The notes under the pieces are model-generated. The model saw only the letters and a list, made by a program, of their open reading frames with translations, was not told the origin of the DNA and ran no database searches. From Ectocarpus siliculosus (lineage: Eukaryota > Sar > Phaeophyceae > Ectocarpales > Ectocarpaceae): 64,000 bases of DNA. The stretch spans positions 2,148,811 through 2,212,810 of the forward strand of contig FN649732.1 in NCBI GenBank assembly GCA_000310025.1. The letters run 5' to 3'. Within the stretch, counting starts at the first letter, position 1. Every line of letters starts with the position of its first letter. A program made the translations under genes and the position numbers. This document shows positions 1-64,000 of the stretch, in pieces.

Positions 1-82
1 CCCACCTAGTTTAGTCCCCCTTTTCTCTCCCGAAATACGCCGGAGCTATCGAGGAGAAGGGATATATTTTGAGAGTCGTAAC

Positions 83-1963
83 ATGCCGCCTCGCAACACG
101 CGGCGCTCCACGGCGGCGACTTCGGCGGCTGCTTCTTCTACAACGGCTTCCTCAGCGGCTGCGCCTGCTTCCTCAGAGGCTTCTGCCCCGGCGGCGGCTG
201 CCGCGGCCCCAGCGGCTGCCAGCGCGCCGATGGGACCGCTTTCCCTGCCTCCACCTGGGCTGCCTCCCCGGCCCGACCGCCAGACGGCCGCGTTTGTGGA
301 CGCGACCACGGCCGCCTACGCTCTGCCGTGCTACACGGCGCTGGTGCCGGGAGCAGGGGCAACGCTAGACCTTGGGCGGGTGTTCGACCGCAACCGGCTC
401 GGTTGCGATCAGGGCACTGTGGAGGAGCTGGTCCTCCGTTTGGGTGAGGTGGACACTCGGCTGCCGCCCCTTCCCGGGGTGGAGACCTACACGGCAGTTT
501 TGGCGCGCGCCAGGAAGGTGGCCACTTCGCGGGCGGGCGACAAGTCAGTTGCCTACCGCCAGGCCGAGGCGAAGAAGCTCCTGGCCGAGTACACTGTGGA
601 ACTCGCGCTCTGCCATGGCCGCCTCCTGCAGTCAGAAGGCTGTGTTCGTCGTGCCAGACGGAAAACGTGGGACATTACAACTATTGTTGATCCTGCGGTG
701 TTCAGCCTGCCCGCGGGCGTCCGGTACCGCGTGACCCTCAAGCGGCTCGGGTGTCGATCGATTTCGACGCGCTGCGCGCTCGTGGTGATCAGGTCCTCTC
801 GGCCGCGTCTAACCGTCGTCCTCAACAGTGCAAGTGCGCCGTAGCGGACGGGTTCGACGCTTTCATACTTTCGGCGACTGAACAACGTCGGGGTTGGAAG
901 CAGGCGTCGGACCGAGACGTGTTTGACTATCTCTGCTTCTTGGAAACACAAGGTAGTGGTACCAAGCGGGTGCACGACAGGGCATGCCCTGGTGTCGGCA
1001 CGACTCACGGCCGCGATTGTCTTCCAAACACGCCATGTGCTAAGCGGAGTGCCGCCGCGTCCATGCAGAAAGGGATCGTGTCCAAGCTGAAGATGGCGAT
1101 GCAAGAACAGTTGGGAAAAGACAGCAGCTGGGACCCTGCCACGCGCTCGGGCAACCCCTGTTGTAGTCCTCTCGTCGACTCCTACCTCGTCTTCACGGGG
1201 GAGAAAAAAAAATGTGTGGGTGTCGCTGTCAACCAGGCAGAGGCTATGTTACCGCACGTCCTCATCGATCTGTTGAGGGACATGCGCTCTCGCGCGCAGA
1301 CTGCGTCCTCTTTGGCGGAACGTATTGAGCTCACCAGGGACTTCGCTTTGTTTTCGCTGGCGTTCGCCTCCATGCGGCGAGGCCATGATCTCTCCTTCAC
1401 TATGGGATCGCAAGTTTTGCGGTTGCCCGCGGGGCAGGGTCTTCTGATTTTCAACTTCCAGTTTGGCAAGACCCTCCGGGACTCTGTTGATGCCGTGGTC
1501 GTGCGTCCGGACGTCGCTTGCCCGTCTATTTGTGCGGTGAGCAATTTTACAGCCTACATCAGTGCGGTGGAGCGTATTGGCTGGGATTTGTCCCAAGGGC
1601 ATCTGTTTCCTATCGTTCTGCTGGATGGAACTCGGGGCTGCGCTCCGCTTACGGCGGTTCAGATGACGGCTGCCCTACAAGGGCATTTCCGAGCGGCGGG
1701 ACTGCCGCACCGCTACTATGCACTCGTTCCGCGTCGGAGGTTCTGTAGCGCAGTCGCTTGACGGAACGGCGATGGTCGCTATCATGAAAATTGCCGGGTG
1801 GCGCACGGAGAGTGTAGCGAAGCGATATGCTGGCGCCACTACTAGTGTGGGGGAACCGGGTTCCAAGAGGACCCGTAGCGAGCTGTACGCAGACTCAAAC
1901 GCGTTGCCGTTGTCTGCTGACTTCACATGCGATTTCTCTGCGTGTGCTCGCCGCGAAACATAA
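83..1963 (+). pseudogene. Tyrosine recombinase (Crypton/DIRS-like), broken by two frameshifts
   Basis: Three overlapping reading frames form one protein: 83 to about 745 (frame 2), about 751 to 1710 (frame 1) and 1718-1963 (frame 2). The N-terminus is Ala/Ser/Pro-rich low complexity. The C-terminal half looks like a tyrosine-recombinase catalytic domain: the first arginine lies in FASMRRGHDLSF (near 1360-1395), a candidate lysine in QFGKTLR (near 1460), HSFR (H-x-x-R) at 1721, and GWRTESVAKRYAG carries the W and the nucleophilic Y (near 1796-1835). These enzymes cut and rejoin DNA through a covalent phosphotyrosine. The second shift separates the first Arg from the HxxR-W-Y box, so no single frame is catalytic. 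The two shifts compensate. Whether the family is Crypton, DIRS/Ngaro or a host-domesticated recombinase cannot be decided, because no terminal repeats or reverse transcriptase were found beside it. Sequencing error is an alternative explanation for the shifts. Confidence 0.7.
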
Positions 1964-2112
1964 AGAAAGTTTGGGTGGGCGAGACCTAGCTTAGAGGCGT
2001 GAGTGGTCAATAACTAAGATGTGACAGATCGGATAATTAACAAGAAAGTAATGGGCGGGACCACAGACCGGCGCAGGAGGCCTCACCCAACCAAATCCAA
2101 TACTTAAATCGA

Positions 2113-3111
2113 ATGATCTGGGTAAGGGATAAGAATATAACAGGATCCGGCTACGAGAGCCGCTTCAACCAGCCACTCGAAAGTATCAGTATGCCTCCTA
2201 ATTTGAAGCAACTTTCGCTAGAAAGCACATTCAACAGGTCCATCGAAGGTGTGACTTTCGTAGATTCCATCGAGGACATTCGTCTAGGAGGATGCTTCAA
2301 CCAGCCAATCGCCGCAGTCCGGTGGCCCAGTAGCTTGCAACGTTTGGCGTTTGGTACGTGCTTTGACCAGACATTGACCGGCTATCATTGGCCGGATGCA
2401 TTGATCGCTCTGACGGCCGATGATGCGTTCCAGCAGAACCTGCTAGGCGTTATCTGGCCTGATTCGCTGCAGTATCTCACCTTGGGGGGTGCGTGGAACG
2501 GGGGGCTGAGGCCTCCTGTGGTGCTCCCTGCCACGCCCAAGGTCCTACGGTTGGGGGGGAGTTTCAACAGCCCAATACAAGGCATGCAGTTGCCTGACGG
2601 GCTGTAGGAGGTGTCGTTTCCCTTAAAATTTAACCAGGAGGTTGATGCCGTTCATTGGCCCAGGAACTTGCATAGGTTGTGTTCCCGGATGATTTCGACG
2701 ACATGGTTTCCGTCGAACGCGCTAAGTGGCCGTCCACGCTAGAAGCTTTCGAGTTTGGGTCAGGCTGCGGGTGGCGTGTAAGCGACACCACCTGGCCTAC
2801 GAGCCTAAAGACGTTGGTGCTTGAGGGTAAGTTCAACACGAAGCTTTACACCTTGCAGTGGCCGCCTGGATTGGAGTCGCTTGCCTTCGGGGGACCATTC
2901 AATCACTCTCGAGTCATGTTGGGCTCCTACCCTGAAGGAGTTGTCGTTTGGCAAACGCTTCCAACAACCACTGTCAGGGGTACGTTGGCCGAGAGCTATA
3001 GTCGAACTGAGGTTTGACGGGATGTCTACAGGTGACGGTTTTACGTGTGGTTACATGTGGCCAAGGTCGCTGAAGAGGGTTCAGTTTAGAGATGCATCTT
3101 TGACTCGTTGA
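2113..3111 (+). pseudogene. FNIP-type leucine-rich-like repeat protein, decayed
   Basis: The first open stretch (2113-2607) is built of units of about 23 residues. They follow a recurring pattern: FNQPI or a variant, a short spacer, WP-S-L, then L-FG. Examples are FNQPLESI, FNQPIAAVRWPSSL and FDQTLTGYHWPDAL. This is the FNIP-repeat pattern known from amoebae, stramenopiles and giant viruses, probably a solenoid for protein interaction. A TAG at 2605-2607 interrupts it. The repeats continue in the same frame (FNQEVDAVHWPRNL), then in frame 3 (2679 to about 2920) and again in frame 1 (about 2920-3111, FQQPLSGVRWPRAI), so there are at least one stop and two frameshifts. The start ATG at 2113 follows an AT-rich stretch. 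No F-box or other N-terminal domain is visible. I read it as a relic, with multiple sequencing errors as a less likely alternative. Confidence 0.65.
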
Positions 3112-3338
3112 AAGGATAAACACTTGAAGCGCGCAGTAATATGCGGGGAAATGCCTGGTGGTGACCAGCTCCATACTTCGTGATGAACGATCGTGGTTTT
3201 GTAGACCAGGGCATTCGAGCTCGCTCTGGCACGGTGGGGTGAAGAGGTTTACGAATGGCGCCCCGTGCATGTTCCGACGCGGGGTATTCCCTGGTTTTCT
3301 TTGTGGGACTTCAGTCGTTCGTGTTGTGCCACGTTTGT

Positions 3339-3495
3339 TTCTCGTAGTTGTTTGGCGTTTTCAATCGAAGTGTATGGAACGACTTATTACCATCATCGGG
3401 TCCTCATGGGTTTTTCTCTCTCGCAGTTGTTTAGTGTTTTCAATCGAAGTATGGCACGACTTACTACCCTCAGCGGGTCCTCCAAGGTTATTCTC
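3339..3495. repeat. Two-copy tandem repeat, about 78 bp
   Basis: The block beginning TTCTCGTAGTTGTTTGGCG and ending near 3417 is followed directly by a diverged copy beginning TCTCGCAGTTGTTTAGTG. Both share TTTTCAATCGAAGT, ACGACTTA and CGGGTCCTC. The copies differ by scattered substitutions and small indels, so the duplication is not recent. No coding role is apparent. Confidence 0.75.
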
Positions 3496-5049
3496 TGCCT
3501 CAATGGAAGTGACATCCTTGCGGCTGCCTGCTTAATTTTCAGTGGTCGTTACCTGTTGCCATGTTCTCGTATACCGTGTATCGGCAAGAGCGTCCGCGGG
3601 TGTGTTTTCGGTGAGAGGCTTCAAGGTGACGACAACCGCGTACGTATATGACCATTTTTGTACGGCCTTCCCAGGTTTCTATTGGTGGCGTCCAACTTGG
3701 TATGGCGACAGTACTCTCATTTTCGTCGTGAGACGTATACGACACTTTTCATTGTACGCAGAGTAATAAAATGTACACTTTCAGTATCCTTTTTCCGTAC
3801 AACTACAACCATCCAAGGCTACACAGGAGGGGTGTGTGGACAAGAAATCCAATCCTTGTCGGCAGCTCCTGCGTACGGCAACGAACAGCACGTATTACAA
3901 GTAATTTAGCTTTCGATGTCCCTTGTAAGTACCATAGCACGTGGTTCAGCCTTGTAGCCGGTCACGAGGAAAACTTGACCCACAGCTTCACGCACGAGGT
4001 GTTGCGACACGTCATTCCATGTAGGTACACTGTTCGTGGTTGCCAACCTCCGTGAGAGGTTGTGCCAGCGGACTCCCACCTCTTCTTGCACGAGGACGAC
4101 GACAAGAGTGCCCAGGACAACAAAAGCAATCTTTGGGAAGATGTGGCGCATAGAACCCTCCGTTGACAAGGCCCCTCACGCATAAATATTTTCTACCACG
4201 AGCATTTACCTTATTTTTTGCTCGTTTTATCCAAAGAACACACCACACTTATTCCATTCGCCGTACACTGCGACACAACCCCGAACAATCACACACATGA
4301 TCTACGTTATTACCAAAGTTGGGTGCACACGCTCAGCCTAGTTGAACTGCTGCGCAGCGTATCACCGTGCCCGCCGCAATGTCTAAAAGGCCAACGGTGC
4401 GGTCCATGGACTCTGCGGTAACGCTTGGGGCGGCAGCAGCAATGGAATCAGCATATGTACAAGTTGTGGCCATGAACAAAAGCGAAGAGTCGAGTTACTC
4501 GCTGTTGGTACGTACACCAAGGCTGTAAACTGCGACCGGGGCGGCAACTCACTGGCGCTAACCCTCACGCGCCCCCGATACCCTTTCGCTGGGGGGGACG
4601 CGACCCCGACCATAATGCCATCTGACTAGAGTAGCGTTTCCGGCTACCTGCCCTTGGTAGCTGATGACCTTCCGCTTGAAATACGTGCTCTGGGATCTTT
4701 ACACTTCGTATATACGCATTTCCTCCGTCAGTCAGACCATGCCTTCATATGTTGCTAGGTGATGGATCATCGCCTTTCTTTGTCATGGGTGGTAAGCATA
4801 GCGCGCGCAGGCATCCAGTTTACGCGAGGTTGAACGGTAAGGACAGGCGCCACAGGTGAATGGCTTACGAGTACCAGCCATGCGCAGTGTTGCATCGCGT
4901 TACCCGCTGTGTGCCCCCGAGAAAGAGAGTGGCTTGTCCGAGAGGAAGAAAATGCCGGGTGCCGAACCCAAAGTGTCCACAACGAGGAGTACGTATGCAT
5001 ACATCTAACAGAGGGAGTTTTGCAATTTCCAACGTCGTTCCCATAGTCT

Positions 5050-5255
5050 AGGTACCCACGCCCCAATGGGTGCCCATGGGTACAATGCCCATGGGTACGC
5101 ATGGGTACCCACGCCCCATGGGTACCCATGGGTACCCATGGGAACCCATGGGTATAACCATGGGTACCCATGGGTACCCGTGGGCATGACCATGGGTACC
5201 CATGGTCACGCCCATGGGTACCCATGGGTATACCCATGGGTACCCATGGGCACGA
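5050..5255. repeat. Palindromic CCATGGGTACC repeat island
   Basis: About 200 bp are almost entirely built of the self-complementary words CCCATGGG and GGGTACCC chained as (CCCATGGGTAC)n, with drifted variants. Because the words are palindromes, both strands read the same and all six frames stay open, giving artefactual Met-Gly-Thr-His-Gly-Tyr-Pro-Trp proteins. The strand could fold into many alternative hairpins. Confidence 0.85.
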
Positions 5256-7462
5256 ATAAGGATAATGTACATCACCCATCAAAACCACGCGGACATCACA
5301 CCACACTCTTGCCGGTCCCCTTCCTCTTCCCTGAAGTCTTCATTTTACCCTTCGTTTATGGGTTTATCTGCCACGTGCGACATATCGACTCTTCCTCCGC
5401 CAGTCTACCTCCCGTCATTCGTCATCGTCTTCGCCGTCGCGAGTGATCGAGAACAACAACGACACACACACAACAACACTGAATTGTCGCCGCCTTCATA
5501 TCCGTGACGAAGGTAAGCAATCCGCAGAGTGAAGTTAAGCGACACGTTCTCTTCCTCTGCCTGCACTACTTTCCCCTGGAGCGGATCAGCACGGCGCGCT
5601 ACTTGTCGTCCGGCCTGAACTTTCGCGCACGCTTGGCAGCTGTATTATCGGCAATCTCCATTGGTTTCTGTGCGGTCTCCGACGACGGTGTTCATAAAAT
5701 TCCAGCGAACCCTCATTTGTCACCCATCACACCAAACATACAGTGTATAGGTACAACAGAGGAGCAGTTTTGATACATCGTTCAATCATAACATGACCGA
5801 CCACCTACTTACTGAGCACGTTCTTGCACCCACGGCAAGCTTTCGAAGGCAGCAGGTCAGCAGGAAGTATATAGATCAACCCCGAGCGCACGCAGACCTT
5901 CGCGCATCTCCTCTGTATGTATGTACTGTAGAAGAGAAGCATACGGTTACGTTATTTCGGTACAACGAGAGATGGACAGTACTGCACATGATGATTTCAT
6001 AAATTGTTTTCATCGCCTCGGCACCTGCCAACCGACCCACTCGTACAAATCGGGGGCTTTCGATCTTCGACTGGGGAGAAAAGTATAACCCTTCACCGAA
6101 GGCGCCTTCGACCTCGACGAGATTGTGGATGTTTCCAGCTTGTAACAGGATATATATGTGTTCGTTGATTTCTCGTGTGCATAATAGCACCTGCTCTTTC
6201 CCTCCCCCTCTCTGTGAACTCAACCATCAAGATGTGTTTGACTATTGCATTGAGTATTATTTTCTGTTCCCCAGAACCTCACGTAACCCAACGTCGATCC
6301 ATTGAACAGGTGTGAAATTTGATTGTTGATTCGGCATGGGGCGTCACGGGAAGTTTTTTTTTTTTTCCCTCGGAAAGAGCGGAGACCGGAACGGTTTTAA
6401 TGTGAAGACAACAACAGCAACAGCAACAAGGGAAGGCGAACGAAAGATGATGCGGCGGGACACGCGTCCGCAATCAGCGGGCGCCTCCTTGGCGTCTGGT
6501 CTACATAATATTTTCGAGTAATCGGAAATCCAATAATTACGCCGCTTTTGGGGCACCAAATGCCAACCGACGCCCACCCTTACTGCTGTATGTAGTTTCG
6601 CACCGGCAACATCCACTGTCGATACCGTGCACACGACAGCAACCCAGAGCTCGGAAACAGCGAGGAGAGTATCACACAACGACATACGGTAGAACTTCTA
6701 CAGTAGACGAGACTCGCATAGGCAGTACCACCCACCCAGGGATCCTATCGCTTGTTTCTGCAATGTATCGCCACGCCCACCCTCTCGCCAGGCCACGAAA
6801 CGTAGCGTGATGATGGTGCTGCTTTGACATCCTTGCATCTGCATCTGTTCTTCACAATGATACCTTGACTCCATCGGTCGTGTGGGAATGAAGCCATTTG
6901 TGCAACGACGGCATCATCACCAACCAATCATATTCCGATGACACTACCATTATTCGTGTTGAAACGCAGTTCTGTAGAGTTCTTTCTTTGTTACCGCTGA
7001 CGACACCTCTGCTCCGGCGTTTGCTTCTCTTCAGCGAGGCGTAACATTATGACGCATTCGCTGTCCGCCCGCGCTGACTCACTCACATAGCACCTGCAGT
7101 ACAATTATACATCTTCAAGTCGGTCAAGCACCTCGAGGGCTGGAGACACAAACACTCTACTCTTCTCTTCTTCTGTCGTCCGTCTGTGAAAAATGATTGT
7201 CTCATTTACCCATACAACAAAGTGAACGCGCTCAACGAAAAATGAACCAACGGTACAGTGTAGTACGAACAGGGAAAATAAGACGATAAGGTCCCGAAAA
7301 AGTGCAGCCCTCCACATACATAGGTTTCATATGTTTTAGAGTGCTTCACCCGCGTAAGGATTAACCTACCCGCCGTACCAATGCCCCAGTACGCGAAAGC
7401 TTTTTTTTTTTGTCTGCACTTCAAATCAGCGCTCATCATTTGCACCGTAAACTCCAACTCGT

Positions 7463-7716
7463 TGTTTGTCGGCCGTACTCCGCGTACTTATCGGGTATTG
7501 TTTGTGTAGTGTATTAACTTCAGACGATGAGGCAACGCCCGTACCCAGGGCGCTGTCGTGCTCAGAAAGGAGGAGTGGCAGCAGGGCTGCTGCACACAAC
7601 AAAAGGGGGCCCCGGTGCATCATCACCGTACCCCTACCTAAAAGGTTCTACACCATCTGCGTCACACTTGTACGTACGGCTAACATATCCAAACCATGTC
7701 CGTAGACCCACGAACA
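7463..7716 (-). repeat. 3' LTR of the copia element
   Basis: This is a 254-bp terminal repeat, TG...CA in element orientation (TGTTCGTGGG at one end, GACAAACA at the other). It matches the copy at 13484-13737 with no difference that I can see. Confidence 0.95.
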
Positions 7717-10032
7717 CCCTCCCTGGTTCTTCACGCAAGTGACTAACCATCAGTGGGGCAAAAACACCCCGGATACATCAATAAAATGCCAATACGGTGG
7801 TCGAGGGGAAACCCGGCGCCCGGGCAAAACCCCTCGAAAATAAATCCCATCCAACACAAACCATTGCTATCACGGCGGATCACAACGGCCGCACTTATCA
7901 GGAAGGCCAAGGCGAAGACAAGAATGCGAGGCAAGCCTCCTACTCCTGCCATTGGGACACAGCCCGCGACAGTAATGCATCTTTCCCCGCATGGTATACA
8001 TGACCTTCCCCAAGCGCTAGAAAATCCTACAGAAGCTCCGGCAAATTCATCAGCTTTTTCCGGTGGTACTGCAGGTTGCTCTTGCTAAGAGCCTTGGTGA
8101 GCATGTCTGCATGTTGCTCCGACGTCGACACAAACTTGATCGAGATGTCACCCGACCTAAACAATCCACGAATGAAGTGGTACCGCACGTCGATGTGCTT
8201 GCTACGCGCTGAGCTAAGGGGGTTCTGCACCAAAGCCATGGCCCCCTGATTGTCCTCAAGGACCTGAATGCTACCGCCGCTGGTCTCTGGGGCAATAAAC
8301 GAAAGCACTGCACGCACAAACAAAGCTTCTTTCACACCCTCTCCGGCAGCAATGTACTCTGCCTCCGTAGACGACAAAGATACGATAGCTTGCGTCTTGC
8401 TACCGTGGCTGATGACGGTTCCTCCAACCGTTGTTGCCAGCCCTGACACCGAACGTCTATCCTCAGCGTCGGCGTAGCTAGCGTCCACGTACACCGCCAG
8501 CCCCAGCCCCGATCCCCGTTTGTAGGTGATCCCGAGGTCCTTCGTCTCTTTGAGGTAGGCGAGGATCTTCCGTATCGCCTTCCAGTGCCTCTCGGCAGGG
8601 GCGTGGGCGTGGCGCGCTACCGCACGCACAGCGAACGAGATGTCCGGGCGCGAGAACGTCGACACCCACATCATGCTGCCGATGGCCTCCCTCACCGGCC
8701 ACTCCCCTCCACTTTCGTCATCTCGCTTCGGTCCTAGGTCAGCACCAGGGGAAGCAGGGATGGGGGAGGTCGATTGCACATCAAAGCGATTCACGATGCT
8801 GTCAATGTACGCGGTTTGGGAGATTCTAAGGGTCCCAGCCTCTAGGTCTCTCTCAACGGCACACCCGTCGAACCACACACACTCTCCAAGGTCTTTAGTG
8901 GGGAATGCCTTGTTGAGGGAAGCGAGCAACTCCTTGCAATCATCATCAGACCCAGCCACCAGAATGTCATCCACATAAATCACGATAATCATCACCACGA
9001 CACCGTCTTTCATCTTGCGGAAGACGCACGGGTCCGCCTTGCACTGCTCGAACCCGTTTTCTACAAGCGTGTCGGCAGCGTGGTACCCCCACTGCCTGCC
9101 GCTCTGCTTCAAGCCCGTAAATAGCACGCTCAGCCTTCACAACTTTGTGGGATTTTTCCCCGCACCCCGCGGGGAGCCTCAAGAACACATCCTCGTCTAA
9201 CTTAGCGTGTGTAAACGCCTGCTTGACATCCCAGTGGTTGAGTTTCAATGATTTCTCATTGGCTACCGCAAGCATCAGTTTAATGGATGCGGATGATGGG
9301 CAAGGGGAGGATGAGTAGAAGTAGTCCACATTCGGAATTTGCGAAAAACCCCTAGCGACCAGACGCGCTTTGAACTTCTCGATTTTCCCCTCCTTGTTCG
9401 TCTTCCAAGTAAAACGCCACTTAGAACTCACAGGTCTACGCCCCTCTGGCGTACCGTCTACGAATGAAAACGTTCCCGTGTCCAAGTGTCCATCGAACTC
9501 TTCCCTCATGGCCTGTTCCCACCCCTCTCTGTACACAGACTTGGCAACGCCGGCTACGGTCATGGGGGGGGATTCAACGTCACTCGGACGCTTGCCTATG
9601 GGGGATTCTGTACTCAGCTCGGTCGACGCCAGGGCCCTCACGAAGGCGTCTGGAGAGTTGAGCACGAGGTCCTCCGCTCCCAGCAGGAAGTCCTCTGCCT
9701 CTTGGCGCGCGATGTTGGCCTCCTCCGCGCGCTCGCACAGCAGCGCTTGCACCGCCCTCGCCTCTAGCCCTTCCACCACGTCGACCACACACGCGAGCAT
9801 CCAGTGGGTGTACTCCTCCGTGCTGGTGATGGGCAGGGTGGGCAGCCCGGCCGCCGATGCATGGCGGGCGAGCAGACCTTCGGCACTCGTTGACGACTCG
9901 TACCTCGTGTTCCGGCGAGGGTTCTCCCTGAGTCGGCGGCTGGTGAGTTCGGCCGGCTCGCCAAAGCGGGCGAGCCTCCGTTCCTCGGGCCCGCGGAGCG
10001 CCGGAATATCCGTGTCGCTGCCGCTGTCGCTG

Positions 10033-10039
10033 CCGCCAC

Positions 10040-10082
<43 letters not shown>

Positions 10083-10140
10083 GCTGCTGCTGCTGCTGCC
10101 GCCGCCACCGCGGCTGCTGCTGCTGCTGCTGCTGCTGCTG
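10033..10140. repeat. CTG/CAG trinucleotide tract inside pol
   Basis: An imperfect (CTG)n run on the plus strand, interrupted by CCG, encodes Gln or Ser homopolymers on the minus strand, depending on frame, between integrase and RT. It lies just before the assembly gap, suggesting that slippage or assembly difficulty, not biology, may cause the local frame loss. Confidence 0.9.
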
Positions 10141-10191
10141 CGGCGGTCGTCCTCGCCGCCGCCCACATCGGCCCTCCCGGTCGACGTGGTA

Positions 10192-10291
10192 NNNNNNNNN
10201 NNNNNNNNNNNNNNNNNNNNNNNNNNNNNNNNNNNNNNNNNNNNNNNNNNNNNNNNNNNNNNNNNNNNNNNNNNNNNNNNNNNNNNNNNNN
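10192..10291. other. Assembly gap, 100 N
   Basis: Exactly 100 Ns, the conventional placeholder for a gap of unknown size, lie inside the pol region of the copia element. The true length of the element is therefore unknown. Confidence 0.99.
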
Positions 10292-11893
10292 AATGGCGCG
10301 CCCGGCGGCGCCGCGGACGCATCGCGCGCGGGCGGCTCCGCGGGCCCCGGGTTTGCCGTCGTGTCAAGGTGGAAACCTCCATCCTCAGGTTCTCCCTCCG
10401 CCCTCCCTCCACCGTGGCATGACGCACCCCCTCCGCCCTCGTGCTCCCCAGTCGTGAGCTCCTCGTCCTCCTCTGCAATGGGAGGCAGCGGCTGGGGGTG
10501 CGCGGTCGGGGCGGCGGGCACAGATTGCCAGGTGAAGTTGCGAGTGGTGATCGCTTGGCGTTTTTCGTTCAGGATGCGTACGCAATCACGGTTTGTGTTG
10601 ATTCCAGGGCCGAGGTAAAAACACTTTTTTGCTTTCGGCTCTGACTTGTGCGTGCGCTTGACCTTGTATACGGCGGGTTTGAGGAACGGGTACGTCGCCT
10701 CTGGGGGAGGTGGGTGCCCGTGCCACATTTCGTACGGCGATTTCTTGTCCGGGTTGGATGTGGTGGAGGTGCAGTTCAGGGCGTTGCATGCCCAAGCTGT
10801 GGCTTCGGCCCAAAGGGAGGGGTAGCTTGGTGCTTCGGGGTAAAGAATCGTCGCTTGTATGCGGGCGGCTAGTGCTGCATCCTTTATCAGTCCCAGTGCT
10901 CTCTCAGCTACACCGTTGTATTCTGGGCTGTATGCGGGGGTGAACTCCTGCTTGATGCAATACTTGCGGCACAGCTTTCCGAACTCTCCCTCGAAAAACT
11001 CTCCTCCGTTGTCAGACCGCACGACCATGACCTCGGATGGGGCTCCGTCTGCCCTGTTTTCCGCTAGGTATCTCTCGAATGCCTCTGCAGCGTCTGACTT
11101 GTTTTTCAAGAAGTAGACGCGGTTCCACCTCGTGCAGTCATCCCTTACAATGAGAGTGTACCACTTCCCCCCCAAGCTCTGCACCCTTGCCTTCCCACTC
11201 AAATCCACGAACACTCTCTGCAGTTTCTTAACTGCTCGGGTTGACGTCCTGTTGGGGATGGGCTTGGATAGCCCCTTTGCCGTCGAGCACCCCATGCACT
11301 CCCGGAGCTGGCCCACCAGAGTCACCCCTTGCTGCTTCGCCGTGTTCTTCAGCAGCACCTCGTGGGAGTGGCCGTGCGCGCAGTGGAAGTCGTTGATGTC
11401 AACGGGGGTGCGGTTCGCTTTCGCGTTACCAGGAGCAATTATGGCACAGGCTAGTTCCCTACCCGACTCTATGCGGTGACCAGTCTGAACGAACAGGTCC
11501 CCCCATAGAGGGAAGTACACCGACTCCCCCCCACCAACGAACACCTCCAACTCACGCTCGTCTGCGGCTAAGCGGCCCTTGGTTTGCTTCAAAAGGGCTG
11601 TGAGGGACACGAGGTTGTAATTCAGCTCCGGCACATGAGCGACCCGTTTCAACAGCAGGTCTGTGGTCCCAACGCGAGAACCGATGGACACCCTCACGTC
11701 GCCGTAGCCTACTATGGCGAAGGCTTGCTTCCCTGCGGCGACACTCAAACGTCGATCGCACTCATGGTAGTTTTCGAACGCGTTAGCGCTCGGGAACATG
11801 TGGTTGGTTGCGCCGGTATCGGCCACAAACCTTTCCTGCCTGGCCTGCTCTACACCCCCTCGATCAACGACTCTGTTCCACTCGCCTGTGAAG

Positions 11894-13435
11894 TCACGGA
11901 CCACTAGCGCCTCCTCTGCCACGGTCCAGTGCGGTGGCGTCCAAGACCGGCAGCTCCACCGCGAGCACCGCCTGCTCGGACGAGCACTTGCTCTTGTCGT
12001 GTCCGTAGCCCAGGCATTTCTCGCATCGCAGGGGCTCCGGCTTGGTACAGGCGGCCGCCTGGTGACCCTTCTCTCCGCACCGGAAGCCAGCGGCCGTGCA
12101 TGCTACCTGCACCGCCGCCGCCTCCGCCGCTGTTGCCACCACCACCGCCCTTGCGACCACCCCCTTTCCCCTTCTGGCTGCCACCGCCGCCGCCGCCCTT
12201 GCTGTGGCCGCCGCTGTTGCGGCCGGGCGCCTCCGCCCCTGTTGCCACCGTCGCTCGCGAGGAAAGCATGCTCCGCCTTCCGCTGGCCCTTCGTGGCCCT
12301 CCTCCCCTCCGGGAGGCTCGCGTGCACGGTACTGACTACCCTGATTATCTCGCCCCGGTCCAGGTTTGTAGCCGTCTCCAACAAGAATTTGGCTTGTTGG
12401 TACTCGTGGTGGAAGGGCATCGACAAAGTGTGCGAGAACAAAGGGTGTGTCAGCGTTGAGCCCTTTTTCCCGCAGTCGTGAGTACAGCAGCTCGAGCGTG
12501 TATAGATGCTCGACAGGGTTGCTGTTGCTGTGTGCGGGGATCGTGAATCGAAACATCTTCTTCATGAGGGCTTGTTTCGAGCCCTGCGACTCCGGGTTGT
12601 GTACTTTGTCGAGCTCCGCAAGGATCTCCTTTGCGGTCTCGCATTTATTCACGATTGCCTTGTCGGCTTCTCGGACGATGGCTGTAGTCACAAAGTGGAA
12701 CGCCTGGAGGCCCCTCTGAACCTCATCACTTGTGTAGCCCAAGCTATACAGCTCCGAGCTAGGCCTGTTTGGGTCACCGACGGGTGCGTGCTTCTCGGCG
12801 TTGCCGATAAGCTGCCCGTCCAAGCCTACGGTTTTTGCGGCTTGAATAAGGGCCTTCCTCCACGAGTCGTACCCGTGGCCGCGACTCTCCCCTTCGAGAC
12901 GCGGTGCATTGACCGTAACACGTTTTTGGCTACTACTGCTGTACCCATCAAAAAATGCTCCGGCCCCTCGAATTGCGGTTTTGCTCACCTTGGGGGTTTA
13001 ACCCCCTCGCTTCCCCGCGGTCCGGTCCTACGCCCGGGCTCATTTCCGGCTGGCCCCACAGGATTCGCTCCCGATCTACCTGCCCAGCCAAGTCGTCACT
13101 CTCGCTGGAACCCCAGGACTCGCTCCCGGTATGTTGTCCCAGCTGCTTTCCCGCGGGTGATTTCGCCCATCACGGGCCGTTTCCCGGGAAAACGCCCCGC
13201 CGCCCCCAGGCGGCAGAGCCTCTCTCTGGCTTGGGACGGCAGCACCGCCGCCCCTACTGGCATCGCCCGCCACGGCGTCACCAGGCTCCTTCCTCTTCAA
13301 CTCCATCACTACGCTCATCAGCTGCGATAACTGGCCCTCCAGCCTCGCAATCGCCGGATCCTCGGCGTGTTGCTGTTGCATGGCTGAGGTCTCTTCCCCC
13401 AGCCCTGCGACGGAACCGCTGTCCGACGCAGACAT
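11894..13435 (-). pseudogene. Gag-like polyprotein region with zinc knuckle
   Basis: An N-terminal piece (13435-13076) has a Gln/Leu-rich segment that could be a coiled coil. The conserved copia Gag region starts near 12988 and contains GYDSWRKALIQAAK, typical of the UBN2-type Gag. It changes frame near 12430 (the continuation EYQQAKFLLETATNLDRGE lies in another frame) and again in the Gly/Arg-rich region near 12200-12100. A canonical CX2CX4HX4C zinc knuckle, CEKCLGYGHDKSKC, lies near 12000, preceded by an imperfect knuckle around CGEKGHQAAAC. In-frame stops separate the N-terminal piece from the main region. Gag would form the virus-like particle and bind the RNA. As written it is not continuous. 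Confidence 0.8.
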
Positions 13436-13483
13436 GACCCGATGCGGCTATCCCTCGAGGGACAATCAATCTAAACTCTAGAG

Positions 13484-13737
13484 TGTTTGTCGGCCGTACT
13501 CCGCGTACTTATCGGGTATTGTTTGTGTAGTGTATTAACTTCAGACGATGAGGCAACGCCCGTACCCAGGGCGCTGTCGTGCTCAGAAAGGAGGAGTGGC
13601 AGCAGGGCTGCTGCACACAACAAAAGGGGGCCCCGGTGCATCATCACCGTACCCCTACCTAAAAGGTTCTACACCATCTGCGTCACACTTGTACGTACGG
13701 CTAACATATCCAAACCATGTCCGTAGACCCACGAACA
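13484..13737 (-). repeat. 5' LTR of the copia element
   Basis: The second 254-bp LTR, at the promoter end of the minus-strand element. The gag-like frame begins about 48 bp inside it, near 13435. Confidence 0.95.
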
Positions 13738-14264
13738 CCCGTGGTCAGATGAAAGCATTAAGCGACACTACCCGTCACGGGTTTCTGTTGTAGGGTCCGG
13801 AGTGAATCACACACGGACGGCCAAGGCAGATTGTATCTGCTGCACAACTTTCCGAGGGTCAGGTTGTACGCCGGCGTACGTATGCAGCTACCGGCGCATC
13901 ATGGATTGCGGCATTTGTCCAATCAAACAGCCCGAACTGGCAGCGTGACTAAATGTTGTCCAAGGTCGATCCCCAACGTCCCAACCTGACCTCAGGGCGG
14001 TTGGGAACCGGTTACAACCTCCCTTTGGCTACCCGTACATCCAGGCATTCGAGAATTGTTTGATATTTCGGGGCTGATTGTATCGGCGTGGTACATGCAG
14101 TTGCTGTAGATTTTTCTATGGAACAGTTCGACTCATTACTGTGTACTTCATAGTTTGAAACTCCTGGGCTTTTGTCGGCAAGGTTTTTTGTATGCTTTTT
14201 GGTATGAACGCCGTTCTCTACTACTTCCCTTTCCCGCGCTCTTTCTGCCCTTGAACAAACTTCA
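13738..14264. other. Upstream region of gene A
   Basis: This is the interval between the retrotransposon and the first ATG of gene A. It must contain the promoter and 5' UTR of gene A if the start is right, but I see no TATA box or other element I would defend. The retrotransposon begins only about 530 bp upstream of the start codon. Confidence 0.4.
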
Positions 14265-17200
14265 ATGACAATGACAGCCATGGGGCGTTCTCGGTTCTGC
14301 AAGACCTCGATGACCTTCACCGCCGCTTTTCTTCTGGGGCACCAGTCCGGTGCTCACGCCGCCGCTCACCTGCACCTGCGCCAACTAGTCACGTGAGTGG
14401 GCTAGGTGGTCGTTGTCTCACGAAAGCCCTGATGTGTCAATCTCATACAGCTGTTCGGAGAGCTTGCGTGACTACCTCTACACAAGGTCATTGAAATCTC
14501 GCAGGACTCGTCAAGTGCATCCGTGTGATGGAGGTAGATTATTTGAGGAGGTTTTATTTGGGGTTTATATCCATACTGTACTATAATACTGTTCGAGGGA
14601 GAGTTGAAAGGAATGAAAATTGCGTTTCACGGTGAGTCGCGAGGTATCCCGGCGCTTGGTTTTCGAAACGTTTCGTATGGTGCGTCCTTCGTCATTGCAG
14701 GTTCATAGATGAGTGAATTTTCTCGTGATTTCCATGGAGAAGTCGTTTTTCTCAATCATGGACATTAGCCTACCTACGACGTCCTTCGAGTTCGCCGGAG
14801 GTTCCTCGGAAGCCACGGTCAATGGAAGCATTGTTGGTTGAGGTCGGTGCAACATCGAGACGCTCGAAAACACAGTCATTCGCTACCAACACGCACTCAT
14901 ATCGCGTATCTAATCCCAGATACTACGGTAGGCAGACATGGTATTCTATTCAAATATATGTGGAACACCTCCATATCTCCGTACAGTACAACCACGGAGT
15001 TTTTTCCGCACACAGCTAATAATACCTTCGGCAGTTACCGCACGTGGCTTGCTTTGCGCCCACCCCGCGACTTACGACGACCCGTGCCGACCTGCATCAA
15101 TGACACTTTTCGGTTCTTTCACAGCTGCGATGATACCTGCGAGTACACTAGCACCGACGGGACTACGGGGCGCACATGCGACCCCACGTGCGATGACGGC
15201 GAGCCCTATGGCGTGTATGGGTGCAATACCAAGGATGGAAAATACGGGAGTAACTGCCGATACTGCTTCAACGACATCAGCAGGGCTATCAAATTCGACT
15301 CTCCCGACGATCGCACCATCATGTAAGGGTTATGCTGTACATATACCCATCGCTGCGATCGACTTTTTGATCATCAGCAAGAGTCCTTCCTGCGATACTG
15401 TGGTAGTGGTGACCGGCGAGAGCCCGTGTAAGAAGGAATTGGCAGTACACCATACGTAACATCGAAACCACCGGCCAATCGTGACCTCCTTCGTGACAAG
15501 AACTCATGTTTTGAGTGGCCTTCTTTCGATATCCCGGCTCTCTCGGCCTCCGCTGACAGGTGTGACACGCTTCAGCCTCCGGACCTTGATGCTCTGGAAT
15601 CTGGGTGAGTGGTCCTCATATTACGGCTGCGACGGAGATGTTCGGTCTGGCAGATCCGAAGTATGTCTTGAGCTTGATCCGCGTTGATGGTGAGCTCCGC
15701 CAGGTACATCTGATGGTTGCACCAACACTTCCTTTGCTTTCGCCCGTCCTGTCTGAGCATCTGTCGCTCCATCACTGCCTGTTTGAAAATGGACAGGTGT
15801 ACTGATAGCTGCGAGTACACCAGTAACGATGGGACCACGGGGCGCATGTGCGACCCCACGTGCGAAGACGGCGACCCCCACGGCATGCTATTTTGTGATA
15901 CCAAGAGCGGCCAGTATGGGAGTAACTGCCGATACTGCTTCAACGACGTCGACAGGGCTATGAAATTCGACACTCCCGACAACCGCGCCATCATGTAAGG
16001 GGTCTTCTGCATGTATGTCACGGCGTCCGGTCCGTGTCCATCAGAAAGTCTTCCGGTAGTGATGATGGCCGGCAAGAACCCATTTGGATGGAACTGGCAG
16101 TATATCGTGAGACACGGCAATCGTTATATTGTAGTCCGAACATGGGAATCTCTGCGTATGTCCCGCTTCTCTGTATTTTCACTGTCAGGTGCGACACGCT
16201 TCTGCCGGTCGGCACCGATGCTGGAGACGATTTTGAGTGAGTGAAGCTTGCGCTGTGGCGTTGACAGGGAGGTTTCTTCTGGAGGATCGGCATTTATCTT
16301 TGAGTTCTTGCCGTTTTGGCGCGTGGTGTGTGTCTGGAAGTTGGGGCCAAAGTCTGGCTTGGCCCACCATTCGTTTCTCCCTCCCTTGTATCCAATATTT
16401 GTGTCAAAAAATTTGAATGAAACATTTCGTGGAAGTCCATAGAAGTCCATGACACCATATCCACGGACGTCCGTGGAAGTCCATGAAACGTTTCATGATG
16501 GAAGTCTACGAAACATTTGAGGGACGTCAGAGAAAGATTCCAATGACACCAACCTGCCGAGCAAATGAGCCGAAGGTTTGTTGAAAACCGAAGCCCATGA
16601 AATGTGTGTGTGTGCACGGACCCCCATAGACTTCCAAGAAACTTTCATTTTTTGGAAGAAGTAATATGGACTTCCACGAAGAAATTGTTCATGCAATATT
16701 TCATGGAAGTGCATGGAATGTTTAGGAAGTCCATGAATGAATTTTTCACGAACGTTCACGGACATTCATGAATGCATGTCATGGATGTCCGCGAAATGTT
16801 TCCATGAAATGTTTCATGACAAAGTAGTGAAATAATTTAATGGAATGTTTCATGACCATGAAATTCCAAGAAACTTCCATGGACTTCCATGAAACGCTCC
16901 GTGGAAAAACACGAAAATGTACAAGCTGATTCAGCAAGTTTCACTGCAGGAGCGCCGGTGGCGTCATTTGATCGAGGATGCGAACGAATCACAGAAAATG
17001 TGCGGCGATCATTTTTCGTGCGGTACGGTGTGCTGAACGCCATCATTCTGACGACATTCTATTGGCAGGTTTTGTGCTTCCTCCCGAGGTGCATGTCAAT
17101 CGAGGAGTCGGCATTTTGCTGCAAAATACAAGGTCGACATGGTCCAAACGTTCAGCCGAACCACATGTCATTACATCAATCAATGAAGAACATGCCTCCA

Positions 17201-19103
17201 TGAAATTTACTAATATCCCCGAAGGTCGTCTAACCGCCGTAACCACCGTATCACTTTGACGGATGCGATCGTACACCCCCTTCGCCTCAACGACGTGCAG
17301 TGGCAACTACACGCACCTGGGATGCTTCATGGACAGCCCGGATGATCGAGTTCTCGGACACAAGTTGACTGATGATGACGACACGACCGCCGAAGTACGT
17401 ATCGCAGAGAACACCGTCGGAAGGGAACTCACGCTGCACAATCTATAGTACGAAAAGTCTTGTGCTCACGCAGACACCATGCCCGCACTCGATGGTGGGA
17501 TAAACCTTGACCCACTAGCACAGTACACTGTAAGGCTGTCTCTTATGGAATCTAACTGAACGCACGGCTAGTTCAAGTGGCGCCCTTGGTTTCTATTTTC
17601 TAGCTCTTCGTGGTTGAGCTGATACTGGCGCCCCCACCGATCTGACGCTGTGCGGGTATTATTGTTCGGTTTCCAACCAGTTTTGCTACGGCTACTGCGT
17701 GGGCTTGCGAGCCCTGTGGATGGCTACCCAGTTCGGGAAGGAGTGCTGGTGCGCAACCGACGTTGATATTGACTATACGCGCCACGGAGAAGGAGCGCAA
17801 TGTAACCAGGCTTGCGCCGGCGATGAGGTATTCATGGGTGGGAAACGAATTACAGTCAAAGTGTGTCGTCCGTCGCCGATGGTTACATTGCGGCGAAAAA
17901 GACGCGGCAAGCACCATCCTTGCCGGTTGCATGCCACACAACGACACGAGACGTACAAGGTTCCGGGTGGTGGCGGAAACTATGGACTTACGTAAAATAC
18001 ATATTTTCAAGCTCTGCCACTGAAATCTCGCGTGTTTCGTACTTTTAACCCCCCCTCCAACGTTCAACTGCGACACCCGCGTGCGTGTCGGTATTATCAT
18101 CAATACCTTACAGTATTACAGTACAGGATGTACAGTAGTGGGACAATAAAACCTTTTTGAATTGGAGACAATGTCATCACACCAGCTCACTTTCGCCGCC
18201 CTTTTCTCTATGTCTGAGCCTGTTTGTCCCTGTCTTCGTCTCTCGTCCGTCTCGCTGTTTCATTGCCTATTGCTTCCCCCTCCCCCCGCCGGTTTGCTTC
18301 CACTTCACAGAACGAATCTTGCGGCGGTTTTAATGCTTTTGATTTATTCCGCATCGACTCGGAGTACACCACGAGGTATGACGTCCGACTGAGTGCTTCC
18401 TGCTTTCAAGCACATAGATAGACTTCGTGAAATGTGCCAGATTCGTACAGTATTTCCCTCACTTCATGCATTAGGTGTGGGCTCGTATTCCAGTCAACAC
18501 ACGTCAGCTGTTGTGAACTCTGTTGACCTTGGAAAACGTTACAACTGGCAACTGGCAGACATCTGTGGGCTGGTCCTGCTGCCTGCTAATATTTTGTCAT
18601 ACTGCATCTTCCCTTATGGCACGGTGCTCTCTTGAGCTCACTCCCTCCCACTCCGGAAGAATAAATTACATTTGTAACAGCGCGAGTATCTTTCGTGCGG
18701 CCTACGACTCCTGCAATCAAGCGCTGCGACACCAGAAGGAGCGTTCAGCGAGGACATCGTCCAGATCATCGAAGTCGAAGGTACTGATCCAGGTGGCGCA
18801 TATTGGGCTGACAGCTACTCGGTCGGTGGAAAGTGCTACATGCAGACCACGTTCGATCACGACATTGGCGAGGTGGAGGTGGACACACCGCAAGGCACCA
18901 TGAAAATCGAAGATCTCTTTAACCTTCTAGAACCAGGACCGGGATCTGAAGGCCGACCCCTCTACAACGATATTCAATGCGGAAACGGCCCAGTCAATTC
19001 CGATTCCTTAGGCGATGAGTTCCTCTGCCCCGGTCTGGTGGAATACGGCCGGGAAGGTTGCGGACAGATCGGTCCAATGTGGGATCTTTCTGAACTCGAG
19101 TAA
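14265..19103 (+). CDS. Gene A: secreted Cys-rich/WSC-domain protein, nine exons
   Basis: Model exons: 14265-14392, 15125-15322, 15560-15604, 15797-15994, 16189-16236, 17301-17394, 17681-17827, 18311-18375 and 18722-19103 (TAA). All introns are GT-AG. Phases fit throughout and the joined CDS is 1305 nt (434 residues plus stop). Order: signal peptide (MGRSRFCKTSMTF and a hydrophobic stretch), Cys-rich module 1, short linker exon, Cys-rich module 2, linker exon, one WSC domain (GNYTHLGCF ... CWCATD ... CNQACAGDE ... NESCGGFNAFDLFR), then an unrecognised C-terminal domain. WSC domains bind carbohydrate in fungal wall sensors and brown algal wall proteins, so an extracellular matrix or wall role is likely (inference). 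Three in-frame ATGs (14265, 14271, 14280) could start it. The one at 14280 matches the gene B start. No transmembrane segment is seen after the signal. Confidence 0.75.
15125..15322 (+). CDS. Gene A exon 2: Cys-rich module, copy 1
   Basis: A 198-nt exon, phase 2 at both ends (acceptor CACAG, donor GTAAGG). It encodes CDDTCEYTS, GTTGRTCDPTCDDGE, a Tyr-Gly-rich segment, then YGSNCRYCFND and DDRTIM. Eight cysteines are visible (near module residues 1, 5, 18, 22, 34, 46 and 49, plus one in the following 45-nt exon, which begins C-D-T-L), suggesting a compact disulfide-bonded fold. I do not recognise the family. Confidence 0.75.
15797..15994 (+). CDS. Gene A exon 4: Cys-rich module, copy 2
   Basis: Also exactly 198 nt and phase 2-2, about 70-80 percent alike in protein to exon 2 (CTDSCEYTS, TGRMCDPTCEDGD, YGSNCRYCFND). 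Like exon 2 it is followed by a short exon starting CDTL (16189-16236, 48 nt). The exon pair has therefore been duplicated as a unit, with all four exons sharing phase 2 so the frame is preserved. Confidence 0.75.
16430..16900. repeat. Palindromic CATGGA/TTTCATG repeat island in a gene A intron
   Basis: The intron between exons 5 and 6 (16237-17300) contains many copies of GGAAGTCCATG, CCATGAAA and AAACGTTTCATG in both orientations. The words are self-complementary (ACGTTTCATGAAACG-like), so the region can form hairpins. It resembles the island at 23219-23720 in gene B's first intron, but has a different word from the islands at 5050 and 20190. Confidence 0.75.
17301..18375 (+). CDS. Gene A WSC domain (three exons)
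   Basis: Exons 17301-17394, 17681-17827 and 18311-18375 encode one WSC domain of about 100 residues. Hallmarks: GNYTHLGCF, FCYGYC, ALWMATQFGKECWC, GAQCNQACAGDE, ESCGGFNAFDLFR. The same exon boundaries recur in all three WSC domains of gene B, so this three-exon cassette (phases 2-0, 0-0, 0-2) is the ancestral unit. Confidence 0.85.
18722..19103 (+). CDS. Gene A terminal exon: unrecognised C-terminal domain
   Basis: 382 nt including TAA. The acceptor chosen is ATCAAG before CGCTGCG, because it alone gives phase 2 and matches the equivalent site in gene B. The encoded domain of about 127 residues holds KCYMQTTFDHDIG, PQGTMKIEDL, EPGPGSEGRPLYNDIQCGNG, CPGLVEYG and GCGQIGPMWDLSELE. Four cysteines and the Pro/Gly pattern are fixed between A and B. 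I cannot name a family. Confidence 0.75.
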
Positions 19104-19535
19104 CCAACCCCGAGCGGCAGCGTTTGAAACTAGATGTATGTATTGTACGAGTATTGTAAATCACCGAGAGGAGAGAGACAAGAGGAAGGGAGTGGGTGAC
19201 CACATCTGCAATGAGGACACGTGTGGCGGGAAATCTGACGTCCTGCCCATTGCATTCCCGGGGGGGGGGGTTCACTGAATATGATTTCTTGGTGTAGTCT
19301 AATGAAACTTCTTGCTTATTTCTGTAGGGAATTTCATATGAAACGTTCGACACACCACTTATGTTATGTGTGATGATATTGAAGTTACTGTGAATTGTAG
19401 TAAACCTAGTGTATGTATGTATGTGTGGTATTTCATTGTGTAAGAATAATATACAAGTTTTAGAATGTGATACTTGAGCCTATTCAGTATGCTGTAGAAT
19501 GTATGGCTTTTCTACCATCACGCTGAACCCTGTAC

Positions 19536-19541
19536 AATAAA
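19536..19541 (+). terminator. Possible polyadenylation signal of gene A
   Basis: AATAAA, 433 bases after the gene A stop codon, in an AT- and TG-rich stretch typical of a 3' UTR. It is the first perfect AATAAA seen downstream. Use is unproven. Confidence 0.3.
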
Positions 19542-20189
19542 GGCCTTTACCAAACTGAATTAAGGGCAAGTATATGGGCTAGAGGGGCAAGACGTCAGGA
19601 ATCCCGCTGCAAGTGCCCTTTTGACTTATTTCTACTGTCTGGAAAACGAGGTCCAGTGCTAATCTCTTAGCTTATAATCCTTCAAGAAATGCCTATGTAT
19701 CGGCGGAATGCAAACCGCCCAAACCACTCAATATAGTCTACGCCTTCCATGTAAACATACGAAAGGTTATGTACGAACGCAAGAGAGGTATGTAGGTAGA
19801 AATCTGAGTGGGGCAATCACATCACAAGTACTACCGAGAGACCTGCACAATGCTAAAGGGGGAAAACCCGGCCTCCCCCCAAAAAATCTCCAACAATACC
19901 TTCGCCGCCGTGTCACCAATGATTGCAACGGTCATACAAGCGAACAGCGGGAATAACCCAAAGACTCGGTCCAAATAAACCACTGCTATAGCTGCGCTCC
20001 GTACTCAGAACCGACGCGAAAAACAGCGTTCAGGTCGACAACCTTCTACCAAGACAAAATTTGTCCACAAGAGAACAGCAAAATGGTACATCGCCCTTAC
20101 TGCAGCTACACATTCATCCCTCAAAATAAGCAGGTGGCATCCCATTTCCCTTGTGCGCTTCGGGTCTCCCACGCTTTCTGCGGTGATAC

Positions 20190-20375
20190 TACATAATCCG
20201 CCCATGGGCGCCACGTTGTGCCCATGGGCTGCCCGCAGACAGCCCACCGGCCGCACATGGGCAGAGCGGGGCCCACGAGCAAGTCCATCGGCAGCCCATG
20301 GTGGGCACGTCGTGGGCAGTTCAAGGGCTGCCCATGAACCACGGGCAGTCCATGGACCGTCAATGAGCGCCCTTC
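20190..20375. repeat. CCATGGGCAG repeat island, first
   Basis: Repeated CCCATGGGC, GGCAGCCCATGG and GGGCAGTCCATGG words in both orientations. The core is the palindrome CCATGG, here combined with GGCAG spacers in place of the GTACC spacers of the 5050 island. Confidence 0.75.
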
Positions 20376-20586
20376 AACCGGAACCGCTGTACATACCACA
20401 AAACAAAAAAAAGGCAATACCCATATCGCCAAATACCCTAACCCCCAAGCCCACACGATACGTGCTACGGTAGGTTGGCGCCGACTGACTCCAGCGCGAG
20501 GTTGATGTGTCAGTGGCCACGTCCTACATGTAAGTTGATATGCCGGTGGCGAAGGTCTGGGTTGAAGTGCACACGGTAGCCACTTC

Positions 20587-20700
20587 GTGGGCAGTCAGTT
20601 CATGGCCTGCCCGTGGGGTCGTTCATGGACTGCCCATGGGTGGCCCCATGGGCAGTCCATGAAGTGTGCCCATGGGCAGCCGGCCCATGGGCGACCCATG
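20587..20700. repeat. CCATGGGCAG repeat island, second
   Basis: The same word family as 20190-20375 (GGGCAGTCCATGG, GCCCATGGGC) resumes after about 210 bp of unrelated sequence. Confidence 0.75.
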
Positions 20701-20872
20701 TCGGGTTTAGCAAAACTGCAAGTAGTGTGGGATATTGCGGCCCGCTCAGAGGCATGGGACGAAACGTTCGACCTCCTCTTGAGAAAAGTACCGGTTCGTT
20801 CGGCGGCTTGAGAGCAGCAGGATGCCTGTTTGCCGCATATGCTGAGCATTCCAAAACAATTTGCGGCTGGAA

Positions 20873-20946
20873 ATTGCTCATTCATCTGTCTCAGACTCTT
20901 TTCTATGATAGAGATGGATTCGTTGTGTCATATTAAGAAAAAAAAG
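20873..20946 (+). mobile_element. Short poly-A-tailed retroposon with 20-bp target duplication
   Basis: A 74-bp insert containing TCTGTCTCAGACTCTTTTCT and ending in TATTAAG plus an A-rich tail. It is bounded by perfect 20-bp direct repeats AAAACAATTTGCGGCTGGAA at 20853-20872 and 20947-20966. An A tail plus a long target duplication is the signature of target-primed reverse transcription, so this is a 5'-truncated LINE or SINE copy. A second copy is near 22186-22262. Confidence 0.75.
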
Positions 20947-21488
20947 AAAACAATTTGCGGCTGGAATGCACTGGATTGTAGTCTATGCTGTAGTGTATTG
21001 TACTTGTGCACGAACAGGGAGCAGTCGTCCACCCGCCGACAACGTATGTAGCAAGATTGACACTTGTTCACAAACGAAATGATAAACATTCTCGAAGTAA
21101 TCCCTCCGGAGTGGGCTCATTCGGTCACAGTGTCATCAAGGAAGCGGTGATGCAAATTGAAATAGCAGACAGAATGACCAACTCAAAGCTGACTGCCAAC
21201 TGCCGTTTGACGTACGCTTGACGTGTACCAAACTCAACAGCCCACGCAGCTGACGTGTTTTGATGTTCGACGGGTGCAAACAAAACATACTGGGAGCACT
21301 ACTCATATAGCGTGGTGCATAAGCATTGGTCGTACTCATTGTCGAAGTGCTGGTGGTGCACATCCGTAATATAGGTCGCAAGATCGGGTCATTGTTTTTC
21401 GGTCCCTTGCTTGTTCCTTCGATCTGGATAGACTATCCGTCCTGGTTTGACCGAACTCTACAGCGAGTAAATGTACGCACGTACGATC

Positions 21489-21492
<4 letters not shown>

Positions 21493-21522
<30 letters not shown>
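21493..21522. repeat. (CA)n microsatellite
   Basis: About 14 uninterrupted CA units. Confidence 0.95.
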
Positions 21523-21523
<1 letters not shown>

Positions 21524-22185
21524 ATCCACCAGGTAGTCGTCCTCCATACGTGGCCACAAGTTGTTGGGGATTGGATGCAATCGCCTGCTGCCAAATGCAC
21601 AGCAAAAAGCAAACATCTAGACTAACACTCGAACCACTATTTACATATATTTCGCCGCATCTCCGGTTTGTCCAATGAAATAGCCGATCCTCACGCGAAA
21701 CGATATCTATTCCGCCGCAAAAAAAAAATGATCAGATCAGCAGCTCAAAGGGCTGGAGGAAGACGGATTCACAGCAGGTGTAGAGACGTGCTGCTCTGCT
21801 CCTCACTGCTGATTCGCGTGACTGACATGACACCGGGTGTCATCCATAAATCTCAGGTGTGTGCTACATTGTTATCGTCGTTCACACATTGCGACGCGTG
21901 GCCTCCAACAGAGTTCAACGAAAGCCGACTGACTGTGCACTACTCGCTCAAGTGTTCTGTCAACCCTCACCTGCCTCCGAGTGCTATAACCGCGACGCCA
22001 CAACCACGCGACGGCAGTTGATGATCAACATGGAAGCAGGGAGTAACATGTGGCACAGTGGCCAAACCCCACACAGACGTGTGTTTGCACGTGCGGTGAT
22101 GATATGATATTTCTGGTTAAAACATTCAGACCGCTGCACATGAAAACTCCTCAACATCATTGCTCAACTATACAAAAGTCACAAA

Positions 22186-22262
22186 ACATTGCTAATCTGT
22201 CTCAGACTCTTTTCTATGATGGAGATGGTTTCGTGGTGTCATATTAAGGAAAAAAAAAAAAA
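22186..22262 (+). mobile_element. Second copy of the short retroposon
   Basis: It shares ATTGCT, ATCTGTCTCAGACTCTTTTC, TATGATGGAGATGG and TCATATTAAG with the copy at 20873 and ends in a run of 12 or more A. I could not find a convincing target duplication around it. Confidence 0.6.
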
Positions 22263-22949
22263 TACCTCAACCCTCAACCCATCCCCTTCGACTCTGGTTA
22301 GACTATATCTCGAACGGATAGTCTTTCTGTGACTTTATGAGTATTCCTAACAAGATGCCCCCCTACTGTAACTTGTTGAGCCTGTACCCTACAGGGTAGA
22401 TGTCGCTGTATGCTGCTCGGGGAATCGTAGAAAAACACGTCCGCAAACATAACGCTACATAGAATTCAAAGCAAAATTTCTCAGAATCGTACAATATTTA
22501 CAGTAGAATACAAGTAGTTGTAGTCTTGGAAGAGAAGAACTTGTTGTGTGTTTCGTCTATGTAGACAAGAATAAACAATATTTCATGTCAGCGATCCTAT
22601 ATGTAATCGGCGACATATTTCCATCAAACCGAGAACAACTGTGGTCTCCATCGAAACGTGAAATTAAATCCTCCGATATCATGCAACTGTAGCACACACC
22701 CTGTCGATCTAGCCTCCTGGATTCAGCCTTACACACGTTCGAAAATACTTGGTTGATGTGGGAGCCGTTCCTCTGCTTTATTAGAGTTGGGTGCGCAAGA
22801 CGTGGTCACGAAATTATAATCGAAAGCTCTGGGCTGATACACCATCATCGGCACTGCTGTTTATTATTGAACACCGTCTGTTACACACTTGCCCTTTCTA
22901 TTGCTGTGGTATTTCTGCACGTGAACAACATTCAGCAATAACGACGGCA

Positions 22950-23035
22950 ATGAGGTGCTCTCAGTTCTGCAAGGCCTCGGCGATCATTACGGTCGCTTCT
23001 CTTCTGGCACACCAGACCGGCGCCCAACCAGCCTC
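22950..23035 (+). CDS. Gene B exon 1: signal peptide
   Basis: 86 nt ending in phase 2 at GCCTC|GTGAGT. MRCSQFCKASA is followed by ITVASLLAHQTGA, a short hydrophobic core with a plausible cleavage site near GAQ-PAS. The donor context GTGAGTGGG(A/C)TAGG is the same as in gene A, supporting the start. Confidence 0.75.
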
Positions 23036-26000
23036 GTGAGTGGGATAGGTCATTGTTGCCCATTTAGTGAGATGAGTCGCGAGGCGTGTTTGGCTGTTTC
23101 CAAACCTTCGTATGGTGCGTCCTGCGTTGTTGAACGTTGCACAGGCAGGGGAAACGTCTGGATCTCAATATTTCCTGTAGGTAACGTCTTTCAATGACTA
23201 CCACGTACACAAACGTCCGTGGAATTCAGCTTCCATGGGAAGTCGCGGTCAGTTGAAGGATTGTTCCTGGCAGTCGTTTCAAAAATGTGGTCCATGTGGA
23301 AGCCCGTGGAAGCTTCCATGGAAGTAGCATCCAAGCTCGTGCAACCTCCAGGATGTTTCCGTTGCGCACCTACAATTGCAGTATATTTCACGGAAAGTTT
23401 CGCGGAATGCCATAGAGACCCATGGAGGACCGCGGGAGTTTATGGCACTCCGTCGTACATGCCACGTACATCGACGGAACTCCAAGGTGGAACATACGAC
23501 TCCCGCCCCTTTCCGTGCGATGCGATGGAGTTCCATGGAAACCCGTGGGTCGCCAAGGAAACAATGGAGTCCCGGCCTAACACAACGAGCCATGGAGTGC
23601 CTGCGCTTTGGAAATTCTTGGTCATTTACGTGGCATTTGTACGTTTGGTTCCTTGCAGTATCGAAGGATATGCCATGGCATTCCGTGCCGTTCCATGGGT
23701 TTTTTCGGACCTAAAGCCCAGACTCAATTCCATTCGGTATTCGTTACAAGCTCGAGGCTGTTGCATGGTGCAAGCAAGTGACGTATTCTTCATCTTCGCG
23801 GTATGAATGTGCACGTTTCATCCGCTTGAATGCAGCGAAGGCAGGCAAGACGCCAACGGCCTATTTCTATATGGCAACACTATTTAATCGTCTTGGTTTT
23901 AAGGAACGAATCGGTTTGAGATCATCGTTTGCTCTTCGTGGTGGTAGCAGGACCACTGCTACTATTGAAAAAACGAGACGGTTTTTTGCTTACTGTAGAG
24001 TTAAGGGAAAAATTAATAATCAAACTTTGGTTCGTGAAACGTCAAGCATTTTATCATCCAAGATAATCCCACAGCCGCGTCACTTCGACCGATGCAACAT
24101 ACCCTGTCGCCCTAACGATATGCAGCGGGAACGAATACACGTACGTGGGATGTTTCAAAGACACCAAGGAAGATCGAATTTTGGGGGACCAGATGACTAA
24201 TGGCCAGGAAATGACCACCGAGGTACGTATCGCGCAAGACTATTAGGCTTGGGTTCTAGAAAAGACATCGGGATCGGAATGCCACGATGCACTCTCTAGT
24301 TTTTTGGTCATATTCTGCACCAACCACGTTCGACACAAAGAGCCGGTTGGTATTGATCAATCAGCACACAAAAGGCTGCCTGTTTTGGTTCCACTGGCGC
24401 CAGCCTCGTTCGACAGGCATTGTTCATTGTGTCTGTGCCCGAAGTGCGACATACGAGTACCAGTCGGAAGCTTAGCCTCTAACCTAGAGTCCGAGTTGCT
24501 TGGGTTCTTGTGAATCGAGATGTTCTGGTCGCCCTTGGTGTTTCTTCACCAACCCTATTCGCTTCTTGGCTAAGCATAGGTTATCACCCATCGGGCATGC
24601 GCTGGTTGTGCATCTTGTTGCGCTTTCGTGCAGTTCTGCTACAACTACTGCATTGGCTTAGGGGCCCTGTGGATGGCCACCCAGTACGCGATTGAGTGTT
24701 GGTGCACAAACGAGGTCGAACTCGACTATGCCCGCCACGGAGCGGGAGCGCAATGTAACTACGATTGCGCGGGTGATGAGGTACGAAATACTTGGAAACG
24801 AATCACGGTCAGGAGCTCGTCGCGCGCGGACGATGTGCACATGGCCATGTGCAAGACGTAGCATGCACGACCCTTTGTCTGCTGCTTTTCACGACCACAT
24901 GGGACGTGCAAGATTGTGCGTAGTGGTGTGAACTGCCCTGAATGGCACACTGAACCCGCTACCACTTAAGAACCTGACAGTGAACGAACAACAAGACAAG
25001 AACAATGTCAGACCGGACCGCGGTGGGGTGACTCGAAAAGAGCACTTTAGCAAGTACGATAGCGGTTCATGATCTGCAGAGGAAATATGAACTCGAACCT
25101 TGGTGGTGCGTTTTGTATGCACGTGATCTCTAGGTGAACATAGGTTTGACGGGCATGGGAAAATCTGATATTGTTTTCTCTCGTTTTCCGAAATCGGCCG
25201 TTGCTTTCCAGCATTTTCCGCACGTCGAGCCCCTCCGTTTAACTGCCTCACCCGCTTGCTTATCGGCAATCCCGGCAATCCTAGCGGGAACAGTCCTGAA
25301 ACTGATTCCGAAGCCATGCGTAGTCGGTCTCTGCCCCTCGATATATCACGGCTCCAACCTCACCACCCATAACACCAAGTCACTTCGCCGTCCCGTTGTT
25401 TACCTCTATCCGTCGCCGCTGATTCTTCCTCCATCTCTGCCTTCTCCCTAACCCGCCCGTGTTCTTGCACTTCGCAGAGCGAGTTTTGCGGCGGGTTTGA
25501 TGCTTTCGATTTATACCGCACCGACTCGGACTCCATCACTAGGTGTGACCTCCGACTGCGTGCCTCGCGAATGTGTTTTTTTAATTCAAACACAAAAAGC
25601 TTGAATGTATGCATATTTGAGCAACTGTGCAAAACCTAAGCAGTCTAGGCTCCTTGAAAGGATATCTGCCAATCATTCAATGTCCCAGCCCAAGCAACCA
25701 GAAGTAGCCCCAACGCAAAAGAAATTCTTGCCAAGAACCGTGCGTAGGATCGAAACTAATGAAGCGGTGAACCTAACAACCAAGGACACCCCTGCCCCCT
25801 CTACCCCACCATACCCTGCCCGCACGTGTACAACGTGCCGCCATGCACGAGCGGTATGAAGACCAAACTAGAGATGTTGTGGAAGCGTCAAAACCGCAAC
25901 AATGGTTTCGGCTATATCCAAGATTACGGGCAGCGAAAAACAACTGAAATCGGCCGCACCGCTTAGAAACCGTTACAGTACTCCAGGTGGTCATCAGTAT

Positions 26001-29000
26001 AATTTGTCGCATAGAGGCCACGTGCGCGTGAGTTCGCACTCTCAGCTCTGTTGTTGGGGCCGTGATATGGAAGGCCCTCCTTCGAAAAACAATTCTCGAA
26101 CTAAAGCGAGGGGGAAGCTGAGGGTACGCTGACACAATGTTTGCAGTACAGCCCCGCTCCGGTGACCACCAGCATGCTCTCTCCCTCGTCTATTGCTCTC
26201 CGTGTCATCTTCGTCTGCTTCTCGTTATACTCTCGCAGCGACGGCGACACAACCCCCACGCCCGTCGACGGCGAAACCACCAACGAGCAGGGCAACGGCA
26301 CCGAAGGGTAAGACCAATACCAAGAAGTATGATGTCGCTTTCCCCTCGAAGTCTGCGCGATCGTCGTGTCTCGGCACCAGAGAGGCCCAAGTCTCGCGGT
26401 GTTTCTCTTTCCAAGAAGCTGTCGATTTCAAACCACTTGGGACTTCAACGATTGTGTGGCGGATACTAGCAGCGAATGGATGTTTCGTCTCAGTCCATGA
26501 CATGCAGTATACGTGCAGAATGAGATCGGCTGTACTACTTCGAAACCATTACCTTACCTTCAGGTGGTCATCAGTAGAGTCTGTCGCATAGAAGACGCGA
26601 GTGCGCTCTCGCTCTCAGCTTTGTTGATGACCCTGGAATATTGTTTGGATGTACATATGTTACAAGTCAGCGCTGGCTTGTAGCATGTAGCACAGTGGAT
26701 ATGCTGTACATTTAATCAATATTCGAGTCTTTCAGGTGTATCCCAGACTTTTTTCCCGGAATATTGGCGTTTCAAATGGTCCACGAGGGATTCAAGGACC
26801 CCGGTTGTACTTTTGGAAAGATTTACAGCATATCCACTATGCTACAAGTCAGTGCTGACTTGTAGCATAGTGGATATTCTGAACATCTTAACAAATATTG
26901 AAGGCCCTCGGTCGATAAACGCCATGTTCGATTCTCAGGTTAGAGTGAGAGAGATGTTGAGGACAAAATCTGCAGTAGAGCTCCGCTCCGGTGCCCACCA
27001 GCATACTCACTCCATCGTCCGTTCCTCTCCGTGCCAAATTCGTCTGCTTCTCAATATCCTTTCGCAGAGACGGCGGCACAGCTCCCACGCCCGTCGACGG
27101 GGAAACCAACAACGACCAAGGCAACGGCACCGAAGGGTAAGATCAATGCCAAGATCAATGCCAAGAAGTATGGTGTATCTTTCCCCTCTACGTCTGGCTG
27201 GTCGACGTTGTCTCGACACGAGAAAGGGACGTGTCTCGAGGTTTCTCTTTACAAGGCGCTCTCGGGGTTTCTGTCGTACTACTGGATGAGTTCGTATAGC
27301 CGATGCTACGGGTGTGGTATACCCGCCGGAGTTCGGGACATCGCGTGTTGGACTGGTCGGTGTTAGTGACACGTGGATTTTTGATGCCACACCTGGCTGC
27401 TGCACAGCGTGATCCGGACGATACATTGGGCCATATCTACCCTAACACCGCTCTATTCCCTTCAGATCATGAATGACATGATAATGTTCGGCCGAGCTAG
27501 CGTTGAGAATGAAATGCTGATCAAGCTTTGTTCGTGAAATCACGCCAACATCGTCAACCATCGTATCCCTTCCGCCGATTCAATCATTCCCTGCTTTCGC
27601 CCTGACGGAGCGCAGTGGGAACGATTACACATACGTAGGATGCTTCAAGGACAGCCAGCAAGATCGCATATTGGGGGACCAGCTGACAAATTCCCAGGAA
27701 ATGACTACCGAGGTAAGTATCGCAGAGTCTATGCCTGGGTTCAATGTAGAAAACTTTGGAATCAGAATTTCACGATTTGTGTTGGCGATACAGAATCCAT
27801 GTGCGACACAAGAGTCCGTTATTGATAGTTATTTCGAAAAGCTACCTGTTTTGGTGCCCGTTCCACTGACACCGGGCTCGTTAGAGCGGCATAGGTCGTT
27901 GTTTCGGGCCCTGTAATTCGACTTACAAATACGACTCCGACGTGCAGCCTCGCACCACGATTCTGTGTTGCTTGGTCTCTTCTCAATCGAAATATTCTGC
28001 TCGCCCTTGGTGCTACCTCCTCGTATCGTGTCGCTTCTTGGCTGAGTTTACGCTGCCACCCATCGGCCTGACGCTGGTTGTGTATTTGTTGTGCGTTCGT
28101 ATAGTTTTGCTACGACTATTGCATTACGAAGGACGCCACATTTATGGCTACTCAGTACGCGATTGAGTGCTGGTGCACATCCGAGCCCGAGGATCAGGTC
28201 GACTATGCCCGCCACGGAGAGGGAGCGCAGTGTAACTACGATTGCGCCGGCGATGAGGTACGAAAGGCTCGGAAGCAAATAACGGTCAGGAGCTTGTCGC
28301 CCGCGTGCGATGTTCACATTGCGACGTACAATACGTACATTGTAGAAAGCACGACCGTCATCTGCTGCGTTTCACGACCACATGGGACGCGTGTGGTAGC
28401 GCGTAGTGCCGTAGAATACGTTCATGAAACGATAATCTCGTAATCTCTTCCCGAATGTTCTCTTCCCGAATGTTGGCGTAAAGGGCAAGTAAAACTTGCC
28501 TCTGCTTGCCCTTGCTGTCGAAAATCTGCCGTTGCTCTCCCGCTTTTCCGAACTTGACAGTAGACCCCACCAAAGTTCAACTTCCACATCAGCTGGCCTG
28601 CCTGGATTCACGTCAACTCTAAACAGTGAGGACAATCCAACCTCTTGAACTCATTCCAAAGCCACCCATATTCGGTCTCCCAGCCCTCGAAATACCAAGC
28701 ACCCTAAGTATTTGCTTTTAGCGTCAGCAAGCTTCTCAGCCCTGTTCTCAATCTCTCTGGTCTCGTCTGCGTCTCTATCTCTCTCGGTTTCTCTGTGCGT
28801 GTGTCTGCCCTCCACCTATCTTCCTCCACATCATAGGACGAGTCGTGCGGTGGTTTTGATGCTTTCGATCTATACCGCATCGGCGCGGCCTACACTACGA
28901 GGTGCGAGCATGTATATATATATCGGAGCCACGTTGTTTACAGTTTGGCTGAATGGCCATGTCGGCAAAACGTTTCATGGTCTGCTCTAACTATTCAGAA

Positions 29001-32000
29001 GCAAAAGGGGAGCAAAATCCATGTCTTGTTCAATTCCAAGATGACACGAGCGTACGCCATCAGCAAAATCGGCCGTACGGCTTGGACCCTCCCTTCGGTG
29101 GATATCAGCAGAATCTGTCACCCAGAGGTGACGGGCGCTTTAGAACAATCAGCTCTGCTGTTGAAGCTGGTATAGAGAAGGCCTTCGGTCGATAAATCCC
29201 ATTGTCGATTCTCAAATTGAGGTGGTGGTGAAGCTGAGAGTAGCGGGACACACCGTTTGCAGTAGACCACTAATCCAGTGACCACCAGCATACTCACTCC
29301 CTCGTCCGTTCCTCTCCGTGCCAACTTCGTCTGCTTCTCATTATCCGCTCGCAGCGACGGCGACACAGCTCCCACGCCCGTCGACGGCGAAACCAACAAC
29401 GATCAAGGCAACGGCACCGAAGGGTAAGATCAATGCCAAGAATGATGGTGTCCCTTTCACCTTCAAGTCTGGGCGGTCGTCGTGTCCGGGCACCAGAGAG
29501 GCCGATATCTCGCGGTGATTTTCTTTCGAAGGCGCTGTCGATTTCAATTCACTTGGAACATCAAAGATTGTGTGGCGGACACTGGGAGTGAATGGATGTT
29601 TCGTCTTAGTCCATGATGACATGCAGTATACGTGCCGAATGAGATCGACTGTACAACTTCGAAACCATTACCTCACCTCCAGGTGGTCATCAGTATAGAA
29701 TCATCGCATAGAAGACGCGAGTGCGCTCTCGGTCTCAGCCGTGTTGATGAAGCTCGAACATGGAAGGCCCTCGGTCGAAACGCGCCTTGTACAAGTTCCA
29801 GATTGAGGGGGCGGGGAAGTTGAGGGAAGGCCGACACAAAATCTGCAGTAGAGCTCCGCTCCGGTGCCCACCAGCATACTCGTGCCCTCGTCCGTTCCTC
29901 TCTGTACCAACTTCGTCTGCTTCTCGATATACTCTCGCAGAGACGGCGGCACAGCTCCCACGCCCGTCGACGGCGAAACCAACAACGATCAAGGCAACGA
30001 CACCGAAGGGTAAGATCAATGCCAAGAAATATGATGTCGCTTTCCCCTCCAAGTCTGGGCGGTCGTCGTGTCTCGGCACGAGAGAGGCCTAAATCTCCCG
30101 GTGTTCCCCTTTCCAAGGCGCTGTCGATTTCAATTGACGTGGAACATCAAAGATTGTGTGGCGGATACTGGGAGCGAATGGATGTTGCGTCCCAGTCCAT
30201 GATGACGTGCAGTATACGTGCCAAATGAGATCGACTGTACTTCTTCGAAACCAGTACCTTACCTCCAGGTGGTTATCAGTATAGAATCGTCGCATAGAAG
30301 ACGCGAGTGCGCTCTCGGTCTTAGCCGCGTTGATGAAGATCAAACATGGAAGGCCCTCGGTCGATAAACGCCGTGTTCGATTCTCAGGTTAGAGCGAGAG
30401 GGATGTTTAGGTTAGGCCGACACAAAATCTGCAGCAGAGCTCCGCTCCGGTGCCCACAAGCATACTCTCTCCATCATCCGTTCCTCTCTGTACCAACTTG
30501 GTCTGCTTCTCGTTACACTCTCGCAGAGACGGCGGCACAGCGCCCACGCCGGTCGACGGTGAAGTCAACAACGACCAAGGGAACGGCACCGAAGGGTAAG
30601 ATCAGTGCTGAAAAGTATGATGTCGGTCGCTCCTCCAAGTCTGCGCGGTCGTCGTGTCTCGGCGCGAGAGAGGCCTATATCTCCCGGTGTTTCCCTTTCC
30701 AAGGCGCTATCTTGGAACATCAAAACTGCGTAGTGGACACAGGGAGCGAATAGACGTTTCGTCTCAATCCATGATGACGTGCAGTGTACGTGCCAAATGA
30801 GATCGACTGTACTACTTCATTACCTTACCTCCAGGTGGCCATCAGTATAGAGTCTCTCGCATAGAAGACGCGAGTGCGCTCTCGGTCCTAGCCGTGTTGA
30901 TGACGCTCGAACATGGAAGGCCCTCGGTCGATAAACGCCGTGTTCGATTCTCAGGTTTGATTGAGAGGGATGTTTAGGGTAGGCCGATACAATATCTGCA
31001 GTAGAGCTCCGCTCCGGCGCCCACAAGCATACTCTCTCCATCATCCGTTCCTCTCTGTACCAACTTCGTCTGCTCCTCGTTACACTCTCGCAGAGACGGC
31101 GGCACAGCGCCCACGCCGGTCGACGGTGAAGTCAACAACGACCAAGGGAACGGCACCGAAGGGTAAGATCAGTGCTGAAAAGTATGATGTCGGTCGCCCC
31201 TCCAAGTTTGGGCGGTCGTCGTGTCTCGGCACCAGAGAGGCCAATATCTCCCGGTGTTTCCCTTTCCAAGGCGCTGTCTTGGAACATCAAAACTGCGTAG
31301 TGGACACTGGGAGCGAATAGATGTTCTGTCTCAATCCATGATGACATGCCGTATACGTGCCGAATGTGATCGGTTGTACTGCAGTACCTTGAAACCGGTA
31401 CCTTACCTTCAGGTGATCATCAGCAGAATCTGTCGCATCGAAGACGAGAGTGCGCCCTCAGTCTCAGCGGTGTTGATGACGCTCGAATATAGAAGGCCCT
31501 CGGTCGACAAACGCCGTATTCGATTCTCAGGTTAGATTGAGAGGGATGTTGAGGCCAAAATCTGCAGTAGAGCTCCCCTCCGGTGCCCACCAGAACACTC
31601 ACCCCCTCGTCCGTTCCTTTCCGTGCCAACTTCGTCTGCTTCTCGTTATACTCTCGCAGAGACGGCGGCACAGCCCCCACGCCCGTCGACGGCGAAGCCA
31701 ACAACGATCAAGGCAACGACACCGAAGGGTAAGATCAATGCCAAGAAGTGTGATGTCGCTTTCCCCTCCAAGTCTGCGCGGTCGTCGTGTCTCGGCACCA
31801 GAGAGGCCTACATCTCCCGGTGTTTCCCTTTCCAAGGCGCTGTCGATTTCAACCACTTGGAACATCAAAGAGTGCGTGGCGGATACTGGCAGTGAATGGA
31901 TGTTGTGTCTCAGTTTATGATGACATGCAGTATGCGTGCGAAATGAGATCGGCTGTACTACTTCGAAACCATTACCTTACCTTGAGGTGGCACATAAGTA

Positions 32001-35000
32001 GACTTTGTCGCACAGACGACGAGAGTGCGCTCTCGCTCTCAGTTTTGTTGATGAAGCTCGAACATAAAGAACCTCGGTCGATAAACGCCGGGTTCGAGTC
32101 TCAGGTTCGAGTAAATGGGTTGTTTAGGGTAGGCCGACACAAAATCTGCAGTAGAGGTCCGCTACAGTACCCTCACTCCCTCGTCCGTTCCTCTCCTTGC
32201 CAACTTCGTCTGCTTCTCGATATGCTCTCGCAGAGACGGTGGCACAGCCCCCACGCCCGTCGACGGCGAAGCCAACAACGATCCAGGCAACGACACCGAA
32301 GGGTAAGATCAATGCCAAGAAGTGTGATGTCGGTTGCCCCTTCCAAGTCTGGCCGGTCGTCGTGTCTCGGCACGAGAGAGGCCTACATCTCCCGGTGTTT
32401 CCCTTTCCAAGGCACTGTCCATTTCAAATCACTTGGAACATCAAAGATTGTGTGGTGGACACTGGGAGCGAATGGATGTTGCGTCTCAGTCGATGATGAC
32501 ATGCAGTATACGTGCCGAATGAGATCGGCTCTTTTGCGGTACTTCGAAACCATGACCTTACCTCCAGGTGGTCATCAGTATAGAATCTCTTGCATAGAAG
32601 GCGAGAGTGCGCTCTCGTCTTCAGCCGGGTTGAGGAAGCTCGAACATGGAAGGCCCTCGGTCGATAAACGCCGTGTTCGATTCTCTGGTTTTGAGTCATA
32701 GGGAAGTTAAGGGGAGGCCGACACAAAATCTGCAGTAGAACTCCACTACAGTGCCCACAAGCATACTCACTCCCTCGTCCATTCCTTTCCGTGCCAACTT
32801 CGTCTGCTTCTCAATATTCTCTCGCAGAGACGGCGGCACAGCCCCCATGCCCGTCGACGGCGAAGTCGACAACGATCAAGGCAACGACACCGAAGGGTAA
32901 GGTCAATGCCAAGAAGTATGATGTCTTGCCCCTACAAGTTTGCACGGTCGTCGTGTCTCGGCACCAGAGAGGCCCACACCTTGCGGTGTTTCCCATTCCA
33001 AGGCTCTGTCGGTTTCAAACCACTTGGAACATCAACGATTGTGTGGCGGATACTGGGAGCGAATGGATGTTGCGTCTCAGTCCAAGATGACATGCAGTAT
33101 ACGTGCCAAATGAGATCGGCTATTGTGCGTTACTTCGAAATCATTACCTTACCTTCAGGTGGTCATCAGTATATAATCTGTCGCGTCGAAGACGCGAGTG
33201 CGCTCTCGCTCTCAGCCGTGTTGAGGAAGATCAAATATTGAAGGCTCTCGGTCGATAAACGCCGTGTTCGATTCTCAGGCTTGAGTGAATGGGTTGCGGA
33301 GGGTAGGCCGACACAAAATCTGCAGTAGAGCTCCGCTCCGGTGCCCACAAGCATACTCACTCCCTCGTCCTATTCTCTCTGTGCCAACTTCGTCTGCTTC
33401 TCGTTATCCTCTCGCAGGGACGGCGCCATAGCCCCCACGCCCGTCGACGGCGAAGCCAACAACGATCAAGGCAACGGCACCGAAGGGTAAGATCAATGCC
33501 AAGAAGTATGATGTCGGTTGCACCTCCAAGTTTAGGCGGTCGTCGTGTCTCGGCACCAGAGAGGCCCACATCTCCCTGTGTTTCCCTTTCCAACGCGCTG
33601 TCGATTTCAAACCACTTGGAACATCAAAGAGTGCGTGGCGGACACTGGGGGCGAATAGATCTTTAGGATCACATGCAGTATGCGTGCCGAATGTGATCGG
33701 CTGTACTACAGTACCTTGAAACCAGTACCTTACCTTCAGGTGATCATCAGTATAGAATCTGTCGCGTCGAAGACGCGAGTGCGCCCTCGTTCTCAGCCGT
33801 GTTGAGGAAGCTCGAACATGGAAGGACCTCGATCGATAAACGCCGTGTTCGATTCTCAGGTTTGAGTGAGAGCGATGTTGAGGGAAGGCCGACATAAGAT
33901 CTGCAGTAGAGCTCCGCTCCGGTGACCACAAGCACACTCACTCCCTCGTCCATTCCTCTCCGTGCCAACTTCGTCTGCTTCTCAATATGCTCTCGCAGAG
34001 ACGGCGGCCCAGCCCCCACGCCCGTCGACGGCGGAACGAACAACGATCAAGGCAACGACACCGAAGGGTAAGATCAATGCCAAGAAGTGTGATGTCGCTT
34101 TCCCCTCCAAGAATACGCGGTTTTCGTGTCTCGGCACGAGAGAGGCCTATTTCTCTCGGTGTTTTCTTTTCGAAAGCGCTGTCGATTTCGACTACTTCGA
34201 ACATCAAAGATTGTGCGGCGGACACTGGGAGCTAATGGATGCTGCGTCTCAGGCCATGATGACATGCAGTATACGTGCCGAATGAGATCAGCTGTACTAC
34301 GGTACCTTGAAACCAGTACCTTACCTTCAGGTGGTCATCAGCATAGAATCTCTCGCATAGAAGGCGAGTGTGCGCTCTCGCTCTCATCCGTGTTTAGGAA
34401 GCTCGAACATGGAAGGCCCTCGGTCAATAAACGCCGTGTTCGATTCTCAGGTTTGAGTGAGAGCGATGTTGAGGGAAGGCCAACATAAGATCTGCAGTAG
34501 AGCTCCGCTCCGGTGACCACAAGCACACTCACTCCCTCGTCCGTTCCTCTCCGTGCCAACTTCGTCTGCCTCTCGTTATCCTCTCGAAGGGACGGCGGCA
34601 CAGCCCCCACGCCCGTCGACGGCGAAGCCAACAACGATCAAGGCAACGGCACCGAAGGGTAAGATCAATCCCAAGAAGTGTGATGTCGCTTTCCCCTCCA
34701 AGCCTGCGCGGTCGTCGTGTCTCGGCACCAGAGATGCCTACATCTCTCGGCGTTTCCCGTTCCAGGGCGCTGTCGATTTCGACTACTTGCAACATCAAAG
34801 GTTGTGCGGCGGACACTGGGAGCTAATGGATGCTGCGTCTCAGGCCATGATGACATGCAGTATACGTGCCGAATACGACGGGCAACTTCGCGGTACTTCG
34901 AAACCATTACCTTACACTCAGGTGGTCATCAGTATAGAATCTCTCGCATAGAAGGCGAGTGTGCGCTCTCGTCCTCAGCCGGGTTGAGGAAGCTCGAATT

Positions 35001-38000
35001 TTGAACGACCTCGGTCGAGAAACGCCGTGTTCGACTCTCGGGTTAGAGTGAGAGGGATGTTGAGGGTAGGCCGACACAAAATCTGCAGTACAGCTCCGCT
35101 CCGGTGCCGACAAGCACACTCACTCCCTCGTCCATTCCTCTCCGTGCCAACTTCGTCTGCTTCTCAATATGCTCTCGCAGAGACGGCGGCCCAGCCCCCA
35201 CGCCCGTCGACGGCGGAACGAACAACGATCAAGGCAACGACACCGAAGGGTAAGATCAATGCCAAGAAGTGTGATGTCGCTTTCCCCTCCAAGAATACGC
35301 GGTTTTCGTGTCTCGGCACGAGAGAGGCCTATTTCTCTCGGTGTTTTCTTTTCGAAAGCGCTGTCGATTTCGACTACTTCGAACATCAAAGATTGTGCGG
35401 CGGACACTGGGAGCTAATGGATGCTGCGTCTCAGGCCATGATGACATGCAGTATACGTGCCGAATGAGATCAGCTGTACTACGGTACCTTGAAACCAGTA
35501 CCTTACCTTCAGGTGGTCATCAGCATAGAATCTCTCGCATAGAAGGCGAGAGTGCGCTCTCGCTCTCATCCGTGTTTAGGAAGCTCGAACATGGAAGGCC
35601 CTCGGTCAATAAACGCCGTGTTCGATTCTCAGGTTTGCGTGAGAGGGATGTTGAGGGTAGGCCGACACAAACTCTGCAGTAGAGCTCCGCTCCGGTGACC
35701 ACAAGCACACTCACTCCCTCGTCCGTTCCTCTACGTGACAACTTCGTCTGCTTCTCGATATCCTCTCGCAGAGACGGCGCCACAGCCCCGACGCCCGTCG
35801 ACGGCGAAACCAACAACGATCAAGGCAACGACACCGAAGGGTAAGATCAATGCCAAGAAGTGTGATGTCGGTTTCCAGCCTGCGCGGTCGTCGTGTCTCG
35901 GCACCAGAGAGGCCAATATCTCCCGGTGATTCCCTTTCCAAGGCGCTGTCGATTTCAATTCACTTGGAACATCAAAGTTCGCATAGCGGACACTGGCAAC
36001 GAATGGATGTTTCGTCTCAGTCCATGATGACATGTAGTTTCGTGCCGAATGAGATCATCTGTACTACTTCGAAACCATTACCTTACCTTCAGGTTGCATT
36101 CAGTAGAATCTGTCGAAGAGAAGACACGAGTGCGCTCTCGTTCTCAGCTTTGTTGGCCAAGTTCAAACATGGATGGCCCTCGGTCGAAACACGCCTTGTA
36201 CAAGTTCGAAGTTGAGGGGGCGGGGAAGTTGAGGGTAGGCAGACAGAGCATTTGCAGTAGACCCCTGCTCCGGTGACCACCAGCATTCTCACTCCATCGT
36301 CCGTTGCTCTCTATACCAACTTCGTCTGCTTCTCGTTATCCTCTCGCAGAGACGGCGGCACAGCCCCCACGCCCATCGACGGCGAAACCAACAACGATCA
36401 AGACAACGGCACCGAAGGGTAAGATCATTTCCAAGAGGTGTGATGTCTCTTTCCCCTCCAAGTCTTGTTGGTCGTCGTGGTCTCTGCAGGAGAGAGGCCC
36501 ATATCTTGAAGTGATTCTCTTTCCAAGGTGCTATCGATTTGAATTCACTTGGAACATCAACGATTGTGTGGCGGACACTGCCAACGAAAACATATTTCGT
36601 CTCAGTTCATGATGACATGCAGAGTACATAGAGAATCAACTCGGCTGTACGTAGAAACCAGTACCTTACGACTCATGCAACGGTAGGGGTGCACGAATCC
36701 CTTCTGAGTCTCAAACGAGAGAAGCTCCATATCTCAGCCTGAAATGGACATTGACACAACATGAAAATATGACGTGACAGGTAATCCGATGGGCTAGATG
36801 AAACGCCATTGAAATTTGAAATCGGAGTTGATATTCGAAGGTTATTGGTTGGTTATTCATCTGAATAACCGAAGGTTTTGGGCCGTAATGTGCTATCCCT
36901 ACCGTTGCATGACTCTTACCTTCAGGTGGTCATCAGTAGAGTCTGTCGAATAGACGACGCGAGTGCGCTCGTACTCTCAGCTTTATTGATGAAACTCGAA
37001 TATTGAAGGCCCTCCGTCGATAAACGCCATGTTCGATTCTCAGGTTAGAGTGAGGGGGGTGTTGAGGGTAGGCCCACACAAAATCTGCAGTAGAGCTCCG
37101 CTCCGGTGCCCACCAGCACACGCACTCCCTCGTCCGTTGCTCTCCGTGCCAAATTCGTCTGCTTCTCAATATCCTCTCGCAGAGACGGCGGCACAGCTCC
37201 CACGCCCGTCGACGGGGAAACCAACAGCGATCAAGGCAACGGCACCGAAGGGTAAGATCAATGCCAAGATCAATGCCAAGAAGTATGGTGTATCTTTCCC
37301 CTCTACGTCTGGCTGGTCGACGTTGTCTCGACACGAGAAAGGGACGTGTCTCGAGGTTTCTCTTTACAAGGCGCTCTCGGGGTTTCTGTCGTACTACTGG
37401 ATGAGTTCGTATAGCCGATGCTACGGGTGTGGTATACCCGCCGGAGTTCGGGACATCGCATGTTGGACTGGTCGGTGTTAGTGACACGTGGATTTTTAAG
37501 GCCACACCTGGCTGCTGCACAGCGTGATCCGGACGATACATTGGGCCATATCTACCCTAACACCGCTCTATTCCCTTCAGATCATGAATGACATGATAAT
37601 GTTCGGCCGAGCTAGCGTTGAGAATGAAATGCTGATCAAGCTTTGTTCGTGAAATCACGCCAGCATCGTCAACCATCGTATCCCTTCCGCCGATCCAATC
37701 ATTCCCTGCTTTCGCCCTAACGAAGCGCAGTGGGAACGATTACACATACGTAGGATGCTTCAAGGACAGCCAGCAAGATCGCATATTGGGGGACCAGCTG
37801 ACAAATTCCCAGGAAATGACTACCGAGGTAAGTATCACAGAGTCTATGCCTGGGTTCAATGTAGAAAACTTTGGAATCAGAATTTCACGATGCAATGTGT
37901 AGTGTCTTGGCGATACAGAATCCATGTGCGACACAAGAGTCCGTTGATTTTGATAGTCATTCGAGAAGCTACCTGTTTTGGTGCCCGTTCCACTGACACC

Positions 38001-41000
38001 GGGCTCGTTAGAGCGGCATAGGTCGTTGTTTCGGGCCCTGGAATTCGACTTACGAGTACGAGTCCGACGTGCAGCCTCGCATCATGAGTCTGTGTTGCTT
38101 GGTCTCTTCTCAATCGAAATATTCTGCTCGCCCTTGGTGCTACCTCCTCGTATCGTGTCGCTTCTTGGCTGAGTTTACGCTGCCACCCATCGGCCTGACG
38201 CTGGTTGTGTATTTGTTGTGCGTTCGTATAGTTTTGCTACGACTATTGCATTACGAAGGACGCCACATTTATGGCTACCCAGTACGCGATTGAGTGCTGG
38301 TGCACATCCGAGCCCGAGGATCAGGTCGACTATGCCCGCCACGGAGAGGGAGCGCAGTGTAACTACGATTGCGCCGGCGATGAGGTACGAAAGGCTCGGA
38401 AGCAAATAACGGTCAGGAGCTTGTCGCCCGCGTGCGATGTTCACATTGCGACGTACAATACGTACATTGTAGAAAGCACGACCGTTGTCTGCTGCGTTTC
38501 ACGACCACAGGGGACGCGTGTGGTAACGCGTAGTGCCGCAAAATACGTTCATGAAACGATAATCTCGTAATCTCTTCCCGAATGTTGGCCTAAAGGGCAA
38601 GTAAATATTGCCTCTGCTTGCCCTTGTTGTCAAAAATCTGCCGTTGCTTTCCCGTTTTTCCGAACTTGACAGTAGACCCCACCAAAGTTCAACTTCTACA
38701 TCAGCCGGCCTGGCTGTATTCACGTCAACTCTAAACAGTGAGGACAATCCAACCTCTTGAACTCATTCCAAAGCCACCCATATTCGGTCTCCCAGCCCTC
38801 GAAATACGAAGCACCCGAAGTATTTGCTTTTAGCGTCAGCAAACTTCTCAGCCCTGTTCTCAATCTCTCTGGTCTCGTCTGCGTCTCTCTCTCTCGGTTT
38901 CTCTGTGCGTGTCTCTGCCCTCCATCTATCTTCCTCCACATCATAGGACGAGTCGTGCGGTGGTTTTGATGCTTTCGATCTATACCGCATCGGCGCGGCC
39001 TACACTACGAGGTGTGAGCATGCGCCTGAGTTCTTCAAGACTACATATATATATATCGGAGCCACGTTGTTTATAGTTTGGCTGAATGGCCATGTCGGCA
39101 AAACGTTTCATGGTCTGCTCTAACTATTCAGAAGCAAAAGGGAAGCAAAATCCATGTCTTGTTCAATTCCAAGATGACACGAGCGTACGGAATCAACAAA
39201 ATCGGCCGTACGGCTTGGACCCTCCCTTGGGTGGATATCAGCAGAATCTGTCACCCAGAGGAGACGCGCGCTTCAGAACAATCAGCTCTGCTGTTGAAGC
39301 TGGGATAGAGAAGGCCTTCGGTCGATAAACGCCATTTTCGATTCTCAAGTTGAGGTGGTGGTGAAGCTGAGACTAGCGGGACACACCGTTTGCAGTAGAC
39401 CCCTAATCCAGTGACCACCAGCACACTCACTCCCTCGTCCGTTCCTCTCCGTGCCAACTTCGTCTGCTTCTCATTATCCGCTCGCAGCGACGGCGGCACA
39501 GCTCCCACGCCCGTCGACGGCGAAACCAACAACGATCAAGGCAACGACACCGAAGGGTAAGGCCAATGCCAAGAATGATGTTGTCCCTCCCCCCTTCAAG
39601 TCTGGGAGGTCGTCGGTCTCGGCACCAGAGAGGCCGATATCTCGCGGTGTTTCCCTTTCCAAGGCGCTGTCGATTTCAAACCACTTGGAACATCAACGAT
39701 TGTGTGGCGGACACTGGGAGCGAATGGATGTTTCGTCTCAGTCCATGATGACATGCAGTATACGTACCGAATGAGATCGGCTATTTTGCGGTACTTCGAA
39801 ACCATTGCCTTACCTCCAGGTGGCCATCAGTAGAGTCTGTCGCATAGAAGACGCGAGTGCGTTCTCGGTCTCAGCCGTGTTGATGAAGCTCGAATATAGA
39901 AGGCCCTCGGTCGATAAACGCCGTGTTCGATTCTCAGGTTTGAGTGAGAGGGATGTTGAGGGAAGGCCGACACAAAATCTGGAGTAGAACTCCGCTCCGG
40001 TGACCACCAACATACTCACTCCCTCGTCCGTTCCTTTACGTGACAACTTCGTCTGCTTCTTGTTATCCTCTCGCAGAGACGGCGGCACAGCTCCCACGCC
40101 CGTCGACGGCGAAACCAACAACGATCAAGGCAACGACACCGAAGGGTAAGATCAATCCCAAGACGTATGATGTCGTTTTCCCCTCCAAGTCTGCGCGGTC
40201 GTCGTGTCTCGGCACCAGAGAGGCCTATATATCGCGGTGCGTCTCTTTCCAAGGCGCTGTCGATTTCGACTACTTTGAACATCAAAGTTCGCATAGCAGA
40301 CACTGGTGGCGAATGGATGTTTCGTCTCAGTCCATGATGACATGCAGTATACGTGCCGAATGAGATCGGCTGTACTACAGTACTCTGAAACCAGTACCTT
40401 ACCTTCAGGTGGTTATCAGCAGATCTGTCGCATAGAAGACGCGAGTGCGCTCTCGCCCTCATTCGTGTTGATGAAGCTCGAACATGGAAGGCCCAAGGTC
40501 GATTATCAGCGTGTTCGATTCTCAGGTTAGCGTGAGAGGGATGTTGAGGGTAGGCCGAAACAAAATCTGCAGTAGAGCTTCACTCCGGTGCCCACCAGCA
40601 TACTCACTCCATCGCCCGTTCCCCTACGTGACAACTTCGTCTGCTTCTCGTTGTCCTCTCGCAGAGACGGCGGCACAGCCCCCACGCCCGTCGACGGCGA
40701 AACCAACAACGATCAAGGCAACGGCACCGAAGGGTAAGATCAATGCCAAGAAGTATGATGTTTCTTTCCCCTCCAAGTCTTGTTGGTCGTCGTGGTCTCT
40801 GCAGGAGGGATGCACTTGCCTCGGTGTTTCTCTTTTCAACGTGCTGTCGATTTCAAACTACTTGGAACATTATAGATTGTTCGGCGCACACTGGGGGCGA
40901 ATGGATGTTTCGTCTCATCAGTCCATGATGAGATGAAGCTGTATCGCCTAGAATCCCTTACCATACTCCAGGTGGCCATCAGTAAAATCTGTCGCATAGA

Positions 41001-41964
41001 GGACACGTGCGGGTGTGTTCGCACTCTCTCAGCTCTGCTGTGAGACGTCGAACATGGAAGGCCCTCGGTCGTAGATCGCCGTGTTTGATCTTCAGGTTTC
41101 CGGAAAGGGGCAAGCTGAGGGAAGGTCGCCTGAACACTTGCCGTAGAGTCCTGCTCCGGTGACCACCAGTATGCTGAATTCCTCATATAATCCTTTGCAT
41201 GCAATGTTCTTCTGCTTCTCGATACCCTGTCGCAGAGACGGCGACACAGCTCCTACGCCAGTCGACGGCGGAACCGACAACGATCAAGGCAGCGGCACGG
41301 AAGGGTAAGACCACTACCAAGAAGTATCGTGGTCGATTTCCCCTCCATGTCTCGAACGGTCGCTGTGGTCTCGGCACGAGAGAGGGACATGTCTCGGTGA
41401 TTCTATTGCTAAGGCGCAGTCGCTTTTGTCATCCTATACGTTTGTAGAGCCGAAAATACCGGAGTAGTATGCATAAGTCCGCCAGATTTTGACATCGCGT
41501 TTTGGACTGATCCGTGTTTACGACCTGTGTATCTCTCATGCCATCTCCTACTGTTGCGAAGTGAAATGGAGACTACCATAAGCGATGTGACATTAGAAGG
41601 AGCGTTCAGTGAGGACATCGTCCGGATCATCGACGTCGAAGGTGTTGTTCCAGGTGGCGCAAGTTGGGCTGACAGCTACTCCGTCGGAAGCAAGTGCTAC
41701 ATGCAGACCACGTTTGACCACGGCATTGGCGAGGTGGAGGTGGACACACCGCAAGGCACCATGAAAATCGAAGATCTATTTTTCCTTCTAGAACCTGGAC
41801 CCGGATCTGAAGGCCGACCCCTCTACAACGATATTCAATGCGGAAACGGCCCAGTCAATTCCGACAATATACTTGATGAAATCGTTTGCCCTGGTCTGGT
41901 GGAATACGGTATTGAAGGCTGCGGCCAGATCGGTCCATTGTGGGATCTTTCAGAGCTCGAGTAG
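22950..41964 (+). CDS. Gene B: secreted three-WSC protein with 20 microexon linkers, 31 exons
   Basis: Model: signal exon 22950-23035; WSC1; 2 microexons; WSC2; 14 microexons; WSC3; 4 microexons; terminal exon 41583-41964 (TAG). Coordinates are in the module entries. All introns are GT-AG, every junction is in phase, and the sum is 2787 nt, 928 residues plus stop, with no internal stop. The start ATG at 22950 is the one homologous to gene A (MRCSQFCKASAIIT, then a hydrophobic stretch and TGAQPAS). The product would be an extracellular string of three carbohydrate-binding WSC domains joined by acidic Thr/Pro/Asn/Asp linkers of 46, 322 and 92 residues, ending in the domain shared with gene A. 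A cell-wall or matrix role is inferred. Alternative splicing of the microexons would change only linker length, because each is 69 nt and symmetric. No transmembrane segment seen. Confidence 0.8.
23219..23720. repeat. Palindromic CATGG-core repeat island in gene B intron 1
   Basis: Many TTCCATGGAA, CCATGGA and GTGGAAG words in both orientations, related to the island in gene A's intron at 16430-16900. The paralogues therefore carry similar palindromic islands inside introns although the surrounding intron sequence has diverged. Confidence 0.65.
24126..25542 (+). CDS. Gene B WSC domain 1 (exons 2-4)
   Basis: Exons 24126-24222, 24634-24780 and 25478-25542. Hallmarks: GNEYTYVGCFKDTKEDRILG, FCYNYC, ALWMATQYAIECWC, GAQCNYDCAGDE, SEFCGGFDAFDLYR. 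This copy is the most diverged of the three in gene B and its middle exon is 147 nt as in gene A. The other two have 153 nt, so WSC1 is the one closest to the gene A arrangement. Confidence 0.85.
26239..27136 (+). CDS. Gene B microexon array 1 (2 exons)
   Basis: Microexons 26239-26307 and 27068-27136, each 69 nt, phase 2-2, with acceptor TCGCAG and donor GAAGG|GTAAGA. They encode 23 residues beginning DG(D/G)T and ending TEG. Exon 1 is the most diverged of all (TTPTP, TNEQGN). A 252-bp MITE lies in the intron between them, accounting for the longer spacing (829 instead of about 590 bp). Confidence 0.85.
26642..26893. mobile_element. MITE-like insertion 1
   Basis: A 252-bp non-coding insertion flanked by direct AATAT (26637-26641 and 26894-26898). 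Imperfect terminal inverted repeats: TGTTTGGATGTACA at the left against TGTTAAGATGTTCA (reverse complement of the right end), 11 of 14 matching. The sister unit at 36990-37010 has an uninterrupted AATAT, which is the empty site. Internal palindromes TACAAGTCAGCGCTGGCTTG occur near both ends. Confidence 0.75.
27616..28901 (+). CDS. Gene B WSC domain 2
   Basis: Exons 27616-27712, 28105-28257 and 28837-28901. GNDYTYVGCFKDSQQDRILG, FCYDYCITKDATFMATQ, ECWCTSEPEDQVDYAR, CNYDCAGDE, DESCGGFDAFDLYR. The protein is identical or nearly so to WSC3, including introns, showing a recent block duplication. Confidence 0.85.
29355..37251 (+). CDS. Gene B microexon array 2 (14 exons)
   Basis: Fourteen exons of exactly 69 nt: 29355-29423, 29941-30009, 30527-30595, 31094-31162, 31660-31728, 32234-32302, 32828-32896, 33418-33486, 33999-34067, 34590-34658, 35181-35249, 35772-35840, 36350-36418, 37183-37251. 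Unit spacing is 566-594 bp except the last (833 bp, containing a MITE). Each has a pyrimidine-rich tract, CTCTCGCAG acceptor (CTCGAAG before 34590) and GGGTAAG donor. The peptide starts DGGTAPTPVDGE (variants DGAIAPTP, DGGPAPTP, APMPVDGE) and ends (N or S)(D)QGN(D/G)TEG. It has five or six acidic and no basic residues per unit, so the linker is highly acidic and probably disordered. Substitutions occur, but no indel and no stop is found in any of the 14, while the introns carry indels. Confidence 0.88.
36670..36915. mobile_element. MITE-like insertion 2
   Basis: A 246-bp element with terminal inverted repeats of 19 bp and one mismatch (GACTCATGCAACGGTAGGG at the left, its complement at the right), flanked by TTAC (36666-36669 and 36916-36919). 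Removing the element and one TTAC restores the GTACCTTACCTTCAGG sequence found in all other units. It has no coding capacity. Confidence 0.88.
37731..39011 (+). CDS. Gene B WSC domain 3
   Basis: Exons 37731-37827, 38232-38384 and 38947-39011. Sequence and exon lengths match WSC2. The third exon is again followed by a microexon array, so the block WSC plus linkers is the duplicated unit. Confidence 0.85.
39488..41304 (+). CDS. Gene B microexon array 3 (4 exons)
   Basis: Exons 39488-39556, 40077-40145, 40665-40733 and 41236-41304, all 69 nt, phase 2-2. The last (DGDTAPTPVDGGTDND...) is diverged, like the first in array 1, while the middle two match the consensus. Donor GAAGG|GTAAG in each. Confidence 0.86.
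41583..41964 (+). CDS. Gene B terminal exon: C-terminal domain shared with gene A
   Basis: 382 nt, the same length as the gene A terminal exon. Acceptor CCATAAG before CGATGTG gives phase 2. Residues KCYMQTTFDHGIG, GTMKIEDLFFLLEPGPGSEG, IQCGNG, VCPGLVEYG and GCGQIGPLWDLSELE correspond one to one with gene A. Function unknown. Confidence 0.78.
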
Positions 41965-44887
41965 CCTACAGCGACAACTTTTGAGTTACGAGTAGCGCGT
42001 CGATGTTAGGGTCAGCGTGTCACCCTTGGGCTTTCGGCTTCAGTCGTGACGCAGGCCTCACTTCGCTGGTCGAGGGGTGGGGCCTTCCAGACCAAGTGCT
42101 GCTCCCGGAGACAAAACCCAACTTAGCGAGTCTCAGGCCCTCATTTTGTAAGACACGGAGGGTCTGGGAGGGTGAACTCTGCTTCGAGACGAGATGGCCA
42201 AACGGTGACTTCAAGCGCTGGGGCAGCTTCCGCTGGGCTAATATACGTTTGAGCGAGAAGCACAGACGCAAGGGTGTGGGACATCCCCATTATTTGATTT
42301 GTGCACGACCGCGAGGACCAATTATATGTACGCCAGGTTCAATGAATAGTGTTTATGTGCGAGAGAACGGATTTGTGCACGGGATGGATGGTTGTTCGGA
42401 GATACGTGACTGGGGAAGTATGATGGGGTTCGTTGCGGTATCGGGTGACATGTACGATTGACGTTTTTTCGCAGTCTTAGTCTAGTCCGAGAGAAAACGG
42501 AGTAAGTATGCATGATGGCTTCGCCGGAACCGAGTAAAACACAAATTTGCAACATGTACTACAGAAAACGTTGAATGCGGCCACGGTGGAGGTGTAGCCA
42601 GAATTGAAGTCAACGATGCATGGGGGCAAAACGCAAAGCGAAATTCGTGCAGCGAGGTATGTCCCGGGATGAAGATGATGGAGGGGATGGCAGGAATAGC
42701 ATTCAATATCGATGTAGTCGTGTATTTGGACAGCGCACTCTAATACAAACCGTGGAATAATTGGTTCCCTAGTTGGCTCCCGAGCTCGCCCTCATCCTAG
42801 AATCATTTTTTTCCGTTTCTATTTTATGCGTGTACATATGGAAAGGTGTGGCCATGTTTCTTGAAAGGAACAATACGGGGGTGCGGAATGCACAGAAAAA
42901 ATCGCACAGAGAGGCGCGATCTATGTAAGTGTATGTATGCAAGTATCGCCGAAGAGAGGACACAGACACGTGGCACCTGTCACCGTCACCTATCTCCCAG
43001 TGTTGCTTCTGTCCCATCACATTTCTTGCATTGCCCACTTGACCGATGTGTGGCAGTGCTCGGTGGTGTTATGCATGTTGATATTCCACGCCGTTTCTAC
43101 GTGGATGCCCTCTTGGCTGCGTACAGTCGGGGTGATCCTGGCCGGCGAGAACCTGGCATTGGAGTATCGGCGTGGTACAGTAGTCGGGAATACGCGGTCT
43201 TGGTCGTCTGGAATGCGGCATACCGAAGTCGCCTATATCTTGATCTTGAGTCCCCAACATTTGTAGGCATGGTTTAGGAAATGGCATAAGCGGCCGTGCC
43301 TGGTGGCGAAGATTCCCGGTACAGGACGAAAGTCGTCGCGATCATTGTATCTTGCGTTTACAGAACAGTCGTATTGGTGCCGACGGGAGCAATGGGCTCT
43401 ACCAGGTACCCATCTTACCGTTTGTGCAAACATGTTCCCTTACGACGCCGAGTTTCGGTGGGCGTATATCTTCTCTTAGTTTCGCGTGTGCATTGATTGT
43501 TATTCCTTCGACCACTTGTGGGTCCTTGCTTTTTTCCGGCCATCTCCTTGTTGGTCTCTCATTGTGGAGAGCATCCGCCTCCCGTGTAGGACGTGTCGCC
43601 TACTACGACGTCTGGCGTTTAATATGTTGCCTTGTCTCTGCTCTTTCTTCTGATGCTATTGTGGACGCACTAATTTCTAAATAGATATTTTTATTTTTGT
43701 TATAGTTCATCACTTTTGTATAGCCGGGGAAGAGGGACGCTTGAGTTTCGGGTAGACTAGTTCAGTACGCATCTTATAGGCCACTGGACAGAGATCAAAA
43801 GGTTTTTATTGTGAAGACAACAACAGCGATCAGGCTGGCCGATCGCTCTCCGGGCAGGCAATTTTCGATCACAGTAAGTGGCATGGCACGGCTTGAAAGG
43901 GTTGTTTGACGGGCACGTCGTTGTGACTATCAATCGTCCATTTCATCATTCTTTGCTGATCATCAAGCGCGATAAATGGATGTGACGGGATGGAACAAGT
44001 TTCGTTAACCATGCGTGACGTGCGCAGCGGTGCACTACCACACCGGAGTTGAGTCGGCCTACAAGGAGATAGGAAGAGAGCAACGAGAATCAATTGTTCA
44101 CTATGTTAGGGTAGGGCGAGATGCCGGATGGAGGGAAGAGGTATTTTCAGATTTTTTCACCATTATCACAATTTTCATGGGCACCCCCTCTGATTCCTAT
44201 TGCTGCTTGTTTCTGATATATCTGTGTGAGCGCAGTGCCATGCGCGCTTCTTTTCTCGTTTCGCTTGTCCTGTCCTGTCTTGTGCGTGATTTCACCAATA
44301 GCCTTTAGTCAACTCATGTACGTACGGCCGTCAGGCAACCCAACGCCACCGGAGAAAGCCGAGAATTTTCTATTGGGGAACAAGCACGGAAGGGCGCATG
44401 ACTACACATTGCTAATCATCCAACGTGCGCGTAGAGGTAATCCCCTGCCACGCAAGCACTCCCTTGTGTGCACTTTGCACACCATGAGGCGCAGACTCGG
44501 GTATGGTATTCTCCATGGGGAGAACGTCGTTCCAGGCGCGCGACAACAGCTAGTTGTAACATCGGAATATCTTCGAAAGTATCGAGGGTCTGAATTATGG
44601 ACTAAGGAGTGGCGTGAGAAGTTCGGTCACCGCCGACGCACACCAAATCCTGTTTGGCAGCTTAGCAACAGTGCTCGTTGTACCGCGTCGATGACCATGT
44701 CCTCGTGCATGTCGTCGTCGCTTCCTTTTCGGCAGAGCGGCGCCAAACCTATCCGTGAAAGGTTTTTCCCCGTCCGCTTCCCTCTCTACCAATATGGAGG
44801 AATTTTGTCACTGACGAGGTTCTACCAGGTTCATCCCCAACACGATTGTGAATCAGCCTCAAGGGAGACAACCCAATACGGCACGTA
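41965..44887. other. Intergenic stretch after gene B
   Basis: Possible 3' UTR of gene B for the first few hundred bases. Open frames exist (for example 42003-42461 on the plus strand), but none resembles a known protein or shows splice support. No RNA gene or mobile element recognised. Confidence 0.45.
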
Positions 44888-46844
44888 TCATGCCCCCGCA
44901 ACCCACCCCCTTCTCCCCCTCATCACATTTCCAAACTCAGCGTCTCCGGCGGGAGGACTAGCAACGATTATCTCCGGGAATAAGTTCGGTTCGGTCCTGG
45001 CCATGGCCTGCCGGGCCTCTGCCTCGACCGCTTCACGCTCCGCCCGCACTGCCTCCAGCCCCGATCTCGATCCCGCTCCTAACCCCGATGACAACGTAGA
45101 CGTCCGCGACACCTGAGGTGCGGGAGTGCCTGTCCCAAGGGACAGATGATGCGATGCGGACGGCCATGGAGACGAGCTCGTAGACGACGGGGAGGAGACG
45201 CGGGGAACGACAGCCTGCTCGAGCCCGAACCGGAAAACGTCGCCACCTACCGGTGGCTTGTACCCCTTCGGCCACCAATCGGCTTCGTCGCCGGTTGCGG
45301 CATCACCCCGGTGGCCCGTCGAGGCGCTCTGAACCCTCCTTCGCCTGCGACTGGCCGCCCCGCAATCCCCAGGTGCCGAACTAGCGTGTGCTGGCTTACT
45401 GTAGGGCGTGCTTGCACTCCGTCGAATTGCCTTCGACGTCTCGGCACGGCCAACGGTGGAGGAATTGCCCGGGTGTCCCACATCCTCTGGTGCGCCTTCT
45501 GATGCTACCGATGTGATTCCTGGTAGTGATGTGTGCTGAATGCGTAGATCGCTCAGGCGAAGTTCGTTGCAATGAGTGAGATCGAGGCGCCGAACGGAAT
45601 ATCTGACGGGAGGACGGGCGGTCGGGGAGGGCGGAAAGCACGGAAGGCATAAGTCTAACGACACTGCGATAGACCCCGCGATAGCCCCCGCCTGCACTGA
45701 GAGTTTCATCCTCGTTCACACTTGTGATATTTTCGTATTGATCAAATTTCTCGGCCCCGTGGCCACTCCGGAAGGCATGGTGAACTTTGCCGTTTTTCCA
45801 TTTGTTCCTGTCCCCAGAACGTTCCAACCGCAGAAGTACCAAGCCTAGCTTAAGCAGCAAGCGGATTATTTGACCGATACTATCGCCACCCCACCTGAAC
45901 GGTCGGACGGTGACGCCCCCTCGGCTACTATCCTCCTCTCTTTCCTCCCGCATGATCACTTCTGCTTCCCCTTCGCTATTCGGGGTGGTCCACGGCCGTC
46001 TCATCTCCCTAGCACGCGCCCCCGAACCCAAAGCTCCCGCATCCTCGTCCCCTCCAGCGAGAGACGCGAGAAGCGGCACAGACATCCGTCTACGCCGTTG
46101 GCCGTACAGGTATCGCCCGTGAGTAGCCGCCACGGCAGCTTCGTTTGAAGCCACCGCCGCGTTGCCTCTGAGTTCTGCGCCGAAGGCAACCACTCGGCCT
46201 GCAGCATCGTCGACGACATCTTCATCACTGCTGCGGTCGAAACACGTTAGACCCACAGCTGGCACAGGAGCGCTATGGGATACGAGGGTGGAGACAGATA
46301 CAGACGCTGGTCGCACAGTTGCCAAGAGGCCCGTCGGCCTGGCTCGGGCCATCCTGTCGTCGAGGACCGCAACCGGCGACGCGAGCGCCCGCTCTCGTTG
46401 CCGAAGAGCGGTAAGAGCAACGGGAGCCGCCCCGAGCAACCGCTGTTCGCCATCTGTTTGAAGTGCTCCTTCGTTGCACAAGTCGCGAGCAGAGGCACCG
46501 CTTCGCGGCGTCTCATCTCCTGCAGATGGGCTAGGAGTAACCGCGCTGGAAACCACGTGATGGCGAGCGTCACTTGCCGGAGAAGAGTCCTCCGCGGGCC
46601 CCGGTCGCAGTGAGTGTTGTTCGGAGCCGGAAGAGCTGTCCGGTCGCTGGTGCTGCTCAAGAAGCCCTTGGTCCTGCGGTTGTCTTCCCGAGATCGTTTC
46701 GTCAAGCTGAAGCGAGTTCCGATGGGATGCGTCCAGGGCGACTTCTGGGCTATCCACGACCCTATCCAGCAGGGCCGCCGCCCGCTGCTTTCGAAGGGTC
46801 TCTTCGGCCTCCAGCCGGGCCCCCACGAAGTCCTTCACAAGGCG
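44888..46844 (-). CDS. Gene C, 3' part: Ala/Ser-rich tail exons
   Basis: Proposed exons 45895-46844 (phase 0 in at CAACCAG|CGCC, phase 2 out at TTCAG|GTGGGG) and 45710-44888 (TGA). The start is a helix-prone segment (RLVKDFVGARLEAEETLRKQ), then long low-complexity Ser/Ala/Gly/Arg stretches without a recognised domain. The phase fits the PPC exon upstream (47199-47364). An alternative is that the gene ends sooner, by splicing to 47080 and stopping a few codons later (FPDSTV). The acceptor at 45711 has a weak pyrimidine tract, so the last exon is less certain. Confidence 0.4.
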
Positions 46845-47198
46845 CTGGTTGACGAAATTGTTCGGTGGCACCATCGTAAACGAAGGCGGAAACACGAAAG
46901 TGGAAACTAGCAGGATGAATGGCGTGGTTGTTCGGCGGTAGAAGGTCGTGGTGGGGCGCCGAAGCATCATTTGTGCTTTGGACAACCTTGCATTCATACA
47001 AGTAAACTTCTTTCTCTGTGTTGTTTCGGGAGACAGCAAGCACGTTCCCCTACAACCTCACACCGTAGAATCGGGAAACTGTAAGCAGGGAGAGCTGTAA
47101 CAGGTCAGGGTGGTGAGACGAGTACGGCCGTGTTTCAGTCGTTTGTCAGGACATATTGTGAACCGGGTGGCATTAACCTCGAACTTCGGCGACCTTAC

Positions 47199-48681
47199 GT
47201 GCGGGTCCATGTTAGACATGACGGCCAAGTTGTCCACAATTGCTGTCGCCGTTCGCATGTGTGTCGATATCTCATCGGCTGGGGACGCAGCCGAAACTCT
47301 GAGCCGAAACCTCGACGGGTTGCCTCTGGACACGATACCGACGAAGTACTCTCCTGGGCCGTAGCTGTAAATAGCGGCGGGAGAGGCCATGCACGAGTTC
47401 GAAGCAAAACACGGTGGAATTCAAGCCAGGAAGAACACACCGAAACAGCAAAGTGAAACGAACACTACTCACAGCGATCGTTTCCCGTGCCAACCTAATA
47501 AGTGCAGGGGGCGTAAGCCCTTATCGCGGATGCCAAAGCCGTAAAGCACGTGGTGGAAACTGTTTCTTCCTCTTAGCCACGGAAACTCGGTGAAATACAT
47601 TTTTCTACCACTTTTGCCGAAAGACCCTTTCACTAGTTTTCACTCTCCTGGAGTGATACCCCGTGGCCTTCCCCCAAACATTCCCCCAGAACTCCACATC
47701 ATGGGCGTCTCTTCGGCTGTAGCTCATTATCCATGCACGTCGCCTCACGCTGGGTACATGACCTGACCGGCTGGGCTACCCCCAGCGCACTCCGTGCGAG
47801 CTACGTAGAGAAACGCGAGGGCACAGTCTGGCAAATACACTACCCTATATGATGCGCCATCAAACTCACTTAGTATCCCGCGGAAAGATCTTCACGACGT
47901 GCAGATCCCGTTGTGTGGACGAGGACTTCCACCCACTAACGTCGCTGCCATCCCGTGCTGCCTCGTCTTGCCCCAACGACGGCAGGACTCCTCGTGTCAC
48001 CATAATTTCCGGGTCACCGTCGGCCACCTCGAGTACGACGGTAACGATTACGCCGGTGGACGGGAGGTCGAAACGGAAGAAAGCCCTGGATTCGGGACCA
48101 ACACCGGTAGTTCCCCGCACCGTTCTCCCCAGCTTGACTGGCCGTATCTTCATCTCCGCTCCTGTTCCGGCTGCTGCTCTTTGTTCGTAGCGATGAGAAG
48201 GGGGTGCCATAGGTGGAGGGTACGCACCGTTTATGCTTTCGGCTGCTCCTGCTGCTGCTACTACTCCCGATGGGTCCCTCGTGTTCTCGGCCTTGCGTGC
48301 TGTTGAACGCTGCTGTTGTTCACCTCGAACAATATCGGACCCACCGCCGCTGCCATGCCCTCCTTGGGCCACAAACTCGGGTGCATTCCCAGGGGTTTGG
48401 AGTCTTTGGGAAGGGTTGAGCACAGCCGTAATATTTTCGCTAGACGAGGTGACAGCGCGCGTTCTACCTTCGTCCGAGCCACCTCCGTTAACGTCACAGG
48501 CTCCGTTTCCTCCCCGCGTGCCGCTGGAGGCTTCAAGCGCGACCCCTTGCTTGATGATAGCGTCTGCCTGCGCAACGAGGGCCGCCTTGACCATGTTCAT
48601 GTACTCGGGCCAAGCCACCCTTTCGCTCAATACCATCGGGAAAAACGCATCAGGGTTGTTCTTGCCAGAGCCGGTTGAGTC
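47199..48681 (-). CDS. Gene C: PPC-like beta-sandwich domain exons
   Basis: Exons 47870-48681 (812 nt) and 47199-47364 (166 nt), joined in phase 2 at ACTAA|GTGAGT. Across the junction runs FFRFDLPSTGVIVTVVLEVA, DGDPEIMVTRG, SSTQRDLHVVKIFP, then YGPGEYFVGIVSRGNPSRF and LRVSA. This matches the general pattern of PPC (pre-peptidase C-terminal) and related extracellular beta-sandwich domains: F-x-F-x-(L/V)P, GDP(D/E)-x-x-V, then GPG-x-Y-x-(V/I)-x-V-x-S. The agreement of the domain with the splice junction strengthens the model. The preceding 180 residues are Gly/Ser/Ala-rich. Confidence 0.65.
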
Positions 48682-49089
48682 CTGGAACAGGCAACTGTTC
48701 AAACGTGGGGAGGGGCGTGGGCCAGGACGAACGTATGTCCTTCAAGTTGGTCGGAGGCTGCACCAGTGATCGGCGACCCAATATTTTCGCCGGGCATTCA
48801 CCACGTTGTACATTGAGGAGATGCGATGCGCCCTTCGCGATTGAAGGTGAGTCACGCAATCATGTTTCTCCCGGCACAGATTCATCACCCCTTCTGACGC
48901 CAAACGTGTCGATTCGGCTTGTTGGGATACCCGTCGGACTTCGACGTGCATACCGAACAAAGCCGTATCTCTCGCGAAACCTTTCAGATCTTCATACTCG
49001 GCCTACCGTCGACTTGCTTGCCGCCAGAAATGATTATCGGGGTCATTAACGGACGATACAATGTAGGGCTAATGTGTGCGCTCCGTTAC

Positions 49090-49199
49090 CTGAGATCGTC
49101 CGGGCGGGAGGCCGCGAAGATCCCCTCCATCCAACGCCTTTCACGCTCAAGGAGACCCTCGGCGTCAAGGCACGTTTCGTCTTCCCCGTCAGAGGTTCC
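49090..49199 (-). CDS. Gene C: small acidic helical exon
   Basis: Acceptor CTGAACCAG|GGAACC, donor CTCAG|GTAACG. Encodes GTSDGEDETCLDAEGLLERE and RRWMEGIFAASRPDDL. Phase 0 in, 2 out. I could not connect its 3' end to the next exon at 48681 without an additional exon. A candidate near 48850-49010 (FGMHVEVRRVSQQAESTRLA) does not match in phase. Confidence 0.5.
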
Positions 49200-49699
49200 C
49201 TGGTTCAGAAACAACATGTCCTCCTTGTTCGTTGGTTGCTTTTTGGCACCTCCTCACTAATATATAACTTCCCATTTTGTTTTCAAGATGACAGCTTTTG
49301 CTATATACCATATGGCTGCCTGCTAGCGTACACCGCACGATGGTACTGTGTATGTGGCACGTTTTCAACTCAAGAAGAAGGTCCCGCGCCCACAAGAGCG
49401 TCTCCGTCCCAGCTCGACCCTCATCTTTTGTGAAGACGCACCCCGTTTCCCCGCCAGTGTGCATGGAGATAGAACGCGGGAGGTGGTCGTGGCCAGGCAT
49501 GTAGAGTGCTCTTCGATATTACACCAGAAGCAACGGCAAAAAACCGTTGGGATTCACCCGGATTTGATTGGGTTCTCTGGTTGCTCGGAACGTATTACTA
49601 CGCGACTGGAACTCTCTATCCCGACCACGTGAAGTTTCTCTGTGTATTCAAGGTCGCGCTTGGAACCATCAGCCCCCGCCATGGTCAAGGCCTCCTTCT

Positions 49700-49987
49700 T
49701 CTTCAAAACCTGACGTAGCACAGTGCTCCGCGGTGAACCAAAATCCGTGGACGAATGTCCCGCTCACCTCTTCTTGTCCTTCAGTTCCGCCTTCAGCGCT
49801 CGTGCCAGCAGCGTCGGGCAGAGTGGTGCCATCTCCCCTGCCTCCTCCCCGTCCGCCGATACCCCCACCTTCCCCTTGGAAAACGTCTCTCGGATCGAAG
49901 GTGTATCCGCCGCTTCCATCGACATAGCACTCCTGCTGGACGAGCCGCCCGGCGAAATCTGTTTGAGCCGTGCACTCCATCTCCCAT
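49700..49987 (-). CDS. Gene C: exon after the coiled coil (3' end uncertain)
   Basis: Acceptor GAAAACAG|ATGGG at 49987 fits phase 2 from the exon ending at 51071. Encodes WEMECTAQTDFAGRLVQQEC, YVDGSGGYTFDPRDVF, then a Gly/Arg-rich low-complexity segment. Donor not fixed. CGTCAG|GTTTTG near 49720 is possible. Confidence 0.45.
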
Positions 49988-51070
49988 CTGTTTTCATGTG
50001 GCGTTGGGGGTAGGTTGCGAGCATTGAAGAGAAACGTATGCTCTCGAGGTTCCAAATCGACATCCAGGGGGAACATGAAGTACGCCCGGAACACCGTAAG
50101 GGAACCTACCTACCACGGTGAAGAGAGCATGAGCATGTCACTCAGACACGCACGTTGCTATGGACCGCAAAAGCAAAGCCGCAACGTATTTCATTCCCCA
50201 ACTACCCCTCCCGTTTTTTCACGCATTTTGTCTTCTTTTTTTTTTTTCCTGAACGCACGCGCTGGGCACTCCGAGTACCGGTGCCTGAGGGTACGAACAC
50301 GCCTTGCTCGTAAAGCCTGCGGAAGCCGGTTTCATGGAGAACTCAGCGTGGAATCAGTGGGACAATGCGATGAGATATTCATGTTCCCACGCCCGTCGTG
50401 CTAACGCCGTGTTTGATTCCGTGCTGAAGAGCAAAAACTCTACTACTGTATATCGTGTGTTGTAGGCATCCTTTGGTGATGAGCTCTTTGCTTGCGTCGG
50501 CGCAGATCGCTCACAGTCTGATGTCCACCGGGTTGCCATGTTCGTCCCGAACAACCCGCGAGCGCGCTCGCTTCTTCTTCTTCTTCACCTCCTGAAGCTC
50601 GACCTGTTGTCAATTTGGAAATGATCATGTTCCGTTTGCCCAGGTGGGTACACGACCAAGTGTGAGAACATCTGGGAGTTTCAAAATGAAGATAGGTGTT
50701 GGTGGTATTCCACGACTTTGCCTGGTTCCTCTGTTTCGGCCGTTGCTCCTACACGACAAACTTGCGCCGAGTGAGGATTTTTCTGAACCGGTTGACGAGA
50801 TGGTGGACCCCAGCTGGATGTCTACCGAAATATCGCTGACGTGTGACAGACAGCGTTTTGTGCTACTATTCTTTGAAACCGGCGCCTTTCTTTCGATATG
50901 CCCAACAGAGCGGGATAAAAGGAAACCGAACAGGCCTGTTCGCTTTCACACCACTGGCATTGAGGAAATATCTTTTCGGAGATAGGAAATATTCAGCAAG
51001 CGCCCACCTCGCGAAGGAATCACCTCACACTACTTCGTTTTTCTTGCAACTAGTTGAACCCTTGCTGTAC

Positions 51071-53419
51071 CCGACCTTGACGACGGCATCCTCCATCTGC
51101 CAGCGTTCGTTCCACAGTGCGGACTCTTCGTCCGCTTTGCTCATCAGCAGGCAGGCATGCTTTCGTTTCGCATCTTGGGCGACCCTTTCCAGCTCCTCCG
51201 CCTCCCGAACTGCTTCTGCCTCTCTCTCTAGCTTTGCCTCCTCCTGTGCTATGGCGACGTTTGCCCTGAGTACAATGTCTGTTGCATACGCCAGCAATCG
51301 GGGAACAGGTGGTCTTCACCAACACCAATGACAGCAACAAAAACCAACGACGCCACAAACGTCGTCAACAAGCAGGGACCATAGGAAAGTATGGACAGAA
51401 ACGCTTGTTTGCAAGGGGTGCTCACCGATGTCTTCGTCGTGCTGTGTCATCCTCTGTTGCTCCCCAGCCTCTCGTGCTCGCTCCCTCTCCACTGCTGCTC
51501 TCTTGAGCGCTTCTTCAGCTTCCGCGAGGCGTTCGTCCTCCTCCCTTTTCAGCTTTTCCTCTTCTTCTTTGGCCAACCTGCAGTCAATTCCCAAGAGGAT
51601 ATCGCATCACATCGATGTGCTTCCACACCCTCAATAATTATCATGTTACCATGCAATCGTTATTCCGGCCTGAACCTCACTTTGGTGCTTCGTGCGGTTC
51701 CACGTGATGAAACGTGCGTGATCGCCGGCCCTGCAGTGCAACCGCAAACTCGCTTTGGTCGTTTTTGTTCGGCGAGCAACGAGAAGCTGTGGGGAGAAAG
51801 GAAGCGCACAGGTGAGTGCACCACTTCCACGAGTGAGAGAACTCCCCAGCGACAACGAATGAAAGAATCAGTGCTAGAACTCACCTGGCATCCTCCTCTC
51901 TGGCAACTCGCTCTTCCTCGGCCTTCCTGGCAGCCTCTTGCTGACGGCGGACTTCGTTCGCCTCGCGACGGGCTTGGTCCGCAGCCTGCCGCTCTGCCTC
52001 CTTTTTCAATCGTTCCTCCTTCAACAACGGAGCATCAGGCATTCACAAAGCGTAGATGCAGGGAAAGAAAACTGTCGTCACGTACCACGCCACTACCCAA
52101 ATGGGTAAAGCGTGAAAGCGCCGCTATCGATATCCTATGCAAACTAGCCAACACGGAAAGTACTTGGTGCACATTTGTCTGCAGAAACGTGCCGGGAAAC
52201 GTGGCAGAAGTGGAGGCGCGCCTACATTCAGTGGCCTCGAGGTATAAACCCCCGGAAAAGCATAAATACCGCTGCGCCTAGAAAGTCAACCATGTAGAGA
52301 TTCCTCCGATTTTGGACCTTCCCTCCTTGGGTTTGTTTGAAATTGTTCTGTTGCTTTCTTGGAAAAGTTGAATAAACACGTGCGTATTTTCTCTTCCTGG
52401 AATACCACCTTGCCGTTCTGCCTCACTCGGGCATGAAGAAACTGACAACGGCATTTTACAACATGCCCTGCACCTTTCTAGCCCATTCACCTCGAGCCGG
52501 CGGTTCTTCTCTTCTAGATCGGCTCGTTTTTTTGCTAAAGCCTTCCTCCTCTCCTCCAGCTCCCTCCTCTGTCGCTCCTCGAGCTCTTGCTTTGCCTTCT
52601 CCTGCGCTATCCTTTCTGCGTCCTCTTCCGCCTTCCGTAGTCTCTTGCGTTCCTCTTCTTCGGCAATTAGACGCTTCATCGCATCCCCGGAAGCTCGGCG
52701 TTTCGCCGCCTTGAAAACGTTGTTTTTGCAGGGCGTTCGGAAGTATCGACTTTAATGAAGCAAGCGAAATAGCAGTCACGAAGAGTCGGAATGATCGTAC
52801 ATACTAATCATGGCATACAACGAACACGATGGGCAACAGCAGCGTCGACCAGGGAAAAAGCGCCAACAAGACCACCAACAACACAGCGACACCAACAACA
52901 CAGCGACAAGAGTACCAAGAACGACACACATCCAACCAGCCCACCTGTTCGGCCATCATGGCCTCGATCATCCTCTGCTGGGAGGCCTTCTTCGCGTCCA
53001 CCCCACTCCCGCCCTGCCCGTCGTCGTCGCTATCATCATCACTGTCGCCCGTGGTTTCCGGGCCCCTCCTGCCCCTGCCCCTTTCCCGCCCACGTCTACC
53101 AGCCGACCCCCTCCTCCCTCTCCCGCGCGCCCTTCTCGTCTGTCCAGCCGCTCTGGGAGGTGGTGCCTTACCCGCCGGAGGCTCTCCGTCGACATTTGGC
53201 GCTTTGGAGTCGGACGGGTCCTGTTCGTTGACGGTACCGCTCGCGGTTGCTTCCTTGGTAGCCGGAGAGGTGTTTCCTGGTTCGGCACTAGCGGCTGTCA
53301 GCGGTCGCGTTGGTGACTCTCGGGAACGGGGGGGCGTGAACCCAGGGGATTGAAGGCGGCGGCCGACGCCTCCGCCGCGGGTGTGGGGAGGGCTCCTAGA
53401 TGCCTTAGGACTCACGACC
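51071..53419 (-). CDS. Gene C: long charged coiled-coil region (five exons)
   Basis: Exons 52945-53419, 52491-52709, 51885-52018, 51426-51577 and 51071-51278, with phases 2-0, 0-0, 0-2, 2-1, 1-2, all consistent and all GT-AG. The first encodes a basic Arg/Gly/Ser/Pro-rich segment with SDDDSDDDG and then helix. The following four encode about 240 residues of Glu/Arg/Lys/Ala heptads (RLIAEEEERKRLRKAEEDAE, ERLKKEAERQAADQARREAN, LAKEEEEKLKREEDERLAEA), a single alpha-helix or coiled coil. The last ends KADEESALWNERWQMEDAVV. A structural or scaffolding role is inferred. Confidence 0.75.
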
Positions 53420-53906
53420 CTGGAATGGCGGCGAGCGACGAGGTAGGGGGTGCGGAAAGATCTAATCGGTAGTGGTGCTAACCCTCACGCGACAGCGGCG
53501 TGAGTGTTTGCCAACTGCCGTAGACCACTGTACTGTATCCCGCTGGACCCCCGTACTTCTATAAGTTCCGGGAATTACTGTTTTTTTTTGGGGGGGGGCA
53601 AGATGATATATCTCGGAGGACAACAACTGCCTCATCGAAACATTGCTGACCTGCTTGGAAACAACAGACGACTTCGCACCACGAATTGGTGTCGTGAGAG
53701 GCGCAAACCCTCGGAAGCATTGTTAATAGGCATCATATGCGGTGGTAAACGAGACACTTTGAAGAACACATGCGGAGGACGATGTGGATCCGTGGTCCAT
53801 TAGTCGGGTACTCTGCTCTAGGAAAATTCGCACTCCCCTGAACGTTTATATGCAGCCTACATGTCTAGACGCTGCTTGCTGCGAGTTATGTGACCCGCAC
53901 GCTCAC

Positions 53907-56900
53907 CTCTTCCCGGTGGCAGTCCCAGCAAGCACAAACCCTCTTCGCCCTTCAATTGATAGATTGTCGTCGACGGCTGATGCTAAGAGTGCCGCCTCTA
54001 TGTCTCCTGCCGCGGGCGGCTCGGAACTCGCTGCGCCAACATCGGTGCCTGTGGAAACAACGCGTTGTGCTCATTGGCAATATAGTCACCTCTTCAGGAG
54101 CCGAGTGAAATTTGGATGAGACATTTTCTGTCTTTCAGTGGTATTGGCACGAGGAGTGCACTGCCCGGTCAGTCTCGCCATGCATAAGGCTTCCTTCCCC
54201 TCTCCCTTAACCTTGATGTTTGGGGCAACTCTCCAGATGAGTGTGGTTGTGCCACTCTCTGGTTCACCAAAAGGTCAGTTTCGGGAATGAAGAACGTGAC
54301 CCCGGTTCGGCAGGAAGCGGCGTGTGAACGACGTGTCTGCCTGTCGTGAAACTTCCAGCAGTACCCTTTCAAAAAATGAGCTCTGCATCCTTCCTTCTCA
54401 CTTTTCCTTCTTTGCCGCTGCCCAGTCCAAGATTCCCGGTCTTCCGCAGCAGCCATGTGCGCTTCCTCTCCTCCCCGCCCTCCGCCCCCCCCGGGACCTG
54501 GGGTGTACCTTCCTGCCGTATCATGGCGCCTCTCTCTGCTCTGGGAACTCCCTTCGCGTAGCGTCGCCTCCTGCCATTTGGCGCAAAAAAAGAGTGCCAG
54601 CGGCATCCGGTTATCATGGCCCGCACAACCACCGTAGACGGTTGTTCTGTTGGTGTGGTGGGTAGTGAATGGTGTTGAAGAAGGTGGTCTTGGTGCTGCA
54701 GGTGCTGTCAGTGTCGGTCACCATGTCGGGGTTGCCGGTGCTTGATGACTATGCTGATGTCCATAGGAAGTAAGCTCTCATACTATGCGCCCAGTGTGAA
54801 GGCCATGATCAGCGACAAAACTGACGGTGTCTTTCTCGGCATGATGCTAAGATTTTGACAACCTTGAGCACTCTAGCATGACAACCACACGCACTTTCTG
54901 CATAGCCTACCTCCCCGAGGTCATATCGCCGTAATCGAGGTTGCGCGAGCAACAAAGGAGCATCAGTAGCTGCTGTGGTTTCATTGAAGAGTACATGTAC
55001 CTTGACCGTTGTTTCCAGGCTGGGCAGAGACCCGCGAACAGGCACGAGGTCGCGGTCAACACACCGCAACCGGGCGCAATGACCGCCGCAAAAATCTTCG
55101 AGTCTCGACTTTAGTTTTTACCTTCAGACTTTGAGGAAAGTGTAGCTCGAGAGGCCCCCCTGTTCCTCCTCCGGCGTCTCGGTGCCGATTTCTGTTCTTG
55201 TCTTTCCTGCCCCTCGAACCCAGATCTTGCTGCCGCTCAGCGTGAACGGCCGAATCGGCCGCTGCTTTCTTTGCCTTGACGCTAGCGATGGAAGAGTACA
55301 GCTGGGCAGCCATCGAGGCTGAGTCGACCGCCTCACGGAAGATAGGCATAGGCGGGGGGGCGTTGAGCCGCCTCCCGCGGGGCACCCGGTAGGCGTGTTT
55401 GCTCTTCACGGGGTCTAGGAAAGGACACCTTTTGGTGAAGTCGTGGGTCGCAAGGAGCAGGAACAGAGGAAAGAACATAGGGTTGTCCATTCGTGTTTTA
55501 AAGTTTGTGCGGGGGGGCGCTCCCGTCGAATCAAGCACCAGTATCACTTCATGCACCCATGGGTTCTGTCCAGGATCAAGATTGTTTCAACAAATGTTGT
55601 TGAGGAAGATCAAATCACTAAATCCTGTAGTGTGCGGGTGGAGTCACCAGCTCGGGGTCGGTATCGAGTTGAGGGGACGGCGTGTTGATTGTGCATGGAA
55701 CGCACCGCCCCTGTGTCATCGGCTTCCTTCCACCTGATAAACCATCCCTATGCCCACTATGACCATTCCATTCGTAAGAGCGTGGAGGAGGAAGAGACGT
55801 ACCTGACGTAGAGGGATGTCATTGTTCTCTTTTCCCTCCGCTTCTTCCTCCTACCAACGCCTGTGGACTGCTGCCCCCGCTCCGTGCCCACGTTATCTCT
55901 CCCACCCCCCTGCTGCTCAGGAGACGGCGGTTGTGGAGATGGGGGTTCCAGCGTCCCGCAGTCGAGGTTGTAGAGCAATACGCCTCCGGACATCGAGTCC
56001 TCATCGAATCGGGACGGGTGCGCCTGCTGGGACGGATATCTGTCTTGGTCGTAGCCGGAATGCGGAGCATCTTCTGACCAATCAACCCCCCGGTTGTTTT
56101 TCCTGCTGTGATCACCGCCGTTACCCTCGTCGCCCGGAACATCTGACACGTACAGCAGACAAGAAGATAGAACACCTGGTGGAAATCCAAATTTCTCGTT
56201 TGAAAGGCGCAAACTTGTACCCTTGTCTGTTGTGTCGATGGTGGTTAGGCCGCTTCACGAAACGAGCTCATAGTTAAGGTTAACAGACGTTCGCCACTCA
56301 AAAAAGCTGATTCGGCGGTAACAAGAGCTCTTTTGCGACGGTCCGTAGCAAGGAAATTGGGATCTCGGTGCTGTGCTAAGTCCCGCGAAGTAAGACATTT
56401 CTAACCTAGTGCAGATTAACGATCGGAAGTGCCTCACGTGTTTACTCTTTGCGGACTATGTCTTGAACACCAGATCGGACAGTGGACTTGAGCGTGAGGG
56501 TCTAAGAAATGAAATTAATATGCTATGAATTGGTCAGAGTTGTGATGATGCGTGCATTCCGTGCAGTACCTCGAGTTTCTTCGCCGGGCCCGGTGAAACC
56601 GTTTAGACCTCTGTCGACAGGAGTTTCGGGGATGATCGCGATTCCCTCTGTCATGCCAGGGTCCGAGAATTCCCTACTCGTCTGTTGGTGTGGTTGTTCC
56701 TCTTCCTGCTGCTGTTGCTGCTGCTCTTCCTGATTTTTCAAACGCTGCTCTTCCTCCACACCGTTGCACTTTTTTTCCGGGATGCCGTCCACATCCACGT
56801 ATCCCCCGCCGCCAGTGGTGGCGATCGAGTGACAGTCATTATCGTATTTTGTTGCTCCCTTCTTCTTTTCGCCGTCCGATGTGAACCCGGCCGGTTCTAT

Positions 56901-57562
56901 ACTGCCGCCGCTGCTGTTGAAAACCTCACCAGCGGCAAATTCACTCGGGCGCAGTGTCTTGCCACCCCCTTTGTCCTTCAGCAACTGATGACCAATCCTA
57001 TCACCTTCATCCCGTATAACCGATATGTCATTTTCCGCCTCTTGGCGGCCTTCTCTGCCCCCCCCCCGCCCGTCGGCGCCGCCGCCACCGTCCCATGACC
57101 CCTCCCCGGCAAGCGGCTGCGACGAAAATTGCAACTGTATCTGAGCCCGGGAGTGGTGTGGTGATCTGGTTGGGTTCCCTTCTTCGAGAATTCCTCCGCC
57201 TCCGACACATGCAGGGCCGTCGGCAACAACGCCCCCGCCACCAACTCGAACACCTTCGCTTTCCAGACCCAACTCCCCAAGGACCTCAGCGGCCCCACAC
57301 ACTCCCACCCCTTCACCTCCATGAATCCCCAGCGGGTTCAATGCCAGGGTTACTGCAGCGGTTGGCAGGGTCGTCCCAGATGGCCCAGCAGCGCGAGGAG
57401 GGCGTGACACGGTAAGGGATCCTGGTCCCCAGCCGGCCCGAGGCCACTCGACTGGTCCCTTTACTGGCTTGGCTGTAGCAGGGGCGGTTTTGGTGGCTGT
57501 AGAAGGGCGGGGACGACGGGCTGATGTCCCCGCCGTCACGGTATGGGAAGAGGCAGCACCAC
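53907..57562 (-). CDS. Gene C: central exons
   Basis: Exons 56570-57562, 55803-56142, 55122-55428, 54365-54570, 54212-54258 and 53907-54048, with phases 1-1, 1-2, 2-0, 0-2, 2-1 and 1-2, each matching its neighbour. The 993-nt exon is Gly/Pro/Ala-rich with a Glu/Gln run (QQQQQQEEEQPHQQ). Others encode RCPFLDPVKSKHAYRVPRG, EWHNHTHLESCPKHQ and an acidic stretch DIEAALLASAVDDNLSIEG. No family recognised. The 47-nt exon is very small but both its splice sites are good, and it is the only way to join its neighbours in frame. Confidence 0.65.
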
Positions 57563-57825
57563 CTTGCGGTTCGGGAAAGTGGTGTTTGTTGCGAGAGAAG
57601 ACACAAATAGGTATTTCATCAGCGTTAGGGCTTGCAAGGCACCCAACCAACGGCTCGAAAATGGCGAATATCGGCAGTGGTTCCCTGTCTTTTTGCGCGA
57701 TACAAACCTTTAGGTTTGTGAAAAGGTGTATGTGAGAGTGAGGTTAACCTCCAAAGCAAACTTGAGAAACAAATCGCGTGAAGACCACGCATGCACTGTG
57801 GTATTTTCATCGGGTGTCTACTCAC

Positions 57826-59587
57826 CGTTGATGGCCGTGCGCAAGAGGCCAAGCACAGGCGTCGAACTTCCCCTGGCCATCGTTGAGACGTGAGAACTGG
57901 CGCACCCTCCTCCCTCTTGTTTAAAAGCGTCTCTCCCGCTGTGATCCAACGTTGACCCCGAGGGCTGCCCTTTGCTTGACAGCGCCCTGACTCCTACTGG
58001 CCAGTCTTCCCGTTCGCCGCCCCCCCCGCTCGATCGCTCGCTGTTTGTGGGTAGGCGTAACACGAATAGCCCGACCGTTAGAATAATAGTCTGTCTGTTG
58101 CTGAAAGTAACCGAAGTTTGACCATGGCCCTTATGAAATGAAGCGACTAGAAATTGGGGCTGCTGTGTACGGTGGATGCTAACGCGCATTCACACAATAT
58201 CGCTTGAGTGCTCAGATGTTTTTTCGAACGAAGGTTTGGCTGAGGCGTGTGGCGTACGACCACGAAGAGGGTCCTAAATCTGCTCCCCCGTTGCTCTTCC
58301 CCGGTGTACGGCGCGATCATGCAGTCGGTTGCGGTATACGAGGAAGGTCGCGACATTTCGACGGGCATGGTGTGTCTCAGCATTGCTTGCAAGATGTTTC
58401 CGAGCCCACCACGTCCGACTGGGAAAATTCCACGGCAATGACACGGCGCGAGACCAAAGTTGTGCCATTTTATATTTTTTTACAACAAGGCGGCATCAGT
58501 GTTCTACACATGCGGTCCGCATTCAACACCTGTTATTTTGGCCGAGGATCGTTTCTTATTGTATCTGTTTCCCCGACGGGAACTATATAGATGTTGGTGG
58601 AAGCTTCTTGACTGAGCATCTGTTCTTATTACCAAATTCTTTGATTTACCTTTTTCTTGAACCTGAATCCCTTACATTAACTCCCAAGTCACTAAGTGCG
58701 GGCCGTTATGTACCTGATGCAGTGTTTGGGAGAGGCGTCCCCAATCCCGGCGGTCTCCAAGTACTCGAGGAGGGCTTGCCAATGCTCGGTGTCTGCCCCG
58801 CGTAGCTGCATCTCACAGATGGATGGCAACTCCGTGAAAGGAACAATCTGGAAGTTGGTTGCGGGCGACGATTAATTCAGAATACAGAATCTGTTTGCGG
58901 GGTGATGGAAAGAATTAGGCGAGCCGCCGCCTTCGCAGAAAGGAGCGACCTTCCGAACATGCTAAGATTCTTTGGGTTGAAGTCTGCATGGGTCCTACCG
59001 TCCACGTCGATCGATACCTTGCCTGCCGCTCTTGAACACGGAAAAATCCAGAATCGTACATAGTAGTGTCGATCCACCCGCTTGGCAATAAAATATACGA
59101 AGTATTTTTTGGTATGCTTGCGTCGACGAGACGCCAATGAATACAGCATGGACTACAGGGCTTGACCCACGTACTGAAATGGTAGAGAAGTCCGCATGAC
59201 GACATTCCTGAAAATATTAGCGCAACGTGCATCACGTCTACATATGTCAGGAAGCGAGACAAGACAGAAAAGGCTACATATGTGAAGCAGACACAGGCAC
59301 CGGAACTCTTAGGTTTCGGTCTACGAGGAGGATGCGCAATACCAGCCACCGTTCAACACACTCAGAGGAAGTAGCCGATACAAAAGTCCAACTAGATCAG
59401 GTGAAGACTGGAGATATCCAGGATGAAAATACCTTGCCGGTTCGAAAGACAGCGTGGTAGAGAGTTATCCACACGTCCAGGTAGCACGCCTGACCGTCGA
59501 AAACGTCCATGAAACGTCGGACCAGCGCTCGTGCCGCGTCGTTCTCCGGAGATGTCAAGCGAGGGTCGATGAACTCTGCGGCGCTTT
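57826..59587 (-). CDS. Gene C: conserved-looking exons of unknown family
   Basis: Exons 59433-59587, 59175-59207 (33 nt), 58886-59116, 58714-58847 and 57826-58100. Phases 1-0, 0-0, 0-0, 0-2, 2-1, all agreeing. The sequence is not low complexity: FIDPRLTSPENDAARALVRR, FMDVFDGQACYLDVWITLYH, YFVYFIAKRVDRHYYVRFWI, VDGRTHADFNPKNLSMFGRS and PSICEMQLRGADTEHWQALL. It ends with a hydrophobic stretch TIILTVGLFVLRLP that could be membrane-associated. The upstream junction of 59587 is unresolved. A good exon-like frame at 59600-59720 (NFEIKSCPCGAKSLMTPFVT) does not join in phase. Confidence 0.6.
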
Positions 59588-60847
59588 CTGCAGGTCGATG
59601 GCACGAAATATTTCATAGCCCCAGTAAGAACGAGTGACAAATGGGGTCATCAAAGATTTAGCTCCACACGGGCAACTCTTGATCTCGAAGTTGTCCCTGT
59701 GTGTAGCAAAATGTAACATTCGAACAAAATTTGCTTGCTGTAGCGCGATATCCCGGCAGGGCGCGCCATGGCGTGGTTCGTTGGCCCCCGTACCCATTTG
59801 GTTCGAGGAATAACGAGCAAGGTCGTCTACAATGGGGCGATATTATCTCTGTCCAGGTCAAATGTTTTATCTATTTCTCATTTCGTGTCTTTGGAGCCGG
59901 GGGCATCAGATGGTACCAGACCCATTTGAGAACCCCCCCCCTTGGCACCACTGCAGGTTGTTCCATGTCTCCGCATGTTCGAACTTTGACAACATTCGAT
60001 GGATGTAATGACAGACCAAGGCGGGCTCGCCCCCGCGCGCTCTACCGTTTCACTCCGCCACGTATCCACAGCCGGACGGCACAGCAGATGGCTGACTGTA
60101 TCGTTCTACCGCTGCCTACGGTGTTGCCAACCATGCAGGCAAACCCCCACCCCCTACATCCCCTCACCTTCGGGTATGAGGACGAAGCCGATATCGCTCC
60201 TCACCGAGGTACCCAAACCGGGCCACAATCCCCCGTGACCCTCACACAAGACTCTTCGGAAGTCAGCGGCGGGAAGCGTTCCTAGTTGAAGGCATTCCAA
60301 GGGAAGGGCGCAGGGGGAAAGGAGGTGTCATACTGAGGTTGGCATGATGGCAGGCGCAGTCTTCAGAACAAAGGTCGCTCTCATCCGTACGAACGAGCAC
60401 TTGGGTTTTCCACCAGTCAGGCAAGCGTTGTACCCTTGTGCCCGACGCAGCATACTTTGGTCGGTACGTCACGTTTTCTCGCACCCTTTGGCGAGATAGC
60501 GACGGAGGGCGTGCGTAGGATTGATACTTGCAGGCAGGCGTCGCGCGGTGGGCAATCTGTGGAGGGATGCGCAATTTCATCCGTGGCATCGGGGTCGTGC
60601 GCATTCTACGAGTCATACCCCATAGACCCCAAACCATGTTTGAGGCGAACATGAACGCCAGGATTACTGCACCGGCCAAGGAGGCCGTGTGGATCATGCC
60701 AAACGCGAGACGAGGAATGATGTTGAATTCATCTCCGCTTGCCTGCTTTTATTGCATGGTGTGTGTCAACCGATCAGAGATATGCACGGGCATGCTCAAA
60801 CGGCCTTCAAGCACACCGATGGACCGACACAAACGTCTGATGTTCAC

Positions 60848-60948
60848 CTGTGCGCTGTGTGTCTTCGAGAATGAAGTTGTCGAGCAACGGCTTTAGTCGC
60901 TGTAGAACTTTTCCACCTTCTCCGAGCTCGTTTTCTCGGTTTCGGAAC
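60848..60948 (-). CDS. Gene C: isolated internal exon
   Basis: 101 nt with strong sites (TGGTTTTCAG acceptor, CACAG|GTGAAC donor). Encodes FRNRENELGEGGKVLQRLKP and LLDNFILEDTQRT. Phase 2 in, 1 out. Joining exons on either side were not resolved. Confidence 0.5.
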
Positions 60949-61429
60949 CTGAAAACCAAGCGCATCAAACACCCGTGCATCGGGTAGAAGAGGACCGCTT
61001 GGATCCAACATCTCGGGTCGAGGCACCCATGAACGAACACGTTTGATGCGGACAAGCTCTCTGGAACTTTCAAACTTCGAGAGAGGTGCGGTGCGTTAGG
61101 AATCGGAATATAAATATGTTGTACGCAGCCTAGAAACTGAATATTTAGGGCACATTCGACTCTTTTTCGTGGCCAGCCTGTCCCCCTTTGCCGTCCTCAG
61201 CGTTCTCTCCAGTTGTGATCCACCCGCCGTGGCAAGGTCAGGGAGGTTGAAGTTCCTCGGTCCTTCTACAGCGGTGAACCGTCGTTGAAACGACGGTGCG
61301 ACGAGTGACAGGTAATTTTGTGGCATGAATTTCGCTGAACTCGTGATAATAAACTGCAGACATGCACGAGATTTCTTGGAGATTGTGTTACGCGTGGTAC
61401 GGGGAAAGAGGTTGCAGAACACTTAAACT

Positions 61430-61990
61430 TTGTCCGAAAGATAGTGGGAACTCGTGCTGGCTGGGATATAGCTCATCGACCCAAATCGCGCACCTTGTCC
61501 CCTTCGCCCCACCGCCATCTTGTTCTTCCGTATCGGGTGGGTTGTTGTTGCTAGCCGGGAAGTTCTTGCTGCTGCTGCTGTTGTTGTTGCTGCTGTGGTC
61601 TTCGTCGTCGTCATCGTTGTTTTGGTTGGGAACAACAGGTTCACCCTCTGCGTGGGCATCGCCGGCCTGGTTTCCACGAAAGTCCCCGCTGCCAACCCCT
61701 TTGATGCCTCTGCCGCTGTTGTCGCCCGAAGACGCAATTCTCGTTCGATAATATTCTCCAGAAGCCGGAGCGGCGAGAAGAGAGGGTGGACTCTTCGAGA
61801 CTGTGTCGAGAAGGGACTCTAGACTTCGCTCCGTGGTGGTTTTCCTTCCAACCTGAGCGGCGTCTTGTTCGTGCTCTGTCGCTGCTGCTGAGGCCCCGGC
61901 GTTGATGTCCCGGGCTTTGGCGAGCAAAAAAGAGTGTCCCGCCATGGCTCTCCGCCCGAACAGCCCATCGTTGGTTGTACTAGCGAGTTT
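61430..61990 (-). CDS. Gene C: Ser/Asn/Asp-rich exon
   Basis: Acceptor ACCCCCACCCAG|AAACTCG at 61990. Encodes KLASTTNDGLFGRRAMAGHS followed by RKTTTERSLESLLDTV and an Asp run then an Asn/Ser run, ending near GTRCAIWVDELYPSQHE. The donor was not fixed. Probably a disordered linker of the same minus-strand gene. Confidence 0.45.
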
Positions 61991-62758
61991 CTGGGTGGGG
62001 GTATCGTGGTTTGTGTGATGTCAAGATGGCACGGAAGCACAAACGAAATCCTCATCCCCATTACAGATCATCGCCTGTGCCCTCCACTGCAACAGTGAGA
62101 CGAAAATGTGGCCCAAACGTGCTGCAATACCATAATTCTTGCCCCCCGGAACGTTACGCTGTACTCTACATTTCACGGACGCGGTAGGGGGAAATGCCAT
62201 TTATGTCGAACTCATTAGTTCCGAAAAGAAACGAGGTGAATCCCTCATGAACGTGTAGGTATTGGTCGGTTTGGGTGTTGGGGGTGTCGAAAAAGCGACC
62301 ATTCACAAACGAAGGTTGTCCAAGGGCCTCCCACGTCGTCTTGGCTTCGTCGTTGCAAAAGTTCTCTTCTCACCGCAACCCGAGACGCGCCTTCGAAGCT
62401 CCGGTGTGTTGGCTCAAGGTAGAAACACAAAATTCAACATTGGTCGGAGCCGGGCCGTAGCTACGAAATAGAGTAGGTTGGAGCGAGGTTACGCTAGGGT
62501 GGGGGTCTTACAGGTTTGCTTGGACCGGAATACGAGCGGGAAGAAAGGTCAACTGCAAGGACGATTTTCTCGCCCATCGTATCCGTACCATTCTAGACTC
62601 AGGCACTCTACAACGGGCTGGGGGGGAAATCCAAAGAGTGAAAGGCAACAACCCAACAGCAAGCGCTGCACCGCTCCCAATGCTGCAGCCCAACCTCGTA
62701 ATATCGTGATTTGTTACGACCACACAGTGAGCACGTGGCGTACGATCGAAATGCTCAC

Positions 62759-64000
62759 CCGCGCACAGAGCACGACCAGCAGAAAAGCTTCAAGAAAAGC
62801 TTCGCCGTCAACGAACTCCGACCACGGCTGCTGCCCACGCCGACCAGCCCAACGGCGAACACCGGGCCCGCTAGGTGTCACCGTGGGGAGTTCCAATACA
62901 GCCTGCTCGCGTGCAACACGCGACGTAGGAGGGTGTACGGCTGGGTACACCAATTGTCTGTTGGTCGGAAGACACCACCACCGCACCCCGATGTGCTGAC
63001 ACCACCGCTGCGATTTTCCATTTTGTATTTGGCACAATGACTTACACCCACTAGAATCTCCATGAAGTACAGCATCCTTGCTAGTTCCCCGCGTCGATTT
63101 CGCCGGATGTTGAACTTACCCACAGGCTGTTATGCGTAGTTGGTCTACTGAAGCGTGTTCTAGTGCTCAGATCTCCTGCCGAGTACCTACAATTCTTTTG
63201 TTCTAAGTTTCAGACCCTTCTGCCCAGTGTACGAGTGAAAAAAGAACATTGATTAATATTCTATACTCCTTGATCCTTGATTATCCTACACGAACACTAG
63301 CCAGAACTGACACCGCGCTGCTCTCGAAGGCTGTACCTGTTCGGCCGCTCCCATGATCTGGTGCCCGGCTCCCCAACCGGGCGTCAGCAGAGCCGATGCG
63401 CACATGGCAGCGTGCGTACGAGCGACGATGGTCGTTCTCCAGCCGATTCCGAAACCGCTATCCCTCATAGTTTTCCCGTTCTCACCGACCCCGGCCCACG
63501 GGCCGTCCGTAGTCATGAAGCCCCTCGTGATGAGCCAATGTCTAGCCGCTGTGACCAAGTTCACGAGCTGGGGTTCCAGTCCAAGATTAGCGTCTTCCGA
63601 TGGGGTCTGCGATGGCCAGCGACCTCCTCAAGCGGAGCCAGTGCCAAAAGAACACATTTCACGTGGGGGTCAGATTGTTGCAACGGGTGAGATAGAGAGC
63701 GGGGCGAAAGGTTCCCTCGACGGGATTCTCTTGGAAATGCCTCCAAGTTCACCAATACAGCGGACGAATACCACGGATATGCGGATACGCGTGCGGACTT
63801 TTTCTGGCTCCTTCCGATGTTGGAGTAAAGGCTTACCTTCCCCGCTTGCGCCCGCCGGCGCTCCTACCATCCTGGCGAAGAGGCGCAGCACCGGCGACGC
63901 CGGACCGTGCTCGAGGACTGCCCCCAGCAGCCCCGCCACCCTCTCCTCCGCGGTGCGCTGCAACCCGTAGCGCCTCCGAAAGTCTCTGTACAGGGCAACG
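62759..64000 (-). CDS. Gene C: 5'-most exons in the window (continues past the edge)
   Basis: Exons 63837-64000 (runs off the window), 63337-63593, 63046-63126 and 62759-62902. Donors and acceptors are GT-AG and phases agree (1, 0, 0, 0). Encoded: ALYRDFRRRYGLQRTAEERV, LLGAVLEHGPASPVLRLFAR, LEPQLVNLVTAARHWLITRG, PVGKFNIRRNRRGELARMLY, WSEFVDGEAFLEAFLLVVLC. Helical and non-repetitive, it looks like a conserved domain that I cannot name. The gene's start codon is outside the window, so total length is unknown. Confidence 0.6.

Follow-up and report, generated by a model that had tools for sequence, protein, structure and literature searches.

The locus analyzed here, lying within a window of 64,000 nt of the Ectocarpus siliculosus genome, is a protein-coding gene, probably for a secreted product that comprises three WSC domains and a conserved C-terminal domain. 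Acidic spacers, which amount to 49% of the protein chain, are encoded by tandemly arranged 69-nt exons in three blocks of 2, 14, and 4 units, and the WSC domains stand between the blocks. We regard it as probable that unequal crossing-over of an exon-plus-intron unit of about 590 bp lengthens and shortens the spacers of this WSC protein.

Gene model and the 69-nt exons

The gene starts at position 22950 (Table 1) and not at position 25478, from which an earlier note on this DNA had let it run. When the last acceptor is placed at 41583, the 31 exons (20 units and 11 others) yield an open frame of 2787 nt with a single, terminal stop, as that note had claimed. In three other Ectocarpus models, however, the last acceptor corresponds to 41562, 21 nt further upstream, with which the frame becomes 2808 nt (935 aa). 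The N-terminus encoded by exon 1 was found to be near-identical in the models of Ectocarpus sp. 4 and sp. 6 (P0054 and P0001). The module of WSC domain 1 is in phase 2 on entry and exit and in phase 0 at the inner junctions.

Table 1. Features of the WSC gene and of its neighbouring paralogue; positions are those of the window.
Feature	Position	Strand	Description or basis
Neighbouring paralogue	14271..19103	+	WSC exon triplet and C-terminal domain, without linker unit
Gene, start to end of last exon	22950..41964	+
Exon 1	22950..23035	+	Signal-peptide-like start (MRCSQFCKASAIITVASLLAHQTGAQPAS), phase 0 to 2
WSC domain 1, three exons	24126-24222, 24634-24780, 25478-25542	+	Exon model, Pfam
Linker 1, U1 and U2	26239..27136 (U1 26239-26307, U2 27068-27136)	+	69 nt each, phase 2/2
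WSC domain 2, three exons	27616-27712, 28105-28257, 28837-28901	+	Exon model, Pfam
Linker 2, fourteen 69-nt units (U3-U16)	29355..37251	+	Consensus scan, exon model
Starts of U3-U9	29355, 29941, 30527, 31094, 31660, 32234, 32828	+
Starts of U10-U16	33418, 33999, 34590, 35181, 35772, 36350, 37183	+
WSC domain 3, three exons	37731-37827, 38232-38384, 38947-39011	+	Exon model, Pfam
Linker 3, four 69-nt units (U17-U20)	39488..41304	+	Starts 39488, 40077, 40665, 41236
Last exon, C-terminal domain	41562..41964	+	Acceptor taken from three other models

The Pfam profile search detected WSC (PF01822) in three stretches with 146.3 bits against a cut-off of 27.8, and this was the sole family above the cut-off in the 928-aa protein. 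The acidic linker between WSC domains noticed in the earlier note is borne out as well. Carbohydrate binding by the WSC domain has been called putative (PMC12879055). The C-terminal domain is common to brown-algal and bacterial or metagenomic proteins but matched no Pfam family, and a sequence search of the PDB with E values of up to 1 gave no chain; the AlphaFold2 model of the product of 41584-41961 had a mean pLDDT of 91.3.

Scanning both strands of the window with a 68-nt consensus (up to 26 mismatches) recovered 20 units, all on the forward strand between 26239 and 41304, each measuring 69 nt, flanked by AG and GTAAG, and in phase 2 on both sides. The scan and the exon model thus bear out the copy number, splice sites, and symmetric phase described in the earlier note, albeit not the term microexon, as 69 nt exceeds the limit of about 30-51 nt usual for microexons. 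The codon split between two units is GGN (glycine) for any pair of units joined. As every unit-adjacent junction is in phase 2 and unit-to-unit joins always give this glycine codon, gain or loss of a unit alters the length of the spacer only. Searching 189.5 Mb of genome DNA with a single 186-nt unit as the query gave 20 matches, all of which were these units; at the sensitivity used, we therefore reject the presence of additional arrays at other loci of this genome.

Unit-unit identity averaged 0.911 in the exon and 0.80 in the near flanks, and the exon was the more similar part in 185 of the 190 unit pairs. Summed over these pairs, 592 indel events were counted in 390 flank columns versus none in the exon, in agreement with the earlier statement that the flanking introns vary. 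Among 378 overlapping alignment windows of the same size placed off the exon, none had all 20 copies at one length, as the exon does. Exon-versus-flank identity, indels, and this length-window comparison led us to reject a chance or satellite reading, in which a non-coding 590-bp repeat would merely happen to look like exons. We regard such an intronic satellite as hardly credible even though the repeat covers the intron too and the flanks within 40 nt are well conserved (identity of 0.84-0.87), because the exon length is constant while the flanks vary, the phases agree through 31 exons, and other Ectocarpus models read the units as coding.

Most or all of the units are presumably spliced in. 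The open frame runs for 89-134 nt before the acceptor of every unit, and longer exons are therefore possible in places. It is also conceivable, albeit somewhat unlikely, that the number of units varies by transcript or tissue to give a ladder of lengths, which would be compatible with array growth by crossing-over. The symmetric phase of all 20 units and their near-identical splice sites suit this idea, as do the ROCO genes of brown algae, in which phase-2 exons of equal length come with annotated splice variants (PMC11378527), whereas constitutive inclusion fits the uniform GTAAG donors equally well.

Proposed growth of the array and selection on its parts

Tandem units of exon plus intron, about 590 bp each, extend over 29282..36619 on the forward strand (self-match at an offset of 586, 85.6%), and a second copy of the forward-strand segment 26894..30623 lies at 36999-40761 (92% across 3787 columns of the alignment), such that U2-WSC2-U3-U4-U5 corresponds to U16-WSC3-U17-U18-U19. 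We propose that the array most likely started from a single symmetric linker exon, which unequal crossing-over of the unit would have multiplied; one larger duplication would also have copied a WSC domain plus adjoining units, and gain and loss of units would change the domain spacing with the frame kept. Crossing-over is the process that we infer behind this growth.

Related genes in this one genome possess 0, 1, and 20 linker exons. The C489 paralogue bears a single linker exon of 81 nt in phase 2/2 at the same intron position as in the focal gene, and the gene model P0011 reads this exon likewise but for single residues, while the C109 paralogue has no linker exon. We found 102 WSC matches and compared a small sample of them (L001-L008 and L034-L039) with themselves by BLAST. 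The sampled stretches gave 0 to 10 rows of self-matches versus 90 in the focal gene. Judged from the best 5 or 6 rows of each, none of them resembled a long exon array; these rows comprised a tandem repeat of 63 bp present about four times in L008, about three copies of a repeat of about 229 bp in L035, a duplicated stretch of 880 columns in L038, and short self-matching pairs in L036, L037, and L039. L001-L007 and L034 gave no self-matches in BLAST.

WSC 2 and WSC 3 differ at none of 105 residues, and their exons at 1 of 315 bases, against 60 of 1885 in the four surrounding introns (Fisher p of 0.0013) or 128 of 2400 when the more diverged intron between U3 and U4 is added as the fifth (p of 3e-6). 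As the exons have changed far less than the surrounding introns, we regard the copied domain as kept by selection. In the units, the pooled dN/dS was 0.42, suggesting but not proving constraint on their residues as the bootstrap range (0.16-1.10) reaches 1.10. Divergence is 2.9% in the exon pair U2/U16 and likewise in U3/U17, and it is 1.5-4.0% in the four introns that surround the copied domain; with values so similar in both, the linker residues are weakly held at best.

An array that multiplies like any tandem repeat, with selection removing frame breaks only and the number of units being functionless, is possible, though we lean against it. The inclusion of 1 in the dN/dS range and the different unit numbers among gene models are in keeping with such neutrality, as is the fast evolution of the linker: between the window and sp. 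4, 6.4 of the 23 residues of an inner unit are different, against 10 and 8 of 105 in WSC2 and WSC3, respectively. On the other hand, the net charge is -3 to -9 in each of the 20 units of the window and in 45 units of 8 other models (P0081 was left out of this count). Furthermore, the related proteins P0010, P0028, and P0029 likewise join a WSC and a C-terminal domain by a long linker of low complexity (131, 208, and 172 residues, respectively), which recurs at the same place with a sequence different from the focal unit. Spacer length and charge may be the selected property, and the spacer itself is presumably extended and disordered.

The units in other Ectocarpus models

Units were detected in 9 of the 81 proteins fetched by search, all 9 being of Ectocarpus and carrying 1 to 16 units each. 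The model of Ectocarpus sp. 4 shares the three-WSC layout of the window with 2, 12, and 2 units, and the other models have 1 to 9. The orthologues of sp. 4, 6, 8, and 12 were compared as proteins. The copy-number variation anticipated in the earlier note is therefore seen between gene models of Ectocarpus species. The invariance of unit length, which it also claimed, applies to all 20 units of the window, with no indel among them, but not to sp. 4, in which 3 of the 16 units are 9 residues longer; the length of a unit is thus not permanently fixed. Three of the nine unit-carrying models (P0001, P0006, and P0054) read stretches matching window introns as coding, which, like the open frames before the unit acceptors, makes longer exons possible in places.

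The unit adjoining the C-terminal domain is of the GGTDNDQ type in the window, sp. 4, CCAP 1310/34, and two fragments of sp. 12, and the sp. 8 fragment ends with a unit of this type. Inner units of the window differ from those of sp. 6 at 2.3 of 23 residues and from one another at 2.8; the same comparison for sp. 8 gave 3.5 against 3.6. Homogenization of the inner units within a species is plain for sp. 4 only.

If each unit carried one N-glycan, the array would make a glycan-bearing rod. An N-x-S/T sequon is present in 19 of the 20 window units and in most units of sp. 6 (7/8), sp. 8 (7/9), and CCAP 1310/34 (3/3), as well as in 3 of 5 units of two sp. 12 fragments. Nevertheless, it is kept in only 3 of the 16 units of sp. 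4 and in 1 of 4 units of two E. fasciculatus fragments, and we consider a glycosylated stalk improbable. We reject N-glycan carriage as the main function, as the sequon is mostly missing in sp. 4. Calcium binding by the acidic unit was another reading that we weighed and set aside.

Known exon arrays and implications

Exons of schistosome micro-exon genes (MEG) are symmetric, and an MEG with tandemly repeated 81-base exons is reportedly present. MEGs encode secreted proteins by many exons of 3-81 bp and yield many isoforms (PMC10526429); they belong to another lineage, and the likeness to the focal gene that we claim is one of build. The array is of a kind with that of brown-algal ROCO genes (LRR-ROC-COR), in which each LRR is encoded by one 72-bp phase-2 exon in tandem, with up to 49 repeats in Ectocarpus, sites reported to be positively selected, and annotated splice variants (PMC11378527). 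Both systems have equal-length phase-2 exons in tandem with one repeat each (here 20 of 20 units being 69 nt), but the ROCO exon encodes a ligand-binding LRR and the unit here an acidic Pro/Thr/Gly/Asn spacer of a probably secreted protein. Exon shuffling and alternative splicing have also been reported for brown-algal NB-ARC-TPR genes (PMC12879055; PMC11378527), in which the repeat is the TPR of a candidate immune receptor instead of a spacer. The Pfam search of the 928-aa protein found neither LRR nor TPR above the cut-off in the units.

Among the literature matches listed, considered by title or start of abstract with subscription papers mostly outside the scope, none dealt with WSC linker exon arrays. 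The novelty asserted in the earlier note is too broad, since arrays like those of ROCO, with splice variants, have been described; what is new is a spacer exon in the place of a binding repeat, equal phase-2 exon arrays being already known in brown algae.

The array may further be imagined as an adjustable molecular ruler, in which recombination of 590-bp units sets the reach of the WSC domains within populations and splicing sets it per transcript, with spacers matched to the wall. We deem this reading speculative and unlikely. If it is true, the reach between wall-binding WSC domains would shift in steps of exactly 23 residues, none longer than about 8 nm, and one gene would supply a graded set of extracellular spacers. 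As for the brown algae, repeat building from equal phase-2 exons serves a spacer of a probably extracellular protein here, outside candidate immune receptors. The presence of 0, 1, or 20 linker exons among related genes, together with 2/14/4 versus 2/12/2 units in the models of two species, provides a clean case for the origin and growth of an exon array, and offers a testable link between the copy number of a unit and how far apart the putative wall-binding domains are set.

Anatomy of the unit-bearing WSC gene

A scan for the 69-nt unit on the two strands of the window recovered the 20 copies claimed in the earlier note (U1-U20), all on the plus strand and of the same length, each with its own acceptor (CGCAG in 19 copies, CGAAG in one) and a GTAAG donor. 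When the whole genome was searched at the DNA level with one unit, 20 candidates were scored and 20 were returned, which were identical to those in the window. The copy number of 20 is a count from one assembly, and the sole run of N in the window lies outside the focal gene. The uninterrupted 2787-nt frame of 31 exons was reproduced exactly: one signal-peptide-like exon, three exons for each of three WSC domains, 20 units, and one last exon, in the order exon 1, WSC1, two units, WSC2, 14 units, WSC3, four units, and the C-terminal exon. A Pfam search of the protein detected WSC in three stretches (146.3 bits; cut-off 27.8). The frame of this model stood, with its last acceptor probably placed elsewhere. 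Three other protein models (P0005, P0016, and P0081) have ETETTPSDVTI(E/Q)GAF following the last unit, and an alternative acceptor 21 nt upstream, in the same phase, yields EMETTISDVTLEGAF in the window. Thus, 41562 is the probable start of the last exon, which gives a protein of 935 residues. Exons longer than 69 nt are possible, as an open frame of 89-134 nt lies ahead of the acceptor in all of the 20 units.

The codon split at unit-unit junctions is GG/N and therefore encodes glycine whatever N is. The three units after a WSC domain (U1, U3, and U17) start with C, making the split codon AG/C (serine), and the remaining 17 start with A or G; junctions inside every WSC triplet are in phase 0. 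Split codons and phases agree with the earlier claim of a frame-neutral unit number, as joining any number of units leaves the frame unchanged. Reading on through the GTAA of a unit's donor into an unspliced intron produces GGG TAA, an immediate in-frame stop, in 20 of 20 units (donors 26307-41304). Retention of such an intron would end the chain and may possibly work as a truncation switch.

Coordinates of features in the window
Feature	Position	Remark
Neighbouring paralogue	14271-19103	WSC exon triplet and C-terminal domain as in the focal gene; lacks linker units
Cys-rich domain of the paralogue, two copies	15108-15323, 15786-15995	before its one WSC domain
C-terminal domain of the focal protein	41562-41964	
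Duplicated segment, source	26894-30623	
Duplicated segment, copy	36999-40761	92% over 3787 aligned columns
Exact direct repeat, 257 nt	7463-7719, 13484-13740	
CCATGGGTACCCATGGG-type palindromic repeats	5051-5279	dense array
CCCATGGGC stretches	near 20200-20700	similar to the palindromic repeats
GCT triplets	10041-10141	about 34, 92% matches; near the assembly gap
Assembly gap (100 N)	10192-10291	

Constraint on the units and growth of the array

The 20 units were aligned together with flanks of 290 and 225 nt, the near flanks being -200 to -1 and +1 to +150. Mean pairwise identity was 0.911 in the exon columns versus 0.80 in the near flanks, and the exon was more alike than the flanks in 185 of 190 unit pairs. 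Indel events summed over pairs numbered 0 in the exon versus 592 in 390 flank columns, and when 378 overlapping windows of exon size were placed elsewhere in the alignment, none held one length across all copies. Flanks up to 40 nt from the exon were also well conserved (0.84-0.87), as expected of splice signals. The pooled dN/dS of the exon was 0.42, with a bootstrap over codons of 0.16-1.10. We regard constraint on exon length, frame, and splice sites as clear from these comparisons and constraint on the unit residues as only suggested. The earlier statement that introns vary but exon length never changes holds in the window and would fail in the Ectocarpus sp. 4 gene model, in which 3 of 16 units carry nine extra residues.

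Of the 19 start-to-start distances between units, 15 were 566-594 bp. The segmental duplication in the table is judged to have supplied the third WSC domain together with units flanking it on both sides. Between WSC2 and WSC3, the exons have diverged at 1 of 315 bases, against 60 of 1885 for four introns (U2-WSC2, two within WSC2, and WSC2-U3) compared with their counterparts in the copied segment (p 0.0013). The fifth intron, U3-U4, was omitted from this test as much more diverged (68/515); with it included, the contrast was 1/315 versus 128/2400 (p 3e-6). The U2/U16 and U3/U17 exons each differ by 2.9%, against 1.5-4.0% in the four introns, and the linker exons in the duplicated segment appear to lack the constraint seen on the WSC2/WSC3 exons. 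The exons of U11 and U13 are identical with flanks 95% alike, as are those of U5 and U6 with flanks 94% alike, which we take as signs of recent local copying.

Paralogues and other Ectocarpus species

The closest protein matches were Ectocarpus gene models, namely one of sp. 6 (95% over 73% of a shortened query) and a full-length relative of 910 aa in sp. 4 (75% identity), and a paralogue on contig C109 equals E. siliculosus protein P0012 over the pieces compared by eye. By these matches, the genome is that of Ectocarpus or very close kin. The C109 gene has a WSC exon triplet and a C-terminal domain matching those of the focal gene and no linker exon, and the neighbouring paralogue closely resembles P0008 of Ectocarpus sp. 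12. A third paralogue, on C489, shares the triplet and C-terminal domain and carries at the same place one 81-nt phase-2/2 exon encoding DIDDGPSPTPVVDEPEPTPPPVQEEE, with which gene model P0011 agrees save single residues. This linker resembles the 23-mer in P-T-P-V and its acidic setting; the unit may descend from such a linker, the likeness being too short for proof. Three further related proteins (P0010, P0028, and P0029) have linkers of 131-208 residues made of different repeats at the same place. WSC domains are abundant in the genome (102 matches with an E-value of 0.001 or lower among the 150 of 244 candidates that were scored), many clustering on contigs C10, C21, C139, C244, and C456.

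Units were present in 9 of the 81 proteins gathered by three protein searches, all of Ectocarpus: 16 in sp. 4 (arranged 2, 12, 2), nine in a partial model of sp. 8, eight in a model of sp. 6 that lacks the C-terminal domain, four, one, and three in three sp. 12 fragments, three in CCAP 1310/34, and two in each of two E. fasciculatus fragments. As evidence of splicing, these models call for caution, because three of the nine (P0001 of sp. 6, P0006, and P0054 of sp. 4) read stretches matching window introns as coding.

The final unit ahead of the C-terminal domain belongs to the GGTDNDQ type in the window, sp. 4, CCAP 1310/34, and the sp. 12 fragments P0016 and P0081, and the sp. 8 partial model ends in such a unit. 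Last units of the window, sp. 4, P0016, CCAP 1310/34, and sp. 8 are 1-3 residues apart. Compared with the remaining units of the respective protein, they differ by 5-9 residues in sp. 4, 6 in CCAP 1310/34, and 3-7 in the window (a single tie, with U3 at 3); in sp. 8, the difference is 2-6 and overlaps the between-species range. The inner units of sp. 4 are 1.4 residues apart internally versus 6.4 from the window, 6.4 from sp. 8, and 5.2 from sp. 6; judged by these distances, the sp. 4 array is homogenised. No homogenisation was seen among the window, sp. 6, and sp. 8, as inner units differed by 2.3 residues between the window and sp. 6 versus 2.8 within the window, and by 3.5 between the window and sp. 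8 versus 3.6 within sp. 8. The case for within-species homogenisation comes from sp. 4. An array with constant edges and a variable middle is consistent with unequal crossing-over.

For the C-terminal domain, sequence searches matched neither a Pfam family nor a solved structure; its predicted fold has a mean pLDDT of 91.3. It occurs in proteins of brown algae and in bacterial or metagenomic ones, one of which is labelled as a Granulosicoccus MAG, with 22 invariant positions across 38 aligned sequences. In some proteins, it adjoins discoidin or carbohydrate-binding domains. Ancient horizontal transfer between algae and bacteria, in either direction, is possible.

Known exon arrays and the likely role of the spacers

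Arrays of equal phase-2 exons are known from brown-algal ROCO genes, for which PMC11378527 describes one repeat per 72 bp phase-2 exon, up to 49 repeats, and splice variants; exon shuffling is reported in PMC12879055 and PMC11378527 for NB-ARC-TPR genes. The focal gene shares with ROCO genes one repeat per equal-length phase-2 exon, but the ROCO repeat is a binding repeat, whereas that of the focal gene is a spacer in a WSC protein. No report of a spacer-exon array in a WSC protein was found in the literature searched, which was thin on subscription papers. What appears new is such an array, with related genes at zero and one linker exon.

The three spacers comprise 46, 322, and 92 residues, with net charges of -11, -78, and -23 and upper-bound reaches, fully extended at 0.36 nm per residue, of about 17, 116, and 33 nm. 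The acidic nature of the linker proposed earlier extended to every unit in the count (20 from the window, 45 from eight models), each with a net charge of -3 to -9. An N-glycosylation sequon occurs in 19 of the 20 window units and in most units of sp. 6, sp. 8, and CCAP 1310/34, but is scarce in sp. 4 (3/16 units) and E. fasciculatus (1/4). A review legend lists proteins with WSC domains as wall proteins of brown algae (PMC8307928), and WSC proteins are mentioned as possible mechanosensors in a paper on tip growth (PMC6347293). For the focal protein, spacer length and charge are more likely to be the function than glycosylation, because acidity is kept in all counted units while the sequon is mostly absent in sp. 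4 and E. fasciculatus.
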